This document shows positions 1-64,000 of a stretch of DNA of 64,000 nt, one piece after another (within the stretch, counting starts at the first letter, position 1; each line of letters opens with the position of its first letter). The position numbers and the translations under genes are program-made. The notes beneath the pieces are model-generated. The model ran no database searches. It was not told the origin of the DNA and was given only the letters and a program-made list of their open reading frames with translations. Source of the DNA: Methanogenium organophilum. GTDB taxonomy: Archaea; Halobacteriota; Methanomicrobia; Methanomicrobiales; Methanomicrobiaceae. The stretch spans positions 2,356,001-2,420,000 of the forward strand of contig NZ_CP113361.1 in the NCBI RefSeq assembly GCF_026684035.1. The letters run 5' to 3'.

Positions 1-1
1 G

Positions 2-835
2 GATGCGATTACCTATTTTGCTGATTATTGGAAACATGATGCCAGAATCGGTTTTTATATCGCATATTGCTATTATTCTGCTTCAAAATCCCGGATAGGG
101 GCCGAGAATTCAGAATCATCACGAAATAAACAGGAAACAGAACTTGCAGCCCGTGAACAGTTACTTGAGATGATACGGGTTCGTCCCCCTCTCTACCGTC
201 TGAAACCACTTGACCTGTCTCGCGATGAAACCGTGGACAACGCATTTTGGTTTATGATAAAGATGTCGCTCTGGTGGTTCCCAAATGAAAAATGGTTCAT
301 TCAGATTGGTTTGGAAAAGGCAAAACGCGATAATTTTGAGGCAAAACGTGTTGAACTTCTCAATATTGCAACAGTAAAATTTTTCAACGATCTTGATTTT
401 CTCCGCGAATCATTTGATTTCCGACTGGAACAGGGTGATGGCGTAGGAGCAAATGGCATCGTAAAACAGATGATACAGCAATATCCCGAAAGTCTTGAGC
501 CAATTTATTATGGGTTGAAACTTTCTCTCATTGCAACAGGAAAATCATCATACACCCATTATCGTTCTATAGCATCGGAAAAAGGAATGCCTGTTTACCT
601 GATCCAGATTCTGGACTGGGCTTTTTATGTGTTAAAGGATCAGGAAAAGGAATCAAATATGCAGTTTAAGGAATTATCACGCCGGTTCAAGTCGTTATCC
701 TACTATCTTATTCCGTTAGAGTATCTCGTACAGATAATATTTTCCGGAAATACGGAAGAGTCGAAACGGGCGCGTTTGATTTTCATTGATTCACTCGACA
801 TGTATGCAAAAAAAGTCCTGAAGGTTCACACGTAG
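2..835 (+). CDS. Unrecognised protein, C-terminal part only
   Basis: The reading frame is open from the left edge of the window, so the N-terminus is missing; an internal ATG at 170 is probably not the true start because the codons before it continue without a stop and look coding. The 277 visible residues are mostly helical and aromatic-rich, with no signal peptide, membrane segment or catalytic motif that I can name. The middle part (helix pairs around a QQYPES stretch) looks like TPR-type solenoid helices, which is only an impression. It ends one base before the convergent propeller gene, so the two share a termination region. Confidence 0.7.
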   Translation, partial: DAITYFADYWKHDARIGFYIAYCYYSASKSRIGAENSESSRNKQETELAAREQLLEMIRVRPPLYRLKPLDLSRDETVDNAFWFMIKMSLWWFPNEKWFIQIGLEKAKRDNFEAKRVELLNIATVKFFNDLDFLRESFDFRLEQGDGVGANGIVKQMIQQYPESLEPIYYGLKLSLIATGKSSYTHYRSIASEKGMPVYLIQILDWAFYVLKDQEKESNMQFKELSRRFKSLSYYLIPLEYLVQIIFSGNTEESKRARLIFIDSLDMYAKKVLKVHT

Positions 836-836
836 A

Positions 837-1943
837 TTATTCGGAGTAATAAACCGGAATCCGAAGTGGGACGGATGAACCTGATATTTTTGGTGTATCT
901 GGTGTGACATCATCTGCTATTGTCACCGGTATTTTTTCTGGTGTTTGTTCCGGGAAGTAATATCCTGTCTCCCCTTTGGTAATAAACCACCACCGTCCTT
1001 TTGAGTCGGGAAATACCTTTACCACTTCGTCACTGGTAATGCCATGTATATTTCGGGCGATGTGGATAGTAATTTCATCATTGGAAAGTCCATACAGTCC
1101 GTTATTTGTACCAATAACATATGTCCCGTTCTCGGTAAGTGCAACATCATTGATGCGGGTAACGCCATACCCGAGTTCTTTTGTATCAGCTTTCAAACAA
1201 ATACCGGATGATTCTGAATAGTACAGGATATGGTTTTTATTAAAAAGAATCACACCTCCAAACGGATGATCAATGGCCGCTTCTATTGTTCCGAATTCTT
1301 CATCATTGTAGGGAATCGGCGAAAATGTGATCCCCTCCTGATCAGATACCCCTTTCCATACGCCATGAAACCGGGTTGTGAGGATGATATTTCCTGTTGC
1401 ATGATCTTTTGCCATTGAAGTAATGTAGTAGGCACCGGGTCCATTTTCGGTAAACGGACGCATCCATATCCATCTTCCCCCGGTAAAATGACTTAAACCG
1501 GAGTTTCCATTCGCAATCCAGATGGTATCCTCATCGCGGAGGATATCATGGATGTCCATCGTGTTAAAAAATTCATTTGTGCCGATCCGGGAAAAAATTG
1601 TTCCATTGGATATTTGCAGCCCGGCCGCAAAACCAAGCCAGATATTATTATTATTATCAAATTCCAGGGCCTGAATATAATCATCCTGCAATCCGGTATC
1701 ATATTCCCATGGTTTTGCCTGAATTGTTGCCCAGTCTGAGTCAAACAGGGATAGGCCGTTTGCGGTTGCAAAGGCAATCATGCCATCATGGCTTTCAGCG
1801 ATATCTTTCACATCAAGCGATGATATGGAATCGCTTCCCGGTATAAATGTTATAATTGCACCGGATGCCGGAATAATAATCAGGAGAAGGACGATACAGA
1901 GAGCTACAGATCGTAACATTTTCCATCTGCTCTTCTGATGCAT
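837..1943 (-). CDS. Secreted beta-propeller (two-component-regulator propeller-like) protein
   Basis: This 368-residue protein starts with a positively charged segment and a hydrophobic signal sequence or anchor (about residues 9-30). The rest has short repeats of the type seen in Reg_prop sensors, for example segments around NNNNIWLGFAAGLQIS, DEDTIWIANGNSGLSHF and NGTYVIGTNNGLYGLS. The start at 1943 is supported by a GGAGG site six bases upstream, and it overlaps the end of cheD by 40 bases, so it is the last gene of the chemotaxis operon. It has no kinase or transmitter domain. A role as an extracellular sensor or surface protein tied to taxis is inference. Confidence 0.75.
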   Translation of the reverse strand: MHQKSRWKMLRSVALCIVLLLIIIPASGAIITFIPGSDSISSLDVKDIAESHDGMIAFATANGLSLFDSDWATIQAKPWEYDTGLQDDYIQALEFDNNNNIWLGFAAGLQISNGTIFSRIGTNEFFNTMDIHDILRDEDTIWIANGNSGLSHFTGGRWIWMRPFTENGPGAYYITSMAKDHATGNIILTTRFHGVWKGVSDQEGITFSPIPYNDEEFGTIEAAIDHPFGGVILFNKNHILYYSESSGICLKADTKELGYGVTRINDVALTENGTYVIGTNNGLYGLSNDEITIHIARNIHGITSDEVVKVFPDSKGRWWFITKGETGYYFPEQTPEKIPVTIADDVTPDTPKISGSSVPLRIPVYYSE

Positions 1944-2395
1944 ATTTTTCCTCCGTCTTCAGGATAGAATAGCACAGATCTTCCCGATGTTCCTCCGATA
2001 TCTTCAGATTCCAGATAAATATGGTGTTCATCAAGACAGTGTTTCAGTGCAATTACGTTTCGCTTTCCAATATCGAGATTCCCTTTAAACTGCTGGAACA
2101 TACTTGCTCCGCCCACCAGATATGCTGACAGGTTTTGTCGTGACGATCCACTTTTCTCCATTTCATGAATCAGATGGGGCACTGCTGTATCAGCAAATTT
2201 TGCCGGTCGTTCACTTCTGCCGTTGCTCTCCGGTAGCATCACATGTGCCAGTCCACCGGTCTTTTGCTTTCTGTCATACAAAATGAATGCAACACATGAT
2301 CCAAGCCCGATCGATGATATTTGTGTATTTCCCGTTTTAAAATCCCCAATTCCGACATTTGACCCTTGTGAACCAGATGTATTTTTTTTATCCAT
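1904..2395 (-). CDS. cheD: Chemoreceptor glutamine deamidase CheD
   Basis: CheD deamidates glutamines on methyl-accepting chemotaxis proteins and is bound and modulated by CheC. The 163-residue length fits the family. The catalytic cysteine lies in the GLGSC motif (Cys34) and the catalytic histidine in GGLAHVMLP (His51); their 17-residue spacing matches characterised CheD enzymes. A later GGA motif (YLVGGASMF) is also typical. The gene follows cheC by 15 bases, matching their functional pairing. The 3' end overlaps the next gene. Confidence 0.93.
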   Translation of the reverse strand: MDKKNTSGSQGSNVGIGDFKTGNTQISSIGLGSCVAFILYDRKQKTGGLAHVMLPESNGRSERPAKFADTAVPHLIHEMEKSGSSRQNLSAYLVGGASMFQQFKGNLDIGKRNVIALKHCLDEHHIYLESEDIGGTSGRSVLFYPEDGGKICIRRADGKCYDL

Positions 2396-2410
2396 TTAGC
2401 AGTGCCGCCT

Positions 2411-3025
2411 CTAGATCTCAGGGGTAATTAAATTGTTGAGGAGTCGAAGAATCTCCTGAAGAGTTGCTTCTTCAGGAAGCATGATAATTGTACTGGATAT
2501 GTCATTATCGTTTGATTTCAGTTCAGTTTTGAAGAGGATGATTTCATTTATATCAACTGCCACCTGTGCCAGAATATTTTCAAAGGCGGCAAGAGCCATA
2601 TTGATAGTCATCATTGGAGGTGACGGGAGCATGACAACTCCCAGAAGTTCTGCTGTTGCATCAAGGAAATGGGATATCATGATGTTGCCGATTTCGATGA
2701 TTGCACTTTCATCAAGTTCGTTTAACTCACGGTCTTCATCCGTTGAACCAAGCATTGTATTGGTAAGTCTTATGGCTGATAATTTAGGTACATGATAGAC
2801 AATATAACCCGCAGGCTGAATTTCTCCCTGAATTTCAAAGACAACCATAGCTGCAATTTCTTCACTAAAAACGTCATTAACATCTGAAATATCGATGACA
2901 ACAGCTTCCGGTACTGTCATTTCAATTTCACTCATTAACATCTGGGAAAGAGAAGTTGCTGCGTGTGATGCACCGATATTTCCCATTTCTCTTAGCATAT
3001 CAAGTTGCTGATCATTTATATCCAT
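2411..3025 (-). CDS. cheC: CheC-family CheY-P phosphatase
   Basis: CheC dephosphorylates CheY-P and controls CheD. The 204-residue protein carries both halves of the duplicated phosphatase signature, one near the N-terminus (LREMGNIGASHAATSL) and one near residue 110 (IIEIGNIMISHFLDA), each with the conserved Glu and Asn. I chose the ATG at 3025 rather than the in-frame GTG at 3034 because an AAGGTGA ribosome site lies just upstream of the ATG and overlaps the GTG. It sits 11 bases after cheA and before cheD. Confidence 0.92.
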   Translation of the reverse strand: MDINDQQLDMLREMGNIGASHAATSLSQMLMSEIEMTVPEAVVIDISDVNDVFSEEIAAMVVFEIQGEIQPAGYIVYHVPKLSAIRLTNTMLGSTDEDRELNELDESAIIEIGNIMISHFLDATAELLGVVMLPSPPMMTINMALAAFENILAQVAVDINEIILFKTELKSNDNDISSTIIMLPEEATLQEILRLLNNLITPEI

Positions 3026-3036
3026 TATATTCACCT

Positions 3037-5304
3037 TTAAATCATTGAATTTACATCAAGAATGGGCACCACATCACCATCACCGGGAATCGTGACCCCA
3101 CTTACACCCTTGCAGGTTCCAATTATATTGCTTAACGGTTTGACAACAACTTCCTGCTGTCCTTCCACCACATCCACCGGGATGCAGCATTTTGTCTCCT
3201 GATATTGTATAACAACAACAATATCGCCGTTACTTTCTCCTTTAAACATTTCATTCAGATGGTGGATCTGAAGAACTTCCCCTCTGAATGGAATGGCTTC
3301 ACTCTTTCCTATCCGGCTGATTGAATTCCGATCAATTCGTGCAACTTCTACAACTGAAGCAATAGGGATTGCACAGCGTTTTCCGTTTATCCGGACCATC
3401 ATCACTTCAATAATCGCCATTGTAGGTGGAAGGACAAGAGTAAAGGTTGTCCCCTTTCCCTCAGCACTTTCAACACTGATTGTTCCTTTCAGTGATTCTA
3501 TGGCACTTTTCACCACATCAAGTCCGACACCTCTACCGCTTATATCGGTAATTTCATTTGCGGTGGAAAAACCAGGCTGAAAGAGGAAATTAATGATTTC
3601 ATCCTTGGTTAGATCTTTTGATTGTTCGGGTGAAACAAACCCTTTTTCGATGGCCTTTGAAAGAATGGCATCTGCATAAATTCCTGCACCATCATCTTTC
3701 AGTCTGATAAGAACATTTCCCTTTTCTCTCCATGCTGAGAGAACAACAGTTCCTTTTGGTTCTTTTCCTGCCATTATCCGGTTTTCAGGCTTTTCGATTC
3801 CATGGTTTACAGCATTTCGGATTAGATGGAGCAGGGGATCGCCAAGACCGTCTATAACACTTCTGTCCAGTTCTGTTTCCCCCCCGCTCATGATGAATTC
3901 AACCTCTTTTCCGTCGTGTACTGCAACATCTCTCACAACACGGGGGAACCGGTTAAATATCTGGTTGAGCGGGATCATCCGGATATTCATCATGAGATTC
4001 TGTAAATCAGAAACCGAGCGGCTTACCATATTGAGCGCTTCATCCATCTCTTTGCTATTATATTGGTGCGCAATCTGGCGGAGCCTTCCCCCGGTAATAA
4101 CCAAATCCTCTACTAAATTCATCATCTGATCAAGGCGGTGGATATCCACCCTGAGATTCTGCACCTCTTTCTTTTTTGATTTTTTAGTGGTTTTTTCCGG
4201 ATTATCCTGTGGAGAATTCCCGGAACCGGCTTGTGAATTCTGGGATTGCGTTCCTGAATGTATTTTAATATTTGAATCCTCTTCCTGTACAAAATCTTCA
4301 ACCAGTACATTTTGAATATCAACACCGGATGCAGCATCATGTAATGCCTTATATCCCGCATCAGAATGGAGGATGACAACAAGACTCCCTGAAAATGCAC
4401 CGCTATCCAGATCTTCAAGGGATGGTTCTGATGAGATGATGTTTCCGATATCAGCCAGATTCTGATATGCGATAAGGGCTCTCACATCTCCCAGATCACT
4501 GCTTTCCGATACCGTGATTATGACCTTAAATAAATTATTATCAGGGTTTGGTGTCAGATCTGCAGGTATCTGCCCATTTGTTTCCGGTTCTGATGAGAAC
4601 GGAACCACGATAATATCTGATATTTCAGGAACCGTTGCTGCATTTTGAATCTCCTCTTCATTTGAATCTGTCTGAATGTAGATATTCAAAATGCCATCAA
4701 ATTCTGAATCCGATGATTCCAGTTTATCAGCTGATGGACTGCAGCACACTATCTCTCCGATTTCTTTCAGATTTTCAAGAGAAAGAAGTGCACGGATGTC
4801 TTTCATTTGACTGGTTTCATCAATTGTCAGGGTAATCTGATGTGAGTATTTTTGCGGCTGTAGAAGGCATTCAGTATTGGTTTGAGAGTTTTGGTTCGTT
4901 TTATCATCCGATACATCTGTTTGATCCGAAGAGAGGGATTTCAGCTGTTTTACCAGTTCACTTGATGTTATGGAAGAGCAGTCTCCACCGGACTCTACAT
5001 CATCAAGCATCTCTTCAATTTTATCGGTGCATGCGAGGAGGATATCGATGAGGCCATTATTAACACTCCGTTCACCACTTCGAATAAGGTGGAAAACATC
5101 TTCCATGGAATGGCAGAGTGTTTCCATCTCGTCAAATCCCATTGATGCCGACATTCCTTTTAGTGTGTGGGCTGCACGGAATATTTCGTCAATTGCTGCC
5201 ATATCCGAGCCATTTTCAAGAACGAGCAGATTATTAACAATATTCTCGTGGTTCTCTATTGATTCAGCAACAAAGAGTTTCCGGTACGTGTCATCTTCAG
5301 CCAT
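3037..5304 (-). CDS. cheA: Chemotaxis histidine kinase CheA
   Basis: CheA autophosphorylates in response to receptors and passes phosphate to CheY and CheB. The order in this 755-residue protein is: an Hpt domain with the phospho-accepting His46 in AAHTLKG; two tandem P2-like response-regulator-binding repeats (about 150-240 and 265-345); a Ser/Gly/Asn/Lys-rich linker; the P3 dimerisation helix pair; the P4 ATPase with N box (HLIRNAVNHGIE), DDGAGI and GRGVGLDVV boxes; and a C-terminal CheW-like P5 domain. A second P2-like unit is unusual. It lies three bases downstream of cheB in the same operon. Confidence 0.95.
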   Translation of the reverse strand: MAEDDTYRKLFVAESIENHENIVNNLLVLENGSDMAAIDEIFRAAHTLKGMSASMGFDEMETLCHSMEDVFHLIRSGERSVNNGLIDILLACTDKIEEMLDDVESGGDCSSITSSELVKQLKSLSSDQTDVSDDKTNQNSQTNTECLLQPQKYSHQITLTIDETSQMKDIRALLSLENLKEIGEIVCCSPSADKLESSDSEFDGILNIYIQTDSNEEEIQNAATVPEISDIIVVPFSSEPETNGQIPADLTPNPDNNLFKVIITVSESSDLGDVRALIAYQNLADIGNIISSEPSLEDLDSGAFSGSLVVILHSDAGYKALHDAASGVDIQNVLVEDFVQEEDSNIKIHSGTQSQNSQAGSGNSPQDNPEKTTKKSKKKEVQNLRVDIHRLDQMMNLVEDLVITGGRLRQIAHQYNSKEMDEALNMVSRSVSDLQNLMMNIRMIPLNQIFNRFPRVVRDVAVHDGKEVEFIMSGGETELDRSVIDGLGDPLLHLIRNAVNHGIEKPENRIMAGKEPKGTVVLSAWREKGNVLIRLKDDGAGIYADAILSKAIEKGFVSPEQSKDLTKDEIINFLFQPGFSTANEITDISGRGVGLDVVKSAIESLKGTISVESAEGKGTTFTLVLPPTMAIIEVMMVRINGKRCAIPIASVVEVARIDRNSISRIGKSEAIPFRGEVLQIHHLNEMFKGESNGDIVVVIQYQETKCCIPVDVVEGQQEVVVKPLSNIIGTCKGVSGVTIPGDGDVVPILDVNSMI

Positions 5305-5307
5305 AAA

Positions 5308-6330
5308 TTATTCCTTCTTTGCGATGTATTGCATAATCTCACGGTGTATTCTGTTGAGCGGGATGACTTTGTCTATACAATCTCTCTTCAATGCAGATCT
5401 GACCATGCCATACACCAGACAATCTTCTTCCCGGACAGCAAAGGTACTGCCTCCGGCTTTTTTAATGGCAAGAGCTCCTTCTCCTGCATCATTTCCCATC
5501 CCGCTAAGAATAACGGACAGACAGTTTTTTCCAAATACTTTGGCAGCTGATGAAAAGGTAATGTCGACTGCCGGACGGACAGCGTGAACCGGAGCAGATT
5601 TTGTAAGCGTGATTTGTCCACCTTGGTGGCCGTATTCATCGATATGGCGGGAGATTACCGTATGGTAGCCCCCTTTTGAAAGATAGACATTACCATTGTT
5701 AAGAATGTCACCGCTTTCAGTTTCTTTCACCGGCATCGGACATATTCTGTTGAGCCGCTCTGCAAGTGCTGCAGTGAAACCTTCCGGCATATGTTGTGTA
5801 ATAATAAATGCAGCATTTTGGTCTCCCTTCAGATTAGACAAAATCTGGTCCAGCATTGAAGGTCCTCCTGCTGATGAACCAATGACAATAAGATTTTCTG
5901 CGGGAATATCGGATTTTGGTGTGCATTTCTGTGGTTCTGAAATACTGATGATCTGTTTCAGCTTTGTTGTCAATTCGTTTTCAATGCCCCGCACTTTTGA
6001 AATATTGCGTGGTTTCAGCATGAAATCATCAGCGCCCAGGCGTAAAGCAGTGTATGTCAGATCAGCATCCCGTGAAGTGAGGGTGCTTAATACCAGGATT
6101 TTTGGTCTGTATGACTGATGACTGATCTGCTTCAGCGTTTCGATCCCGTCCATCTGGGGCATCTGCATGTCCAGTGTTAATATGTCCGGCTTAAGCTCTT
6201 CGATCATTGGAAGTGCCTCGACACCATTGCATGCCGTCCCAATCACTTCTATTTCCGGATCACGGTTGAGTAAGTCTGATAAAACAGTCCGGATAAACAC
6301 TGAATCATCGACAATAAGAACCCTGAGCAT
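5308..6330 (-). CDS. cheB: Chemotaxis methylesterase CheB
   Basis: CheB removes methyl groups from receptor glutamates when phosphorylated by CheA. The N-terminal receiver has the acidic pair in LIVDDS and phospho-acceptor Asp54 in LTLDMQMP. The C-terminal esterase domain has the catalytic triad Ser153 (GSSAGGP), His180 (QHMPEGF) and Asp281 (GMGNDAGEG), with spacings as in characterised CheB. The 340-residue length is normal. It is nine bases after cheY and three before cheA. The partner methyltransferase CheR is not in this window. Confidence 0.95.
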   Translation of the reverse strand: MLRVLIVDDSVFIRTVLSDLLNRDPEIEVIGTACNGVEALPMIEELKPDILTLDMQMPQMDGIETLKQISHQSYRPKILVLSTLTSRDADLTYTALRLGADDFMLKPRNISKVRGIENELTTKLKQIISISEPQKCTPKSDIPAENLIVIGSSAGGPSMLDQILSNLKGDQNAAFIITQHMPEGFTAALAERLNRICPMPVKETESGDILNNGNVYLSKGGYHTVISRHIDEYGHQGGQITLTKSAPVHAVRPAVDITFSSAAKVFGKNCLSVILSGMGNDAGEGALAIKKAGGSTFAVREEDCLVYGMVRSALKRDCIDKVIPLNRIHREIMQYIAKKE

Positions 6331-6339
6331 ATTGACGTT

Positions 6340-6702
6340 TTATGATTTGAGTACGTTGTTTATCTCTTCCAACACTTTTGGTGCCTGGAATGGTTTTACA
6401 ATATATCCTTTGGCACCCGTTTTAATAGCAAGTTTTACCATCTGTTCCTGTCCGACAGCAGTACACATAATCACTTTTGCCCCAGGGTTTATCGACATTA
6501 TTTCTTTTAATGCTTCAATTCCGTTTTTCTTTGGCATTACAATATCCATTGTAATGAGATCGGGCTGGAGTGATTTAAATTTTTGAACTGCATCCTCTCC
6601 GTCTTCCGCTTCACCTACAATATCGTGGTTACCGGAGAACAGGATATTTTTCAGAAGCGTTCTCATAAAGAGGGTATCATCAACGACCAGAATCCTTCCC
6701 AT
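6340..6702 (-). CDS. cheY: Chemotaxis response regulator CheY
   Basis: A 120-residue stand-alone receiver domain with the acidic pair in VVDDT, phospho-acceptor Asp53 (TMDIVMP), switch Thr81 and Lys103 in the KPF motif. It is the first gene of the cheY-cheB-cheA-cheC-cheD run, and a 114-bp gap with a TATA-like box separates it from cheF. In archaea CheY-P acts on the archaellum motor through the adaptor CheF, whose gene is directly upstream here. Confidence 0.94.
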   Translation of the reverse strand: MGRILVVDDTLFMRTLLKNILFSGNHDIVGEAEDGEDAVQKFKSLQPDLITMDIVMPKKNGIEALKEIMSINPGAKVIMCTAVGQEQMVKLAIKTGAKGYIVKPFQAPKVLEEINNVLKS

Positions 6703-6769
6703 ATGTAATCAATAATCCTTGTGCCACATATGTAATAAATATTCGTAAATGGATATTTTGGAAGAATAT

Positions 6770-6790
6770 CTGTAATATAAATTTATGCCA
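6770..6790 (-). promoter_or_regulatory. Predicted promoter of the cheY operon
   Basis: The 114-bp gap before cheY is AT-rich and holds a TATA-like core (AAATTTATATTA on the minus strand) about 70-85 bases before the start codon. It is the only clear promoter candidate inside the chemotaxis half, so cheYBACD can probably be transcribed apart from the archaellum genes. This is a pattern call only. Confidence 0.5.
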
Positions 6791-6816
6791 TGTGTAATAT
6801 TATATTTTAAATATGG

Positions 6817-7614
6817 TTATGGGGATGGTGGTTTCACCGCCTCAGTTACGAACCGAACACCCTTTGTGGTCAGTTTTACTTCGCGACGTGTCTGGACAAC
6901 TTCAATCAATCCAAGTTCCAGCATCTTGTCATAGATCCCATCAATATCTTTCTGAGTTTTTTCCAGCATTCCCTCGATTGAATGGGTATCCATTCCGCTA
7001 TATACCAGCATCGCTACCTGGCCCGAAAGCGGATCGAGTTCCCCCTCCAGCGAACTGTCTTTGGTGGCATCAGTAAGATAATTGTAGAGAATCTGCAGAG
7101 TTGTCGGAGGACAGAGAACAAAACTTGTCGAGACTTCACCGGTTTCCACATGATCAATCTTTACAACCTCTTTATCCATTCCCTGTACATCTCTTTTTGT
7201 CTGTTCAATTGCTGAAACATCTTCTATGGGAACACATATCTGATTATTTTGGCTAACGAACCATATTCCGGTTTTGAGTACATTTATCGCTCCCTTTTCC
7301 CATTGCGAATTTTTCACCATCACCCCGCCCCTGATGGCAGGAGACCTAAAATATGCCATGAGTCGATATCCTGAGCACCCCATAAGTATTACCCGTTTTA
7401 ACACCGTGAGTGCCTTGGGTACTGTAGCTAATCTATATGTGGTTTCTCCAACAGAAATGATGAGAACATTCTTTTTTTGCTGGACGTCATCAATTGATTT
7501 GATCGGAATCTGTGCGTCTATTGGTTCGGGTATATGGATGGAGGTTTCGTCGATTCCGATTTTTGATGGGATCCATTTGCCTTCTGCTTCGAATTTGACT
7601 GGTATTGTTTTCAT
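6817..7614 (-). CDS. cheF: Archaeal chemotaxis adaptor CheF
   Basis: CheF is the archaea-specific protein that joins CheY-P, CheC and CheD to the archaellum motor. The 265-residue sequence has the expected N-terminal PH-like beta-rich half (with VPIEDVSAIEQTKRDVQG-type segments) and a C-terminal winged-helix half ending in TRREVKLTTKGVRFV. It lies between the archaellum genes and cheY, the usual place for this family, and overlaps the upstream acidic membrane protein by four bases. No membrane segment is seen. Confidence 0.85.
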   Translation of the reverse strand: MKTIPVKFEAEGKWIPSKIGIDETSIHIPEPIDAQIPIKSIDDVQQKKNVLIISVGETTYRLATVPKALTVLKRVILMGCSGYRLMAYFRSPAIRGGVMVKNSQWEKGAINVLKTGIWFVSQNNQICVPIEDVSAIEQTKRDVQGMDKEVVKIDHVETGEVSTSFVLCPPTTLQILYNYLTDATKDSSLEGELDPLSGQVAMLVYSGMDTHSIEGMLEKTQKDIDGIYDKMLELGLIEVVQTRREVKLTTKGVRFVTEAVKPPSP

Positions 7615-9059
7615 TTTCCTCTCCTGGTATTTTTCCCATTTTGTTGGCGAATTTTTCCTCCCATTACACTAAGAACGGTTTCAAGCTCATCAGCCAGATC
7701 TTTTGCTTCAACATGTACGTCCTTCATTTCGCGGATAAGACTTGGATCAGGCCCTTTCTTTGTCTTTTTAATATCTGATTTAAGAACACTCAGGATATCG
7801 TCATATTCATTTTTTCCCGAAAAGGATATGGTTTCATTTATTTGAGACGATTCGGATCCGGAATTTCCAAGCAGGGAATTATTGTTTTCCGCTGTAAGAA
7901 AATCTTCATTCTGGTTGCTCATTCCACCAGATGATGTGATGAAATCGTCCGGAAGAACCTCTGCCTCACCAATTTCTTCCTCTTCTTCAATGATAATATC
8001 ATCCGTTTCGATGGATAAATCATCAGTGTCAAGTTCTTCAAGATTAATTGAATGAAAATCTGAAAATTCGTCATCGCTTATATCGATTTTTTCAAATTCC
8101 GGAATATTGGTGAGTTCTTCGAGTGTTTCATTCAGGGTAACAGTATTTTGATTTTCCGGGGAAGTTTCGCGAATATGAATAAATGGTTCCTCATCAAGTC
8201 CATCTTCTATACCCTGCACAAAAAATATATCCGAGTCAAATTCCTCTTCTTCTGTAGATATATCCTCAATTTCTGTATTTTTCAGAAGGGACTCTGACAA
8301 TAAATCTTCTTCAGCATCAAGTGCATTTTCAGCTAACAGAATTGAATGAATTTCGTCATCGATGTTAAGTGTGTCAGAATCAGAATCTTGCGATATTTTG
8401 GATTCATCGGGAATATCAGCATTTAAATCGAGGGATATGTCTTCTCCGTCTATTTCAAGAGAATCCAGGCTTTCAAAGTCTTCGTCATCAAAGAAATCAA
8501 ATTCATCTGATAAATCTGAAGGATCATCTGATGATGGTGCGTCAGGATCACTGTCAGACAGATTATCGGAAGAGACAACCGGTTCTTTGATTGCTGAATT
8601 AAGAAGGGTGTCTATTTTTTCGGCATGCTTATTATCACGTGCCTTGTGTATTGTTGACTGGAAAGAAGCAAGGGTTGCACTTAGACCGGCTGATAATCTG
8701 TTTCCCCCTTCTTTTTTATGTAGCGTTGGCTGAGCTTCTTTCTTATCGGAGTCCTTTTTCGACCGTGAGAAGACCTTTTTGAACCCGAGAGATTTCTTTT
8801 CTTTTTGATCCGGATCTTTTTGGGATGGATTGATTTTTATTTCCTTTGTGTTATCCGGTTTATTGGGGTTTTTTCCCCGTAATCCCGGAATTTGTTTAAG
8901 GTCTTCTGATTTTAACAGTCCCAATCCAATTGCCATGATGACGCCAAAGCCGAGTGTTGCAACTAATGTAATGGGAATTGATGCATTCAGGAAGATCAAA
9001 ATTGTTCCTACCGCAACAATTCCAATCATCATTACAATACGACGTGCAATTTCGTTCAT
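7611..9059 (-). CDS. Acidic membrane-anchored protein of the archaellum-chemotaxis locus
   Basis: I do not recognise a family. The 482-residue protein has two N-terminal membrane helices (about residues 8-48), then a lysine-rich cytoplasmic segment (about 50-120), then a very long Asp/Glu/Ser-rich low-complexity stretch (about 150-400), and a basic C-terminal tail. Its ATG overlaps the arlJ stop and its stop overlaps the cheF start, so it is translationally coupled to both the motor platform and the taxis adaptor. This suggests a role in motor positioning or in linking CheF to the motor, but that is inference from position and architecture. Confidence 0.75.
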   Translation of the reverse strand: MNEIARRIVMMIGIVAVGTILIFLNASIPITLVATLGFGVIMAIGLGLLKSEDLKQIPGLRGKNPNKPDNTKEIKINPSQKDPDQKEKKSLGFKKVFSRSKKDSDKKEAQPTLHKKEGGNRLSAGLSATLASFQSTIHKARDNKHAEKIDTLLNSAIKEPVVSSDNLSDSDPDAPSSDDPSDLSDEFDFFDDEDFESLDSLEIDGEDISLDLNADIPDESKISQDSDSDTLNIDDEIHSILLAENALDAEEDLLSESLLKNTEIEDISTEEEEFDSDIFFVQGIEDGLDEEPFIHIRETSPENQNTVTLNETLEELTNIPEFEKIDISDDEFSDFHSINLEELDTDDLSIETDDIIIEEEEEIGEAEVLPDDFITSSGGMSNQNEDFLTAENNNSLLGNSGSESSQINETISFSGKNEYDDILSVLKSDIKKTKKGPDPSLIREMKDVHVEAKDLADELETVLSVMGGKIRQQNGKNTRRGK

Positions 9060-10657
9060 TATCCTCCTCCAAATACCGGAATCTGGAACAGCATATCAAC
9101 AATAAACGGAGTTACGATATAAATTACACCGGTAAGACTGAATAATATACTTCCAAATGCGTAATAAAGGTAATTTGAGCCGCCTTTAACAATTTTTCCG
9201 GCAATGATATTAGCGATAGTTATTATTAACACAACAATTGCTATATATGTCCCCATTTTATCTTCCGGAAAATTGACAAAGATATTAACCATACCTGACA
9301 TTGATCCTCCGACGGAAGTAACTGAATCGCTCATTGCAGCGCTTGTCTGATCAAATGAAGCCATAACAGCAGTTACTGCATGTGACATTGAGACTAATAT
9401 TTGATAGAGGAACATAAATATCGCAATCATTGCCACATGCATGGGAATAAGAAGAACAATAAATCCTGTAGAGAGCATATCCCGTTTTTCACGCAATAAT
9501 GTCTGTTCGAGCATGGAAGAGCTGACAATTCGTGCAACTTCTGATGGGTTCCCACCAAGTTTTATTGAGTCGCGAAAAATATTCAGATATTTTGATATGA
9601 GATTACTTCCTGATTCTTCAATGAACCGTTCCCATACCATATTTTCGTCCAAACCCAGATTCATCTTTGAATAAACGGACTGAATAAATTCAGAGAGAAC
9701 CTTCAAAGTTTTTGCATCGATTTCAGCCAGAGCATAGGTAACCGTAAGACCTTTTCCACCCATTATCGTCCCAAGACTTCTGATAAATACAGAAAAGTCT
9801 GCATCCCGATGGATAATATTTGTATCATCAATGATTCCAAATATTCCGAGAGGGGCAAGGAGAATTCCAATTAACAGATAAATAAGGCCTGCATTAAATC
9901 CCCCGATTAAGAGAATGATCGTCGTAATGATTACAATAGGAATAATGAAACGTTCCATTTTACGTATCATTTTCTGTTCATAACTTCCTTTGCCCGGAAG
10001 TTCGTGGCATTTCTGATCACCGGGAATTGCACGGTACATTGTTCCTATGCCAAATACGGAAATGCCAATTGTCAGGAGATATGAGGTATTCAGTGTTGTT
10101 TCCAGATCATCAGGTGCATAAATGGCAACAGAGACCATGATGATGATGCTGACAATTGTTGCAGAAAGCATCAGGGCGATGTATGCATCTCCCCACTTTT
10201 TCACCATCTCTATACCCTGTTCGAAATGGTTTCGGTAAACACTTCTTATCGTGGATAATTCCAGTAAGATGAATTCATTATCAGGCACTCCTGACGCAAT
10301 TGAATTTCCATATCGTGTGAACATACTGGAAAGCATGGGATTTTTAGTTCTATCAGCTACCATTTCGAGGGCTTTTGCATAATTATAATTCCACCGTTTA
10401 ACGAATGTCTCAACTTTTAAGATGTATTTCGTTGTGATGTATTCTTTTCGTGACGCGGTGTATGCAAAAATTTCAGGCCGGGATATATCAGCACTGAGAA
10501 TTGAAGCCATGTATGTAACCATAAAAAGGAGGTCTGAACCCATTCGTTTATTTTCTGAGATCTGGGAAAAAAACGCCTGGATTTTTTTTCCGGAATCTTC
10601 AAAGGGCATCTTCCCTCCTGATTTTTCACGGATATTTTCAGTGAATGATTCAAACAT
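9059..10657 (-). CDS. arlJ: Archaellum platform membrane protein ArlJ
   Basis: ArlJ (FlaJ) is the polytopic inner-membrane platform on which the ATPase ArlI works. The 532-residue protein has two clusters of membrane helices (about 140-290 and 380-530) separated by cytoplasmic regions, as in the T2SF/TadC-like family, and conserved cytoplasmic segments such as GGNPSEVARIVSSSMLEQ. It starts three bases downstream of arlI and ends overlapping the acidic protein gene. Confidence 0.92.
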   Translation of the reverse strand: MFESFTENIREKSGGKMPFEDSGKKIQAFFSQISENKRMGSDLLFMVTYMASILSADISRPEIFAYTASRKEYITTKYILKVETFVKRWNYNYAKALEMVADRTKNPMLSSMFTRYGNSIASGVPDNEFILLELSTIRSVYRNHFEQGIEMVKKWGDAYIALMLSATIVSIIIMVSVAIYAPDDLETTLNTSYLLTIGISVFGIGTMYRAIPGDQKCHELPGKGSYEQKMIRKMERFIIPIVIITTIILLIGGFNAGLIYLLIGILLAPLGIFGIIDDTNIIHRDADFSVFIRSLGTIMGGKGLTVTYALAEIDAKTLKVLSEFIQSVYSKMNLGLDENMVWERFIEESGSNLISKYLNIFRDSIKLGGNPSEVARIVSSSMLEQTLLREKRDMLSTGFIVLLIPMHVAMIAIFMFLYQILVSMSHAVTAVMASFDQTSAAMSDSVTSVGGSMSGMVNIFVNFPEDKMGTYIAIVVLIITIANIIAGKIVKGGSNYLYYAFGSILFSLTGVIYIVTPFIVDMLFQIPVFGGG

Positions 10658-10660
10658 GTC

Positions 10661-12523
10661 TCAGATCTCAATTTTAAGAAGGCCCTGTTTTTTGATCTTT
10701 GTAATCATATGATACAGATCCCAGAATCCTGTATATCCTGCTTTGTGCAGCCGTTCCAGGATTCGGGCCCGTTTCTCAACTTCCTGATAAATATCCGCTC
10801 TCTTGTCATCGGGCATTCCAAGAAGCGTTGCGATTTTATTTTCCAGAAGAAAACTGCTTCCTTTTCCGGGAAAATCAAATGTATCCGTTACCGGATTCCA
10901 GACAAACATTGCAACAAAAGAAAAACCGCCGGTTTCAGGGTCGTAGCCTACCAGTTCATTCACAGAAAGCATTCTACGCACCATGTCACCATTTGGTCTG
11001 CGTACCGCACTCTGAATGATCACGATATTCAGGTTATCTACATGACTGATAGGGATATTTATCGGGTCACTACAGAGACGCTGGATGAGTTTTTCAACAG
11101 ACGCTGCGTGGAATGTACTCATGACCGGGTGACCTGTCTGCATAGCACCAAATGCAACTGATCCCTCTGAACCTCTGATCTCACCAACAAGAATCTGGTT
11201 TGGCCGTTGTCGCAGTGCTGCCCGCAGGAGATCAAACATGGTAACCGAACCACTCTCTCCTTCCCCGCTTCCTTTTCCTTTTGAGACCTGCCGTGTCCAG
11301 TTTTTGTGAGGTACGGTCAGTTCTGGTGTATCTTCTATGGTTACAATCTTATTTTCCGGTGCCAGAAAGGTAGTTATTGCATTCAGGCTCGTTGTTTTTC
11401 CCGATGCAGTTTCACCGCTGACAAAGAGGGACATGCCATATTCCAAACAGATCCATAAATAGGCAGCAACCATGTAGTCTGTTGTATTCCATTCGATCAA
11501 CTGGAGGATACTTGCCGGTTCTTCACTGAATTTACGTATCGTAAAGTTTGAACCATGTTTACTGATCTCAGTTCCGTAAACGATGTTGATCCTTGACCCA
11601 TCGGGAAGGGTTGCATCAACAATTGGATCACGATAGGTAAGCGGCCGTTTGATACGTTCTGCCATGCGGATAACAAAATCATCAATTTCATTGGATTGCC
11701 TGAATTCTACTGCAGATTTCAGACCTTTAAATATTTTATGTTCAATAAATATTGGGCCCACACCGTCACAGGTAATATCCTCAATATATGGATCATTTAA
11801 GAATGGTTCCAGAATTCCCATGTGAATTTTATCACGAATCAGAAGATATTCAACGGAATTGTATTCCATTTGTGTGAGAATCAGTTTTCCTTCCGGGGTT
11901 GTTGGAATTTCTGGAAGTTTGGATTTTTTCTGCTCTTTCTTTTCAGTAAAATCAGTATTCAGAAATTCAATGATTCTCCCTTTTAATCCCGTTTGTTGTT
12001 TATCTCCTGTAGTGAGTGCAGAAATATCCTCATCGGGGGTTAGGGTGTGTGTAATTTCCCGCATCACACGGCGAAGAACCTCTGTTCGTTCATCATCAGT
12101 AACCGGGTCTTCTTCAAAACTGTCGATGAAGTCTACCAGTTTTTTTTCAACGTGAGGCAATATTTCCGTTACACTGTGAAGAAATGAAGGTTCAATGGGA
12201 ATGTAGTAGTTTCTGACATCATTTTCATCCGGAAAAATGTGGATGAATGTCATATCACTCACAGGGTAAATGATATTCGGGTTTTCCATTCCTTTGACAT
12301 CACGAGTCAGTTCTGAGAAAAAGAGTGGAATTCCAAAGGTATTTACCGGAAATATATTGAGATATTCAAGGAGATGCGGTGCCTGTTTTACGTATTCCTT
12401 TGCATTCGCGGGGAGCATTCGGTATAATGCGCTGGATTCGATTGATTTCTCATCATATAATATTGATTCATCAACTTCCTCCGGTGTGAACGGAAGATTG
12501 ATCGAAGCGCTTAATGCCCCCAT
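10661..12523 (-). CDS. arlI: Archaellum motor and assembly ATPase ArlI
   Basis: ArlI (FlaI) is a hexameric secretion-type ATPase that drives both filament assembly and rotation. The 620-residue protein has an N-terminal domain and a C-terminal RecA-like core with the Walker A motif at residues 370-377 (GETASGKT), an Asp box (TIEDTPE), a Walker B region (QILVGEIRG) and a His box (MSTFHAAS). Length and motif order match the family. It lies three bases after arlH and before arlJ. Confidence 0.96.
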   Translation of the reverse strand: MGALSASINLPFTPEEVDESILYDEKSIESSALYRMLPANAKEYVKQAPHLLEYLNIFPVNTFGIPLFFSELTRDVKGMENPNIIYPVSDMTFIHIFPDENDVRNYYIPIEPSFLHSVTEILPHVEKKLVDFIDSFEEDPVTDDERTEVLRRVMREITHTLTPDEDISALTTGDKQQTGLKGRIIEFLNTDFTEKKEQKKSKLPEIPTTPEGKLILTQMEYNSVEYLLIRDKIHMGILEPFLNDPYIEDITCDGVGPIFIEHKIFKGLKSAVEFRQSNEIDDFVIRMAERIKRPLTYRDPIVDATLPDGSRINIVYGTEISKHGSNFTIRKFSEEPASILQLIEWNTTDYMVAAYLWICLEYGMSLFVSGETASGKTTSLNAITTFLAPENKIVTIEDTPELTVPHKNWTRQVSKGKGSGEGESGSVTMFDLLRAALRQRPNQILVGEIRGSEGSVAFGAMQTGHPVMSTFHAASVEKLIQRLCSDPINIPISHVDNLNIVIIQSAVRRPNGDMVRRMLSVNELVGYDPETGGFSFVAMFVWNPVTDTFDFPGKGSSFLLENKIATLLGMPDDKRADIYQEVEKRARILERLHKAGYTGFWDLYHMITKIKKQGLLKIEI

Positions 12524-12526
12524 AAC

Positions 12527-13267
12527 TCACACCCGTGCCATTGAAATTGGTATGATCTTCATACCAAAACCCGGGTGCACTTCAAATGAAACAATATTTC
12601 CGGTAGTTTTTCGCGCCCCACGGATTTTGACAACTTCCATTATCATAACATATTTTTGACCGACAAGTGCCCGTTTCATCATGAGATGTGCATCACAGAT
12701 TGAACGAATTCGTACGAGGGTGTCCTCTTCGAAGGCATATGTATGAAGAGTGATGAGTATTGTTTTTTCGGTATCAACCAGTGTTTTGCAGTTAGTAAGA
12801 AATGCAAGCAAATCTGCAGAATTTGTTGATTCTGTCAACAGCGTCAGAGAATCAATGATGATAACATCAGCTTTGGATTCACGCATGTGAGTGATGATCC
12901 TTCGCAATATTCCGTGCATCTCATCTTCACCCCATTCAAATCCAATGGTGTGCATGGGAAAAATCCGGAGATGTCCCCATGCAAAGTAATCAGAGATATC
13001 AAGACTCATCGAATCCATCTGACTGAGAAAACTCTTTGCAGTATTTTCCGATGTATAGATATCCACATCCATACCTGCTTTCAGGCCACCCCAGATGATC
13101 TGTTGGGTGATGACACTTTTACCGGTATCATTTTCTCCTTCAATGAGGGTGAGAGACTCCAGCGGAAGACCGTCCGCAAGTTTCTTGTCAATATCAGGAT
13201 ATCCTGTTGAAAGAATTCTCCTGTCATCTCCTCCCAACAAATCTCCCAATCCATTGCTATTACTCAT
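12527..13267 (-). CDS. arlH: Archaellum motor component ArlH (RecA/KaiC-like)
   Basis: ArlH is a RecA/KaiC-fold ATP-binding protein that docks on ArlI and is needed for archaellum assembly. The 246-residue protein has Walker A at residues 44-51 (GENDTGKS) and a Walker B strand ending at Asp139 (ADVIIIDS). The degenerate GEND form of the P-loop is typical of ArlH. It lies directly before arlI and after the small ArlF-like gene. Confidence 0.94.
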   Translation of the reverse strand: MSNSNGLGDLLGGDDRRILSTGYPDIDKKLADGLPLESLTLIEGENDTGKSVITQQIIWGGLKAGMDVDIYTSENTAKSFLSQMDSMSLDISDYFAWGHLRIFPMHTIGFEWGEDEMHGILRRIITHMRESKADVIIIDSLTLLTESTNSADLLAFLTNCKTLVDTEKTILITLHTYAFEEDTLVRIRSICDAHLMMKRALVGQKYVMIMEVVKIRGARKTTGNIVSFEVHPGFGMKIIPISMARV

Positions 13268-13286
13268 CGATAATCCCCTGTTTCGG

Positions 13287-13778
13287 TCAGCTGTTTATAT
13301 ATGCTGAATCATATACTCCGTTTGGAGTGGCAATTTTTATCCATAACGGAATGATTCCTGTGGTGTATGTTACGGTTATTGTCGCCGATTCTCCGGGATC
13401 AAGCTCATTTGGATGGACAATATCAGGCGAAATACTGGATACAGACCAGGTGTTTTCTGTACTGGGTGTCTCCGTGTACGGTGCAAGTATTGGTTCTGCC
13501 CCTGGATAGATCATATATATATCCATGTACTTAAACTGCGAGATCTTCTCATTCCCACTATTATTAACAATCATCGTGAGGGTATGCGTTTCATTTAAGA
13601 CGGTGATGTCAAAAATATCAATAGAGGTATGGAGTCTGGATTCCTGAAGACTGAACCTCTCAGACTGTGACATGGTTACGATATCTGAGGTAGCAAGTAT
13701 TCCTCCAACTACAACATATGCAGTTACTATCAAAAGCACCAGAGCGATCGCAGTTGCAATAAGGCTTGCACTTCCCAT
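13287..13778 (-). CDS. arlF: Archaellum stator-type protein, ArlF-like
   Basis: A 163-residue protein with one N-terminal membrane helix (about 5-28) and a beta-rich outer domain of the archaellin-like fold. The short start (MGSASLIATAIALVLL) and absence of a class III signal peptide fit ArlF, which binds the S-layer and anchors the motor. The gene order is ArlG-like then ArlF-like then arlH, the reverse of the usual F-G order, so the two assignments could be swapped. Confidence 0.7.
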   Translation of the reverse strand: MGSASLIATAIALVLLIVTAYVVVGGILATSDIVTMSQSERFSLQESRLHTSIDIFDITVLNETHTLTMIVNNSGNEKISQFKYMDIYMIYPGAEPILAPYTETPSTENTWSVSSISPDIVHPNELDPGESATITVTYTTGIIPLWIKIATPNGVYDSAYINS

Positions 13779-13787
13779 ATCTCCTTC

Positions 13788-14294
13788 CTATGATACTGTG
13801 TACTGGGTTGAGACAGACACTCCGTTGGGTAGTACAAACTGGAAATAGGTATACTCCCCGGTTGATAATGCAGAAGAGTTTCCGGTCAGTGTTATTTCAA
13901 CAGTTTCACCGGAATCCCAATATTCATTTGGTGTGCCGGCATCTTCTCGTATGGAAAATGTCCATTGACCGCTTGAAGGGGTTGTTCCTGTGGTATAAAC
14001 CATATAATCAAAGCCTCCAGGAATTCCGAAATATACATCAGAAGAAGATATGTCGGAATCTGCAATTCGCAATGATCCGATATTTTTGATCCAGATTTTT
14101 GCATCACCATCGGATTCTGCATATGCATTTACAATTTTCACATCTGTTCGCAATCGTTCATCTGTGCTTTGTGATGATTCGGTAAATGTACTGGTTGCCG
14201 AGTAGATTACAGGAAAAAATGCATTCACCAATATCGCAGCGGCTACAATTGCCGTAATGAGAAATATTGCTGTTGTGAATGTTTCACTTGACAT
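13788..14294 (-). CDS. arlG: Archaellum stator-type protein, ArlG-like
   Basis: A 168-residue protein with one N-terminal membrane helix (about 7-27) and an outer domain with the ArlG-type strand DAKIWIKNIGSLRI. ArlG forms a filament capped by ArlF in the pseudoperiplasm in studied archaea. It starts three bases after the stop of the ArlC/D/E-like gene and ends nine bases before the ArlF-like gene. The F/G split rests on short N-terminal patterns, so I give moderate confidence to the letter and high confidence to the archaellum role. Confidence 0.7.
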   Translation of the reverse strand: MSSETFTTAIFLITAIVAAAILVNAFFPVIYSATSTFTESSQSTDERLRTDVKIVNAYAESDGDAKIWIKNIGSLRIADSDISSSDVYFGIPGGFDYMVYTTGTTPSSGQWTFSIREDAGTPNEYWDSGETVEITLTGNSSALSTGEYTYFQFVLPNGVSVSTQYTVS

Positions 14295-14297
14295 TTA

Positions 14298-15161
14298 TTA
14301 TATCCTGTCAAGCATGTCAATCCATTCATCTTTTGCCATTTTATTTTTTGTTTTTCCGGGTGTTTCTTCCGGTGATACCTGTCCTGCTCTCATATCCATC
14401 AGAACTTCAATCATATCACGGTCAAGTGAAGAATCCCTTGGAGAAAGAATTCTGTTGAGGACGTATAGTTCGGACACAAATTCATCTGAACTAATTTCAT
14501 GGGACTCTCCCAGACTTTCCGGCATAAGACGGGCAATGTCGTTTACCTGCTGATATGAATCTTCAGAGATGTATCCCATGGTACGATACGATTCAATCAT
14601 TATTTCAAGTCTGTCATGTCCATATTTTTTGACCATCTTATTGGTCCATTCAAACAGGCGATGGAGTTTCTGGAGGCGGACCTTCTCTGGCGCAGCATTT
14701 TTTTCTGCCGGAGATAATTCTTCCATTTTCTGATGCAGGGAAAGAAGGAGGGATTCGTCCTTTGATAATTGTGAAAACTCCGGAGATGGTGATCTTTCTG
14801 AAACCAGACTGGCTGGCTGCTGCAATGATCCGGTATTCAGGGGTTCATGAACAGACTGGGTTCCCGATTCTTCGGCAGGAGATGGCTGCATTGTGGTTTG
14901 TTCAGGGATCTGAACCTCTTCCTGCAAATCATCTGTTGGTACTTCAGGAGAAGAAACGCTTCTAGGCAGTTCCTGCTGCATGGACGCAACAATGAATGGA
15001 TTTTCCAGTTCGTTCATCCGTTCCCTGATATCAATGAGCAGTTTTTTTATGGATTTTTTAAGAAGATCAACCTCGTCCTGAAGGTTCTGCAGTTTTACCT
15101 CCGGATCGTCAGCAGAGGCCGAATTGATTATGTGGTCCACCTGCGATTGATTTATTGCCAT
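14298..15161 (-). CDS. Archaellum cytoplasmic ring protein, fused ArlC/D/E type
   Basis: In euryarchaea ArlC, ArlD and ArlE form a cytoplasmic ring that couples the motor to the chemotaxis adaptor. This 287-residue protein has an N-terminal coiled coil ending in ELENPFIV (ArlC-like), a Pro/Ser/Glu-rich linker (about 75-145), and a C-terminal ArlD/E domain (about 165-215, with LFEWTNKMVKKYG and MGYISEDS). The frame is open 108 codons further upstream, but I take the ATG at 15161 because the upstream part is basic and low-complexity and because a TATA box lies about 29 bases before this ATG. Confidence 0.82.
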   Translation of the reverse strand: MAINQSQVDHIINSASADDPEVKLQNLQDEVDLLKKSIKKLLIDIRERMNELENPFIVASMQQELPRSVSSPEVPTDDLQEEVQIPEQTTMQPSPAEESGTQSVHEPLNTGSLQQPASLVSERSPSPEFSQLSKDESLLLSLHQKMEELSPAEKNAAPEKVRLQKLHRLFEWTNKMVKKYGHDRLEIMIESYRTMGYISEDSYQQVNDIARLMPESLGESHEISSDEFVSELYVLNRILSPRDSSLDRDMIEVLMDMRAGQVSPEETPGKTKNKMAKDEWIDMLDRI

Positions 15162-15182
15162 AACACTAGTTATTTTAAAAAG

Positions 15183-15198
15183 GATAGTATAAATACTT
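15183..15198 (-). promoter_or_regulatory. Predicted promoter of the archaellum motor genes
   Basis: On the minus strand an AGTATTTATACTATCC stretch gives a good TATA box centred about 29 bases before the ATG at 15161. This predicts a leaderless or nearly leaderless transcript for the ArlC/D/E-like gene and the motor genes after it, separate from the archaellin promoter. Confidence 0.55.
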
Positions 15199-15978
15199 TT
15201 ATAATATACACTCGGGAGGATAAATCCGATGCCGTGGTATTGTGGTATCTTTCTCGTGAATATTCCCCGGTTACGGCAGTTTCTGTTTTCATTTATTGGA
15301 TATAATATTGTCCTGAAATTTCTGAAAACATGGGAAATATTTATATGGGAGTGGGTTGGTGGTTCATTTTTGGTGGTGTGGGTTTTTTCGGCTGACTGAT
15401 GCACCCGTTGACGCGTGAATTTTCTGGTTCTATTTTGTCGCTTTTCAACAACTGGTTTGGTGTTTGCGGGAATGGTGCATTTCATCTGCTTTTAGAAGGC
15501 TGGCACCTGATGTCTCATCTGTGGTATTTCATCCTGCTGAGGGGGTTCATGCTGTTGTTGTCTTGGCTTTTCTCTCATTATATACTTCCACCGGTGATGC
15601 GCCCGTTCATCTCATCTATGTGATATTGGAATCAGCGGGTGAATCATCTGTGGAGAGATTCCGTGGAATGTATCGTTTTTCATGACATTTCCATCATCTG
15701 AAATCAGGCCTATAGCTATCCCTGTTGACTTTTATGCCGGATGGGTCATTTCAAAATCGGTTTAAATATCCCGTGTGGCGATTTTTGTGTGAGATGCCCC
15801 TGTTACCTGTTTCCAGGACAATTGCTCCGGAAACATGGGCCGGACAGAAATTGTCATATTCGGTGGATTAGTACTTCCCTTTTACAATGGGAAACAAATG
15901 CATCTATCTCGTTTTAAGAGTTGTTTCCAGGAACCACAGGAGAACTGCTGCGTTTTGATTCCCTTTCGATTATCTGAG

Positions 15979-15985
15979 AAAAAAA
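15979..15985 (-). terminator. U-tract terminator after archaellin 2
   Basis: Three bases past the stop codon the minus strand reads seven Ts in a row. U-tracts without a hairpin can terminate archaeal transcription, so this may separate the strongly expressed archaellins from the motor genes. Confidence 0.45.
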
Positions 15986-15988
15986 TGT

Positions 15989-16561
15989 TTAATAGAGTAG
16001 ATTTACCGAATTTACCTTTGCGGGAATGGTTCTTTTCAGACCGAACGATGCACCTACAGACGGACGGATCTCAAGATTGAATTCCTCGTTTGCACTGAGT
16101 GTACTGTCTGGCATGGCAAGAATGGTAAATTTGTCCTGACCTTCTAGTAAGTAATCACTGGTTGTAGCACCATTAGAAATATTCCAGTTTCCTGTTGCTA
16201 CAGCTGCTGTCAAATCGGTTTCGTTATCCAGAATTTTAACAGTATCGCTGGTTGCAAATACTATCTGGACGGTTGAGAAATCAACGGGTGATCCACCAGC
16301 AGACAGGCCGACAGTAAAGCGGATGGTGTCAACACCACTTGCGGGAGTTGCAGCGAGACCATACACATCGCCAATGACTTCCAGGTTGGATGATGCCATC
16401 TCAACACTGGTATAGACAACTTCCTGGGATTTCTGTGTGGTATAAAACCCGGCGCCCAGCACCACGTATGAGAATGCTGCAGCAACCACAACAAATGCGA
16501 TTAAGACAATTGCCGCCTCAAGGCCGGTAAATCCTTCTTCTTTAACGATAACTTGCTTCAA
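15989..16561 (-). CDS. arlB: Archaellin 2 (filament subunit)
   Basis: A 190-residue archaellin. The class III signal peptide ends in KEEG with cleavage expected before FTGLEAAIVLIAFVVVAA, the hydrophobic helix that forms the filament core. The start is a TTG at 16561, preceded by GGGGAG five bases upstream; a nearby ATG at 16565 is in another frame that stops soon. Most of the protein is nearly identical to archaellin 1, with differences grouped around residues 100-135, the likely surface-exposed part. The gene lies 82 bases after archaellin 1. Confidence 0.93.
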   Translation of the reverse strand: MKQVIVKEEGFTGLEAAIVLIAFVVVAAAFSYVVLGAGFYTTQKSQEVVYTSVEMASSNLEVIGDVYGLAATPASGVDTIRFTVGLSAGGSPVDFSTVQIVFATSDTVKILDNETDLTAAVATGNWNISNGATTSDYLLEGQDKFTILAMPDSTLSANEEFNLEIRPSVGASFGLKRTIPAKVNSVNLLY

Positions 16562-16634
16562 GCATACTCCCCATGTATGTTTGTCTTTGCATAAATGTTA
16601 CAGAATTTTTGAGTACGAAATTTTACAAAACAAG

Positions 16635-16641
16635 AAAAAAA
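16635..16641 (-). terminator. U-tract after archaellin 1
   Basis: Just after the archaellin 1 stop the minus strand reads seven Ts, followed by further T-rich sequence. It may cause partial termination and so a higher level of archaellin 1 than archaellin 2. Confidence 0.4.
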
Positions 16642-16643
16642 GA

Positions 16644-17222
16644 TTAGTAGAGAAGATTTACTGAGTTAATCTTTGCAGGGATGGTCCTCTTCAGACCAAA
16701 CGCTGCACCTACAGACGGACGAATCTCAAGGTTGAATTCCTCGTTTTCAGTCAGTTCATCGGTTGGGTGTGCAAGAATTGTGAACTTATCCTGGTCTTCA
16801 AGCAGTAAATCTGTCCCAGTAACGCCATCGGTAATGTTCCATTCCTTATCAGTACCAGAAAGTGCATCCGTGTGTCCTGAAGTTGCATTCAGAATCTCAA
16901 CAGTATCTTCGGTTGCAAATACCATCTGTACGGTTGAGAAATCAACGGGTGATCCACCAGCAGACAGGCCGACAGTAAAGCGGATGGTGTCCACACCAGT
17001 TGCTGTATCTGCAGCCAGACCATACACATCACCAATCACTTCCAGGTTGGATGATGCCATCTCAACACTGGTATAAACAACTTCCTGAGATTTCTGTGTG
17101 GTGAAGAAACCTGCACCCAAGACCACGTATGAGAACACAGCGGCAACGACCACAAATGCAATGAGCACAATTGCAGCCTCAAGACCGGTGAACCCTTCAT
17201 CACGGTTCATAATTTTCAGCAT
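16644..17222 (-). CDS. arlB: Archaellin 1 (filament subunit)
   Basis: A 192-residue archaellin with a class III signal peptide (cleavage expected after NRDEG) and the conserved hydrophobic helix FTGLEAAIVLIAFVVVAA. I chose the ATG at 17222 because an AAAGGAGG ribosome site lies a few bases upstream; the longer frame from 17246 would place that site inside the gene. It is the first gene of the archaellum run and has a clear TATA box upstream. The segment around residues 100-135 differs from archaellin 2, while the N-terminal 75 residues are almost the same. Confidence 0.95.
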   Translation of the reverse strand: MLKIMNRDEGFTGLEAAIVLIAFVVVAAVFSYVVLGAGFFTTQKSQEVVYTSVEMASSNLEVIGDVYGLAADTATGVDTIRFTVGLSAGGSPVDFSTVQMVFATEDTVEILNATSGHTDALSGTDKEWNITDGVTGTDLLLEDQDKFTILAHPTDELTENEEFNLEIRPSVGAAFGLKRTIPAKINSVNLLY

Positions 17223-17284
17223 TTTTTGCCTCCTTTCAAAGTTCATCAGTTTGATGAATTACAATGAATATCTTGCAGGTCATA

Positions 17285-17298
17285 CATATATATCTTTT
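17285..17298 (-). promoter_or_regulatory. Predicted archaellin promoter
   Basis: The minus strand reads AAAAGATATATATG, a strong TATA box with purines before it, 63-76 bases upstream of the archaellin 1 ATG. A leader of about 40 bases carrying the AAAGGAGG site would follow. Confidence 0.6.
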
Positions 17299-17493
17299 GT
17301 ATGTTTCCTCTTTTTTGTCCCATAATTTGGGTTTAAATTTATCTCATGTTGATATTTGCAACACCCATATGCCTATCAGTCATGGTATGCCCCTCTGTAT
17401 TCCTATAGTGAATGAGAGGTTGATACGCAGACTCACCGGAATGAGATTCATAATACCATATCCTTTTAGTGCACCGATGTCCATAATTTCTGT

Positions 17494-18156
17494 ATGGACA
17501 GGAAGGATCTGGCAGTTTTTGGCGTGGGGATTGCCATAGTCATCATCGTTGCCCTTATTGGAAAACCACTCCTGACGGGGGAATCGATTCCGTTTCTTTC
17601 ATCATCCGAGCCGTCGGTAAACCACAGTGGGCCTCTTCCTATCCCTGAGGATCTTTCCGAAATAAATCCTGCGATTACAAAAACAACCACGCCAACGCCT
17701 ACGCCGGTGTGGGACGGTGAAGTCAAAACAGTGGGGTATGTTGATCCGTCAACATACAATATTGAAACACCCGAACAGCCTGTTATCGGTCCGCAACCTA
17801 CAGCATACCAGCAGAACCGGGAAATGACTTCATATGCGGTCATTCAGGGTGAAGCGAGCGGAGTTACAGAAATGGTAAATGTCCCGTATGGATATTGGGA
17901 AGTTCATATCACTTTTAACCCCTGGACAGACAATCCTATCAATTCATATCTTGAAGTTCAAATTCGGAATGCAGAGGATAGATCCGATTATCAGGCATTC
18001 AGTTCGGTAGATGAGGCGCCACGTCCTATCAGGGATTCTGATGCCAAAGTCTGGGTCATTGAGCAATATGGTGCAGGTAACTATTATTTCGTCATCAATG
18101 AACAACTGCTGAAATCATATACCATTAAGATAATGGTTCCAAAAAGCGAATCCTGA
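17494..18156 (+). CDS. Membrane-anchored protein of unknown function
   Basis: A 220-residue protein with one N-terminal membrane helix (about 7-27), a Thr/Pro-rich stalk (about 60-72) and a beta-rich outer domain with NVPYGYWEVHITFNPW and YYFVINEQLL segments. The architecture is that of a surface-exposed, membrane-tethered domain. It is transcribed away from the archaellins and converges on the agmatinase gene. I do not recognise a family. Confidence 0.7.
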   Translation: MDRKDLAVFGVGIAIVIIVALIGKPLLTGESIPFLSSSEPSVNHSGPLPIPEDLSEINPAITKTTTPTPTPVWDGEVKTVGYVDPSTYNIETPEQPVIGPQPTAYQQNREMTSYAVIQGEASGVTEMVNVPYGYWEVHITFNPWTDNPINSYLEVQIRNAEDRSDYQAFSSVDEAPRPIRDSDAKVWVIEQYGAGNYYFVINEQLLKSYTIKIMVPKSES

Positions 18157-18164
18157 TATTAGGA

Positions 18165-19019
18165 TTATTTTTCGTTTTTTATCTGGTGGGCTGCAATAAA
18201 TTCCCGGATCAGTTTTGCTGCCACTGCTGCTGTCTGTCCGGCATCAATGGGGCAGACTTCCATATAATCAAAGGCCTCTGCAAGGGGTCCGATTCTTCTT
18301 ATGACATCCCGCACATCAAAATGCGTAATGCCAAACGGTTCCGGTGTACCCAGGCCGGGGGTTAGGCAACAGTCAATTGCATCTGCATCAATGGACAGAT
18401 ACACACTTCTTCCTGCAATCTTTCTGGAAATTTCGTCAAGAATGTCAGTAATCCCCCGTTCTCTGACGCAATCCGCGGAATAGAGGTTCAGGTTCTTTGC
18501 AAACTCATATTCTTCTTCCGTACCGCTTCGCGCGCCGATAATAAATGTCTCTTTTGCCCCTGCTTCATTCACTCTGCGCGTGATGCAGGCATGGTTATAT
18601 GGCGTGTTTCCGAATTCTTCTCTCAGGTCAAGGTGGGCATCACAGACGACAAAGCATTCTGAAGAAAATGCCCTGTACGAACCAAGAGTAATGCTGTGTT
18701 CCCCTCCCAGAACAATGGGGATTTTCCCATCCTTTCGAATCTGGCAGGTAATCTCTTCAACTGCGGAAATTACGTCTTCGGGAACTGACGCCACCTCCAG
18801 GTTGCCGAGATCATGAATTCCCGCTTCACTCAGCGTGTACCCGAATTCCGGAAGAAACTGTTCGAAATTATAGCTGACTTTTCGGATTGCGTCAGGTCCA
18901 TCGCGTGTACCGGCCATGAATGATGTTGTTCCATCGAACGGTACTCCAAAGATGACATAGCGGGCATCCTGATAGGGCGTATCAGCATCCGCAAAAAGAT
19001 TGTTGTTGAAATATTGCAT
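18165..19019 (-). CDS. speB: Agmatinase (ureohydrolase family)
   Basis: Members of this family hydrolyse agmatine to putrescine and urea at a two-manganese site. The expected ligands are visible: His108 (GGEHS), Asp127-His129-Asp131 (DAHLD) and Asp211/Asp213 (SIDADAID). The family pattern DP after the last Asp is DC here, which is unusual but outside the metal ligands. The 284-residue length is normal. It lies two bases after the aIF5A gene, an apt partner because spermidine derived from putrescine is the donor for hypusine-type modification of aIF5A. Confidence 0.88.
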   Translation of the reverse strand: MQYFNNNLFADADTPYQDARYVIFGVPFDGTTSFMAGTRDGPDAIRKVSYNFEQFLPEFGYTLSEAGIHDLGNLEVASVPEDVISAVEEITCQIRKDGKIPIVLGGEHSITLGSYRAFSSECFVVCDAHLDLREEFGNTPYNHACITRRVNEAGAKETFIIGARSGTEEEYEFAKNLNLYSADCVRERGITDILDEISRKIAGRSVYLSIDADAIDCCLTPGLGTPEPFGITHFDVRDVIRRIGPLAEAFDYMEVCPIDAGQTAAVAAKLIREFIAAHQIKNEK

Positions 19020-19021
19020 TC

Positions 19022-19405
19022 TTAGATGTCAAGTTTGCGCTTTCCGAGTGATGCGATGTATGGAATCTCAGCTCCGGCTTCAATACTTCCAAGTTGAGCA
19101 TCCGTAACATCAAGGTCAAACATTTCATAATCCTTGACATCCATAAACTGGACTGTATTGCCTGCAATAGAGATTACCTGTGCACTTTTGCGTTCGACAA
19201 TGGGTACATAGGTCTTTGCGGAAACCGGCTGCACAATTGAACGCTTCATACCGTCGAAGATGCCGACAACATCAATTCTTGACTTTGCAGCGCCGTGTTT
19301 TCCGGGCTTTGATGTCGAAATTGACAGAATTTTACAAGGTTCATCATCAACAACCACGTACCTGCCTTCTTTCAGTTTTCCAATTTCTGTCTGCTGTTTA
19401 CTCAT
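19022..19405 (-). CDS. eif5A: Translation factor aIF5A
   Basis: aIF5A binds the ribosome and helps at slow peptide-bond steps; it is active when one lysine is changed to hypusine or deoxyhypusine. The modification loop is STSKPGKHGAAK with the target at Lys36. The 127-residue length from the ATG at 19405 matches the family; the longer open frame upstream has no support and would run into the divergent phosphatase gene. It forms an operon with agmatinase. Confidence 0.94.
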   Translation of the reverse strand: MSKQQTEIGKLKEGRYVVVDDEPCKILSISTSKPGKHGAAKSRIDVVGIFDGMKRSIVQPVSAKTYVPIVERKSAQVISIAGNTVQFMDVKDYEMFDLDVTDAQLGSIEAGAEIPYIASLGKRKLDI

Positions 19406-19484
19406 GATGATCAATCTCGCAATACATATCTCGGTAAAGTTAAATAAATACACTGGTAATGTGCACGTAACAGCAGGTCCAGAT

Positions 19485-20270
19485 ATGAGTTTTTTTTCCC
19501 TATTCGATGAGATTACGTCTGCAGTATCAGATGCAACGAAAGATCTGGTTGATACACCGGATGCTGGAATTACGGTTGGAATGGGGGCAGACAATACTCC
19601 CACAAAAGCAATTGACAAGATTGCAGAAGACATTATTTTTTCGTATCTAAAAAGTGCGGAAGCATGTGGTGAAGTAATCAGCGAAGAGGCTGGCAGATGC
19701 AGAATTTCTGATGCAGATGGTGTAATTATTCTTGATCCGATTGATGGGACATACAATGCCATTCATGGAATACCGTATTTCGCAATCTCTGCAGCGTATA
19801 TGGAGGATGGGAATGTAATGTCCGCATATATCAGTAATCTGGGCCATCACGAAGTATTTACCGCTACAAAAGGAGGTGGTGCCCTCCTGAACAAAAAACC
19901 CATACAGGTGTCCGATATTCGGTCGCTGGATGCAGCAACGGTAAGCCTGTATGGTAAACGATATCATTTTGAACAAATCGCAGAGATTGCCGGTACGGCA
20001 AGACGGTGGCGCCATCTGGGTGCATCAGCCCTTGAGATCGCCTATATCGGATGCGGAAGAATAGATGCCTTTGTCGACATGCGTGAAACACTCAGATATA
20101 CCGATGCGGCAGCAGGCATCCTGATCTGTGAAGAAGCAGGCGGAACGGTCACGTCTGCTTTTGGAGATCAGGTTCTATTTTCAGAAGATGTTCGGGAAGG
20201 GTGCGCCCTGATTGCGACAAACGGATTATTACAGAATGAAATTATTAATAATCTGGAGGTCTCGGGATGA
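19485..20270 (+). CDS. Inositol-monophosphatase family enzyme (FBPase/IMPase or NADP phosphatase)
   Basis: The 261-residue protein has the metal-binding boxes of the lithium-sensitive phosphatase superfamily: Glu67-Glu68 (ISEEAG), DPIDGT at 84-89, and YTDAAAGIL near 207 in place of the WDxAAG box. I chose the ATG at 19485 because the upstream extension overlaps the divergent aIF5A gene. Archaeal members act on inositol phosphate, fructose bisphosphate or NADP. The stop overlaps the NAD kinase start by four bases, which favours a link to NADP metabolism. Confidence 0.85.
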   Translation: MSFFSLFDEITSAVSDATKDLVDTPDAGITVGMGADNTPTKAIDKIAEDIIFSYLKSAEACGEVISEEAGRCRISDADGVIILDPIDGTYNAIHGIPYFAISAAYMEDGNVMSAYISNLGHHEVFTATKGGGALLNKKPIQVSDIRSLDAATVSLYGKRYHFEQIAEIAGTARRWRHLGASALEIAYIGCGRIDAFVDMRETLRYTDAAAGILICEEAGGTVTSAFGDQVLFSEDVREGCALIATNGLLQNEIINNLEVSG

Positions 20271-21082
20271 AGATAAAGATTATTCCCCGTCCTGATGATA
20301 TGCGTGCAGTTGAGTACGCCCGCGAGCTGGGGATGAAACTTCTTGATGACGGACATGCCGTCTGGTTTGAAGAGGGGAGCACCCTGAATGAACCGGCTTG
20401 CATATTTCCTCTGACGGATGCAGAGGCGGATATTGCCGTTGTTATTGGTGGAGATGGTTCTGTTCTGCATGCCGTGCAGTCCATGAAACCGCAGATACCT
20501 CTCGTTGGAATTAATTTCGGAAGAGTGGGTTTTCTTGCGGATCTGGAATCCGATGAGGCGTATTCATTTATCTCTCAACTGAAACCGGATACTATTGAGA
20601 CAGAATCCCGAATGCGGATTCAGATTGTTGTCGACCAACAAGTATACAATTGCGCATTGAATGAAGCTGTCATCGTCACTGAACGTCCGGCAAAGATGCT
20701 TCAGTTCTCAGTGATTGTTGATGGTATCCATGTTGAGACGTTTCGTTCGGATGGACTGATACTCAGCACACCCACCGGATCAACTGCTTATGCAATGAGC
20801 GCCGGAGGTCCAATCGTAGATCCGAAGGTGAAAGGATTTTTACTTGTTCCTTTGGCACCGTTTATGCTTTCGTCCCGCCCGCATCTCATTTCAAGTGAAC
20901 GAAATCTTTCAGTCCAGCTTGATAGCTATAAACCGGCCAATCTTGTTATTGACGGCAAGTTTGTGGGACAATTGCATAATAAATCTCTGATTACGGTAAA
21001 AGAATCACCGGAACCGGCGCTCTTCATTAATGCCAATGAAAATTTTTTCCGAAAGGTGGACCGGAAGCTTCGGACACTATAA
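20267..21082 (+). CDS. nadK: NAD kinase
   Basis: NAD kinase phosphorylates NAD to NADP. The 271-residue protein has the GGDG motif at 61-64, the NFGRVGFLADLES segment, the NE motif (NEAVIVTERPAK) and the glycine-rich STPTGSTAYAMSAGGP segment, all diagnostic. It is translationally coupled to the phosphatase gene upstream. Confidence 0.94.
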   Translation: MKIKIIPRPDDMRAVEYARELGMKLLDDGHAVWFEEGSTLNEPACIFPLTDAEADIAVVIGGDGSVLHAVQSMKPQIPLVGINFGRVGFLADLESDEAYSFISQLKPDTIETESRMRIQIVVDQQVYNCALNEAVIVTERPAKMLQFSVIVDGIHVETFRSDGLILSTPTGSTAYAMSAGGPIVDPKVKGFLLVPLAPFMLSSRPHLISSERNLSVQLDSYKPANLVIDGKFVGQLHNKSLITVKESPEPALFINANENFFRKVDRKLRTL

Positions 21083-21169
21083 CCATTTGTTTTTCCTTTT
21101 TTTGTCAATGGCATAATGTTTATGTATGTCCCGACTGATGTGAGAACATATCAGAAAGATGGTGATACA

Positions 21170-21898
21170 ATGATAGATGAAAATAAATTAGATCTAGATT
21201 ATCAGAAGATTGCTGAAGCATTCAAAGACGCAGGTATCTCTGGTTCCCCTGTTGCGGTAAAATTTGCAAAAACAGAAGCAGGAATACCGGCTGGAGTGGA
21301 AGAAATATCCGAGCCTGCCCGTCACTGTAAGATGGTCTCGATGGCACGCACGGAGGGAGATATTCTCTTTGCCCGGCCCGATAAGCACCAGTGCATGGGT
21401 GGTGCATGGGCCCTTGGTCTGATTGAACTGACGCCTTCTCTGAAATCCGGTGAATTCTATTTCAAGCTGGGCAAATTTTCATCGTGGGCCGGGTGTATGC
21501 GGACAATTGATTCCGTCCCTCATGTGCACCCCCCCGGCAGCGAAGAAGTCAGCACCTATGCAACAGTCTATGCACCTCTGGAAAAAACACCGTTTGATCC
21601 CCACGTGGTAATCATCATGGCACAGCCCCTTGTCATGCTGAAGATTGCACAGGCAGTTCTCTACAAAATGGGAGGCCGTATCCATACACAGATGTCCGGA
21701 ATCCAATCGGTATGTGCCGATACCTGTGCCTATCCGTACATGTCCGGTGAAGTCAACTTTTCACTGGGGTGTGATGGTTCGAGAAAGTTTTCCGGTATTG
21801 ACGATGACCTGATGGTCATGGGTATCCCTGCTGAAATGCTGCAGGATGTAGCAGATGCGTTGCCGGTGATTCTGGGAGCCGCAGGGTCTAAAAAATAA
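21170..21898 (+). CDS. DUF169 family protein
   Basis: A 242-residue soluble protein of the DUF169 family, which is common in methanogens and has no settled function. Visible features are RHCKMVSMAR, a cysteine in HQCMGGAWALGL, SSWAGCMRTIDSVPHV, and SVCADTCAYPYMSGEVNFSLGCDGSR. The cysteines and glycines suggest binding of a metal or cofactor. I chose the ATG at 21170, preceded by GGTGAT, over the ATG at 21116, which has no ribosome site. It converges on the hydrogenase protease gene with no gap. Confidence 0.8.
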   Translation: MIDENKLDLDYQKIAEAFKDAGISGSPVAVKFAKTEAGIPAGVEEISEPARHCKMVSMARTEGDILFARPDKHQCMGGAWALGLIELTPSLKSGEFYFKLGKFSSWAGCMRTIDSVPHVHPPGSEEVSTYATVYAPLEKTPFDPHVVIIMAQPLVMLKIAQAVLYKMGGRIHTQMSGIQSVCADTCAYPYMSGEVNFSLGCDGSRKFSGIDDDLMVMGIPAEMLQDVADALPVILGAAGSKK

Positions 21899-22351
21899 TT
21901 ATTCTTTTTTTATTTCGTTCAGGATTATCACGCACGCATCTTCTACTGCAGTTTCCATCTCAGGACTCATACATGCAGAAAATTCCTCGATTTTACCGGC
22001 TTCGATACCAATGATTGTGATTTCCGGACAGATTCCCAACTCTTCAGCAACATTTACTGCATCAAGTACTCCGATATCGGATAACGAGAGAGGAAAGAAT
22101 TCATTGGACGGAGGCTTTGAAAATATGAGTATTTCCCCAATATGGCTGCCATATCCTGTTGTAGCATCAACGAGGAAGATGTGGTCATAACCTTCCATCA
22201 TGGGAAGCATCCCGAGTCCTCCCACACCCCCTTCGATAACATCTATCTCAGGATGCGTTTTCTGCAGGTTTTCAATAACACGGACACCCACGGCGTCATT
22301 TCCCATTAATGGATTGCCACATCCGATTACCCGTACACGCTTATTTGTCAT
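21899..22351 (-). CDS. Hydrogenase maturation protease
   Basis: These endopeptidases clip the C-terminus of the large subunit of [NiFe] hydrogenases after nickel insertion. The 150-residue protein starts with the family motif GCGNPLMGNDAVGV and later has FLVDATTGYG and IGIEAG. The ATG at 22351 places the motif at the normal distance from the N-terminus. It could serve the F420-reducing or another hydrogenase; no hydrogenase subunit is in the window, so the target is unknown. Confidence 0.85.
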   Translation of the reverse strand: MTNKRVRVIGCGNPLMGNDAVGVRVIENLQKTHPEIDVIEGGVGGLGMLPMMEGYDHIFLVDATTGYGSHIGEILIFSKPPSNEFFPLSLSDIGVLDAVNVAEELGICPEITIIGIEAGKIEEFSACMSPEMETAVEDACVIILNEIKKE

Positions 22352-22472
22352 TTTGATCTTTCCCGATAATTCCGGATAATTCCTGCATAGAAAAACCTGA
22401 ACACAGGTCTCCACTCAATAGTATAATGCTTATCCCTTTTGCGGTACAACAAAAGAGCAGGAGGGAATATAA

Positions 22473-22973
22473 TTGCAGGTTTCGATGAAACTGGAAATGA
22501 AAGATTCACCTGGTCAGCTGGTCGCTGCTCTAAAGCCGATATCTGACATGGGTGGCAATATACTTTCAGTAATTCATGAACGCGACCCGGAGGCAGACGG
22601 GGGTCTTCTTGACGTTCAGATAATGTGTGAGATTTCGGAAGGAACACTCGATACATTACTTTCCCAATATCGATCACAGGGAATCAGTGTTCTGCGAGTT
22701 GGTGAGGAACGGTTTCTTGTCCGCCGATCAATCATTCTTATTGGGCATCTGATTCACACGGATATTAGCGATACCATCGATAAAATTGATTCAACCGGGT
22801 ACGCTGAGGTGCATGAACTGTCGATGGTGATGCCTGCAATAAATGAACCGTCATCCGCGAAAATGACGATAAAATCAGATTGCATCACAGATGTAAATCG
22901 TGCTCTCGCGATCCTTCGTGATGTGGCACGAGAGAAAGAATTGTTAATTATCGAATCTCTGGAGGGGAACTGA
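22473..22973 (+). CDS. ACT-domain protein, probable amino-acid-sensing partner of homoserine dehydrogenase
   Basis: The 166-residue protein begins with an ACT fold (LEMKDSPGQLVAALKPISDMGGNILSV), a small-molecule-binding domain, and has a second ACT-like half after residue 85. The start is a TTG with GGAGGG seven bases upstream; the next in-frame ATG at 22485 is farther from that site. The stop overlaps the homoserine dehydrogenase ATG, so it may act as a separate regulatory subunit for feedback control by threonine or a related amino acid (inference). Confidence 0.82.
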   Translation: MQVSMKLEMKDSPGQLVAALKPISDMGGNILSVIHERDPEADGGLLDVQIMCEISEGTLDTLLSQYRSQGISVLRVGEERFLVRRSIILIGHLIHTDISDTIDKIDSTGYAEVHELSMVMPAINEPSSAKMTIKSDCITDVNRALAILRDVAREKELLIIESLEGN

Positions 22974-23959
22974 TGCGCATTGCAATCATCGGGTTTGGAT
23001 CGGTAGGGAGAGGTGTTGCAGAGGCGATCGCAGACAATCAGAACGGACTTACTGTGACCGCGGTAGCAGACTCCAAAAGTGCTGCCATTGATGAATCGGG
23101 CCTGAACATCGCAGAAATTCTCAGAAATAAGGCGGAGACCGGTATATGCGGTTCTCCTGACATTACTGTCTCTGATATCATTTCGTCAGATGCATATGAT
23201 ATTCTGGTTGAAGTATCTCCCACAAATGCGGAAACCGCTGAACCCGCACTGGGGTATATCAGGGGGGCACTTGCAGGCGGCAAATATGTTGTCACCTCAA
23301 ATAAAGGCCCTATCGCTCTTAAGTTTGAGGAACTGCATGCACTTGCCGAAGCTCACGGCGTCACTCTTCGATATGAGGCAACCGTATGCGGTGCAATACC
23401 TCTCATACACACCATTGAGCATGGTATTGCCGGAAATGAGATCTCCCGTCTGTATGGGATATTTAACGGAACCTGCAATTATATCCTGACCCGGATGGCA
23501 GAAGAGGGTCTTACCTATCAGCAGGCACTTCTTGAGGCGCGTGAACTTGGGTATGCTGAAGCGGATCCTACCTATGATGTTCAGGGAATTGATGCCGCAA
23601 TAAAACTGGTCATTCTTGCAAATGCAGTATGGGGCATGAAGAAATGCCTCGATGATGTGGATATTATCGGTATTGACCGGGTTACCTCGGCAGCGATTGC
23701 CCTTGCAGAAAAAGAGGACCAGACGATCCGGTTGATCGGTGAAATTGATCCGGCTGATGACATACTCCGTGTATCTCCCCGTATTATCCCGAAATCCCAT
23801 CCCCTTGTTGTCCGGGATACACTCAATGCGGTAACGATTGAGACCGATCTTGCAGGAGAGATCACCCTCATCGGAAAGGGTGCGGGTTCATCTGAAACAG
23901 CCAGCGCAATATTATCAGATCTGCTCTTCATTTGTGATTGTTATGGCAGGCGTGATTGA
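22973..23959 (+). CDS. hom: Homoserine dehydrogenase
   Basis: This enzyme reduces aspartate semialdehyde to homoserine on the way to threonine and methionine. The 328-residue protein has the N-terminal Rossmann motif GFGSVGRGVAEAI, the NKGPIA segment, and the catalytic signature GYAEADPTYDVQGIDAAIKL. It lacks a C-terminal ACT domain, consistent with the separate ACT gene just upstream. It overlaps the next gene by 17 bases. Confidence 0.94.
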   Translation: MRIAIIGFGSVGRGVAEAIADNQNGLTVTAVADSKSAAIDESGLNIAEILRNKAETGICGSPDITVSDIISSDAYDILVEVSPTNAETAEPALGYIRGALAGGKYVVTSNKGPIALKFEELHALAEAHGVTLRYEATVCGAIPLIHTIEHGIAGNEISRLYGIFNGTCNYILTRMAEEGLTYQQALLEARELGYAEADPTYDVQGIDAAIKLVILANAVWGMKKCLDDVDIIGIDRVTSAAIALAEKEDQTIRLIGEIDPADDILRVSPRIIPKSHPLVVRDTLNAVTIETDLAGEITLIGKGAGSSETASAILSDLLFICDCYGRRD

Positions 23960-25058
23960 GAAACGTCGTGAGCTTCTGGGCATAATGAGGGAATTTACCC
24001 TCGAATATGGTTTTTTTACAATTAATGATATCGCGGACGCAACAGATATTCCACGAAGTACCATTCAGGACTGGATCAATCGTCTGGTAACAGAACAGTG
24101 CGTTGCCGTCAAAGAAGAAAAGAAAGGACGTGCACCTGCACGATATATGACAACCAATGTGATGATGGCCGGTTCGTGCAGACGGATATTTACCACCACT
24201 GACGGGGACTTGGTGGCTATCTATCACCAGTGCATGAGCACCGGGTGTGCTGCGTTCTGTGAGTATCATCACCGTCTTGCAGGAGGGGTTATCCATGATG
24301 TCAAACGCGACGGGAGAATACTGGTTGAATACGCACGTCTCGGAACCGCCGATTCTGACATCGGTCTCTACCCAAAACCGGCGGTTGGCGTTACCGCAGT
24401 GAGAAGGGAAGGAGACTATATCATTCAGACCATCCGGTGTGTGGGAGGTCCTGCCTATTCTCTTACCGATATGATGGCGATGGCGGTCGGTGTCTGTGAA
24501 GTGCGCCTGAAGGATAATGGCGGGATTACCGAAGGGGAAGTGGTATCCCGTGCCCTTACCCATCTTGTCATCGGCATTGATGATACCGATTCAAAAGAGG
24601 GAGGTGCAACCTTTGCCCTTGCCCTTGGTCTTCTTCAGTATCTGGGAAAGATGCATGAAGTTATTCCGATTAATCATTCCGTTGCAATGCTTTTCCCCGG
24701 TCTCAACCGATGCACGGCTGGAAATTCCTGCAGTTTTATCGAAATTGCAGTGAACCCTGATGCCGTCGAACATGTTATCGGGCGTGCGGTGCGGTTTATT
24801 GCGTCAGAATCCCTCTCCAAAGAGTGGGGTATTGCGGTGAAAAAAGGATTTTGTATTTCTGATGCCCTCCGCGGGTTTGGTCTTGCAGCGCGTGACCATG
24901 AAGTGACAACAGAGATGGCAATTACTTTGGCAGATTCAGAGAACATCATTCTTCATGGCGGGAACGGAAGAATTGGAGCAATAGCGGCAATCGGTCTTTT
25001 GCGGGAAAATAATACTGTCCTTCTGAACCCTGGGTGTTCATCTGATCTACATCACTGA
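23943..25058 (+). CDS. Winged-helix protein with a TiaS-like GIDDTDS domain
   Basis: The 371-residue protein has an N-terminal helix-turn-helix (about 15-65, DIADATDIPRSTIQDWINRL), a middle Cys/His-containing part (STGCAAFCEYHH), and a C-terminal domain beginning GIDDTDSKEGGATFALALGL. GIDDTDS is the phosphate-binding motif of TiaS, which attaches agmatine to the tRNA-Ile2 anticodon. The rest is short for TiaS and lacks its OB and zinc-ribbon parts, so this is more likely a relative, possibly the methanogen-specific marker 11 group, which I cannot confirm. The ATG at 23943 overlaps the homoserine dehydrogenase end. Confidence 0.65.
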   Translation: MAGVIEKRRELLGIMREFTLEYGFFTINDIADATDIPRSTIQDWINRLVTEQCVAVKEEKKGRAPARYMTTNVMMAGSCRRIFTTTDGDLVAIYHQCMSTGCAAFCEYHHRLAGGVIHDVKRDGRILVEYARLGTADSDIGLYPKPAVGVTAVRREGDYIIQTIRCVGGPAYSLTDMMAMAVGVCEVRLKDNGGITEGEVVSRALTHLVIGIDDTDSKEGGATFALALGLLQYLGKMHEVIPINHSVAMLFPGLNRCTAGNSCSFIEIAVNPDAVEHVIGRAVRFIASESLSKEWGIAVKKGFCISDALRGFGLAARDHEVTTEMAITLADSENIILHGGNGRIGAIAAIGLLRENNTVLLNPGCSSDLHH

Positions 25059-25121
25059 TCTTTTAATACACTCTTTTGCAGCAAAAAATTGAACTATTAT
25101 CCCCGTGATTTCTATAACTGT

Positions 25122-25655
25122 ATGAAGAAACTGTTACTGAATAAGATGACAGGAGTGCTCTGTCTTCTGTTAATATGTGTCTGCGCAGCAGGATGTGCAG
25201 ACCAGTCGCAGGCAACTGACGTTGCGTCTGCGGGTGATACGGTACAGGTGGACTATAAAGGATATTATGATGATGGAGAAGTCTTTGATTCATCCTATGA
25301 ACGGGGCGAACCACTTGAATTTGTTGTTGCAGCGGGTCAGATGATCCCCGGGTTTGACGCCGCGGTTGAAGGTATGGCTGTTGGTGAGAAGAAGACCGTC
25401 CGGTTGTCTCCTGATGAGGCATATGGAGAATGGGATGAAAGTTTGGTTATGACGGTAGACAATAGTACATTTGCTGAAAATTCAACTCCGGTAATTGGTG
25501 AGACCTATTACACGTTAACGGATCAGGGATATGTACAGTTTACGGTGGTTGCAATCAATGGCACGGAAATATCTATTGATACGAATCATCCAATGGCCGG
25601 AAAAACGCTGAATTTTGACATTGAACTTGTGGCAATCAATCCTGCAGATGTCTGA
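25122..25655 (+). CDS. Lipoprotein FKBP-type peptidyl-prolyl isomerase
   Basis: The 177-residue protein has a lipoprotein signal peptide with the lipobox CAAGC (Cys at about 26), so it should be attached to the outer face of the membrane. The FKBP core follows (GDTVQVDYKGYYDDGEVFDSS, MIPGFDAAVEGMAVGEKKTV) with the larger insert seen in archaeal and SlyD-like FKBPs. It probably aids folding of exported proteins. The ATG at 25122 gives a normal signal peptide. Its last base is the first base of the next FKBP gene. Confidence 0.9.
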   Translation: MKKLLLNKMTGVLCLLLICVCAAGCADQSQATDVASAGDTVQVDYKGYYDDGEVFDSSYERGEPLEFVVAAGQMIPGFDAAVEGMAVGEKKTVRLSPDEAYGEWDESLVMTVDNSTFAENSTPVIGETYYTLTDQGYVQFTVVAINGTEISIDTNHPMAGKTLNFDIELVAINPADV

Positions 25656-26125
25656 TGTCTGAAAAAATGGTGCCTCAAATATCTGTGGGTGATACAGTCA
25701 CCCTGCATTTTTCCTCAACTGACGCAGAGACCGGTGAATTGCTGGAGTACACATATGAGGAAGAACCGAAGGCGTACACCATTGGTAAAGGAGAGATCAA
25801 TCCCAGGTTTGAGGAAGCACTTATCGGATGCAGAGCTGATGATGAAATCACAGTGGATTTGACGGCAAAAGAGGCCTATGGGACCTACAACAAAGAACTG
25901 GTTCTGACGATCAAGCGAAAGAGGTTGCCAAAGAATGCTGTTCCGGAAGAGGGCACAATCATTCCCCTGAAACTGCCCCGTGGGGGCGAGGCACACGTAA
26001 AAATTTTGTCTGTCTCCAAATCGACGGTTGTTGTCGATGCAAATCATCCGTTTGCAGGAAGGGATATTCAGTACAAAATCTGGGTGTGTTCCGTCACTCC
26101 TTCTGCATCGAATATTCACGACTAA
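25655..26125 (+). CDS. Cytoplasmic FKBP-type peptidyl-prolyl isomerase (SlyD-like)
   Basis: A 156-residue FKBP without a signal peptide, so it should be cytoplasmic. It has the N-terminal half FKBP strand (VSVGDTVTLHF type), the KEAYGTYNKEL segment, an insert-in-flap chaperone domain, and the closing DANHPFAGRDIQY motif typical of SlyD-like enzymes. It overlaps the lipoprotein FKBP gene by one base, so an extracellular and a cytoplasmic isomerase are produced from one message. Confidence 0.9.
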   Translation: MSEKMVPQISVGDTVTLHFSSTDAETGELLEYTYEEEPKAYTIGKGEINPRFEEALIGCRADDEITVDLTAKEAYGTYNKELVLTIKRKRLPKNAVPEEGTIIPLKLPRGGEAHVKILSVSKSTVVVDANHPFAGRDIQYKIWVCSVTPSASNIHD

Positions 26126-26629
26126 CGGTGCGGTTCGGATTTGGGATCTGCCTTCCCATTTACGTTTTTAATTTTTGGATTATATGATCCTGACGAAAGG
26201 ACCGGAGAATGGGGACTGGTTGCGTTCATCCCCTGTGAATATTTTTCCTGTAATTATATCGGGTGTTTTCAAACATTTATCATTCCGGCCGGATACGTTC
26301 TCACGTGATGTTTTGGTTCCTTTGCTAAAGAGTCTCTTCTGATTATTCTGACGAATAATCTGTATCCCGGTGAATGAAATAATCGGAATAAATGAATGGC
26401 TGTCTTCCATTCGTGTCGGTTATTGGGTCGGTTATTGCCAATAAGGATACATTTTTTGCAACATTTCACTGTTGAATTTCATACCGGCGGATATGAACCA
26501 AATATGATAAATGTCTTCGAACGGATAGAAAAATGAAGATGGCAAATCATTGTGGAGTGTTATCCGATTCTTCCGTTGACTTGCCTGAATCTGTTATTTA
26601 CAGCGATTATATTTTCCGGAGATACAACA
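26126..26629. other. Gene-free region (504 bp)
   Basis: I see no supported gene here. The sequence is AT-rich with short open frames that lack ribosome sites. It must hold the end of the FKBP transcript and the promoter of the DUF3089 gene. Confidence 0.5.
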
Positions 26630-27667
26630 ATGACATCCACCCAAAAAGACAAAGATATACCGACACTGGAAGAGTTACGAGGACAGGAATTAGGCATCCC
26701 GGTAATGCTACCGCCCTTTAATCCGGATACCGATGTCCCGGATGCTCCGGATTATGCGGACCCCGACAGCTGGCTTACCATGCCCGCATATTTTAGTACG
26801 GATGAGCAGCCGGTCGATGTGTTCTGGGTGTATCCCACCATTCTCTCTGACAATTCGACCTATCTGATGGACATCCATGATCCGGTATTACGGGAGAAGG
26901 CACACTGGACACTCGTCGAGCAGGCCAGCATATTTGACGGACAGGCAAATATCTACGCACCGTTTTACCGGCAGAATAACGTAAAAATCAATCCCCTGAT
27001 GCTGACCCGCGCAAACCCCATCTTTCGTCTGGGGCAGGAGGATCTCATCCGTGCGTTTGCCTATTTCCTGGAGCATTTCAACAAAGGAGAACGGCCCATT
27101 ATCCTCGCTGCCCACAGTCAGGGATCGGTACGGGTCGTTGAACTCTCCAAGACGGGCGAACTCCTGACCGGTGATGCTGAATCACTGAAGAGACTGGTGG
27201 CGGCGTATGCTATTGGGTATTCGATTACACCCTCAGATCTCGAACAGAATCCTCTGATGAAGATCAGTGAAAATGCGACGGATACGGGGTGTTTCATTAC
27301 CTATAATACGATATCCGATGAAGAAGGCAAAGAGAAAGAGGGGCCGACGATCATTCCCGGTACATTTGTGGTCAATCCCTTAACCTGGAAGACTAATACC
27401 ACGTTTGCACCTGCAACTGCGAATATTGAGGCGGCATTTTTCAAACACGAGCATCCCGAACGTCCGGACAGGCACCCGAATTTTGCAGCGGCACAGGTAG
27501 TAAATAATGCCCTTGTGATCACAGACATATCCAATCCTGAAGAGCTTCCGGCGACCAGTGTGACGTTTCCCGCAGGTGTATATCATATGTATGACTATGC
27601 CATATTCTACGAAAACCTTCGGCAGAATGTCGGAGAGCGCATTCAGGCATATCTAAACCGGCAGTAA
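26630..27667 (+). CDS. DUF3089 alpha/beta-hydrolase-like protein
   Basis: The 345-residue protein carries a nucleophile-elbow motif AHSQGS (Ser near residue 166) and the family segments PVDVFWVYPTI, IYAPFYRQNN and YHMYDYAIFYENLRQNV, as in DUF3089. A hydrolase activity on an ester is likely but the substrate is unknown. I chose the ATG at 26630 because a GGAG site lies eight bases before it; the longer frame from 26552 lacks one. From this start there is no signal peptide. Confidence 0.8.
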   Translation: MTSTQKDKDIPTLEELRGQELGIPVMLPPFNPDTDVPDAPDYADPDSWLTMPAYFSTDEQPVDVFWVYPTILSDNSTYLMDIHDPVLREKAHWTLVEQASIFDGQANIYAPFYRQNNVKINPLMLTRANPIFRLGQEDLIRAFAYFLEHFNKGERPIILAAHSQGSVRVVELSKTGELLTGDAESLKRLVAAYAIGYSITPSDLEQNPLMKISENATDTGCFITYNTISDEEGKEKEGPTIIPGTFVVNPLTWKTNTTFAPATANIEAAFFKHEHPERPDRHPNFAAAQVVNNALVITDISNPEELPATSVTFPAGVYHMYDYAIFYENLRQNVGERIQAYLNRQ

Positions 27668-27764
27668 GGCCTGCATAATCCTTTAGATGTCCCTTTTTTT
27701 GTTTTATCAAATTTATTAGATAAATTCCTTAGAAATTCAATAAATCCGTTTCATTCCATGAACT

Positions 27765-27820
27765 GCCTCTCCCCCCTGGGGAGAGGAGGAGCCCGGCGTA
27801 TGCCGGGCGGGTGAGAGGGG
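27765..27820. repeat. GC-rich REP-like palindromic element
   Basis: In an AT-rich gap this stretch holds two nested hairpins: CCTCTCC with GGAGAGG, then CCCGGC with GCCGGG around a GTAT loop, followed by a GGGTGAGAGGGG tail. The outer CCTCTCCCC can also pair with that tail. This two-hairpin layout resembles dispersed palindromic repeats found in many prokaryotic genomes. It is the only copy in the window. Confidence 0.55.
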
Positions 27821-27887
27821 CTGTTGATATATACCTGTTTATTGGACAATTGAACCCAAATGCAAAAAAGATCTATGAAGATATTTT

Positions 27888-29744
27888 TCAGAGAAACGAG
27901 ACTGCGAGCAGGTTGATGACGGTCCCGATTCCCATGCCGAGGGTCAGGGTATATGCCGAGACGAGGAGAGCGGTTTTCCATCCCATTTCCCGGTAGAGAA
28001 CGGCAATTGTTGAGACACACGGCACAAAGAGCACACTCACAATCGCAAAAACATATAACTGCAGACCGCTCATCACCGAGCCGAGATCTGCGGTGCCTGC
28101 GAGGATGGCAAGGGTTTCAAAGGCCATCTCCTTTCTGAGAATACCAAATATGAGTGCGGTGGATGCATAGGGTGGAAGGCCAAGGACGGCTTCCATGAAT
28201 GGCGCGAAGATGTTCTGAAATGCCTGGATGATTCCTGCATACTGGAGAACGCCGAGAAATATACTGCTGACGAGAAGAAGGGGCATCGCAATGAAGAGGA
28301 ATTCCTTCATATGCAGCCATGCCCGTCTCAGGGTCTGGGCCGGCTGCGGGACTCTCAGGGGTGCCATCTCAAGAATCATCCCGAACTGTTCACCGGGTGC
28401 CACTTTTGTCAGCACAAATCCGGTGAGGACGATGAGGATAAAGACGATCAGGTAGATGGAGAAAGCCCAGGCAACACCGACAAATACCGCAACAATACCT
28501 GCAATAATGACCGTTCGTGCCGAACAGGGTACCATGGTAATTAAAAATGATGCGATGATACGCTCCCGTTTGGATAACTGCCGGATGCTCATAATGGCAG
28601 GCACATTACAGCCGAGCCCCAAAACCATCGGTATCAGCGCCTGTCCGTGCATACCGACATGGTGCATTGCCCGGTCTGCAAGAAATGCCGCCCGCGTCAT
28701 GTATCCGGAATCCTCAAGGATGGAGATGAGGATATAGAAGACGAATACAAAGGGAAAGGCAATGCCCAGTCCTGCCTGCACCGCAAGAATGAGAGAGAAG
28801 AGGATCTGTTCCCAGAATGGTGACAGTCCGGCAGCCATGAGAGGCACAATCAGATAGACATTGAACAGTTCAACAATAATTTCTTCGAGAAAAGAACCAA
28901 CAAAAAAGACGGTCATAAGCGTTGCAAAGAGCAGGGTAAGGAGGATGGGAATGCCTGGGAAAGCCCGTGTTAAAAGGCTGTCCAAATCCGGTTTTTTCCT
29001 CTGTTCTTTCTGCACCGTAATTATATCTGCTATTTTTGCGGCTGCATTGTGGCGGTTTGTCGCGATGATCTGGTGCACTGACATCTGGTGTTCTTCTTCA
29101 ATTTCTTCTGCCAGTGTTGACGCTGATTCCAGAAGGTCGGCGTCTGTTCCCAAACCCTGCAATGCATCGAGAGCCCCCCGGCGGGAACATCCGTGAATTT
29201 TTTCGAGGCTCCGGATGGCGGCTTCGATGTGCTGCCCATACGGGACATGGTAGTTCATTTTCCGTGCATCGGAGAGGGCAGAGGGGATGATGTCACCGAT
29301 ATTTCTTCCTTCGGACGCGGCAGCAGCAATGACCGTGCATCCGAGCATGTCAGAGAGATGGGCAAAATCAATTTCGATACCGGCTTTTTCGGATTCATCT
29401 ACCATGTTGATGACGACAACACCCGGCAGTCCGTACTCGGCGACCTGAAGAAGCAGGTAGAGGTTGCGTTCAAGATGGGATGCGTTCAGGACCGGAACGA
29501 TAACATCGATATTCTCTTCATGCAGGTACTGGCGGACACTGGTCTCCTCTTCAGAGGTCCCGTCAAGGGAATAGATGCCGGGGAAATCAACCAGTTCTAC
29601 AATTTCGCGCTGGTAACATACGCCGCCGGATAATATATCTATGGTCGTGCCGGGGAAATTGCTTATTTCCACACCAATGCCTGTTAACTGGGTAAAGATA
29701 AGTGATTTGCCGACATTGGGATTTCCGATGAGTCCGACTTTCAT
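27888..29744 (-). CDS. feoB: Ferrous iron transporter FeoB
   Basis: FeoB imports Fe(II) across the membrane. The 618-residue protein has an N-terminal G domain with GNPNVGKS (7-14), the G3 DFPG motif and a G4-like NMVDE, a helical guanine-dissociation-inhibitor-like segment, then a polytopic membrane part with GLGCNVPAIMSIR and PCVSTIAVLYREMGW, the Gate-type cores. Its start overlaps the stop of the DtxR-FeoA regulator by four bases. Confidence 0.95.
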   Translation of the reverse strand: MKVGLIGNPNVGKSLIFTQLTGIGVEISNFPGTTIDILSGGVCYQREIVELVDFPGIYSLDGTSEEETSVRQYLHEENIDVIVPVLNASHLERNLYLLLQVAEYGLPGVVVINMVDESEKAGIEIDFAHLSDMLGCTVIAAAASEGRNIGDIIPSALSDARKMNYHVPYGQHIEAAIRSLEKIHGCSRRGALDALQGLGTDADLLESASTLAEEIEEEHQMSVHQIIATNRHNAAAKIADIITVQKEQRKKPDLDSLLTRAFPGIPILLTLLFATLMTVFFVGSFLEEIIVELFNVYLIVPLMAAGLSPFWEQILFSLILAVQAGLGIAFPFVFVFYILISILEDSGYMTRAAFLADRAMHHVGMHGQALIPMVLGLGCNVPAIMSIRQLSKRERIIASFLITMVPCSARTVIIAGIVAVFVGVAWAFSIYLIVFILIVLTGFVLTKVAPGEQFGMILEMAPLRVPQPAQTLRRAWLHMKEFLFIAMPLLLVSSIFLGVLQYAGIIQAFQNIFAPFMEAVLGLPPYASTALIFGILRKEMAFETLAILAGTADLGSVMSGLQLYVFAIVSVLFVPCVSTIAVLYREMGWKTALLVSAYTLTLGMGIGTVINLLAVSFL

Positions 29745-30382
29745 TCAACGGGCTCCACAAGCACAGATGCCGCAATCTCGGGGCTGATTGCAACATCACT
29801 TCCCTTAATGGTGACAACGAGAGATCCGTTTGCAAGTTTCCTCTGGATAGTAATCTCTTCACCGGGTATCACACCGATATCATTGAGACGTCCCAGGCGG
29901 CGGGGTCCCCGGATTAATGCGACTCGGACGGTCTCTTTTTCCTGGTAGGAAGAGATGGGCTTGAGATCTTCGCATATCTGTGCACAGGGACGGTGGCGTT
30001 CCTGTCTGCACCGCCGGGGGCGGGAGAGATACTGATTGAGTCTGCTGATGGTGTCATCTGTTGCTTCGTGTTCCATGCGGCACGCCTGCTGTGAGGCAGT
30101 GTCCGGGTCCATCCCCAGCATTTCGGTGAAGAAACATTCCAGTGTTTTATGCTTTTTGAGGACACATTCTGCCGTTCTCTGTCCCTGTTCTGTCAGCCTG
30201 ACAGCAGTGCCGGGTCCCAGAATAATATCCCCGGATTCTTCAAGGAGTCTGAAGTCAGCCAGAACGACATCGATATTTTTTTCACATTTTTGGGAGATTA
30301 GCTGAAGCGTATCTTCTTCAAGAGATTCTATCCGGTTTTCGAGGATCAATTCCAGATAATCCTCATGATCTGAAGGCTGCAT
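29741..30382 (-). CDS. DtxR-family metal-dependent regulator fused to FeoA domain
   Basis: The 213-residue protein has an N-terminal winged helix and a metal-sensing dimerisation domain of the DtxR/MntR type (about 1-120, with CRMEHEATDDTISRL holding likely metal ligands), then a Cys-rich link (RRCRQERHRPCAQIC), and a C-terminal SH3-like FeoA domain (about 145-213, with RRLGRLNDIGVIPGEEI). It probably represses feoB when iron is plentiful, while the FeoA part may act directly on FeoB. The 65-bp divergent gap upstream would hold its operator. Confidence 0.88.
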   Translation of the reverse strand: MQPSDHEDYLELILENRIESLEEDTLQLISQKCEKNIDVVLADFRLLEESGDIILGPGTAVRLTEQGQRTAECVLKKHKTLECFFTEMLGMDPDTASQQACRMEHEATDDTISRLNQYLSRPRRCRQERHRPCAQICEDLKPISSYQEKETVRVALIRGPRRLGRLNDIGVIPGEEITIQRKLANGSLVVTIKGSDVAISPEIAASVLVEPVE

Positions 30383-30447
30383 ATATCAAAATACATTATG
30401 CCATCCGCGGCTAATGATAATGTCGGCGTTACCAACGGCGTACCAGG

Positions 30448-31101
30448 GTGATCGTAATTTCAGATACACAGAGAATAATTCATGAACCAAACTCCCGACG
30501 GCTTCTCGAACCCCCGTTTTACCTCAGGCAGTTTGAGGATGCATTCCGTTTTATTATCGATGAATATCATATCCCCCCGCACGACATCGGTGTATTCATT
30601 CCCTGTGCGGTAAGAAAGCCCTACAGCACATCACCAAGTCATCGCCTGTTCCATAAAATACTGAATTCTGTCTATGCGGACACCTCATATCATGTGGTCA
30701 TCTTCGGCACATGCGGGACAGTTCCTGCTGAACTTGAATGCATGTACCCGTATGCCCAGTATCACTATATGCTGGGCAAATGCACAGACCAGCGGGTGAA
30801 AGACGATTTCCTGAAGATCGAAACCTATCGCCTGACAGAATTTCTGGAGAAAACAAAAGACACCTATCAGGTGCGGATTGCCTACTGCATCGGGGTGTTT
30901 CGCGAGGCGATGGTCCGTGCCGCCGCAAGGACCGGCACAGACCTTCTGCTCTATCCGACCGATCCGATGATTGAACGGATGTACAATGACGACTGCCCGT
31001 TTCCGGAAGGGAGTCTCTCGATGCAGGAATATATCGATGAGTTCACGGCCGGGCTTTTGGAGGCGAAGGGAAAACCGGGGGTTGATGACGTTCAGAGGTG
31101 A
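30448..31101 (+). CDS. ArcS-type (DUF5591) domain protein, archaeosine pathway
   Basis: ArcS attaches lysine to preQ0 at position 15 of archaeal tRNA as a step toward archaeosine. Its core signature, PC-x3-KPY-x2-S-x2-H, is present exactly (residues 52-65, Pro52-Cys53 to His65). The 217-residue protein holds only this core and lacks the TGT-like RNA-binding domains of full ArcS. It may be one half of a split enzyme or a relative with another role. It starts with a GTG or ATG-type start at 30448 and is divergent from the iron regulator. Confidence 0.72.
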   Translation: MIVISDTQRIIHEPNSRRLLEPPFYLRQFEDAFRFIIDEYHIPPHDIGVFIPCAVRKPYSTSPSHRLFHKILNSVYADTSYHVVIFGTCGTVPAELECMYPYAQYHYMLGKCTDQRVKDDFLKIETYRLTEFLEKTKDTYQVRIAYCIGVFREAMVRAAARTGTDLLLYPTDPMIERMYNDDCPFPEGSLSMQEYIDEFTAGLLEAKGKPGVDDVQR

Positions 31102-31107
31102 CGATAT

Positions 31108-33042
31108 TCATTTTTCTCTCACCTCCGCATTTAGCTTCTTCAGCTTCTCCCGCAGCACAATCGCCCGTTCAAAGTCCAGCCGTTCCGCTGCCTCCAGCAT
31201 CTCGGTTTCGACCTGAATGATCATATTCGGCAGTTCTGAGCGGGGGATGTGTTTCGTGTCCTGAATCTCGACTTCCTTTTCCCGGATGGGTTTCCGGATG
31301 GTAACAGGGCTGATGTCGTGCTCCCGGTTATACGCCTGCTGCATCTCGCGGCGGCGGTTTGTTTCCTCCACCGCCGTCTTGATGGAATCCGTGATTTTGT
31401 CTGCGTAGAGGACAACATGAGAGTGGTCGTTTCGTGCCGCCCGCCCGATGGTCTGAATCAGGCTTCGTGCGTCCCGGAGGAACCCTTCCTTGTCCGCGTC
31501 CAGTATGCCGATGAAACTCACCTCCGGAATGTCAAGCCCTTCTCTCAGGAGGTTGATGCCGACGAGCACATCAAACACGCCCAGCCGGAGTTCACGCAGG
31601 ATCTCGGTCCGTTCGATGGTGTTGATCTCCGAGTGGAGGTAGCGGGTCTTGATTCCCTTTTCTGCGAGGAATTCTGTCAGTTCTTCGGCGAGTTTCTTCG
31701 TAAGGGTTGTGATGAGTACCCGGTCACCTGCATCAATGGTCTTTTGGATTTCCTCACACACATCAGGGATCTGTGTTTTCACCGGACGTATTGTGACCTC
31801 CGGGTCCAGAAGCCCAGTCGGCCGGATAATCTGCTCTACGACATCTCCTGAATGCTCCTTTTCATACTGGCCGGGTGTTGCGGAGACGAATATCACCGAC
31901 TTCAGGTATTCTTCGAACTCATTGAATTTCAGGGGGCGGTTGTCAAACGCGGACGGGAGCCGGAACCCATAGTCCACCAGTGATTTCTTCCGTGAATAGT
32001 CCCCGTTGTACATCCCCCTGACCTGCGGGAGCGTCTGGTGGCTCTCATCGACGACCATCAGGAAGTCGTCCGGGAAATAGTCCAGAAGGCAGAACGGTTT
32101 CTCGCCAACCTTTCGGTGATCAAAGAACCGGGAATAGTTCTCAATTCCCTTGCAGTACCCTGTCTCTTCGATCATCTCGATATCATAAAGTGTCCGCTGA
32201 CGCAGACGGTGTGCCTCGATGAGACCAAGGGTGGGAAGGGTCTCTTCGAGTTCCTTTTTGATCTCGACAATCGCCTCTGCCTTCTCCTCTTCCGGGATGA
32301 CATAGTGCCGGGCGGGATACACGAAATAATACGGCAGCGTCCGGATTGGCTCGCGGGTGATCCGGTCCATCTCCGTTATTCTCTCAACCTCACTCCCGAA
32401 GAATTCAATCCGGATGATATCAATCCCGGAACCGGGGATCAGGTCAATCGTGTCCCCCTTTACCCGGAATCGTCCGGGCTGAAGCTCAATATCATTACGT
32501 TCATACTGGATGTCAATCAGGCGTGAAATTATCTCGTTCCGGTTTATGCGTCCCCCCTGTGTTACTTCAAATCCCAGTCCTTCAAAATTTTCCGGGTTTC
32601 CCAGACCATATATTGCGGAGACTGACGCAACGACAATCACATCATCATGGGACAGCAGGGACGCCGTTGCAGCCAGGCGCAACTGCTCGATCTTTGGGTT
32701 TATCTGCGCATCCTTTTCGATATACTGGTCTTTCTGGGGGATGTAGGATTCCGGCTGATAGAAATCATAATAGGAAACAAAATATTCAACCCGGTTGTCA
32801 GGAAAAAAGTCTTTGAACTCGTTGTACAACTGCGCCGCAAGCGTCTTGTTGTGGGCAAGTACCAGCGTCGGTTTCTGTGCCTGTGCAATGACATTTGCCA
32901 CCGTGAAGGTCTTTCCTGACCCCGTCACGCCCATCAGCGTCTGGAACCGCTTTCCCTCGCTGATGCCTGCCGCGAGGGACGCGATCGCTTTCGGCTGTGA
33001 ACCCGCCGGGGAAAAGTCAGCTTTCAGATTAAACCCGGTCAT
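31108..33042 (-). CDS. uvrB: Excinuclease ABC subunit B
   Basis: UvrB is the helicase-like damage-verifying subunit of nucleotide excision repair. The 644-residue protein has Walker A (GVTGSGKT), the beta-hairpin YYDFYQPESYIPQ, the DESH box (VVDESHQTLPQ), the C-terminal helicase motif QTIGRAARN, and a final UVR domain (LDFERAIVLREKLKKL) that contacts UvrC. It follows uvrC with a 14-base overlap in a uvrA-uvrC-uvrB operon, a bacterial-type system that some archaea carry. Confidence 0.97.
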   Translation of the reverse strand: MTGFNLKADFSPAGSQPKAIASLAAGISEGKRFQTLMGVTGSGKTFTVANVIAQAQKPTLVLAHNKTLAAQLYNEFKDFFPDNRVEYFVSYYDFYQPESYIPQKDQYIEKDAQINPKIEQLRLAATASLLSHDDVIVVASVSAIYGLGNPENFEGLGFEVTQGGRINRNEIISRLIDIQYERNDIELQPGRFRVKGDTIDLIPGSGIDIIRIEFFGSEVERITEMDRITREPIRTLPYYFVYPARHYVIPEEEKAEAIVEIKKELEETLPTLGLIEAHRLRQRTLYDIEMIEETGYCKGIENYSRFFDHRKVGEKPFCLLDYFPDDFLMVVDESHQTLPQVRGMYNGDYSRKKSLVDYGFRLPSAFDNRPLKFNEFEEYLKSVIFVSATPGQYEKEHSGDVVEQIIRPTGLLDPEVTIRPVKTQIPDVCEEIQKTIDAGDRVLITTLTKKLAEELTEFLAEKGIKTRYLHSEINTIERTEILRELRLGVFDVLVGINLLREGLDIPEVSFIGILDADKEGFLRDARSLIQTIGRAARNDHSHVVLYADKITDSIKTAVEETNRRREMQQAYNREHDISPVTIRKPIREKEVEIQDTKHIPRSELPNMIIQVETEMLEAAERLDFERAIVLREKLKKLNAEVREK

Positions 33043-34588
33043 CTCTGATCCTCTTTTTCATGAGTGTACGGTTATAGGTTATGGCAAACCGGTGTGCCTC
33101 ATCCCTGATTTCCTGTACAAAGAGGGACGCTTTCTCATTTTTCTTAATGGGAAGCGGGTGGGGGAACTGCGGGATGAAGATCTCCTCCTCACGCTTTGCA
33201 ACCGAGATGAGGGGTATCCTAAGACCCAGATTGTTCAGGGCATCCTCCGCTGCATGGAGTTGACCTTTCCCGCCGTCGATGATGACCAGATCCGGGAACT
33301 CTCCGTTTTCTTTCAGTATCCTGGAATATCTCCGGTGCACCACTTCGTGGATTGCGGCGAAATCATCAATCCCCTCCACTGTCTTGATCTTAAACCGACG
33401 GTAATTGCTCTTGTCCGGGATGCCGTAGCGGAACTGCACCATTGACCCCACCATCGCACTTCCGGCATGGTGCGAGATATCAAAACACTCGATAACCGTG
33501 GGGGGTTCCGGCAGACGGAGGCGTTTTCCGAGGGCGTTCACCTTCTCTTCTCCACCGAAGAAGGTCGTCTCGATATTGCGGTCCACGATATCCAGGAGGT
33601 CCTTTTTTGTTCCTTTTTGTGGGACAGTCACCTTGACCTTGCGGCCCTTCTGGAGAGAGAGATAGTCTATCACCGCGTCATCCGGCATCTCCGGGAGGAC
33701 CAGTTCGGTAGGTGGTTCGTTTTCTCCGTAATACTGGACCAAAAATTCTTCAATCGCATTTGACTGAAAATGAAACCTGAATTCCTGCTTCTCGCCCAGT
33801 GTTCCCTTGTATACGGAAAAGAGCACCAGGTACACCACATCCTCACGAATCCGGTAGTGGATAATATCTTCATCCGCCTCCTTCGTGCGTTCAACCGCCT
33901 GCCGCTCGGAGAGTTTTCTGACCGCGTCTATCTGGTCACGCAGTTCGATTGCCCGTTCAAACTCCTGCGCCTGTGCGGCATCGTTCATATCGGATTCGAG
34001 TGTCCGTACAAGGGACGTCGCATTCCCCCTGAGTACCTCACGGGCGCGGGACACCTGTTCTGCATATACCTCCTCTGTCACCGCACCGGCACAGGGTGCG
34101 AGGCATGTCCCGAGATGATACCGGAGGCAGGGCCGTTTGGGGATTTTTTTGCACGACCGGAGACGAAACGCCCGCTTAATGACATGAAGAACATGATTAC
34201 GGTCTTTTCCAGAGACAAACGGGCCGAAATATTCCCCTGCATCTGTTTTCTCCCGTGCATAGTGAATACGGGGATACGGGCCGTCTGAGATGTGGATGTA
34301 GGCGTATCGTTTGGAGTCCTTGAGGTCGATATTGTATTTTGGCTGGAGGCGTTTTATGAGAGAATTTTCCAGAATGAGTGCCTCGACCTCATTTTTTGTG
34401 ACGATATAATCGAGGTCTGCTGCTGTGGAGACCATCGCCTCCGTCTTCGGATCTTTAATCGTGCGGGAGAAATAGCTCCCCACCCGCTTCTTCAGGTTTT
34501 TTGCCTTCCCGACATAGATGACGGTGTCTGTGTCATCACGGAAGAGGTAACAGCCGGGATCAGAGGGGAGGGAGTGATAGTCTATCAT
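33029..34588 (-). CDS. uvrC: Excinuclease ABC subunit C, short form
   Basis: UvrC makes both incisions. The 519-residue protein has the N-terminal GIY-YIG nuclease ([21 protein letters not shown]), a UVR domain near 200, and the RNase H-like endonuclease domain ([24 protein letters not shown]). It ends at [19 protein letters not shown], so the C-terminal double helix-hairpin-helix DNA-binding module of the usual 600-residue bacterial protein is absent. It overlaps uvrA by four bases and uvrB by 14. Confidence 0.95.
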
Positions 34589-37392
34589 GCCTGCAGGAGG
34601 GGACGGAGATACATGCCGGTATAACTGGTCTCTTCTGCAGCCACTTCTTCCGGTGTGCCGGAAATCAGAATTTCTCCGCCGAATTCACCACCATCAGGTC
34701 CGAGGTCAATCAGATAATCGGCTGATTTGATCACATCCAGATTGTGTTCAATCACAATGACTGAATTGCCCTTCTCCACCAGTTCATCCAGTACGCCGAT
34801 GAGTTTTTTGACGTCATGGAAGTGCAGCCCGGTGGTGGGTTCATCCAATAGATAGATGGTATTCCCCGTCCCTTTCTTTGAGAGTTCACGGGTGAGTTTG
34901 ATCCGCTGGGCCTCACCGCCGGAGAGCGTCGTTGAACTCTGGCCGAGTTTGATGTAGCCAAGGCCTACCTGCTGGAGGGTTTTGAGTTTCTGCAGAATTT
35001 TCGGATGGTTTTCAAATATTTCCACGGCCTCGTCTACGGTCATCGCAAGAACATCTGCAATCGTTTTGTCTCTGAACCTGACCTCCAGCGTTTCGGCGTT
35101 GTAGCGCTTCCCTTTGCATTCCTCGCATTCCACATAGACATCCGGAAGGAAGTTCATCTCAATTTTTATGAGACCATCTCCGCTGCACGCCTCGCAGCGG
35201 CCCCCCTTGACATTGAACGAGAAACGGCCGGGCTTGTAGCCCCGCATCTTCGCCTCTTTTGTCCCGGCAAATACCTTCCGGATCTCATCGAACACCTTCG
35301 TGTAGGTGGCCGGGTTTGACCGCGGCGTCCTCCCGATGGGACTCTGGTCAATGACGATGACCTTGTCCGGTTCCTCATCAAATGAGAGCGACTCATATTT
35401 TCCGGGGGTGACGTTTGATTTGTGAATTTTCTTCATCAGTGCCCGGTAGAGGGTGTCATATATAAGGGTGGATTTTCCGCTTCCTGACATCCCGGTAACA
35501 ACGGTAAAGACGCCCTGGGGAATGTGGGCATTCACATTTTTCAGGTTGTTCTCCCGGCACCCGAGCAGATGAATATAATTTCCGGCACTCCGGCGTGTTT
35601 CGGGCACGGGAATCGTCTCCGCCCCGGAGAGATATCGGCCGGTAAGGGATTCCGGATTCCGTTCGATCTCCTGCGGGGTGCCTGCCGCAACGACCCTGCC
35701 GCCATCAATACCCGCACCGGGGCCCATATCAACAACATGGTCTGCCTGCCGGATGGTGTCCTCGTCATGCTCGACCACGATGAGGGTGTTCCCCAGATCC
35801 CGCAGGTGCTGGAGCGTCTCAATGAGACGGTGATTGTCTCTCTGGTGCAGCCCGATGGATGGCTCGTCAAGGACATACAATACACCCATCAGATTGGAAC
35901 CGATCTGGGTGGCAAGCCGGATGCGTTGTGCTTCTCCGCCGGAGAGCGTGCCCGCCGCACGGGAGAGGGTAAGGTAGCCAAGGCCCACCTCCTCCAAAAA
36001 TCCCAGACGGGAATGTATTTCCTTGAGTACCTGATGTGCGATCTCTTTTTCTTTTTCCGTGAGGACGAGCTCTTTAAAAAATTCTCGACAGCTGGAAATG
36101 GAGAGGTCGGTGACATCGATAATGGATTTACCGTCGATGCGGATGGCCAGCACCTTCTCTTTGAGCCGCTGTCCATGACAGGACGGGCACCCGGAGACCC
36201 GCATGAACTTTTCCAGTTCCCTGCGGCGGTAATCAGACTTTGTCTGGCCATAGAGCCGTTGTGCCTGCGGCAGGAGCCCTTCCCATTTCCCATTGTGGGC
36301 CCAGTGTCCCTCGCCGCTTTTCATATTCATCCGGAATTCAATGGTCTCATCAGATCCATACATCAGGGCCGTGTATTGCTGTTCGGTGAGATCTCTGATC
36401 GGGGTGAATATATCAAACCCGTAGTGTTTGGCCACCGCTGCCAGGTACTGGATACGGTATCCGTCCAGGAAATTCCGGTACAGGGCAACGGCACCGTCGG
36501 ATATAGATTTTTCTTTATCCGGGATGATGAGTTCGGGGTCCAGTTCCATGCGGATACCCAGTCCATTGCACACTTCGCAGGCTCCGAACGGGCTGTTGAA
36601 TGAGAACATCCGCGGCTGGAGCTCTTCAAATGAGATGCCACAGACGGGACAGGCCATACGAGAGGAATAGACACGTTCTTTTTCTCCTTCGGTTCCTGCG
36701 ACAATTACGAGGCCATCGGATTTCTGCACCGCATTTTCCACCGCTTCGACCAGCCGGGAACGTTCATCATTCATGCACCGGTCAAGGACGATCTCGATGT
36801 CATGCTTTACATACCGTTCCAGCTGGATTTCCTCATCCGTCCGGATAATATCTCCGTCCACTCTCGCACGGACATATCCTTCCTCATTCAGGTCACGAAG
36901 GAGCTGCTGATAGGTGCCCTTCTTCTGGCGGATGATGGGGGAGAGGATGGTGACTTCGCCTTCAAAGTCAGACTCGATTGCGTCTGCAATCCGCTCCGGG
37001 GACTGTGATTCGATTTTTATTCCATGCTCAGGGCAGTATGGTGTTCCGATCCGCGCAAAGAGCAGCCGGAGGTAGTCATAAATTTCGGTAACGGTGCCCA
37101 CCGTACTGCGTGGATTTTTTGAGGTGGTCTTCTGTTCTATCGATATCGCCGGTGAGAGACCCTCGATGGAGTCCACGTCCGGTTTATTCATCAGGCCGAG
37201 GAACTGACGGGCGTATGCGGAGAGTGATTCCACGTATCTCCGCTGCCCTTCGGCATATATGGTATCAAAGGCAAGTGTTGATTTACCGGAACCGGACACA
37301 CCGGTGATGACGATAAACTGGTCCCGCGGAAGGTCCAGTGTTACGTTCTGCAGGTTGTGTTCCCGTGCTCCGCGTATGGTAATATGATCCAT
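34585..37392 (-). CDS. uvrA: Excinuclease ABC subunit A
   Basis: UvrA is the dimeric ABC ATPase that first recognises damage. The 935-residue protein has two Walker A motifs (GVSGSGKST and GMSGSGKST), two ABC signatures (both LSGGEAQRI), and zinc-binding modules (CPVCG...CEVCNG and CEACSG...CEECKG). Length and order are standard. It is the first gene of the uvrA-uvrC-uvrB operon and is divergent from a small zinc-finger gene. Confidence 0.97.
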
Positions 37393-37451
37393 AACTCAGT
37401 CCAGATATATATGTGCGCCCCTTAAATAGACCTACAGGTAGGGGTATAAGT

Positions 37452-37655
37452 ATGGAGATTTTGAATGACAATCCGCGATGTGATTTTTGCGAGAAGAAAG
37501 CGATCGGCATGCAGATACTCGGATGCTGTAAACAGGAAGTCTGTGAAGACCATGCGGAAGAGATGCTGCTTGAAATGAAACCCGGTGAGCGGAAGGACTG
37601 GGGGGCGTGTTATTATGTGCGGTACGATGATTTGAACGATTCCGGTGGGGAATGA
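37452..37655 (+). CDS. Small Cys-rich zinc-finger-like protein (paralogue 1)
   Basis: A 67-residue protein with CDFC, CC and C-x-x-H groups (RCDFCEKKAIGMQILGCC, then VCEDHAEEML), consistent with a single treble-clef zinc site. It has no other domain. The ATG at 37452 lies beside a GGGTATAAG stretch. It is more than half identical to the next small gene, so the two arose by tandem duplication. It is divergent from uvrA; function unknown. Confidence 0.75.
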   Translation: MEILNDNPRCDFCEKKAIGMQILGCCKQEVCEDHAEEMLLEMKPGERKDWGACYYVRYDDLNDSGGE

Positions 37656-37818
37656 TTGGGATAAATAAGAGGTCATGTCTATCCCCTTACGGAGGGATGA
37701 ACCGGTATTCCTGCCGGGGATTCTCACACTCGACCTATGGGCTGTATTTTCCATGATTATGACCGCAATCAGGGAGAAAAATAGAGGTATGTACATTAAA
37801 TATTGAGAAAGTAAATTG

Positions 37819-38007
37819 ATGTACATGAACAGCACCGCTACGAATTTAAGGTGTGATTTTTGCGAGAAGAAGGCAATTGGCATGCAGATCCTGGGTTGCG
37901 TTACCCAAAATGTCTGTGAAGACCATGCGGAAGATATGCTGGTTGCAATGAAACCCGGTGAGCGGAAGGACTGGGGAGAATGCTATTTTATACGATATGC
38001 TGAGTAA
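37819..38007 (+). CDS. Small Cys-rich zinc-finger-like protein (paralogue 2)
   Basis: A 62-residue paralogue of the preceding small protein, keeping RCDFCEKKAIGMQILGC, VCEDHAEDML and KPGERKDWGECYF. The upstream 160 bases are not shared, so only the gene was duplicated or the spacer has diverged. ATG at 37825 is an alternative start. Its last 11 bases overlap the start of the DNA glycosylase gene, which suggests co-expression and perhaps a role around DNA repair (inference). Confidence 0.75.
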   Translation: MYMNSTATNLRCDFCEKKAIGMQILGCVTQNVCEDHAEDMLVAMKPGERKDWGECYFIRYAE

Positions 38008-38557
38008 CCAATCCCTGGTGATTGATTATTCCGCGTCAGGGCTTGCACCGGTTTCTGGTTCAGGTCCTTCTGTTTTGATTCTGGGCAGTTATCCGAGCGA
38101 GCAGTCGTTGCAGCGGCAGGAATACTACGGTAATCCCCGGAATCAGTTCTGGAAGATTATGGGAATGGTGTTCTCATTTCCATTTGAGTACCCGGAGTTG
38201 CCCTATCATGAGCGGCTGAATTATCTGACCAGAGAGGGCATTGCCATCTGGGATGTGGTTGAATCCTGTTCACGAAAACGTAGCAGTGACAGTTCGATAT
38301 GTGACGTGACACCCAATGATATTCGCGGGTTTTTGAGAGAGCATCCCACCATCCGGTGCATTGCCTTAAACGGGAAAACGGGTGCCGGACACTGGTTTAA
38401 GCGGTATTTTTCTGATGTTGGGGAACCGGAAAACAAAGACACTGATTTTGTTATTTTACAGCTCCCCTCCACCTCTCCGGCGTATGCGGGGATGAGTCTT
38501 GATGATAAGGCAGAATTGTGGCGGGGGATATTGCCGTTTTGTGTGAGTTCAAAATGA
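37997..38557 (+). CDS. Family 6 uracil-DNA-glycosylase-fold hypoxanthine-DNA glycosylase
   Basis: Members of UDG family 6 remove hypoxanthine, made by adenine deamination, from DNA. The 186-residue protein has the N-terminal motif LGSYPSEQSL with EYYGNPRNQFW, the middle IAIWDVV segment, and the C-terminal LPSTSPAYAGM loop, all typical. The ATG at 37997 overlaps the end of the zinc-finger gene; no stronger start is seen. It lies near uvrABC, so this part of the window is a DNA-repair neighbourhood. Confidence 0.87.
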   Translation: MLSNQSLVIDYSASGLAPVSGSGPSVLILGSYPSEQSLQRQEYYGNPRNQFWKIMGMVFSFPFEYPELPYHERLNYLTREGIAIWDVVESCSRKRSSDSSICDVTPNDIRGFLREHPTIRCIALNGKTGAGHWFKRYFSDVGEPENKDTDFVILQLPSTSPAYAGMSLDDKAELWRGILPFCVSSK

Positions 38558-38997
38558 ATGAAGAAAAATCGGACGTCAAATGAACGTATATTTTAGCCTG
38601 CTTCATTCTGTTTTCCATGCAACCCGTTACTGTCAATACGAATGACTGCCACCGGCTGATATCCGGATCATCAATCACTCTTCTTCGGCGTGATGGTGGT
38701 CAATGTGATACTGGATCCTACTCTTTTACCCGGTTCATTTTCAGGTATTGCAGCTGTTTTGAATTCAGCGATGCTTTGACATACCACATTGCATGAACAG
38801 AGGTGTGCTCCGAGGCGTTGTATGAAGAGAATCTACTTCATAACAGGCATTCCTGCCCGCTTCTGAGAATATCCATTTTTCCATTTTTTTCGAACTGTGA
38901 GAAACAGGCAGGCATTTTATCAGACTTCAGATGAATCTCAAAGATTTGATATATGAAAAATTCACTGGAAAAAAAGGTGTTCGTCATTATATTTATT
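38558..38997. other. Gene-free region (440 bp)
   Basis: I see no supported gene or RNA. It holds the 3' sides of two convergent genes and marks the boundary between the repair cluster and the secreted-protein island. Confidence 0.5.
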
Positions 38998-39579
38998 CTA
39001 AAACAGCTCCATGAGCGAGAATATGAAGGCTATCGTGAGAGGCAGAATGATAATCACTGCAATAAATATCACAATGACCAGCAGCGTCCCGATGATTATC
39101 TTGTCCTCTTCTGTTTCCTGTGTCATGATTTTGGTGCAAATCGAATGAATTGCCGATTCAATCATCGTCGGACGGTCATCATCGGCACAGAATCTGGATA
39201 TAAGGGCATGGAATATCAAAAAACCAAACGAGATGATGAATACCATCAACAGGACCGGAGAGTAGAGCTTGTCGGTCAGGGTCTGGATTGTTACGGCCGA
39301 ATCAAGAAACAGGTACCCGAAATAGAGAACGGCGAGAGCGAAAACTGCCGTTGTGTATTGGCGATATTTTATCAACAGAAATGCAAGTGAACCCGCACCG
39401 ATTGCTTCGAGGAATAAGTATAGTCCTGCCGGGGGTCCGGCGAGTCTTATTCCGAAAATAAAGGCTTCCCAGTTTATAATAAAGACAAAAATATGGATCA
39501 GAAAGGACAGGAGAAGGATTGCTATAAGGCCATACTTCAGTAAAACATCAATATTTTTTAAGACTCGTTTTATTTCCAT
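38998..39579 (-). CDS. Five-helix membrane protein (paralogue of next gene's N-terminus)
   Basis: A 193-residue integral membrane protein with about five helices (near 16-35, 50-70, 77-96, 108-127, 160-188). The first 125 residues closely match the N-terminus of the 545-residue protein encoded at 39840-41477, including NWEAFIFGIRL, AGSLAFLLIKYR and DSAVTIQTLTDKLYSP. It lacks the propeller of that protein. It is preceded by a copy of the island's shared promoter-like element. Function unknown. Confidence 0.8.
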   Translation of the reverse strand: MEIKRVLKNIDVLLKYGLIAILLLSFLIHIFVFIINWEAFIFGIRLAGPPAGLYLFLEAIGAGSLAFLLIKYRQYTTAVFALAVLYFGYLFLDSAVTIQTLTDKLYSPVLLMVFIISFGFLIFHALISRFCADDDRPTMIESAIHSICTKIMTQETEEDKIIIGTLLVIVIFIAVIIILPLTIAFIFSLMELF

Positions 39580-39630
39580 CGTTTTTCCCCGTCCTGGTTT
39601 TTACCGGATACAGAATGTTCGTCTCTTCGG

Positions 39631-39670
39631 GTATACATTAGTACGTTCGTCGAATATTCAGCAATCGGAT
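39631..39670 (-). promoter_or_regulatory. Island element A (shared promoter-like element)
   Basis: This copy reads gtatacattag, then tacg, TTCGTCGAA, then tattcag on the plus strand; it acts toward the minus-strand gene that starts 52 bases away. A TTCG-N-CGAA dyad and a GAATATTC palindrome are its core. Confidence 0.7.
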
Positions 39671-39839
39671 AATATTCCCGCGTTTGGTGGAGATAAATTG
39701 GGAAATGGTGATATGAGTGAGATATGAATATCTGCATGTCTCTTTGATTTGGATTAGAGGGCCCGCCCCATCATCCCGGTAAAAATATTCAGAACCATTC
39801 CATCGAAATGAAAAGGGAGAGGATACTCATTGCACCTTA

Positions 39840-41477
39840 CTATTCTGCAGTACTGGCAACAAGGTATCCGCCGTCTGATGTCGGATTCACCGAAGTAATT
39901 TTGAACAAATTCTCCAGATCCATCGGGTGACGAATAACAAGAACGGTCTCAGTTCCATCCCGGGAGTGTACATATAACTCTGTCTTGCCTACTGCACATT
40001 TTTTTGTGTCGAACGTCAGATCAGGTGCGGTTTCATGACTGAATGAGTCCGGGCCGGGGGGGAGCACCTCCTCACTAATGATATTTCCCTCATGATCGAG
40101 CGTATACCTTCTCTCACCTTCTCCGCGGAGATACACATCTGTTGTTCCGTCATACCGGGGCTGTATTGAATAGACCACTCCGTCGTCCTTCTCGACGAAT
40201 TTCTGCTTCCAGAGATAATTTCCCTGAAGATCAAGAGCCGCGATCACGTTTCCGCTCTCATTGGGATCATCGCATTCTGCATAACAGTTCACCAGCAGGT
40301 TTCCCTCCGGTGATACTACTGCTCTCCCGCAATGTGTGAAGTCATTCTCTTTCTTCTCCCATGCGGTATTCCCTTCCCCGTCTGCACAGAGTATCCATCC
40401 GTCAGACCCCTCTTCATTTATTTCTCCGGTCAATACGTATCCACCGTCGGGTAAGGCCAGGCCGTTATTTATCTGTGTATGAGGATAATAGCGGTGCCAC
40501 CACACATTTCCCTGTCCATCCAGCCGGAGAACAATTCCATCAAGCATGACCACCGTATACTCTCCTGCTGTTGGAAGGAGATCCCTGATCACACTGAGAT
40601 CTGTTTCAGGATAATCGGAAGTGTCCCGGCGTATATCCCAGACGGGACGACCGTAACGATCGAGTTTCATTACCCGGAGACTCGGTTCTGTCTGCCCGGC
40701 ATACTCGAACATGCCGGCTATAACGCCGCACCCGCCATCTTCTGACGGACATGCATAGAGGTTCATCACACTGCGTCCATTCACAAGGGCCTGCCATTCT
40801 GTGGCTCCTCCTTCGTTGATTTTTGTTAACAATGTATCCCCGGTGTAATCTGGAACTGATGGAGATGCAACGGCGTGCGTACCGGAGAAAAACATCGAAA
40901 ACAGGGGCATTACCAGTAAAAATAAAAATACAATGGCAAATGCCGCCACCATCAGAATCACTATTTGTTTGACTGTATGATCATCTGATTTTTTTGTCTC
41001 GGTTGTGAATGAAGTCGTTTCGATTTTCGATTCATTCATCGATTCACGTGTAGATTCACTTATCAGTGTATCATGACCACCATTCCCGAATCTGGCTGAG
41101 AGGATATGAATAATCAAAAAGAGAAGGGAGATGATGAATAACACCAACAGGAGGGGAGAGTAGAGATTGTCGGTCAGTGTCTGTATTGTTACGGCCGAAT
41201 CAACAAAGGTGTAACCGAAGTAGATAACGGCGAGAACGGCAACAGCAAGAGTGTAACGGCGATATTTTATAAGGAGAAACGCAAGCGAACCGGCAATCAT
41301 TCCTTGGAGGAGCAAGTACATCCCGGCCGGCGCGCCATTGAGTTTCACCCCGAAAAAATAGGCTTCCCAGTTGATCGTAAAGACAAAAATAAAGATCAGA
41401 AAGGACAGGAGAAGGATCGCGACGAGGACATATCTGAATACTGTATCTAAGTTTTTTAGGATTTGTTTCGTTTCCAT
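39840..41477 (-). CDS. Membrane protein with five helices fused to an extracellular beta-propeller
   Basis: The 545-residue protein has four helices in its first 130 residues, paralogous to the 193-residue neighbour, then a charged loop, a fifth helix (about 163-190), and a large outer domain (about 210-545) of PQQ/Trp-docking-type propeller repeats (DGQGNVWWHRYY, DGEGNTAWEKKE, DLQGNYLWKQKF). I chose the ATG at 41477 with a GGAG site upstream; the longer frame from 41537 would cross the shared element. It may sense or bind surface ligands. Confidence 0.8.
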   Translation of the reverse strand: METKQILKNLDTVFRYVLVAILLLSFLIFIFVFTINWEAYFFGVKLNGAPAGMYLLLQGMIAGSLAFLLIKYRRYTLAVAVLAVIYFGYTFVDSAVTIQTLTDNLYSPLLLVLFIISLLFLIIHILSARFGNGGHDTLISESTRESMNESKIETTSFTTETKKSDDHTVKQIVILMVAAFAIVFLFLLVMPLFSMFFSGTHAVASPSVPDYTGDTLLTKINEGGATEWQALVNGRSVMNLYACPSEDGGCGVIAGMFEYAGQTEPSLRVMKLDRYGRPVWDIRRDTSDYPETDLSVIRDLLPTAGEYTVVMLDGIVLRLDGQGNVWWHRYYPHTQINNGLALPDGGYVLTGEINEEGSDGWILCADGEGNTAWEKKENDFTHCGRAVVSPEGNLLVNCYAECDDPNESGNVIAALDLQGNYLWKQKFVEKDDGVVYSIQPRYDGTTDVYLRGEGERRYTLDHEGNIISEEVLPPGPDSFSHETAPDLTFDTKKCAVGKTELYVHSRDGTETVLVIRHPMDLENLFKITSVNPTSDGGYLVASTAE

Positions 41478-41529
41478 CGTGTTTTCTCCATCCTGCTTAT
41501 TAACGGATACAGAATGTTCGTCCCTTCTG

Positions 41530-41570
41530 GTATACATTAGTACGTTCGCCGAATATTCAGTGATCGGATG
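41530..41570 (-). promoter_or_regulatory. Island element B
   Basis: It carries gtatacattag, TTCGCCGAA and tattcagtgatcgg, 53 bases before the start of the propeller gene, almost the same distance as in copy A. About 45 bases of leader between element and gene are also shared with copy A. Confidence 0.72.
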
Positions 41571-41668
41571 AACAGATAATTACATGAAGAGGAGCACTTT
41601 TGTCGCTCACATCATTTTGTAACAGAAAACTGTATCGTGAAAAAAAGGTGGGGATAAAACTCAATCTC

Positions 41669-41895
41669 TTATGCAATACATATGGAGAAGGGGGACATCA
41701 CTCCTCCAGACAACAGGTACTGCCCGTCGGCAATGAGGTCATACAACACTCTGCTGAGTTCGGCTCCGTTGTAAAAAATATTAGATCTCTGTATATCAAT
41801 CGAGATACCGACGATGATTGCCGTTTCGACTGATTCTAGCTAACCACTTGCAAAGGACGAGAATAATCCCGATATCCATGGCATTCAGAATCTGA
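41669..41895 (-). pseudogene. Decayed 3' fragment of a UbiA-family gene (copy B)
   Basis: The sequence matches the last 220 bases or so of the intact UbiA gene at 47425-48324, but has substitutions, small length changes and an internal stop. It sits upstream of element B exactly as the intact gene sits upstream of element D, so it is a relic of the same duplicated block. It is the oldest-looking of the two broken copies. Confidence 0.75.
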
Positions 41896-42043
41896 GATTT
41901 GTAAAGGTCATAACAGCTGGTTTATCCATATTTATTAGCTTATTGAATTCCATTTGGGACCTTTCATTTTGATACCAAGACTAATTGATTTGAGAAAAAT
42001 TGCGTTGCGAACCCTATTTTTACTGAGATTGATGGCGATAGTA

Positions 42044-42697
42044 TCAATCGCAACGTTCACAATCCAATTTCCCTACCGAACCCTCACGAGTCGCATACAG
42101 ACTGGCATCGTTAATGAGAGAATGTACCCGTTCTTCAGAATACCGAAGGGAGGCATCATCCAGATAGCCATAATACAGGATAAAATAATCCTCTGAGGAA
42201 GAGATGAATGGACGTTCTGCAACAATAAAATATCCCTGGAAAGTATCCGTTGAGTATGCGGTAGCAGAGAGGGTATACTCATAACCATCAGGTGTTTTCA
42301 TGTGAAGGAGCACAGGTATGATACTACCGTGAGAGGAAAGATAATTACATAACTCACATTGAGCCTGCAGGAAATTATCAAAATCCTCAAAATAACAGGA
42401 TTCTGTCATTAGCCTGGCCCTGGTTGCAGTATCACGGTATTCAGTATGTGAACATAGGCCATTTTGGTCAGATATAAATGGAAAATCGGTAGATTCCTCA
42501 ACACCGAGGAGATAAATTGAGCTATTTTCAATTGATTTGATGTCTGAGCCCGGGATAAACCAGTCTTTTCTGATATCGGGAGGAGGGAGGCCGGGACCAA
42601 CTGGCAATACTACAAAAATCAGGAATAAACAAACGATAACAATACCGGATACCGCTGCAATTATCGCGAAATGCTTTTTTTGAAGATGCCGATCCAT
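42044..42697 (-). CDS. Membrane-anchored protein of unknown function
   Basis: A 217-residue protein with one N-terminal helix (about 10-32) and an outer domain with several cysteines (NGLCSHTEYRD, ESCYFEDF, QCELCNYL, and a final DCERCD). The cysteines fit an extracellular, disulfide-bonded domain. I chose the ATG at 42697 because the upstream extension has no ribosome site. It has no island element; a TATA-like GACTATAAAAAC lies near 42757-42772. Confidence 0.72.
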   Translation of the reverse strand: MDRHLQKKHFAIIAAVSGIVIVCLFLIFVVLPVGPGLPPPDIRKDWFIPGSDIKSIENSSIYLLGVEESTDFPFISDQNGLCSHTEYRDTATRARLMTESCYFEDFDNFLQAQCELCNYLSSHGSIIPVLLHMKTPDGYEYTLSATAYSTDTFQGYFIVAERPFISSSEDYFILYYGYLDDASLRYSEERVHSLINDASLYATREGSVGKLDCERCD

Positions 42698-43299
42698 ATC
42701 AAACACCAGACAGGGAGATATTATGGGTTGACCCATGTGGCCGTGGTTCCCCACAAGTTTTTATAGTCAGTAGTGGGCTGAATAACTAATAGATATTCCT
42801 CCCCACGTATCACATGTATTACATACTGTATTGAAAACTCACTATATCCAGCACAGGTGATACTATTTTCCATGAAGCTGGAAATTCCCTCTGCCTGTGC
42901 CTACATGAAGCATACTATTAACGAATGGCTTTTGCGAATTTACTGTATTCTTGATTTTTCCCAATTCAGGCATCCTGTAGTATAATAATCAGGTGTTTTT
43001 GCGTTTTTTCACTGCTGAATCGAATACTAATACTCAGGAATAAACTGGGAAAAATACCCCTTGCATGGGAGTATCAAAACGGCCATTGTGTGTATATTCA
43101 TAATAGGTAACAACGAGGAGAACTACTGCAAGAGCAAATAATAGTTACCTATTAACGGCAGATAATTACGAATCATATTCATCAGAAAAATAAATTATTC
43201 AAATATAATTATACTGGTGTGGTAATCGTGTATCGATGCAATTTTCCTTAATACCGGCATTCTATAGCAGTTCGTCTTCAAAACGCGTTTCATCTGTGT
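42698..43299. other. Gene-free region (about 600 bp) with a lost gene body
   Basis: No supported gene. It lies downstream of a decayed signal-peptide start at 43370, where the body of a secreted-protein gene would be expected. No recognisable coding remains were seen. Confidence 0.5.
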
Positions 43300-43370
43300 G
43301 CTTACTGCGGGCATAAATGCAACACTCTCCAGCAGCACGGAGAGTGTCTGCATTCCAGTTCTTTTTCCAT
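43300..43370 (-). pseudogene. Decayed signal-peptide start of a secreted-protein gene
   Basis: From the ATG at 43370 the minus strand matches the first 60 bases or so of the secreted-protein gene at 50921-51856, but frameshifts turn the hydrophobic leader into a Cys/His-rich sequence that stops after 22 codons. Upstream it keeps the full 150-nt leader and element C. It is a third, broken member of the same precursor family. Confidence 0.72.
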
Positions 43371-43521
43371 ATGTTTACCTCCGTTTTATCAGGAGGTAAA
43401 CCATGAAATCAGCTCCAAATACTATCGAAGGCAATGAGTTTTGCCTCCGTGCAGTGCGGGGTTCATATGACTGTGTGAAATGAGGTGAACTCCCGACTAC
43501 AATTTATCGTTGTATCTTCAG
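43371..43521 (-). promoter_or_regulatory. Structured leader, copy C, with perfect 10-bp hairpin over the ribosome site
   Basis: The leader matches copies D and G at most positions. Here the ribosome-binding sequence is part of a perfect inverted repeat, GTTTACCTCC (43373-43382) with GGAGGTAAAC (43392-43401), nine bases apart. The stem would bury the GGAGG site. Confidence 0.65.
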
Positions 43522-43561
43522 GTATACATTAGTTCGTTCGCCGAATATTCAGTGATCGGAT
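43522..43561 (-). promoter_or_regulatory. Island element C
   Basis: It carries gtatacattag, TTCGCCGAA and tattcagtgatcgg, 152 bases before the decayed start at 43370. The same spacing is seen for copies D and G. Confidence 0.72.
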
Positions 43562-43669
43562 GAATGTATACCAACACGGAAAAAACGCATTTTTGCTGCT
43601 TAAACGAGTTGCAGAACAGACAATGGGATCCGGGAAAAATAATTGGAGAGTGGGTAGAACCCTGTTTTC

Positions 43670-43948
43670 TTATGCAATACATACAGTAGAGATGTACATC
43701 ACTCCTCCAAGGAGCAGATACTGCCCGTCTGCTATGAGGTCATACAACACTCTGCTGAGTTCGGCTCCGTTGAACAAAATAATATAACTCTGTACATAAA
43801 TCGCGATACCGGCAATGATTGCCGTTTCGACAATTGAGAGATATCCGTTGCAAAGAACGAGAATAATCCCGATACCCATGGCGTTCATTACTGACAGAAG
43901 GATTCTGGTCTTCTGTATCCCAAGGATCACAGGGATGGTCTTTACGCC
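43670..43948 (-). pseudogene. 3' fragment of a UbiA-family gene (copy C)
   Basis: About 280 bases nearly identical to the 3' end of the intact UbiA gene, keeping the frame and stop; the encoded 93 residues match its C-terminus from TIPVILGI onward. Homology ends at about 43948, ten bases from the end of the CcdA-fusion gene, which marks a recombination joint. The fragment has no catalytic DxxxD motif, so it should be inactive. Confidence 0.82.
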
Positions 43949-43957
43949 CAACCGGAT

Positions 43958-44962
43958 TTACATCCAAAATAGCAACCAGAACCCAAACCCAATCAGGATA
44001 ATCCCACTAACAGCTTTAATTACATTCCTGTGTTCTCTAATTTTGTTCGACGAGCTATATCCCCCGATGATCCCGACTCCAATAAATGGCGTGAGCACTC
44101 CGGCCCCAAAGACCAGTAAGAGTGACAAATCCTGTACCGTGCCATCAATTAGGATTTTGCTCAGCAATATGAGTATCATTGGTGCCGCACATGGAGCCTT
44201 GACGATTGAAAACAACATACCCAGAAAGAATAAACCAGCCAGAGTGGCAGAATACTTCCGAACAGAGGATTGAATAAAGGTGTTTGTGTCAATAGGAATT
44301 CTTAACAACCCAATAAGGTTTACCCCAACAAGTATCGTGATTACCCCTGCCACGATAGTGAGGCATGGACCGAAACCACCGAGCGACATTCCCGCGAGCA
44401 GGACGCAACTCCCCATAAAGATATACGCGGCAACCAGCCCCAGGCCGAATGTCAGTGAATTTAGTATACTATTTCTCAATCCCTTGCCCGAACCTGTGAC
44501 ATATGCCAGTATAAATCCCAATATTGCCATCAAGCAGGGCGAGAAACCGGAAAAAAGCCCGAATGAATACGCAAGCGGGATGTCCCAGTCTATATCAGAA
44601 GGAATTTCCCCCCTATCAGTTTCTGAAAGAGCACGCTCAATTGCTGCCCTGATGTTTTCTTCGGTGATTTCCTCTTTGGGAATTTTTATGGTGCCGTTCA
44701 CAACCACGGCCGGGACTTCGAGAAATCCATGTGGTTTCCATCTTTCCCATCCTTCCAGAGTACCGGTGTCGATCCATTCGATAGTCAGGGTACCGTCATA
44801 GGCATTTTCCAGATCTGCAATCAGTGGATCGGTAATCTTGCAGTCCGAGCATCGATCCATATGATAGTATTCAAGGAAAATCGTTGAGGCACCAACTGTG
44901 GAAATGCACAGTATGCAAATGATGAATAGAATGGCAATTATATGTGGTACTTTTACGGTCAT
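43958..44962 (-). CDS. Thioredoxin-CcdA fusion (extracellular thiol redox protein)
   Basis: The 334-residue protein has an N-terminal signal or anchor helix, a thioredoxin-like domain with active-site Cys38-Ser-Asp-Cys41 and the cis-proline region FLEVPAVVV, then a CcdA/DsbD-type membrane domain with the paired cysteines in FSPCLMAI and KAPCAAPM. Such proteins carry electrons across the membrane to reduce or reshuffle disulfides outside. It is the last gene of the run starting with the Cys-rich precursor at 47125, so handling of that precursor's 12 C-terminal cysteines is its likely task (inference). Confidence 0.85.
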   Translation of the reverse strand: MTVKVPHIIAILFIICILCISTVGASTIFLEYYHMDRCSDCKITDPLIADLENAYDGTLTIEWIDTGTLEGWERWKPHGFLEVPAVVVNGTIKIPKEEITEENIRAAIERALSETDRGEIPSDIDWDIPLAYSFGLFSGFSPCLMAILGFILAYVTGSGKGLRNSILNSLTFGLGLVAAYIFMGSCVLLAGMSLGGFGPCLTIVAGVITILVGVNLIGLLRIPIDTNTFIQSSVRKYSATLAGLFFLGMLFSIVKAPCAAPMILILLSKILIDGTVQDLSLLLVFGAGVLTPFIGVGIIGGYSSSNKIREHRNVIKAVSGIILIGFGFWLLFWM

Positions 44963-45039
44963 GATTTTACCGACCTCCAGAGAGCCGTGCAGATCGTATC
45001 ATTCACCCTCAGCACAATCCACAAACCATCCATCGGCCA

Positions 45040-45663
45040 TCAGTCCATTTCATTCCGTGCAAACCGTTTTTCCCACATTAATAGGACAACAATGGAAACA
45101 ATCCCGACGAGTATGAGTCCTCCAAGGATGGGGATAACGGGATACTCTAGTATCAGATAGCGCAGAAGAATTATTGCGGATACTATGAAGTAGAAGACAA
45201 CCCATCGCACGAGATTAACACGATATTTACCACGTTCGATAAAGATAATACGCGTCAATAGTATGCCGATGATAACAAGGGCGAGGAACCAGAAGATCTG
45301 GTTGACGGAAGATACGAGGGATGCATAGAGATATATCAAAAAAACCGCGACGACAAGAACGGCATCGACCACCTTCTCAATGACGGCTCTTCTCTGCTTT
45401 GTATCTTTTTCTCCGTGTCCCTCCAGTTGAAGGGCGTGACGGAGGATATTCGTGATGGTGGGGTCAGCCAGATGTTCCTTTCGTCTATACCACACCATGA
45501 GAAGAAAGTGCGTTGCAGTGGGAACCAATGCCAGGAGGAATATGGAAGATAGTGGTAACGGCAGGTACCCCTTCACGACGAGGATGCCGATAACAAGAAA
45601 TGATACAAAATACACTGCAACTGAACGCCACATTTCCTCTTTGATGATATAATCTATTTTCAT
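45040..45663 (-). CDS. Six-helix membrane protein, candidate immunity factor
   Basis: A 207-residue integral membrane protein with about six helices and a cytoplasmic charged loop (about 60-92). I do not recognise a family. It overlaps the LolA-like lipoprotein gene by four bases and precedes the thioredoxin-CcdA gene by 77. Small polytopic proteins beside secreted peptide precursors often give self-protection, so an immunity role is possible but unproved. Confidence 0.72.
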   Translation of the reverse strand: MKIDYIIKEEMWRSVAVYFVSFLVIGILVVKGYLPLPLSSIFLLALVPTATHFLLMVWYRRKEHLADPTITNILRHALQLEGHGEKDTKQRRAVIEKVVDAVLVVAVFLIYLYASLVSSVNQIFWFLALVIIGILLTRIIFIERGKYRVNLVRWVVFYFIVSAIILLRYLILEYPVIPILGGLILVGIVSIVVLLMWEKRFARNEMD

Positions 45664-46328
45664 ATGTACACCTCAGACGCACCATAGGGGACGGTAAAAG
45701 AAAACTCGTCATCGTTTGTTATGGAATTTATAGAGTAATTTCGATATTCGAGGGATAATACCAAATTGCCCTCATAGTAACTCTGCAGTTTCAACGGGAT
45801 CAAATTATTTGAATCGATCCATACAAGGTACTCCCTTGCACTCCCGTTGTCCAGCTCATGAGGAATCAGTTTCACTCTATAGACCTGAGTTGAGTTGATC
45901 GATTCCATTTCTGGATCTTCTATGGTGTATTTTTCAGTAATGTTAGTCATAAATGTATAGATCGCAGGCTCCGGTATCTTCTCTGATGGAGTCTGATTCC
46001 TTATCAGCACAACATTTTTGATAGGATCATAGATTCGGATTTCTTCTCCATTTGAAACGATCTCCGAGTGTGTGAAGGAGCCGCTCCTCTCAATCCTTCG
46101 GAACTTATCCGGCTTCTTCAAACGTACATCATACTCAACAGTTCTCGTTTCATTCCCGATGTACATAGTAAGTGTTTCGATGTACGCTAAGCTCTCGATG
46201 TTTTGCTGACTCTCTGTAACTTTTTCCAGAAGCGTATTTGCATCAATATCTGAATCCATACAACCAGAACAAATAAACGCAAATACTACGATAATCAACA
46301 TGAATTGGGTGTGCCATTGTAACTTCAT
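45660..46328 (-). CDS. LolA/RseB-like lipoprotein
   Basis: A 222-residue lipoprotein with lipobox ICSGC (Cys at about 23) and a beta-rich domain of the LolA/LppX/RseB fold type (LAYIETLTMYIGNETRTVEYDVRLKKPDKFRR; YLVWIDSNNLIPLKLQSYYEG). Such domains bind lipids or hydrophobic molecules outside the membrane. It follows the Cys-rich precursor by 35 bases, so it could carry or hold the hydrophobic product. Confidence 0.8.
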   Translation of the reverse strand: MKLQWHTQFMLIIVVFAFICSGCMDSDIDANTLLEKVTESQQNIESLAYIETLTMYIGNETRTVEYDVRLKKPDKFRRIERSGSFTHSEIVSNGEEIRIYDPIKNVVLIRNQTPSEKIPEPAIYTFMTNITEKYTIEDPEMESINSTQVYRVKLIPHELDNGSAREYLVWIDSNNLIPLKLQSYYEGNLVLSLEYRNYSINSITNDDEFSFTVPYGASEVYI

Positions 46329-46363
46329 CTAATCCACCGTAAAAAAGAAGGTATTTGCCTCAT

Positions 46364-47125
46364 TTATAGGCAAGTTCCCATACACCACGCTATCTCTACC
46401 CCCATACAAACCGCAGCAGGTGCACAGGTATACGGGCTTGGCATATAATAGCAGGGTGTCAACAACGCTACACATATGTCGCAGATTGGAATTCCTGGTG
46501 GGCAGGGGATTCCCAGAATCGCACAGAGACAATCCCCAATGATGCAACTGGAAACACAGTCCCAGTAACCATCTTCTTCTGTTGCGAAGAACTGTTCTGG
46601 CATTCCTTCAGCCAAGGCACCGCCATCGATTATAATTTCTTCAATTACGTCTCCATTGCTGTCGATTCTGCTAAACGTAAGTTTATTCAGGGATTTGTCC
46701 TGATACGTACTTGTGTACTTGAGTACCCGAGCCCCATCATTGTCCCATACTGCAATAACATTCGACGTCTGAATGGAGTCGCCATTGTCGATAATAGATT
46801 CAACGGGCAATACGACAGCAGTTATCTGTTTAACTGATCCATCGTCATACTTCTTCTCGAGAGAAAATGCCTTGGCGTTGTCGACGATCATACTCAGATC
46901 TTCGGAACGCGGGATTCCCGAAAGTTTTCGCACATCGTTCAGATTCAAAGCAGAAGCAACAGCCTCGTACTTTTCCAAGCCCGATAGATCGGTTTGCCCC
47001 ATCTTTTGTTTGACATCGCCACAAGATGTACCAGGTACACAAGCCATTGCCGGCACCATCACCATGCTGACCAGCAGTAACGCCAGCAGCACAGACAGTA
47101 ACCGGGTTCTGAATTTCATTTTCAT
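46364..47125 (-). CDS. Secreted halocin C8-like precursor with Cys-rich C-terminus
   Basis: The 253-residue protein has a signal peptide (MKMKFRTRLLSVLLALLL, ending near AMA), an N-terminal domain (about 30-180) and a C-terminal 67-residue segment (187-253) with 12 cysteines, short hydrophobic runs and an LCAILGI stretch like the ICGLLGI of halocin C8. Halocin C8 is cut from the C-terminus of a precursor whose N-terminal part gives immunity; the same layout is likely here. ATG at 47125 has GGAGG seven bases upstream. It heads the operon with the LolA-like, six-helix and thioredoxin-CcdA genes. Confidence 0.7.
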   Translation of the reverse strand: MKMKFRTRLLSVLLALLLVSMVMVPAMACVPGTSCGDVKQKMGQTDLSGLEKYEAVASALNLNDVRKLSGIPRSEDLSMIVDNAKAFSLEKKYDDGSVKQITAVVLPVESIIDNGDSIQTSNVIAVWDNDGARVLKYTSTYQDKSLNKLTFSRIDSNGDVIEEIIIDGGALAEGMPEQFFATEEDGYWDCVSSCIIGDCLCAILGIPCPPGIPICDICVALLTPCYYMPSPYTCAPAAVCMGVEIAWCMGTCL

Positions 47126-47280
47126 ACTTTTTCCTCCGTTTTTCGAACCGGAGGTAAACCATGACAACAGCCTCAAATAGTATTGAAACCAATGAAGTTT
47201 TGCCTCCGGGCAGTGCGGGGTTCATCTGACTGTGTGAAAGGAGGTGAACTCCCGACTACAATTAACTCTCATCTTTTTTA
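47126..47280 (-). promoter_or_regulatory. Structured leader, copy D, ribosome site in a hairpin
   Basis: The GGAGG site of the precursor gene can pair with CCTCC upstream (CCTCCG at 47133-47138 and CGGAGG at 47149-47154 on the plus strand). A second GGAGG/CCTCC pair lies farther up (47203-47207 with 47240-47246), so alternative pairings are possible. About 85-90% of positions look shared with copy G by eye. Confidence 0.65.
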
Positions 47281-47320
47281 GTATACATTAGTTCGTTCGC
47301 CGAATATTCAGTAATCTGAT
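47281..47320 (-). promoter_or_regulatory. Island element D
   Basis: It carries gtatacattag, TTCGCCGAA and tattcagtaatctg, 155 bases before the halocin C8-like precursor gene. Confidence 0.72.
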
Positions 47321-47424
47321 GTATGTATACTGACACGGAAAGCAACGCTCTTTTGCGGCTCATACGATTTTCAGAACAAATAATAGAATCCTGTGAAATA
47401 AGAAACGGGTTTTAGCCCCGCCCC

Positions 47425-48324
47425 TTATGCAATACATACGGTGGAGATGTACATCACTCCTCCAAGGAGCAGATACTGCCCGTCGGCAATGAGGTCATAC
47501 AGCACTCTGCTGAGTTCGGCTCCGTTGAACAAAATAATATAACTCTGTACATAAATCGCGATACCGGCAATGATTGCCGTTTCGACAATTGAGAGATATC
47601 CGTTGCAAAGAACGAGAATTATCCCGATACCCATGGCGTTCATTACTGACAGAAGGATTCTGGTCCACGGAATTCCAAGGATCACAGGGATAGTCTGCAC
47701 GCCTGTCTCGGCGTCGCCCCGTACATCCCGTATGTCAAATACCGTTGAATCGATAAATGACAGGAGAAAGAAGAAGAGCCCCATTGCAATTGTCATCTCC
47801 CCAAGGGGAATTCCTGCGCATGCAACCGGCAGAAGTGCGACCGGAAGCGCCCAGGCAAGTCCCACAATGAAGTTTTTCACAAAGGGGATGTCCTTCAGGC
47901 GACGGTACCTGAACCTGTCGGGCAGAAACGGTATGCTGTATAAAATTCCGTTTACGAGGGGTATGGCGGTGATTACCGCTGCCATAATCCCGTACATCCC
48001 TGCTATCAGAAATGCAACAACGTATGCGGCAAGGGATAAATACATAAGACTGTTTATATGTTTTTTCGTGAACGCATAACGTTTGGAATGGTTGATTGCA
48101 TCTTCATCCTCGTCTGTTTTCCTGTTCAGGTTGTATACCGAAAAGGTGACAAGGAACATGATAACGCATGACGCCGGAGATACCGGTATGTCCTGTAGCA
48201 CAGAAGACAGGTAAACCATTGAAACGGCGGCAATGCAGAGATACAAAGAGCTGTACAAAATTGTATCAAACAATGACTGAAGATTCAGCTCACTGTTTCC
48301 GGGGGTATGCTCGAATTTGAACAT
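47425..48324 (-). CDS. UbiA-family membrane prenyltransferase
   Basis: UbiA enzymes transfer polyprenyl groups to aromatic or polar acceptors in the membrane. The 299-residue protein has about eight helices and both Asp-rich motifs, NLNRKTDEDED (about 66-76) and DIRDVRGDAETG (about 197-208). The acceptor cannot be told from sequence. It has its own copy of the island element 25 bases upstream, and its 3' end has been copied twice elsewhere in the island. Confidence 0.88.
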   Translation of the reverse strand: MFKFEHTPGNSELNLQSLFDTILYSSLYLCIAAVSMVYLSSVLQDIPVSPASCVIMFLVTFSVYNLNRKTDEDEDAINHSKRYAFTKKHINSLMYLSLAAYVVAFLIAGMYGIMAAVITAIPLVNGILYSIPFLPDRFRYRRLKDIPFVKNFIVGLAWALPVALLPVACAGIPLGEMTIAMGLFFFLLSFIDSTVFDIRDVRGDAETGVQTIPVILGIPWTRILLSVMNAMGIGIILVLCNGYLSIVETAIIAGIAIYVQSYIILFNGAELSRVLYDLIADGQYLLLGGVMYISTVCIA

Positions 48325-48348
48325 ACATTACCATGGTTACAGGTAATT

Positions 48349-48386
48349 GACATTAGTTCGTTCGCCGAATGTTAAGTTATCTGACT
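48349..48386 (-). promoter_or_regulatory. Island element E
   Basis: A more diverged copy: cattag, TTCGCCGAA, then tgttaagttatctg, only about 25 bases before the UbiA gene start. The dyad core is intact while the outer parts have drifted. Confidence 0.62.
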
Positions 48387-48779
48387 AATATAAAGAATGC
48401 CCTCGTGAGAGTCAGAAAAAATCCCTTTTGAGTATTTGCAGGGGTATATGAGGCTGAATACTTTTGATATGTCCTGATGATATGAAAAGAGGTACTCACC
48501 GATGTAATGGCTGGACTGTTTCAGGGCTGATAAGGTCATTTGTAATAGTATATCCGTGATTTGTCAAAATCATCCAATGACATTCTCATCTGAATCTTCT
48601 TTGACCAAATCTTTGTTATTTAGATAATTCTGTGAAAAGAACAGCAGGCAAATTCCGGCTGAAAGAAGAGGAGGGAGTTTACAACCTTGCTGCGATAGGC
48701 ATTGTGCATATCAACGTGCAAATCGAAATACCGGACCCTTCAGAATCCATATCGACCATCCCTGCACGATACGAAGCGT
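48387..48779. other. Gene-free region (393 bp)
   Basis: No supported gene or RNA seen. It holds the 3' side of the propeller lipoprotein gene and sequence upstream of element E. Confidence 0.45.
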
Positions 48780-49916
48780 TCAGAAATAAATCGAATTTCC
48801 GAAGATAGCAAATCCGCCGTCTGCCGTCTGAATGATTGATGTAACGTATCGATCATTCCCGATATTAAACGATTTATCCCATGTGACCGCCCCGTCATTG
48901 TCAAGCTTGACGACCTGGAGGGGAGTGCCGCGATGGCCGGACTCATGCAGTTGGTTATATTTTGGGTTAGAATATCCGGCATATGCATATCCGCCGTCTT
49001 CAGTCGCGACGATGAATGGGGAGGCCTGCACGGGCCGTTCCGCGATCAGTTCGCCTTTTGCAGAGAGGGATACTTCGGTTGTCTCCGTGAAAAAACTATA
49101 TTCCGGGCCCCTGGTAATAACCTGTTCGGTAGCATAGATGAGGTCATATGTGCCTGCGGGGGAGAGACGGACGATATAGAGGCGGGTAAGTAATTCGTTC
49201 GAAAACGTCCTGTTCCATACGCGGTCTCCTTCGGCATTGAGTTGGGCGACCCACGCACCGGCGTCGCAGGTTCCTCCGGTGACAAAGCCTCCCGCGGGTG
49301 CTGTGATTATCGTTCGGGCACTCTTGTCCGGAGCAAATGCGGTCTCCCAGAGGGTCATTCCATTCTCGTCAAGTCTGACGGACTGATTGTTCCCCACTAC
49401 AGCATATCCGCCGTTCGGTGCCCTGACCAGCACCAACCGTTCCCCCCGTTCGCTTTCGTCATCGATTGATGTGTTCCAGAGGGTATTTCCCCTTACATCC
49501 ATCCGTGTCAGAACTCCCGAATGTCCGGCGACGACATACCCGCCGCCCGGAGCCTCGACAAGTGATTCACCCCATTCCAGTGTTGTATCAATGGCGATAT
49601 CTGATACCGCCTCACCCCCTGCATCAAAGGTAAAAATGCGGGGGATGAGACCCTCTGTGCCTGCGACTGCGTACCCGCCGTCAGAAGTCTGGATAATCGC
49701 TGCACCGGTTATTTTTGGGTCGCCATCAATGATCGTGGTCCACTGCTTGTTCCCGTCTGCATCGACTTTGAGGATCCAGATACCCGTTATTATATCTCCT
49801 GTGCCGTACTGTCTTTTATTGAGACATCCGGCGGTGAATAGTGTGGTTAGTATGAAAAGAACGACGATGATCACGGTGGCCGTATTCCGTATTCTTTGGT
49901 GATCCTGGCTCAGCAT
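48780..49916 (-). CDS. Beta-propeller lipoprotein
   Basis: A 378-residue lipoprotein with lipobox FTAGC (Cys at about 31) and repeated propeller motifs of the type TSDGGYAVAG, PGGGYVVAGHSG, PNGGYAVVGNN, PAGGFVTGG, EDGGYAYAG and TADGGFAIFG, giving six or more blades. It should be attached to the cell surface. The N-terminus precedes the lipobox by a normal signal peptide. Element F lies 23 bases upstream. The repeats resemble those of the membrane-propeller fusion protein at 39840-41477. Confidence 0.82.
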   Translation of the reverse strand: MLSQDHQRIRNTATVIIVVLFILTTLFTAGCLNKRQYGTGDIITGIWILKVDADGNKQWTTIIDGDPKITGAAIIQTSDGGYAVAGTEGLIPRIFTFDAGGEAVSDIAIDTTLEWGESLVEAPGGGYVVAGHSGVLTRMDVRGNTLWNTSIDDESERGERLVLVRAPNGGYAVVGNNQSVRLDENGMTLWETAFAPDKSARTIITAPAGGFVTGGTCDAGAWVAQLNAEGDRVWNRTFSNELLTRLYIVRLSPAGTYDLIYATEQVITRGPEYSFFTETTEVSLSAKGELIAERPVQASPFIVATEDGGYAYAGYSNPKYNQLHESGHRGTPLQVVKLDNDGAVTWDKSFNIGNDRYVTSIIQTADGGFAIFGNSIYF

Positions 49917-49938
49917 ACTCTAAATTCTTGTTCTTTTG

Positions 49939-49978
49939 GTATACATTAGTACGTTTGATGAATATTCGGTGATCTGAG
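49939..49978 (-). promoter_or_regulatory. Island element F
   Basis: It reads gtatacattag, then TTTGATGAA, then tattcggtgatctg, 23 bases before the propeller lipoprotein gene. The dyad core is changed from TTCG-N-CGAA and imperfect here. Confidence 0.66.
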
Positions 49979-50546
49979 GAATATGTGGGCGTTCGGATTG
50001 AGATGACGTGAGGTGATGAACAGTATCTGGGAGGGGCATGTGATAATCCTCTTTGCCCTTGTGGTTCTGATGACGGTTTGAAAATCTTTCTATGGCCTTT
50101 GTGATTAATGGATCTCTTCAAAAAAAAGGCTGGCCGGGTTTTAATATGATAATATCTCCCGGGTGAAGTTACATTGTAAAAATACCTGTCAGGATCGTAT
50201 GTCCTGGTTTGAATTATTGGACAATTTCGTGAACTTTTGATGGGATATTGTTTAACTGTCAAATTCATTTTCCCGACGAAATTATGGAAAATTTGGATCA
50301 CGTTAGTGAATAGTATTCTAAGGTGGTTCAGCACAAAGTGGCAATGTATTGTCAGTACATCTGTGTTGATGTACGACTGTCGATTTTTCGGGGATTTCCA
50401 CCATACCAGCCGAACACCGGCTCTTTGCGGCTGTACTGCTCACAGATGAAGAGAATGGGTTTTCTGCCCGGACCGGATGGGACTGTTCTCCGGATTTATA
50501 AAAATCGAATGTCCGATGAGGGTATTTTTGAACAGTTATTTGTTCA
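49979..50546. other. Gene-free region (568 bp)
   Basis: I see no supported gene. Two short plus-strand open frames at 50237-50550 have no ribosome site and no protein likeness. No copy of the island element is present. Confidence 0.45.
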
Positions 50547-50870
50547 TTAAGATAATTGTCTCCCTATTTTTCGGGCAATGATATTATATATCTCTGCAAG
50601 AAGGAACCCAACAATACTACTAATGACGATGACTGCACCAAGGCACCCGATAATGGTATAGATGTTGAAGAACTGAAAAAACCCTGCATATTCTTTCGGA
50701 AGGAATATCATATTCCCTCTGATGATGAAATAATACAATAAAAAACCGCAAACAGACAAAATAATAGCAATACCGGAGACAATTCCGGTGAACATTTTTA
50801 CAAATGAAAACGTATCGATTTGAGAGATTTCAACAGAATCTGTGTTGGTTACCTGTTCCTGTTTTTCCAT
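50547..50870 (-). CDS. Small membrane protein downstream of secreted precursor, candidate immunity factor
   Basis: A 107-residue protein with two strong helices (about 28-50 and 70-95) and charged ends. No family recognised. It lies 50 bases after the secreted-protein gene at 50921-51856 in the same direction, so it should share the element G transcript. Its size and place fit an immunity or chaperone protein for the secreted product, which is inference. Confidence 0.68.
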   Translation of the reverse strand: MEKQEQVTNTDSVEISQIDTFSFVKMFTGIVSGIAIILSVCGFLLYYFIIRGNMIFLPKEYAGFFQFFNIYTIIGCLGAVIVISSIVGFLLAEIYNIIARKIGRQLS

Positions 50871-50920
50871 GAATTTTACCTACATTAAATAATTATTATA
50901 ATTTTGAAGAATTAAAATAT

Positions 50921-51856
50921 TTATGAAATATATGTCCATCCTGTATCGGTGAAATATGTCTGTACAGGAGGGAAATATAACGGCCCAACTTCTGCGATGT
51001 GGCCACCTGTTGTCTTATAATTACCCGACGAAAGAACTGTGTATGCGAAACCGGCCTTCATTTCATATACATTGCAGCCATCCTTATAATCAAGGGCATA
51101 TGTTATTCCATTGTCTTTTTCCAAATCAGATGCAACGGACATGTAAGGAATTGTATACCAGGGATTTGGAAGCCAAACTCTGCTATATGATTCAAAATCC
51201 ACAGTCATTGAAAATAATCTCTGGTTAAGAGACGATTCGGGATGCACAACAATAAAAGGCAGACCGTCCAATAATTGTTGTTCTTCCGTTTGGTCGTTCG
51301 TGGATAAACCAGTATTCTGATCCTCTGAGCATATGAATGGCTGTTGGTAAATAAACTGTTTTGTGCTTTCAGACATACCATTTAATGCATCTGGAAAAAC
51401 GTTTTCAAGAAATTCTCCGGTTGTAATATGTTCACCCTTAAGTTCATTGTATACCTTCAGTTGCTCTTCACTTGCAGTAAATGAATGTCCTTGCTTCACA
51501 TCGTCTCTGGATATTTCTTTAATTTCATATTTTACCGTCGTTGGAATATACTCATTATTTTGTCCTTTCATCATTTGAGATGTCGAAGATAAATCCGCAG
51601 TATATCCAATTTTAGATAATTTCAACAGTGTTGAATCAATTTTCTCTACAGATTGCATTATTTTTTGATGGTCTTGCACGGATACGGCCTGATTGTAGTC
51701 AATAACTTGTTCATCAAGAAGTTCAGTCAATGACGTTTTTATGATTTCTGTGTCATTACTCTCTTGCTGCGCACTCCCCGCCGACACCATCACCACGCTC
51801 ACCAGCAGCAACGCCAGGAGCACGGAGAGTGCCCGCATTTCAATTCTTTTTTTCAT
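50921..51856 (-). CDS. Secreted protein sharing leader and signal peptide with the halocin C8-like precursor
   Basis: The 311-residue protein has a signal peptide almost the same as that of the precursor at 46364-47125 (SVLLALLLVS core) but an unrelated mature part: a helical Gln/Glu/Ser-rich N-terminal half and a beta-rich C-terminal part (VWLPNPWYTIPYMSV, GFAYTVLSSGNYKTTGGHIAEVG). It has only a few cysteines and no Cys-rich tail. The ATG at 51856 has GGAGG seven bases upstream inside a hairpin. Function unknown; a secreted effector is a reasonable guess. Confidence 0.78.
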   Translation of the reverse strand: MKKRIEMRALSVLLALLLVSVVMVSAGSAQQESNDTEIIKTSLTELLDEQVIDYNQAVSVQDHQKIMQSVEKIDSTLLKLSKIGYTADLSSTSQMMKGQNNEYIPTTVKYEIKEISRDDVKQGHSFTASEEQLKVYNELKGEHITTGEFLENVFPDALNGMSESTKQFIYQQPFICSEDQNTGLSTNDQTEEQQLLDGLPFIVVHPESSLNQRLFSMTVDFESYSRVWLPNPWYTIPYMSVASDLEKDNGITYALDYKDGCNVYEMKAGFAYTVLSSGNYKTTGGHIAEVGPLYFPPVQTYFTDTGWTYIS

Positions 51857-52010
51857 ACTTTTTCCTCCGTTTTTCGAACCGGAGGTAAACTATGACAGCA
51901 GCTACAAATACTATCGAAGCCAATGAAGTTTTGCCTCCGGGCAGTGCGGGTTCATCTGACTGTGTGAAATGAGGTGAACTCCCGACTACAATTTACTCTC
52001 GTCTCTTCTG
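51857..52010 (-). promoter_or_regulatory. Structured leader, copy G, ribosome site in a hairpin
   Basis: Same layout as copy D: CCTCCG (51864-51869) can pair with CGGAGG (51880-51885), hiding the ribosome site; a second GGAGG/CCTCC pair lies upstream. A small open frame from a TTG after the first GGAGG is also shared with copy D. Confidence 0.65.
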
Positions 52011-52071
52011 GTATACATTAGTACGTTTGCCAAATATTCAGTAGATTGAAGAATATTCAGTGATCTGCTGA
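52011..52071 (-). promoter_or_regulatory. Island element G, with a repeated outer half
   Basis: It reads gtatacattag, then TTTGCCAAA, then tattcag, and the tattcag part is repeated 21 bases farther out before tgatctg. Compared with the other copies both arms of the dyad changed together (TTCG/CGAA to TTTG/CAAA). It lies 155 bases before the secreted-protein gene. Confidence 0.7.
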
Positions 52072-52129
52072 ATATAATGGTACCCCTTATGGGGTTTGAA
52101 AAAAAGTGAGTCTGGAAGAGGAGGTGTAA

Positions 52130-52945
52130 TCAGATGATGGTAAATTCTTCTGATATTTCCCGGTAATACGAAAAGAGACGATCACCCCATGCAAGGGCCG
52201 GACTGTCAGTGGCGATGAGGTCGCTTGAGATATCGTACTTGAAATCATCATTCCTGCACAGCCCGAATGAGAGGGTTGCATTGGTCACCGTCAACCCGAT
52301 ATAAAGAGGCATGGGCGCCACATATACCCTGAAGTGATTATAGCCTTCAATCTCTTTGATCTTACTCAGAAACGGTTCTTTCCTGAGTTCTTCAGCGATC
52401 TCTGAGTTCACCACCATCTCCACATGTACTCCTTCCTTCACCTTCGTAATGAGGGCATCTGCATGGTTGTGGCTCATGAAAGAGGAGACGACAGATATCC
52501 GTTCGGCATCTGCAATCATCTCGAAAAAACACTCAAGGACGGAAAAAATATCGGTATTGCTGGTTTCGACAATCGTGGAATTATAGAGGTCGCCGATGTC
52601 ACGCAGGAACGGGGCAGGAAGTACTTCAAGATAATGTGTGGACCAGAATTTTGGATTTTTACTGAAAAGGTATCCTGCTCTGATATGATCCTGTACCTGT
52701 GATGAAATGACCTTTCCCTGAGGGGTCAGATAATAGGCGTCGTCACGGTAGTGAATATAGTGTACTCCCTCCAGAAACCGAATCTTTGGAAGGAGTGTCT
52801 GTGAAGTAGTGTCGGTCACATCACGAAGTTTTGCGAGAGTTTTGCCTCCCTCACTCAATGAGATCATGATCTGCAAAAGCAGCCGTGACCTGAACAGCTT
52901 CTGGATGCCATCCTGGTATGTATTGAAAATCTCAAGCGTGTCCAT
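52130..52945 (-). CDS. Winged-helix regulator with FilR1-type (DUF1724) domain
   Basis: The 271-residue protein has an N-terminal winged helix (about 10-80, RSRLLLQIMISLSEGGKTLAKLRD then TTSQTLLPKIRFLE) and a C-terminal domain of the kind found in methanogen regulators such as FilR1 (middle domain DUF1724), with SVVSSFMSHNHADALI and PLYIGLTVTNATLSFGL. It lies at the upstream edge of the island in the same direction and is a candidate regulator of the shared elements, though it has no element of its own. Confidence 0.82.
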   Translation of the reverse strand: MDTLEIFNTYQDGIQKLFRSRLLLQIMISLSEGGKTLAKLRDVTDTTSQTLLPKIRFLEGVHYIHYRDDAYYLTPQGKVISSQVQDHIRAGYLFSKNPKFWSTHYLEVLPAPFLRDIGDLYNSTIVETSNTDIFSVLECFFEMIADAERISVVSSFMSHNHADALITKVKEGVHVEMVVNSEIAEELRKEPFLSKIKEIEGYNHFRVYVAPMPLYIGLTVTNATLSFGLCRNDDFKYDISSDLIATDSPALAWGDRLFSYYREISEEFTII

Positions 52946-53233
52946 GGTATGCCTTATTAATAATCATTATTTTTACATATATACTGATATACTTTAATTT
53001 TGAAGCCAAAAGCTCTGTATTTGTTGCCATAATTGGAAAAAATTGGCAAATTGGTCTGAAAATATTTGCCGGTTCTCGCCGGTTGTTCTCTTGCATGAGG
53101 ATGCCCTTTGACCATTCCCATGCCATATTTATATGAGAATTCTCTTCCGCACAAGAGGGGCTTTCGGTACCATCGGTTCAGCAGGAGAAATGGGGTGGCG
53201 GGGAGGGTTCGAAGATACTATTTACTGTTCGAT

Positions 53234-53785
53234 TTATTCCCTCCCGCCGTAATCAGGAAGAACTCTTACCCCCTCCCCGTCCCGCTGTATGTGGGCGTTC
53301 AGGTCAGAGAGATTTTGGTAAATGCGGCAGAAGGATGTTTCCGGAAGCGACACGGTAGCATTTTTGGACATTGCGATGTGGCGTTCATACACCGTCTGCG
53401 GCATCCGTATCAGGACAACAGATTTCCCGGTATCAAGGTCTGTTTCCAAGTACCAGTTCTCATACTCATCGGATTTCATGAACCGGGAGCTCAGGTTCAG
53501 CCGTGAGAGGGGGATTTCAACAATACCCGTCGGGGTATCCTGACCCGGTGCACTTAGTGTTGATTCTGCGAGGATGATGGTGATCATTTCGGATTCCGGG
53601 ATAGGAGTTGCAGGAGATGCATTTGCCCAGTACTCCGGTGGTATGTGATGTTCGGACGGGTCCGGTGATTCCGGCTCCCCCAGAGGAAATCCCGTCATCA
53701 CCGCCAGCGCGAGGAGCACTATGATGAGGACTGCAATCAGGACAATACAATATTTCAACAGAGCCATTGTATTCATTTTCAGCAT
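53234..53785 (-). CDS. Membrane-anchored protein of unknown function
   Basis: A 183-residue protein with one N-terminal helix (about 10-32), a Pro/Ser-rich stretch (about 36-65) and a beta-rich outer domain (GIVEIPLSRLNLSSRFM, LDTGKSVVLIRMPQ). No family recognised. ATGs at 53776 and 53767 are alternative starts. It is divergent from the lipoprotein gene at 53913 and has no island element. Confidence 0.68.
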   Translation of the reverse strand: MLKMNTMALLKYCIVLIAVLIIVLLALAVMTGFPLGEPESPDPSEHHIPPEYWANASPATPIPESEMITIILAESTLSAPGQDTPTGIVEIPLSRLNLSSRFMKSDEYENWYLETDLDTGKSVVLIRMPQTVYERHIAMSKNATVSLPETSFCRIYQNLSDLNAHIQRDGEGVRVLPDYGGRE

Positions 53786-53912
53786 TTTTCATCTACCATT
53801 TTCATCTGCTTTTCCCCGGTCCCGTGCACAGGGATCTCTCCTTTGTGGGGATGATCGGTATTCCGGTGCTGATCATATGGAATTATATAATGTGTGGCAT
53901 ATATGTCATTAT

Positions 53913-54374
53913 ATGAGTGATGGAATGCTGTATCGGGGGGGCTTTGTTGTACTGGCAATCATCTGCTGTGTCATGGCGGTCGGTTGCGTTGATGATGGTA
54001 CTATTTCTCCGGATGGAATGCCGTCGGAGAAATTTCTGGAACCGGTGAATGAAAGTCAGGAATATTATGACACTTTAGTCCTGTCAGACCCGGATAACGC
54101 CGAAGCGTGGTTTTACCGGGGTCTGTATTACAATGATAATTGCGATCAATATTATTCCAATCAATATGAGGAAGCGCTTATTAGCTGCAATAAAGCAATC
54201 GAGCTTGAGCCGGAATATGGTCCGGCCTGGTATCTCAAGGGAATTATCCTGATGAATATGAACAGGCACTGCGAGTCGCTCCCGTGTTTCGAAAATGCCA
54301 CAATATATGACCCCGAACTGGCACTCGATGCGCACAACTGGTATGTCTACAATGAGAAAATCTGCTCACAATAA
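53913..54374 (+). CDS. TPR-containing lipoprotein
   Basis: A 153-residue protein with lipobox MAVGC (Cys at about 25) and two tetratricopeptide repeats (DNAEAWFYRGLYY... EALISCNKAIELEPEY; GPAWYLKGIILMNMNRHCESLPCFENA). TPRs bind partner proteins; here they should lie outside the cell. The ATG at 53913 gives a normal lipoprotein signal; ATG 53925 is an alternative. The longer upstream frame is rejected because it crosses the divergent gene's start. Confidence 0.8.
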   Translation: MSDGMLYRGGFVVLAIICCVMAVGCVDDGTISPDGMPSEKFLEPVNESQEYYDTLVLSDPDNAEAWFYRGLYYNDNCDQYYSNQYEEALISCNKAIELEPEYGPAWYLKGIILMNMNRHCESLPCFENATIYDPELALDAHNWYVYNEKICSQ

Positions 54375-54396
54375 TTGGATATCTTCTTTTTAACAG

Positions 54397-54876
54397 CTAC
54401 TCCCGCACCCGGTAACCGGCTGCCGTGAGATGACGGATGACGGCCCGATCCCATTCACTGTCACTCAGTCCTTTCAGTGTTGGTTTCATCTGTTCCCAGA
54501 GATCTTTGAGTTCGTCGTTGTCCGCAAGGAAAGTTCGCTGATACAGCACGCGACCGGCCCGTTTGCCATTCGAATCAGAAATGAGCAGGCGCCAGCAGCA
54601 GTAATCGCGGCAGATGTCCGGGCGGGTGAGGTGCACCGTGCACCACGCCTTCCCTTCGGTGTCAAACCGGAGAAACGGGCATGCGTCCGGCAGTCCCGCA
54701 AGACTGCTCCGGTCTTCATAGAGGGCATATTTGTCCACATCAACCCGGACTTCCTTCACGTCCCCGGAATAGTAGTTATAGACAACAAAGGTGTAGTCGC
54801 CACGGTCCTCTGTGATTACATGAACGAGTCGCATGTTACTGCAGCAGTTGCCGCACTGACAACACTCACAGGCGAT
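54397..54876 (-). CDS. YkgJ-like cysteine-cluster protein with non-standard start
   Basis: The first ATG (54834) gives 145 residues with later cysteines (DACPFLRF, KAWCTVHL, DICRDYCCW) of the YkgJ/zinc-iron-chelating type. The family's first cluster, here CECCQCGNCC, lies in the same frame upstream of that ATG, and no ATG, GTG or TTG precedes it before a stop at 54916-54918. An AGGGGG site lies nine bases before an ATC at 54876, which I use as the provisional start; a sequencing error or frameshift is the alternative. The protein probably binds a metal cluster. Confidence 0.62.
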   Translation of the reverse strand: MACECCQCGNCCSNMRLVHVITEDRGDYTFVVYNYYSGDVKEVRVDVDKYALYEDRSSLAGLPDACPFLRFDTEGKAWCTVHLTRPDICRDYCCWRLLISDSNGKRAGRVLYQRTFLADNDELKDLWEQMKPTLKGLSDSEWDRAVIRHLTAAGYRVRE

Positions 54877-55160
54877 GGCGACATTCCCCCTGAAGAGCGG
54901 GCGGTTCGTGCACGGTCATAATCATTATCTGAATGGTTTCTCACCCGTCATGATAAGATACGTGCTTCTGTTTCCTGCGTTTTGGATATTTCCCCGTATT
55001 TGGCATCGCTAGTGATCATCGGGCCGGGAGATGGAGGTATTTCCCATTCCTTTGCACAAAACCTTAATATCAATCTGCACCTGTATGGAATTCTCGTTGA
55101 CTGGTTGGTATTCTCTGAACACGTTCGGGAGATCGTAAATCTTCTATCGGGAACGCTATC
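54877..55160. other. Intergenic region without a supported gene
   Basis: Apart from the AGGGGG site for the cysteine-cluster gene, nothing is recognised. A 62-codon plus-strand open frame from 54982 overlaps the next gene start and lacks protein likeness. Confidence 0.45.
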
Positions 55161-55850
55161 ATGCACGTAATAACCAAATCGGAAAAAACATTCTTGGTTC
55201 TCGTTTTATTGATGTTTATTGGAAAAGCTGTCTGGACATATATGGGGGTGGACCATCCTATTGTGCAAAACTGGACCGGAACATGGTCTGCTCTCACCTT
55301 TGCAGCTGTTTTTGGATTCATTGCGATAAAACTTACGGAAAAAACCGGTTTTCCCGGAATCTGGGACGAAAAAATCTCTAATAATGAGCGGTTTTTGTAT
55401 CCGGTCCTGCTGGGTCTTGGGTTTGCTCTGGTAGAGATTCTAGTCGGTCTGGCAATGAACCTGCCCAATATCCATGTGGCCTTTCCGCTTTCCATTCCCG
55501 TGTATCTCAGCGGTGGGATCTTCCTTGAAATACTGTATCATCTTATCCCGGTGGTTTTTCTGATCTGGTTAGTCTCAGATATCCTCCTGAAAGGAAAATA
55601 CCAGACTGAGGTTTTTGTCGTGGTTGCCATTCTCGCAAGTCTGTGGGAACCGGTTATGCAGATTACCGGCATGTATCAGATGGGAATGCTTCCGGGCATG
55701 GGGTTTGCAGCCGGTCTCTTCATCTTCATATTTGCAGGAAACCTGATTCCCATTACTCTTTTCCGGAAATACGGATTTCTGGCCCCGGTGATCTGGAGAC
55801 TTACGGATTATAGTCTGTGGCACGTAATCTGGCCGATGATCTATTACTGA
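55161..55850 (+). CDS. Polytopic membrane protein of unknown function
   Basis: A 229-residue integral membrane protein with about seven helices. A GGIFLEILYHLIPVVF segment and a LWEPVMQ segment put acidic and histidine residues inside helices, faintly like CPBP intramembrane proteases, but the EExxR motif of that family is absent, so I do not assign it. It has a GGGAA-type site upstream of the ATG. Confidence 0.7.
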   Translation: MHVITKSEKTFLVLVLLMFIGKAVWTYMGVDHPIVQNWTGTWSALTFAAVFGFIAIKLTEKTGFPGIWDEKISNNERFLYPVLLGLGFALVEILVGLAMNLPNIHVAFPLSIPVYLSGGIFLEILYHLIPVVFLIWLVSDILLKGKYQTEVFVVVAILASLWEPVMQITGMYQMGMLPGMGFAAGLFIFIFAGNLIPITLFRKYGFLAPVIWRLTDYSLWHVIWPMIYY

Positions 55851-55919
55851 CCCTTTCATTTTATGGGATGAAAATGGGCACAAAGGAATTTTTCTGAAGG
55901 GAGAGCTATGCGCTGAGGC

Positions 55920-56609
55920 CTACCGTACCCCGACAAAGATGGCATACAATCCACGGTGGTACGGGCACTGGATTTGGGTGAAGCCCGCTTCCTCAATCAT
56001 TTCCCTGAATCCCTCCGCCGTGGGGATTCTGGCCCGTGTATCGTCCCAAGACAGACGTTGCCGCTGGATCTCGTCCGGGCCGAGACCGGCATCCTGCATG
56101 AACGTCACCCAGCGGGCCAGCTCTCGCTGTTCCTCTTCTGCGTTTGGGGGTCTCACCACGCATCCCGTGATGCAGACACCGCCGGGGCGAAGCACATCGT
56201 ATGCCCGCCTGAGCAATACCCGCCGCTCATCGGATTCAAGGGCAATGAGGCAGAAGGTGCTCATTATAGCGTCATACGGGCCGTCGGGCCACGGATCCCT
56301 GATATCCCCCTGCGTCAGGGTGACGTCACAGAGCTCCGGTTTCTGCCGGGCGGCTGCGAGCATTGCTTCCGAATTGTCGACGCAGGTGACGGCTGTATCC
56401 GGGTGTGTTCGTCGTATCCGTGCGGTGAGAAGGCCGGTGCCGCAGCCGAGTTCGAGCACCCTCGCACTGTGCTCCGGGAGAGCGTCTGTTACGGCTCTAT
56501 AGAAGTGTTCCATGTCGGGGATGGTTTTGGTGGCGATATCGTCGTACTCCGCTGCCAGCTTTTTAAGGTCCCACTTCGTGTATGCCCCTTCTCCATTGTT
56601 CCTCTTCAT
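55920..56609 (-). CDS. Class I SAM-dependent methyltransferase
   Basis: The 229-residue protein has motif I VLELGCGTGLLTARI (about 55-69), the acidic motif VTCVDNSEAM, and motif IV PYDAIMSTFCLI, as in small-molecule methyltransferases of the UbiE-like type. The substrate is unknown. Its GC content is above that of the neighbouring island, as for the other genes to 60.4 kb. Confidence 0.85.
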   Translation of the reverse strand: MKRNNGEGAYTKWDLKKLAAEYDDIATKTIPDMEHFYRAVTDALPEHSARVLELGCGTGLLTARIRRTHPDTAVTCVDNSEAMLAAARQKPELCDVTLTQGDIRDPWPDGPYDAIMSTFCLIALESDERRVLLRRAYDVLRPGGVCITGCVVRPPNAEEEQRELARWVTFMQDAGLGPDEIQRQRLSWDDTRARIPTAEGFREMIEEAGFTQIQCPYHRGLYAIFVGVR

Positions 56610-57175
56610 GCTTTTGTTCCCTTCTGTATCCCTTCGTAGTAATCTTTGCGATATGGAGATATTTCTGTTGTGTTACAAATGGTTACTCTGTCAGAATTCT
56701 CAAGTATGCAGGCCCGTTGGGATCTTCAACAGTTGTATGTGCCCGTTTAATCTGTATGACTGGGTGGATTATTTGATTTGTTTATGTGCGGGAACGACTG
56801 GTTTAGTAATTGCGTCTGTATACGAATATGGGTGCCCCGCCAACAGATGATCCATCAATCCCGTTGACGGCGATGGGTGTCTGATGAGGCATCGGGGGGC
56901 AAAATGGACGTATTTTCTCTTCATCATTGCGACCGAAAAAATATGGTTATACTGGCCTTTATTTGCTTAAATTACGGATTTTTGCAGATTATTATGGGGG
57001 TCCTATTCGCAGATATTTTGAGAGGATGTATGGGTTATCCCGGGGTGAGATCGCCCCTCTCCGGCCGTCTGTGTGGACGTGTTTTCCGGGGTGCGGGTCT
57101 GTTTAAGGCGGTATTTATGCGTTACCTTACCCGAAGACCGGTATTTCGACTCAAATGTAGGGGGGCAGGCACTGG
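56610..57175. other. Gene-free region (566 bp)
   Basis: Open frames at 56512-56850 and 56877-57227 on the plus strand were considered and lack ribosome sites and coherent protein character. I see no RNA gene or repeat. Confidence 0.45.
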
Positions 57176-57748
57176 TCATTCCACGATAATGTCAGAATTT
57201 TCCAGTAATCCCAGTACACCGGGATAGGAAAACTTTGCCTTCTGCAATCTGTTTGTCGCAGGGTCAATAGCATAATTCGCTGATGTTGTGAAATCCGCAC
57301 CTCTCAGGTTGTTCTGGCTAAAAACGGTATGGAGAAGATCACAGTTCTGAAACACTGCTCCCTGCAAATCGGAATCTGTTATATTGGCTTCGTGAAGATA
57401 ACAATCTTCAAAGGTAGTGTTCTGTAAGGCATTTTTATAAAATACGGCATAGTCCATACGGCAGTTTTTGAAGTTCACGGCAAAAAGGAATGCATTGCAG
57501 TAGCCAAAATCAACGCCTGTCAGTTTGCAGGTGATGAAATCGACATTTTTCAGACTGGTATTTTTGAGATTTGCGGAGCTCATGTTGCAGGAATGAAACC
57601 GGCAGTCCATGAAATCATTCTGTGACAGATTGCTGTTTGAGAAATTACCGTCATTGAATGTACATGACTCAAATTCCATGCCGCAGAATTCAATATCTGA
57701 ATAATCCAGTTTTTCAAAAATTTGGTCATAGTATGATTGTTCATTCAT
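57176..57748 (-). CDS. Pentapeptide-repeat protein
   Basis: A 190-residue protein made almost wholly of A(D/N)LXX-type five-residue repeats (for example DFMDCRFHSC, NLKNTSLKNV, NFKNCRMDY, DLQGAVFQNC), which fold as a right-handed four-sided beta-helix. Some such proteins mimic DNA to block gyrase and others are protein-binding scaffolds; the sequence does not tell which. No signal peptide. Confidence 0.88.
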   Translation of the reverse strand: MNEQSYYDQIFEKLDYSDIEFCGMEFESCTFNDGNFSNSNLSQNDFMDCRFHSCNMSSANLKNTSLKNVDFITCKLTGVDFGYCNAFLFAVNFKNCRMDYAVFYKNALQNTTFEDCYLHEANITDSDLQGAVFQNCDLLHTVFSQNNLRGADFTTSANYAIDPATNRLQKAKFSYPGVLGLLENSDIIVE

Positions 57749-57898
57749 GAAATCGTCTCATCGCATCCAGAGGATAACACGTAATTTCATTGGATTATTT
57801 CTCTATTTGAATCCTTTCCATTCATGGCAATGGACTGTCGTTCAGGAACCCGGCTTATAACCAGCCACTATATAGGATCAGACGACGCATAGGCGGTA

Positions 57899-58645
57899 AT
57901 GGACATTTCATTTATTTTTACCATGCATGAAGGACTTCCCCGCCAGGGGCCGGGAAACAACGAATGCACGAGGAAAGCGTTTTCTATGCTGAACAATCTT
58001 CCGGACCAGCCGAAGATTTTGGATATTGGGTGTGGGGCAGGGATGCAGACGATTGAGCTGGCACGTATATGCCCGGACGGGCACGTTACGGCAGTCGACA
58101 TCCACCAGCCGTACCTGGACGATCTTGCCCGGAAAGCGGCAGCGGCCGGGGTCGGAGACCGGATTACAATGCTACAGGCGTCCATGGACGACCTGCCGTT
58201 TGAGGATGCGTCATTCGACATCATCTGGGCGGAGAGCTCTATCTTCATCGTCGGGTTCGGGGAAGGGTTGAAGTCGTGGAAGCGCCTTCTCCGGCCGGGT
58301 GGCTACCTCTGCGTCACTGAAGCGGTTTGGTTCACCGATCTGCCCTCGCCGGAGGCGGTGGCGTTCTGGGACGATTGCTACCCGGCGATAACATCGGTTT
58401 CGGAGAATGGTGCGATCGCTGAGGGCGCCGGCTATGACGTCATCACAACCTTCCCGCTCCCCGGGTCCGTGTGGTGGGACAACTACTATACGCCGCTCCT
58501 CGAACGACTGCCCGACCTGAAGGCGTCGGCTGCCGGCGATCCTGATAAGGAAGCGCTGGTCGCGTTCTCGGAGCGGGAGATCGCGATGCACCGGGAGCAC
58601 GGAGACGAGTATGGCTACCATTTTTTCATTCTGCGGAGGAGGTGA
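57899..58645 (+). CDS. Class I SAM-dependent methyltransferase
   Basis: The 248-residue protein has motif I ILDIGCGAGMQTIEL (about 40-54), the acidic motif VTAVDIHQPYLDDL and motif IV SFDIIWAESSIFIVGF. It resembles UbiE/Coq5-like enzymes acting on small molecules. Its strong GC bias (third codon positions mostly G or C) stands out from the AT-rich island and suggests separate acquisition. Confidence 0.86.
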   Translation: MDISFIFTMHEGLPRQGPGNNECTRKAFSMLNNLPDQPKILDIGCGAGMQTIELARICPDGHVTAVDIHQPYLDDLARKAAAAGVGDRITMLQASMDDLPFEDASFDIIWAESSIFIVGFGEGLKSWKRLLRPGGYLCVTEAVWFTDLPSPEAVAFWDDCYPAITSVSENGAIAEGAGYDVITTFPLPGSVWWDNYYTPLLERLPDLKASAAGDPDKEALVAFSEREIAMHREHGDEYGYHFFILRRR

Positions 58646-58994
58646 TCGGTCAGGGGGATTCCGCTTGCTCTTGGGTGGGAACGTCGGGTAAAGATGCTGG
58701 AGAATGCATTTTTTCCACCTCCGTCTGCACACTCGGGAAAATGCCGTGTGTACAAAAATGTATGATTTTTGTAACCCCGGTCCTGTTCAAACAGAAGAGT
58801 GAGAGGTGAGGAGATCCCTGGTCTATCGTTCGCGAGAGACTGGATTCTCCGAATCGCTCAGGGAAGAAGTAGAAAGAGGACCCATACCTACCGGCCAACG
58901 GGATCGGCTGAGCATGGTATTGGTATTCCATTTTCTCCTACGGAATTTTCGTAACTGTTATCATTCCTGGTACGGTATCTTTCAGTGGTCCACT
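58646..58994. other. Intergenic region (349 bp)
   Basis: No supported gene. The frame of the hydrolase is open upstream through much of this stretch but lacks signal-peptide logic before 58995, so I treat it as noncoding. Confidence 0.45.
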
Positions 58995-60380
58995 ATGAAA
59001 CCCGGGAACGCCTTCACAATAACGATCACTCTCCTGATCACAATTCTTTTTGTCATTTCTGCAGGATGCACTGCGCCTGTTCAGCAATCTCCGGCTTCAC
59101 CTGCCGTCACTGCGGCTGATACACCTGCACCTGCAGCTGACTGCCCTTCGCTCATATTTACCGATCAGGAATTTGCGTTCCAATTTCTGAGGACAATTGG
59201 CGCCTCGTATGCGGGAGAGGCCGATATCGGTGAGTGCCTCGCTACTGCGTCCCGAATCGAGGAGGGAAACTTTGAGAGTTGGTACAGCGAATGGAACAGG
59301 ACCGCGGACACCTTCAGGACGGCGGGTGATGAGAGCCTCGCAGCCGGGCACCGGGTTTCCGCAATGGAGGCATACTACCGGGCCGCAACGTATTACCGCA
59401 CGGCTGAGTTCTTCCTGCATGGCAATCCCGCCGATCCCCGCATCGTTGAGACATGGGGAAAGGGTCGTGAAACGTTCCGGGATGCACTCGCACTCGATGT
59501 CGTCCCGTATGAGATTGTAGATATCCCGTACGGGAATACCACATTGCCTGGGTATTTCTATATGGTCGATAATTCCGGCACACCGCGGTCGCTCCTTATC
59601 GTCCAGACCGGCTTTGACGGGTGCCAGGAAGAACTCCATCCATATGCAATGGAAGGAGTAAAACGCGGATACAACGTCCTGACATTCGAGGGGCCGGGTC
59701 AGGGCGAAGTGATACGGGTCCAGCATCTGCCGTTCCGTCCTGATTGGGAGAACGTGATCGAACCGGTTGTGGACTATGCGGTGAGCCGGCCCGACGTCGA
59801 CGAAGACCGGATTGCACTTTGGGGAATCTCCCTCGGGGGCTACCTCGCCCCCCGCGGTGCTGCATATGATCCCCGGATTGCGGCACTCGTCGCGGACCCG
59901 GGTACCTACGACGTTGGACAGAATCTTCTTCGGAACCTGCAGGAAGGCGGGGGAGTGCCCGCGAACATGACGGAAGAAGACCTGCATGAATGGCTGCTGA
60001 CGGATCCGGTTGAGTTCAACGATGCCCTCAGAGAAGCTATGGCGGAGAATACCGGCACCCGCTGGATGAACGAGAACGGGATGTTCGTCTTCAATGCCAG
60101 CTCGCCGGCGCTGTTCTGGGCAAAATGGATGGAATTTTCCCTCGACGGCATTGCCGAAAAGATACAATGCCCCACACTGGTCTGCGACGGTGCGACAGAT
60201 CACCTTGACCCGGACGGGATGCAGGCAAAGGGACTCTACGACCACCTCACCTGTGAGCGGGAATTCATGGAATTCTCCGACGAGTACGGTGCCGGGTCGC
60301 ACTGCCAGTTTGGGGCGTTCGGGCAGTCGTTTGCTGAGAAGTTTGACTGGCTTGATGATGCGATGGGGATGAAGGGATAA
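58995..60380 (+). CDS. Lipoprotein alpha/beta hydrolase
   Basis: A 461-residue lipoprotein with lipobox ISAGC (Cys at about 21), a helical middle part with RVSAMEAYYRAATYYRTAEF, and a C-terminal alpha/beta-hydrolase domain with nucleophile elbow GISLGGY (Ser near 278), an Asp in CDGATDHLDPDG and a His in GAGSHCQFGAF. This order resembles FrsA-like and 2,6-dihydropseudooxynicotine-hydrolase-like enzymes. The substrate is unknown. I chose the ATG at 58995 because it opens a proper lipoprotein signal; the upstream extension has none. Confidence 0.83.
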   Translation: MKPGNAFTITITLLITILFVISAGCTAPVQQSPASPAVTAADTPAPAADCPSLIFTDQEFAFQFLRTIGASYAGEADIGECLATASRIEEGNFESWYSEWNRTADTFRTAGDESLAAGHRVSAMEAYYRAATYYRTAEFFLHGNPADPRIVETWGKGRETFRDALALDVVPYEIVDIPYGNTTLPGYFYMVDNSGTPRSLLIVQTGFDGCQEELHPYAMEGVKRGYNVLTFEGPGQGEVIRVQHLPFRPDWENVIEPVVDYAVSRPDVDEDRIALWGISLGGYLAPRGAAYDPRIAALVADPGTYDVGQNLLRNLQEGGGVPANMTEEDLHEWLLTDPVEFNDALREAMAENTGTRWMNENGMFVFNASSPALFWAKWMEFSLDGIAEKIQCPTLVCDGATDHLDPDGMQAKGLYDHLTCEREFMEFSDEYGAGSHCQFGAFGQSFAEKFDWLDDAMGMKG

Positions 60381-60535
60381 GGAAACTGGGACGGGGCCGT
60401 CTGGCCCACGCTCCCTGAAATTCCTGTTATGCGGTTGCCTGCTTAGAGACCGGAGGAAAGTGTAGTGGATTATGAATATTCTTACGAAGGTGAATCATAG
60501 GAATACCTGCGCATGTCATTTAAAAAAATCCCGTC

Positions 60536-61288
60536 TCATTCTTCTTCACCCAGCATTTTCATAAAAGTCCGTATTGTGTACACAAGCTGCGGCACCTGCA
60601 TCACCACTCCGGTAATCTGGTTCTGATTTTTTCCGACAAAAAACCCTGTAGATTCATCTATTATCAATGTAATCTTTGATTCATGGGTATCAGAGACATT
60701 TTTTTCCATGGAGGCTACTTTCTCCATCATAGAGCACATCTTTTCTGAAAATTCCGTCACCCGCAAATTTGTTCCTGCAAAATCAGCCTTGTTTTTTGCA
60801 TATATTTCAATGTGTACCCGTTTTTTGAGTTTCGTTAACTCAGGCATTATCCATCCGAAAAGGGAATAATCCTCGACAAAAATAATAATCTCTTTGTCTG
60901 CTCCCTGAATGAGTGTCTTAATTCTGTTTTTAATGCCCCATTCGGAGTGTATTGCCCATATGGGCGAAGGCGGTCTTGAATTGAGATGAAGATTTGAAAG
61001 GTATTCTATTGACTCGTTTATTGAGTTGTTCATCTCTGTCTTTAGTTTGTTGAGTAGTGCACCGGGATTTTCGGCATAGAAGTATGAAGGGTTTCCGTTC
61101 TGAACCTCTATGAAATTTTTGTCTGAAAGACTTCTTAACACCGAATAAATTCTTCCCTGCGGAACACCGCTGTGTTCGTGGATTTCACGTGCGGTCGCCA
61201 TTCCGAAACCAACAAGTGAAATATATACTTTTGCCTCGTATTCGGTAAATCCAAGTTTTTTCAGGGTCTCTAATACTGTTTCAAACAT
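60536..61288 (-). CDS. TrmB-family transcriptional regulator
   Basis: The 250-residue protein has the TrmB winged helix (LKKLGFTEYEAKVYISLVGF, then PQGRIYSVLRSL), a coiled-coil link (about 80-105) and a C-terminal effector domain (KEIIIFVEDYSLFGWIMPEL). TrmB proteins often regulate transport or sugar genes. Here it is divergent from a small gene and an RND exporter, which are its likely targets. It has a GGAG site before the ATG. Confidence 0.87.
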   Translation of the reverse strand: MFETVLETLKKLGFTEYEAKVYISLVGFGMATAREIHEHSGVPQGRIYSVLRSLSDKNFIEVQNGNPSYFYAENPGALLNKLKTEMNNSINESIEYLSNLHLNSRPPSPIWAIHSEWGIKNRIKTLIQGADKEIIIFVEDYSLFGWIMPELTKLKKRVHIEIYAKNKADFAGTNLRVTEFSEKMCSMMEKVASMEKNVSDTHESKITLIIDESTGFFVGKNQNQITGVVMQVPQLVYTIRTFMKMLGEEE

Positions 61289-61330
61289 TTACAACTCCAA
61301 GAGTTTCAATGAAATTATTCGGTCTACTTT

Positions 61331-61345
61331 CAATATATAATGTGG
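61331..61345 (-). promoter_or_regulatory. Predicted TrmB gene promoter
   Basis: The minus strand reads CATTATATATTG, a TATA box 43-57 bases before the TrmB start. Confidence 0.5.
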
Positions 61346-61882
61346 GCATCAGGAAGGAATTCAGAGATTATTATCCTGTATTGTCTCACAGTGGTAATCC
61401 GCCATGATGATCTCATTCCTGTTTGCTGTGAGGTGAATGCCGTGAGAAATTTCGTAATGATATGTGAGTATTGCTGAGTAAATTATCAGGCTAAAAGGAA
61501 TTAAAATAAAATTATGTTCCTCCCTTAGGGAAGAGAAGGAAATACGCTGTGATATATCGTAAAATACCCGTATCTCTTTTTTAGACTGTTAAATACAATA
61601 CAGCATACAATAATTCGCGGCAATACCTGTTTTATCACTAAAACACTCTAATTCTCAATTTTTTCTGATAAAAACTCCGGGAGTTGTACATTCATTATTA
61701 TCTGCCATATTGATACTCTAATGAAGTCCAAAGAAAGAAATCTGCTGTTTCAGACACGGAATTTATTTGAGAGATGAATTATGTCGTTGAATAGGTATCC
61801 TGCTGCATGTCGGGTTCGAAAAAATCAGATCCTTTCTGCGGATGATAAAGAGCACACGCTTTGATGTAATGGAGGCTTGGCA
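61346..61882. other. Divergent intergenic region (537 bp)
   Basis: AT-rich and without a supported gene. It should hold the promoter of the plus-strand gene at 61883 and any TrmB operator, but I cannot point to one. Confidence 0.45.
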
Positions 61883-62314
61883 ATGAAAACAGAAATGAAC
61901 GCCTCTGGCATTCATCTTCACAAAGATGAAAACAATCCGGAGACCGGAGGTATATGGGAGGATGCAGGGTTTTGCCCTCCACAGTGTTACCTTCAGCTTA
62001 CTGAATTTCTTCATATCACGTTCTTGCATGAAGGGTGTATTCCTGAATACTATTTGCATGAGATAATTGAGATGATACGTTCACCATGCAATAACGGCGG
62101 ATTTGTTGTTCATGACCGAAAGCGGATGTTGTGTTTTGCAGAAAGTCTGGGAATTGATGTTTTATCAGGCGATGAAGACCGTATTGCCGCAGGAATTACG
62201 GCAAGCATAATCTCGGATTATCTGCCGCCTGATGGGATTTCATCTGCCACAGAAAAAATGATATTTTTCAATAAAAACGGATTGGCACGAGAACAGTCCA
62301 CTTTAAAGGTCTGA
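61883..62314 (+). CDS. Unrecognised soluble protein upstream of RND exporter
   Basis: A 143-residue protein without signal peptide or membrane helix. It has clustered His, Cys and acidic residues (HLHKDENNPE, GFCPPQCYLQL, FLHEGCIPEYYLHEIIEM), which could bind a metal. The ATG at 61883 has GGAGG seven bases upstream. It lies 47 bases before the exporter gene and is probably co-transcribed with it. No family recognised. Confidence 0.75.
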   Translation: MKTEMNASGIHLHKDENNPETGGIWEDAGFCPPQCYLQLTEFLHITFLHEGCIPEYYLHEIIEMIRSPCNNGGFVVHDRKRMLCFAESLGIDVLSGDEDRIAAGITASIISDYLPPDGISSATEKMIFFNKNGLAREQSTLKV

Positions 62315-62361
62315 AGATAAGAAGCCGGAACAGATTCGGTTCAGACCGGAGGATGATTATT

Positions 62362-64000
62362 TTGAAATCAATATTTGAATTTATAGCAGAATCGATAAAT
62401 AAGCGACCTTATGTTGTTGCAGGCCTGATAATCACCGTTTTGCTGCTGGGAATATACGGCGCCACAATGACCGTCATGGAGACGGGAACGAAAACGTATC
62501 TTAATACCGACAAGCCGGTGGGTTCCCTTCTGATTCATTACACTGATGTATTCGGATCAGATACTGTTGTGTTGATAGTAGAAGGAGAGGATGTTACCAG
62601 TCCTGATGTATTGCATTATCTTGATAATCTTGAAAAGGATCTCAGCGATGAACGATATGTCACCGGTGCAACAGGTCTTGTAGACCTGATAAAATTATCC
62701 AACAACGGAGTTATACCACGAAGCAGGGCAGAAATCGATGCCGTTCTGGATACGCTGTCCCCTGATTATCTGGAGGCTCTTCTTCCATCAAAGATGATGA
62801 CCCTTATAAGCATTCCTCTTGAAGCGGGATTATCTGATGCGTCAAAAGAGGGTATTGTTTCAAATGTAGACAGTCTCATTGCATTCTCGTCTCCTCCGGC
62901 AGGGATTACGGTGACTCCGACAGGAAGCCCTGCGTTTTCTGTTGAGATGCAGGAGGATATGCAGAGCAGTATGGGAACCCTCATCGCCCTTGCACTGATT
63001 TTTATGGTTATTGCGATGTGTCTCCTGTTTGGTCATGTGAGATACCGGCTTCTCCCTGTTTTTATCGTATTCTGTGGAATTATCTCCACATTCGGGGTAA
63101 TGGGATTTGCAGGAATACCGATCACCTCCATTGTCATTGCAGCGTTTCCGGTTTTAATTGGTATCGGGGTGGATTATGCAATTCAGTTCCAGTCAAGATT
63201 TGATGAAGAGATAAACAAATCTCCAATGAAGGAGGCTGTTTTTGCGACTATTACCAGTTCAGGTCCTGCAATCTTTTTTGCAATGCTTGCAACTGCCCTT
63301 GGATTTGTTGCATTAACTTTTATTGCACCGTCACCAATGATTTCAGGTTTCGGAACAACATGCATTATCGGTATAGTATGTTGTTACATCTCGGCCATGA
63401 TTGTTATCCCGACCTTTGCAACAATTGTAAAATACAAACCCAAAAAAGGCGGGTCAAATCCTCTTGATCAGGCAGAGTCCTGCCAGCTTGACTGGAAGGG
63501 ATGCGATCATGATCCTGAGGTAAAACCCGGCACAAAAGGCTCTTTTATGGAGAAATATGATGTTGCAATAGGAAATCTTGCAGGAAGAATTGCACGGAAC
63601 CCGGTCCCTGTCCTCGTGATTCTTCTGATGGTCGCTGTTGTCGGAATTCAGCTTGATGAAACGATTATCATCGATACCGATGAGGATGCGATGGTGCCGC
63701 AGAATATGCCTGCGATGATATCGATGAATAAGCTGAGCAGTGTCATCGGTTCAACAAACACCATTACCGCGTTCATCCGGTCAGATTCAATACTGGACCC
63801 TGATACGTTGCGCTGGGTGGATGATTTTGGCGAATATGAGCTTTCCAAACAGGATGATCTTACCGGCGTCACAAGTATTGCAACATATCTGAGACTTTAC
63901 AACAACGGAATTCTCCCGACAGAGGCAGCTGAGATCGAAAGAGTCTGGAATAGTATTCCCGAGAGTACACGGGATAATTATGTAAATGGAAATCTCGAGA
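62362..64000 (+). CDS. RND-superfamily exporter (MMPL/HAE3-like), 5' part
   Basis: The gene runs off the window; 546 codons are visible. The protein has an N-terminal helix, a large outer loop, then a helix bundle with the RND motif GIGVDYAIQFQSRF, a further loop and the start of a second repeat. Archaeal members move lipids or hydrophobic compounds out of the cell. I take the TTG at 62362, nine bases after GGAGG; the ATG at 62353 directly abuts that site and is too near to use it. Confidence 0.88.
   Translation, partial: MKSIFEFIAESINKRPYVVAGLIITVLLLGIYGATMTVMETGTKTYLNTDKPVGSLLIHYTDVFGSDTVVLIVEGEDVTSPDVLHYLDNLEKDLSDERYVTGATGLVDLIKLSNNGVIPRSRAEIDAVLDTLSPDYLEALLPSKMMTLISIPLEAGLSDASKEGIVSNVDSLIAFSSPPAGITVTPTGSPAFSVEMQEDMQSSMGTLIALALIFMVIAMCLLFGHVRYRLLPVFIVFCGIISTFGVMGFAGIPITSIVIAAFPVLIGIGVDYAIQFQSRFDEEINKSPMKEAVFATITSSGPAIFFAMLATALGFVALTFIAPSPMISGFGTTCIIGIVCCYISAMIVIPTFATIVKYKPKKGGSNPLDQAESCQLDWKGCDHDPEVKPGTKGSFMEKYDVAIGNLAGRIARNPVPVLVILLMVAVVGIQLDETIIIDTDEDAMVPQNMPAMISMNKLSSVIGSTNTITAFIRSDSILDPDTLRWVDDFGEYELSKQDDLTGVTSIATYLRLYNNGILPTEAAEIERVWNSIPESTRDNYVNGNLE

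Follow-up and report, generated by a model that had tools for sequence, protein, structure and literature searches.

A repeated operator-promoter element as a probable joint for recombination around the FilR1-UbiA pair of Methanogenium organophilum

The findings from this study suggest that, as a rule, a putative operator-promoter of Methanogenium organophilum moves together with the 3' end of the preceding gene and becomes joined to varying downstream genes. We analysed a stretch of 64,000 nucleotides, here called the window (contig NZ_CP113361.1, positions 2,356,001 to 2,420,000), in which an earlier note had described a segmental triplication: the 3' end of a UbiA gene, a spacer and an "island element", occurring intact, as a clean 280-bp fragment and as a decayed one. 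Both self-comparison of the window and a search of the genome bear out this description. The count of three is complete for UbiA but not for the element itself, a palindrome of about 50 nt with putative promoter and operator roles, which has 12 copies in the genome. Since 11 of these 12 copies have their upstream flank in common with another copy, the UbiA triplication is one case of the rule, and since six copies carry the 3' end of a FilR1-family regulator gene, UbiA is not special. Our favoured explanation, which we consider likely, is that homologous recombination at the repeated operator-promoter recruits secreted and membrane-protein cargo genes into one regulon.

The element, its flanks and their edges

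The elements and flanks within the window are as follows (coordinates of the window):

52011..52064, minus strand: element D, with leader type P and precursor 2 behind it
49961..50210, minus strand: flank X, in common with the element at L002:6598 (85%)
49939..49981, minus strand: element before PQQ378; homology to M. cariaci locus L037 begins at 49981
48376..48547, minus strand: relic of the FilR1 3' end beside the UbiA promoter (65% over 179 columns, E 5e-13; 72.5% over 91 columns in the window self-comparison)
48346..48390, minus strand: element of UbiA itself; a related site lies upstream of UbiA at 13 loci outside the genus
47281..47326, minus strand: element A
43522..43572, minus strand: element B
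41530..41572, minus strand: element C
39631..39674, minus strand: element F

All 12 copies stand a short way upstream of a gene on the same strand, and a control search with the pattern written backwards found none. The upstream flank is the UbiA 3' end in three copies, the FilR1 3' end in six and the unnamed flank X in two, and element F has none in common with the other copies. The flanks match over 100-400 nt with E-values down to 1e-142, so the element copies cannot be independent, and the FilR1 3' ends before elements occur also at distant loci. The edges of homology fall at the element; positions are counted from the downstream end of the GTATAC box, taken as 0. In pairs of elements with different upstream but the same downstream sequence, homology begins at -53 to -40 in 7/7, and in pairs with the same upstream but different downstream sequence it ends at +5 to +25 in 8/10, although the pairs overlap and these counts are therefore not independent events. 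The two exceptions (G4-D and U-D) end about 20 nt short of the element end. Some edges could reflect the element as the only constrained stretch, but that explanation is improbable for A/D, with intact genes on both sides, and for cariaci/PQQ378, where flanks 90% alike break off abruptly.

Anatomy and dating of the UbiA 3' blocks

A whole-genome search finds the UbiA 3' end encoded at only three places, all in the window, and one further match to UbiA, a distant paralogue of 28% identity (the leader and broken precursor start behind element B are listed with the three blocks):

47425..48324, minus strand: block A, an intact UbiA-family prenyltransferase gene, 299 aa (Pfam UbiA 3.2e-21)
43669..43948, minus strand: block B, a UbiA 3' fragment about 97% identical to block A
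43329..43511, minus strand: leader type P and a broken precursor start
41668..41899, minus strand: block C, a decayed UbiA 3' fragment with one TAG and small indels

The protein of block A scores 76.2 bits against the UbiA domain (cut-off 34.2) and lies under all listed NCBIfam cut-offs. In the window self-comparison, 43329-43948 matches 47083-47703 at 84.8% over 627 columns, and 41530-41887 and 41524-41887 match 47281-47642 (77.4%, E 2e-73) and 43516-43887 (77.2%, E 6e-73), respectively. The similarity of the blocks is not of low complexity: block B is an open frame of 93 aa whose final 78 residues are those of UbiA, and block C, interrupted by one in-frame TAG, is 62% alike at the protein level. 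The likeness of A and B runs past the element and the 5'UTR into the broken precursor leader, to about 43329, whereas that of block C to both ends at the element, with a different gene downstream. The joint at about 43948 that the earlier note had placed ten bases from the end of CcdA is indeed the edge of block B (stop codon at 43958-43960); homology of CcdA between the window and L043 of another Methanogenium likewise stops at 43955.

The unequal decay of the two fragments had been taken to order the events. The decay does differ, but its value for dating is weakened. A and B are identical at 206/212 coding and 75/111 spacer positions (Fisher p 2e-13), and an identity run of 117 columns is reached in 0/20000 shuffles; a separate shuffled-sequence control, distinct from this test, preserved base composition alone. 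This contrast suggests that the coding tract was homogenised recently, so that decay is no clean clock, and spacer divergence between A and B does not differ significantly from that between A and C (p 0.21). In the 212-nt comparison, which rests on a single MAFFT alignment, all six coding differences are protein-silent, suggesting that until recently block B may have been longer and functional. Of the downstream modules, that of A is nearer to the one behind D, whose upstream gene is FilR1, than to the one behind B: at 14 sites A and D agree and B differs, while A and B agree and D differs at 1. The histories above and below element A are discordant.

The regulator, related genomes and cargo

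The regulator and the cargo genes are listed below:

52130..52945, minus strand: intact FilR1-family regulator, 271 aa (Pfam FilR1_middle 1.5e-22, HVO_A0261_N 2.7e-5)
50921..51856, minus strand: precursor 2, a secreted protein with the common signal peptide
50547..50870, minus strand: orf107, a small membrane protein; 88% nucleotide identity with a part of L043 (Methanogenium sp. MK-MG)
48780..49916, minus strand: PQQ378, a propeller-like lipoprotein (the name is our reading)
46364..47125, minus strand: precursor 1, with a Cys-rich C-terminus and a possibly halocin-C8-like look; in 1/28 family genomes
43958..46328, minus strand: cargo block of the next three genes
45660-46328, minus strand: LolA-like
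45040-45663, minus strand: orf207
43958-44962, minus strand: CcdA/DsbD fusion; in 3/28 family genomes
42044..42754, minus strand: g42044, secreted, of unassigned family, cargo of unit B
39840..41537, minus strand: TMPQQ565, a chimera
38998..39579, minus strand: TM(F), whose orthologues follow UbiA in G005 and the element in G004

TMPQQ565 combines a TM(F)-type N-terminus of about 150 aa with a propeller part like L001:9265-10935; its listed frame begins within the promoter, and the ATG at 41477 (residue 21) is the likely start. In M. cariaci PQQ378 occupies a different locus, and its nucleotide identity there is 91.9%, compared with about 82-83% for uvrA, UbiA and FilR1.

We assign the regulator to the FilR1 family from its predicted FilR1_middle and N-terminal winged-helix domains, with PF08350 at 80.4 bits (cut-off 27) and PF25213 at 24.4 bits, under its cut-off of 35, which leaves the N-terminal domain weakly supported. 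No receiver domain is among its Pfam matches, and it is not placed with FilR1 of the Fil two-component system. The element is presumed to be the target of this neighbouring regulator. FilR1 adjoins UbiA in 13/13 loci outside Methanogenium, and a site upstream of UbiA beside FilR1 is conserved across genera (17 aligned regions, 13 from outside the genus), as judged by eye rather than by a motif statistic. The genus genomes with FilR1 are the same four that have UbiA, with 2-12 elements each, and among the other three genus genomes one has a single copy with 3 mismatches, which is the G004 site. By the pattern used, the promoter of FilR1 itself contains no element.

UbiA is single-copy and free of fragments in the other three genus genomes that have it, and the segmental duplication is thus limited to this lineage. 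The order in G005 and MK-MG is FilR1, element, UbiA, element, with the insert absent. Block C matches the UbiA-element-TM junction of G005 on both sides of the element, from -358 to +398, and so represents the ancestral junction, original or copied, and not a trimmed unit of UbiA plus precursor. G004, where the UbiA and FilR1 genes are absent, has the order methyltransferase, FilR1 3' relic (73.6% over 110 columns, E 8e-17), element, TM, udg, uvrA; this arrangement is the reciprocal product, with UbiA missing.

The leader RNA is found in 14/28 family genomes. In Rfam, six of its loci have no match and eight give sub-threshold miRNA noise only. Its alignment A1 was reduced from 17 to 13 rows by leaving out two rows with little in common outside the last 30 nt and two from cariaci. 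Alignment A3 kept 42 of 49 matches; the seven removed were two duplicates of other places, one truncated by the end of its contig, three that lack the hairpin part and L077, which carries a long insertion. An alternative pairing of GGAGGCAAAA with TTTTGCCTCC is formed in 88.5% of cells in the 13 Methanogenium rows, but no pair is changed on both sides and the motif is lost in other genera, and we therefore do not claim it.

Competing explanations and known systems

How could such joints have arisen? The ancestral Methanogenium locus would have read FilR1, operator/promoter, UbiA, operator/promoter, TM gene. Since the operator-promoter is present at several places, it doubles as a stretch of homology, and exchanges between copies, within the element or the adjoining gene ends and probably by RadA-type homologous recombination, may have joined an upstream 3' end plus element to new genes. 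Units of element and cargo would have been inserted behind a gene, ahead of the promoter that originally followed it, so that 3' ends of UbiA or FilR1 stayed behind as direct repeats. The same kind of exchange may have removed UbiA in a relative. Blocks A, B and C would be three such joints, A and B with precursor units and C ancestral or copied from the ancestral junction, and the UbiA tract of A and B would have been homogenised later. The anatomy, the classes of flank, the edges, the comparison of orthologues and the co-occurrence are direct observations; from them we infer the recombining agent, the binding of FilR1 to the element, its promoter activity and the precise order of events. More tentatively, and as a rather improbable extension, the operator-promoter might serve an archaeal cassette system as a permanent site of exchange. 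The front end of this system, made up of operator, 5' leader and signal peptide, would capture changing secreted cargo, partly from other species, as the 91.9% identity of element plus PQQ378 between two species with core genes at 82-83% would suggest. Its logic would be comparable to that of an integron, although run by homologous recombination on the regulator's own site.

The earlier note had instead proposed that UbiA and the next precursor were copied in tandem and then trimmed; independent deletions would have done the trimming. In A and B the UbiA 3' end, spacer, element, leader and precursor start are indeed collinear, and B is protein-identical to A over 78 residues, as if lately functional. 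However, block C runs into the TM gene, as in G005, and not into a precursor; the modules that follow A and B are not each other's closest relatives (14 sites against 1); no trace of the 5' two-thirds of UbiA is found beside B or C in the genome; and the FilR1 3' ends show the same pattern, distant loci included. We have dropped this reading for block C and for dating and keep it for A and B as an unlikely rival. Cassettes inserted at gene 3' ends by a site-specific integrase or transposase would explain why inserts lie exactly between a gene 3' end and the downstream element, flanked by displaced 3' ends, but this is less likely still: Pfam shows no recombinase or transposase among 20 proteins from element loci and a flanking gene, there are two different target genes, the repeated ends are unequal in length and age, and the edges coincide with a promoter kept in genera that have the plain FilR1-UbiA pair. 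It is very improbable that block B has been retained because it expresses a C-terminal UbiA peptide with a separate role, since, for all its open frame and silent differences, it has a TTG start, no element or leader in front and a joint right after CcdA, block C is decayed, and homogenisation with A accounts for its likeness. That the elements arose or were kept independently as binding sites, with common flanks by chance or drift, is refuted by the flank matches and has hardly any probability, even if selection presumably acts on the element in its operator role.

Recombination at the operator-promoter would matter beyond this locus, which suggests how a methane-making archaeon gathers secreted-protein genes under one regulator. 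The gain of regulon members is usually inferred from the end state, whereas here intermediate joints survive, the gene 3' ends beside promoter copies record the origin of each promoter and the reciprocal deletion is preserved in a relative. Whether regulons grow by promoter-anchored recombination is thus directly testable in an archaeon, and gene-end repeats should not be read as tandem gene duplication or as clocks. The listings of one open-licence library gave no account of the locus, of shuffling through the element in Methanogenium or of the leader, and on the halocin-C8-like look of precursor 1 yielded only two incidental papers.

Single-crossover (Campbell-type) integration and recombination between dispersed repeats give inserts flanked by direct repeats and a reciprocal deletion product, both of which are seen here; the difference is that the repeat is a regulatory element, so that each event also rewires control. 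Near-identical promoter copies upstream of unrelated genes, as found here, also agree with the definition of a mobile promoter. Promoter propagation and mobile promoters in prokaryotes were reportedly described by Matus-Garcia et al. in 2012 and later. Mobile promoters are short promoter regions that are not known to have a regulator identity and, as here, are copied to new places and capture downstream genes. What sets the present element apart is that it would be the operator of a neighbouring regulator, brings along the preceding gene's 3' end and serves as a joint. PMC9208149 mentions such mobile promoters in prokaryotes. FilR1 of Methanosaeta harundinacea is described in PMC3991700 as an archaeal DNA-binding regulator of several promoters, and it has the Pfam domain FilR1_middle in common with our regulator. 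According to the same paper, that protein is part of a two-component system and contains a receiver domain, whereas our regulator has no receiver domain among its Pfam matches and has a predicted site; the Pfam name FilR1 stems from a response regulator of different architecture.

The repeated UbiA 3' end and its element

All genes of the repeated block are carried on the minus strand and are read from high to low coordinates. An earlier note had described a triplication of the UbiA 3' end, spacer and island element, and its identities and coordinates for the three blocks match those found here:

Block A, minus strand: UbiA 48324-47425, then spacer, element (47281), leader and precursor 1
Block B, minus strand: second UbiA 3' end, 43948-43669, behind the CcdA fusion; next come a spacer, the element (43522), a leader and the disrupted start of a precursor
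Block C, minus strand: third UbiA 3' end, about 41899-41668; next come a spacer, the element (41530) and a gene of membrane/propeller type

A search of the whole 2.65-Mb genome reveals that the UbiA 3' end is encoded only at A, B and C, plus one distant paralogue. The closest named relatives are Methanogenium. Downstream of block C, TMPQQ565 joins an N-terminus of the type found in TM(F), the gene behind element copy F, to a propeller part resembling a gene at L001, another locus of this genome. Precursor 1 (46364-47125), present in one of 28 family genomes, has a Cys-rich C-terminus and could conceivably be a peptide antibiotic. Two further repeats lie in the window, a separate tandem direct repeat (15977-16540 versus 16633-17201; 79%, 572 columns) and a small Cys-containing gene in tandem copy (37479-37657 versus 37852-38027; 80%).

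In the element, a TATA-like box comes after a palindrome, AATATTCAG...CTGAATATT. The genome holds 12 copies, each a short distance 5' of a same-strand gene: seven in the window, four inside 4 kb of a second locus, L002, and one at L001. Outside the genus, UbiA adjoins a FilR1-family regulator in 13 of 13 loci (Methanoculleus, Methanoregula and others), with the order swapped in three, and is preceded by a related site, as judged on the alignment. Within the genus, UbiA is present in four of seven genomes and FilR1 in those same four, which carry 12, 4, 2 and 2 elements; the other three carry 0, 0 and 1. This adjacency, the related site and the co-occurrence suggest that the element is likely the FilR1 operator and UbiA promoter.

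Flanks, joints and the ancestral junction

Comparison of the 420 nt upstream of each of the 12 copies places the UbiA 3' end before three (A, B and C) and the FilR1 3' end before six, namely D (with an intact FilR1 gene), UbiA's own promoter (U), L001 and three copies in L002, one of which adjoins a decayed FilR1 paralogue. Another flank, X, is common to two copies, and that of F is shared with no other. Downstream lie a leader and precursor at A, B, D and two L002 copies, a TM gene at C and F, UbiA, and others. Since varied genes stand behind common upstream flanks, upstream and downstream parts are freely combined, a rule of which the triplication is one instance.

Joints were mapped from the downstream end of the element (position 0) on pairs of our own choice, which overlap, so that independent events are fewer than pairs: where upstream flanks differ and downstream ones are common, similarity starts at -53 to -40 (7/7), and where upstream flanks are common and downstream ones differ, it ends at +5 to +25 in eight of ten pairs and at about -20 in the other two (G4-D and U-D), where old relics align poorly. 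Element A has different histories on its two sides, being sister to B upstream and to D downstream (14 sites versus 1).

In G005 and Methanogenium sp. MK-MG, two other genomes of the genus, FilR1, element, UbiA and element stand in an uninterrupted row, and in G005 a TM gene comes next. Block C aligns with this UbiA-element-TM stretch on both sides, from -358 to +398, and by this match C is either the junction of the ancestral locus or a duplicate of that junction. After the second element MK-MG and M. cariaci carry other genes, homology to G005 stopping at +5 and +12. In G004, a further Methanogenium genome, a FilR1 3' relic lies immediately 5' of an element and TM gene, and FilR1 and UbiA are both absent. 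Such a junction would be the expected remainder of recombination between the two elements flanking UbiA; it is positive evidence, while gene absence by itself would be weak in an 82%-complete genome. The G005 island (G005:C1:2193000-2231000, L027+L028) lacks the udg/uvrA and YkgJ/methyltransferase neighbours found in the other genomes, so either the island itself or the region around it has moved. In MK-MG (L003:14520-14634), the initial 115 nt of uvrA are duplicated 5' of uvrA (87%), a further gene-end repeat at the island border.

Order and age of the copies

Between A and B, 206 of 212 coding positions are identical, compared with 75 of 111 spacer positions (p 2e-13). A and B agree without a break over at most 117 columns, a length equalled in 0 of 20000 shuffles, and none of the six coding differences affects the protein. 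Together these indicate a coding tract more recent than its flanks, whether through homogenisation or through copying from a functional gene. A, B and C are missing about 19 nt of spacer that G005 and MK-MG possess (14 nt in M. cariaci), suggesting that these copies are younger than the split from G005. On the other side, the spacer of C resembles MK-MG (76/107) and G005 (71/104) at least as much as it resembles A (62/105) and B (62/106), so C may have an older origin. The earlier note had read the order of events from fragment decay; C is indeed more decayed, but spacer divergence does not differ significantly between A-B and A-C (p 0.21), and it is plausible that C arose before B.

Leader family and proposed exchange of element-cargo units

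The precursor-gene leader forms a sequence family of its own, with these copies in the window:

47106-47257, minus strand: 5' leader of about 155 nt, hairpin over the Shine-Dalgarno
51837-51987, minus strand: the same
43352-43498, minus strand: the same

A covariance model built from 13 leaders and run on 28 family genomes found the leader at 54 places, 14 of them in the genome that holds the window, across 14 genomes (two by weak near-threshold matches only) and seven of nine genera; among the places read, it lies mostly 5' of genes that share a conserved signal peptide and encode otherwise different proteins. In an alignment of 42 rows from 49 matches, 85.0% of cells are paired in the Shine-Dalgarno-pairing hairpin, compared with 51-60% in slid versions. 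Both sides are changed in 21 cells, of which 16 represent one C-G to U-A change and may be a single event. A search of 14 leader loci against Rfam gave no match at threshold. As a guess, though a sensible one, the leader may be a translational switch. L001:5322-5759 and L071 carry a near-identical 145-aa gene pair, about 16 kb apart, each with a shortened leader without the hairpin part.

Element and PQQ378, a propeller lipoprotein gene, share 91.9% identity between the window (48654-49981) and a different locus of M. cariaci (L037:1730-3071), about 9 points more than core genes; uvrA stands at 82.2%, UbiA at 83.0%, FilR1 at 82.5% and udg at 79.1%. This excess, at another locus, makes it likely that the element-cargo unit moved horizontally. 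The M. cariaci genes, uvrA among them, have many frameshifts, which are probably from assembly, so these genes are not called broken.

Homologous exchange between element copies is the most likely mechanism, and its recombination agent is one that we infer. Element copies would exchange by homologous recombination, the adjoining gene ends offering additional homology, and such exchange would add or delete element-cargo units and swap the genes downstream. Among the cargo are precursors with a common signal peptide, a LolA-like protein, a CcdA/DsbD fusion and propeller lipoproteins, and every accepted exchange would give the FilR1-family regulator control of secreted or membrane proteins.

Follow-up and report, generated by a model that had tools for sequence, protein, structure and literature searches.

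Within the 64,000-nucleotide stretch of Methanogenium organophilum DNA analyzed here (the window), four minus-strand genes probably constitute a modular archaeocin-type operon, which would pair an exchangeable disulfide-rich peptide with its own membrane thiol relay; we infer an antimicrobial action for the peptide. This reading draws on computational observations of the gene order and its conservation, the pro-domain family of the precursor, the diversity of the tails carried by that family, the catalytic cysteine pairs of a thioredoxin-CcdA fusion, and the paired loss of cysteines from the tail.

Organization, conservation, and history of the operon

ORF calls in the window identified four tightly spaced, co-directional ORFs on the minus strand, encoding in order a precursor, a LolA-type lipoprotein, a six-transmembrane (six-TM) protein, and a thioredoxin-CcdA fusion. 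The preliminary description of this DNA had listed the same four genes, and all of them were found where it had placed them. The genes are separated by 35 bp, a 4-bp overlap, and 77 bp, and this spacing makes a single transcript for all four plausible. The precursor (46364..47125, minus strand) starts with an ATG at 47125, before which stands GGAGGAAAAAGT. Its 253 amino acids consist of a signal peptide (residues 1 to 28), a pro-domain (residues 29 to 187), and a cysteine-rich tail (residues 188 to 253), a division supported by orthologs and by the pro-domain family described below.

The lipoprotein (45660..46328, minus strand) scored 34.5 bits against Pfam family PF09865 (DUF2092), above the cut-off of 21.2, and 26 bits against LolA_like, below the cut-off of 30. 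Its lipobox cysteine, C23, was invariant in the homolog alignment, and profile and lipobox together identify a LolA/DUF2092-type lipoprotein. The thioredoxin-CcdA gene (43958..44962, minus strand) encodes an extracytoplasmic thioredoxin-like domain (C38-x-D-C41) fused to a CcdA/DsbD membrane domain (C143 and C258). Both parts scored above their Pfam cut-offs (PF13386, 43.9 bits with a cut-off of 24.9; PF02683, 41.5 bits), and all four cysteines were invariant in 7/7 aligned homologs, placing the protein in the DsbD/CcdA group. Judged from the alignment, its cysteine layout is that of a working CcdA/DsbD relay.

The third product (45040..45663, minus strand) is a family-less protein of 207 amino acids that has six predicted membrane segments, contains no cysteine, and is a candidate immunity or transport protein; its predicted structure is of poor quality. 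The six-TM gene is present by itself in many methanogen genomes, and roughly 20 of 30 loci have no precursor within about 7 kb of it. Its tie to the precursor system is therefore loose. Solitary copies would suit an immunity gene retained by non-producers, but also a general membrane protein.

Orthologs were sought in Methanomicrobiales relatives and in 393 genomes of the phylum. Precursor orthologs with 60 to 74% identity were found in other Methanomicrobiales, and seven genomes together contained about eight operons with the order precursor-LolA-TM6-TrxCcdA, two of which are not intact. The preliminary description had suggested looking for this gene order elsewhere and had counted separation of the genes in relatives as evidence against its proposal; the genes do stay together. 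The genomes concerned belong to the Methanomicrobiales, except for one from another family of the phylum (G176). Besides the window, the loci are JAAZOW010000116 (L021), G045 (L024), G030 (L025), G455 (L096), G176 (L141), and two in Methanoculleus sp. FWC-SCC3, namely, L022 and a second copy seemingly split over the ends of contigs C6 and C10 (L023 and L132). Several copies are damaged: the G030 precursor has a frameshift near residue 30, the G045 TrxCcdA fusion is spread over two frames, and the C terminus of the L022 fusion is 17 residues short.

Repeat comparison revealed a direct repeat on either side of the operon, about 556 bp long and with matching segments of 280 nt (95%), 146 nt (87%), and 51 nt (80%). 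Copy 2 (47150..47703, minus strand) comprises a leader and the 3' part of an intact UbiA gene. Copy 1 (43392..43948, minus strand) comprises the leader and a 3' fragment of UbiA (93 amino acids, 96% identical) and abuts the end of the thioredoxin-CcdA gene. In three genomes of the same genus, a FilR1-like regulator adjoins UbiA, uvr genes lie near, and the operon is absent from between. Given the direct repeat and the empty site in these three genomes, the operon most likely entered the site next to UbiA through a recombination event in which the end of that gene was duplicated. Together with the damaged copies and the patchy presence of the operon, this insertion suggests that gain and loss are rapid. 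The absence from same-genus genomes with the flanking repeat, and likewise the frameshifted relatives, fit the turnover expected for conflict genes. Phage and plasmid collections contained no relative of the precursor and so gave no sign of a mobile carrier. PADLOC detected nothing, and neither did scanning the window for Rfam families and tRNAs.

Upstream of the precursor lies TTCGGCGAACGAACTAATGTATA (47282..47304, minus strand), likely a shared promoter or operator by prediction. Genome-wide, the sequence has 10 copies; 6 core copies fall within the window, and the reversed control pattern is absent, which bears out an earlier claim of a shared upstream element. Since several copies precede other genes of the operon's neighborhood, the operon probably joined a pre-existing regulon.

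The pro-domain family and its tails

The signal peptide of the precursor, MKMKFRTRLLSVLLALLLVSMVMVPAMA, is Sec-like, ends in ...VPAMA-C, and lacks the twin arginine expected for the Tat export of ProC8-type precursors. The pro-domain (46565..47041, minus strand) has a CX5C pair at its mature N terminus, followed in a low-confidence model of the precursor (pLDDT 56) by a possible helix pair at residues 49 to 69 and a six-strand meander. Fold searches with this model gave no match at an E value of <0.001, a result of little weight given the weak model.

Many matches of the full-precursor profile within the order reflected the shared signal peptide only, and signal peptides were therefore removed before any family claim was made. 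With signal and tail removed, HHalign matched the pro-domain of the window family at 97.7% to class-2 methanogen pro-domains, which carry another tail type, and at 84 to 86% to pro-domains of precursors containing TIGR04449 (halocin_C8_dom of NCBIfam; 69 positions, cut-off of 24 bits). The three sets of tails matched one another at ≤0.5%. A pooled pro-domain profile matched the N-domains of haloarchaeal ProC8 at 94% over 73 columns, versus ≤0.6% for unrelated locus alignments and ≤0.1% for 40 column shuffles. The link to HalI rests on intermediates, since the window family alone matched the HalI-type N-domain of haloarchaeal ProC8 at 2.4% only. By profile comparison, then, the pro-domain is related to the HalI N-domain through intermediates only. 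A passage in PMC11509114 identifies the ProC8 N-domain as the immunity peptide HalI, and the title of Mei et al. 2008, as given there, states that an N-terminal helix-loop-helix of HalI is essential for immunity.

The pro-domain profile, built without signal or tail, found matches in 28 of the 393 genomes of the phylum. Among 32 examined ORFs with this pro-domain, 30 had at least 8 cysteines in their last 90 residues, compared with 6 of 377 other ORFs of the same loci. At 15 new loci that lay outside profile building, 13 of the 15 carried 10 to 16 cysteines in the last 90 residues. The tails on the pro-domain vary widely in length, in spacing, and in sequence. Genes frequently present downstream at these loci encode a small protein with 3 or 4 TM segments, TrxCcdA, and an anchored protein of the LolA type or another type. 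Of all the evidence, these findings argue most strongly that the window gene belongs to a system of constant pro-domain and variable disulfide-rich peptide.

TIGR04449 domains were detected in 40 of the 393 genomes at E values up to 0.1 (25 above the cut-off), in haloarchaea and methanogens alike. The earlier view that halocins come mainly from haloarchaea thus needs correction, as genuine TIGR04449 domains occur in methanogen genomes. Nor is the maturation set, once thought new for a methanogen, unique to the window, since the same accessory genes lie beside methanogen TIGR04449 precursors. The C8-type precursor of G326 is accompanied by LolA-like and TM6 genes, those of G198 and G184 have a LolA-like gene downstream together with TrxCcdA or TM6, and those of G266 and G237 have TrxCcdA downstream. 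We put forward, more tentatively, that archaea from methanogens to haloarchaea may share a widespread modular weapon system, in which one pro-domain family would present many unrelated disulfide-rich peptides with a dedicated membrane thiol relay. Such a system would follow the logic of polymorphic toxins at peptide scale, and the window operon would be a member with an undescribed peptide type.

The cysteine-rich tail and its proposed action

The tail of 66 residues (46367..46564, minus strand) is the putative released peptide. It contains 12 cysteines, the number previously counted within residues 187 to 253, with a CX3C at each end, and is directly preceded by an acidic E-D-x-Y-W stretch that was invariant in the ortholog alignment. 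Across eight orthologous tails, cysteines 199, 201, 208, 215, 218, 225, 234, and 240 were always present. Cysteines 190 and 252 were jointly absent in L022 and G030, and 194 and 248 were jointly absent in G176, leaving an even number in every ortholog. The lost pairs are nested, the first cysteine with the last and the second with the second-last. From these two independent loss events, the pattern is as expected if two disulfides clamp both end helices, and it suggests such pairing. Between the window and G176 the tails are 67% identical and the pro-domains 42%, while for the window and L096 the values are 51% and 66%. These values are suggestive of tail exchange between lineages, although trees of these few short rows lack resolution and unequal rates would give the same pattern.

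In the mechanism that we favor, the precursor would be exported via its Sec-like signal peptide, and the HalI-related pro-domain would keep the tail, a hydrophobic segment of 66 residues, folded or harmless. Up to six disulfides would form in the tail with the aid of the thioredoxin-CcdA fusion, which would pass reducing equivalents across the membrane and act most likely as an isomerase or reductase. DsbD/CcdA proteins carry electrons outward across the membrane; because of this direction, the simplest role for the fusion would be to reduce or shuffle wrong disulfides of the tail, perhaps via the CX5C pair of the pro-domain. Cleavage may then occur near the E-D-x-Y-W stretch, with release probably after it, and the released peptide would attack competing archaea at their membranes. 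The LolA-type lipoprotein could serve as a chaperone for the hydrophobic peptide or as a shield for the producer, and the six-TM protein could function in immunity or export.

Alternatively, the tail might stay attached to the pro-domain outside the cell and serve as a module for redox chemistry, metal binding, or cross-linking of the envelope, with thioredoxin-CcdA as its electron donor. The presence of that fusion and the lack of a protease gene in the operon would agree with such a module, as would the CX5C pair. Against it, the tails that share this pro-domain do not resemble one another, some being halocin C8 domains, which is unexpected for a single structural or redox task; a metal-binding pattern is not conserved across the tails; and the presence of the operon is patchy and its insertion recent. 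We consider this alternative unlikely.

The preliminary description had taken the tail for a divergent halocin C8 domain, with an LCAILGI core like that of halocin C8, and had called for a profile search of residues 187 to 253. At E values up to 10, TIGR04449 matched neither the window precursor nor the isolated tail; it had no match in the window's own genome either, and the precursor matched no family in Pfam or NCBIfam. Against our own halocin C8 profile, built from 22 TIGR04449 domains, the tail scored 5.2 bits and its orthologs lower, whereas 700 shuffled tails reached up to 9.0 bits and ten members tested by leave-one-out scored 21 to 66 bits. HHalign matched the tail to C8 domains at 0.3 to 2.2%, compared with 97.9% for a positive control of methanogen versus haloarchaeal C8 domains. 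The tail, with its 12 cysteines in a different spacing, also departs from the pattern typical of mature halocin C8 (10 cysteines, CxxC first, ending in ...LC). On the profile, shuffle, and leave-one-out tests, we rejected it as a TIGR04449 domain. On these profile, shuffle, and HHalign scores, the LCAILGI stretch is not evidence for kinship to halocin C8. The same type of precursor and accessory genes, and a short C-A-(I/L)-L-G-I-P stretch common to the window tail and one methanogen TIGR04449 tail, speak for a divergent C8 domain, which we nonetheless judge highly improbable. Of the "halocin C8-like precursor," then, the related pro-domain and accessory genes stand and the C8 identity of the 67-residue tail does not. 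Our searches found no characterized relative of the tail, and a sequence search of solved structures found none.

It is also very doubtful that the tail is a secreted signaling peptide for population sensing, since its length and 12 cysteines are unusual for pheromones, the operon has no sensor kinase, and related systems, namely halocin C8 (PMC11509114), are antimicrobial, although diverse exported disulfide-rich peptides with downstream membrane proteins could be pheromone-receptor sets and the neighborhood contains both a FilR1-like regulator and a shared upstream element.

Relation to known systems

Makarova and colleagues reportedly extended the halocin C8 family in 2019 to diverse archaea and some bacteria, so the idea of methanogen-encoded halocin C8-type peptides has a precedent. 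Three things seem to be new: the class of non-C8 tails, thioredoxin-CcdA as a recurrent operon partner, and the count by which the pro-domain predicts unrelated cysteine-rich tails. To our knowledge, almost all archaeal peptide antibiotics known from experiments are products of haloarchaea and Sulfolobales. If our reading is true, methanogens own a repertoire of disulfide-rich peptides that is diverse, computable, and built on a common pro-domain, and the pro-domain profile with the CcdA fusion offers a direct handle for finding them. The folding of extracellular disulfide-rich proteins in anaerobic archaea, and competition in digesters, sediments, and guts, would then become testable.

Like DsbD/CcdA proteins (PF13386 and PF02683), the fusion has a conserved cysteine pair in its membrane domain and an external thioredoxin-like domain of the CxxC type; it differs in that the thioredoxin domain is N-terminal, the motif is C-x-D-C, and the gene accompanies precursors of cysteine-rich peptides. 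Some bacterial bacteriocin loci pair a secreted peptide that contains disulfides with oxidoreductase genes of their own, and the window resembles them in gene set, by analogy only. The methanogen TIGR04449 precursors (G326, G198, G184, G266, and G237) share with the window the pro-domain family and the thioredoxin-CcdA, LolA-like, and six-TM or small TM genes, but they end in genuine halocin C8 domains and the window precursor does not. Halocin C8/ProC8 of haloarchaea likewise combines an exported precursor, a pro-domain (HalI in ProC8) related through intermediates, and a hydrophobic cysteine-rich C-terminal peptide. In contrast, the window tail is non-homologous, has 12 rather than 10 cysteines, and follows a signal that is not twin-arginine. 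Four genes, thioredoxin-CcdA among them, make up the window operon, whereas for ProC8 a single gene directs both production and immunity, according to the title of Sun et al. 2005 as given in PMC11509114.

Direct repeat around the four-gene operon

The four-gene operon is flanked on both sides by copies of a direct repeat comprising the leader and the 3' end of UbiA (copy 1, 43392-43948; copy 2, 47150-47703), and copy 1 has left a 93-aa UbiA fragment (43670-43951). No integrase was seen within the operon. This arrangement looks like an insertion with target duplication.

Shared upstream sequences

The core ACTAATGTATA occurs on the minus strand at 39632-39642, 41531-41541, 43523-43533, 47282-47292, 49940-49950, and 52012-52022, upstream of several genes in this part of the genome, and ten longer copies of the element containing it were found genome-wide. 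A FilR1-like regulator (52130-52945) is situated among these copies. The genes behind them constitute a candidate local regulon.

Many secreted proteins with unrelated bodies carry a near-identical signal peptide, MRALSVLLALLLVSVVMVPA, and in part also have an upstream leader, TGCCCGGAGGCAAA, in common (window, 50921-51856; loci L005, L006, L007, L009, L012, L013, L015, and L019). It is as if a 5' leader-plus-signal cassette had been copied from gene to gene.

Cys-rich precursors in other genomes

In G176, a genome with the same four-gene order, a second precursor with a different 12-Cys tail (L141:10442-11122) lies directly 3' of the operon, followed by a LolA-like gene and a broken thioredoxin-CcdA gene. 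This locus is an array of precursors. In genome G178, a Cys-rich protein of 130 aa that lacks the customary pro-domain (L156:5989-6381) precedes LolA-like and six-TM protein genes; its tail scored 7.4 bits against the window tail profile, compared with -0.2 bits for its own shuffles.

Two nearby Cys-rich precursors in G158, from another family of the phylum (L093:4465-5517 and L093:6287-6910), are a candidate second modular family. Both contain one common pro-domain, different from the usual one, and their tails are dissimilar, one being a halocin C8 domain (TIGR04449).
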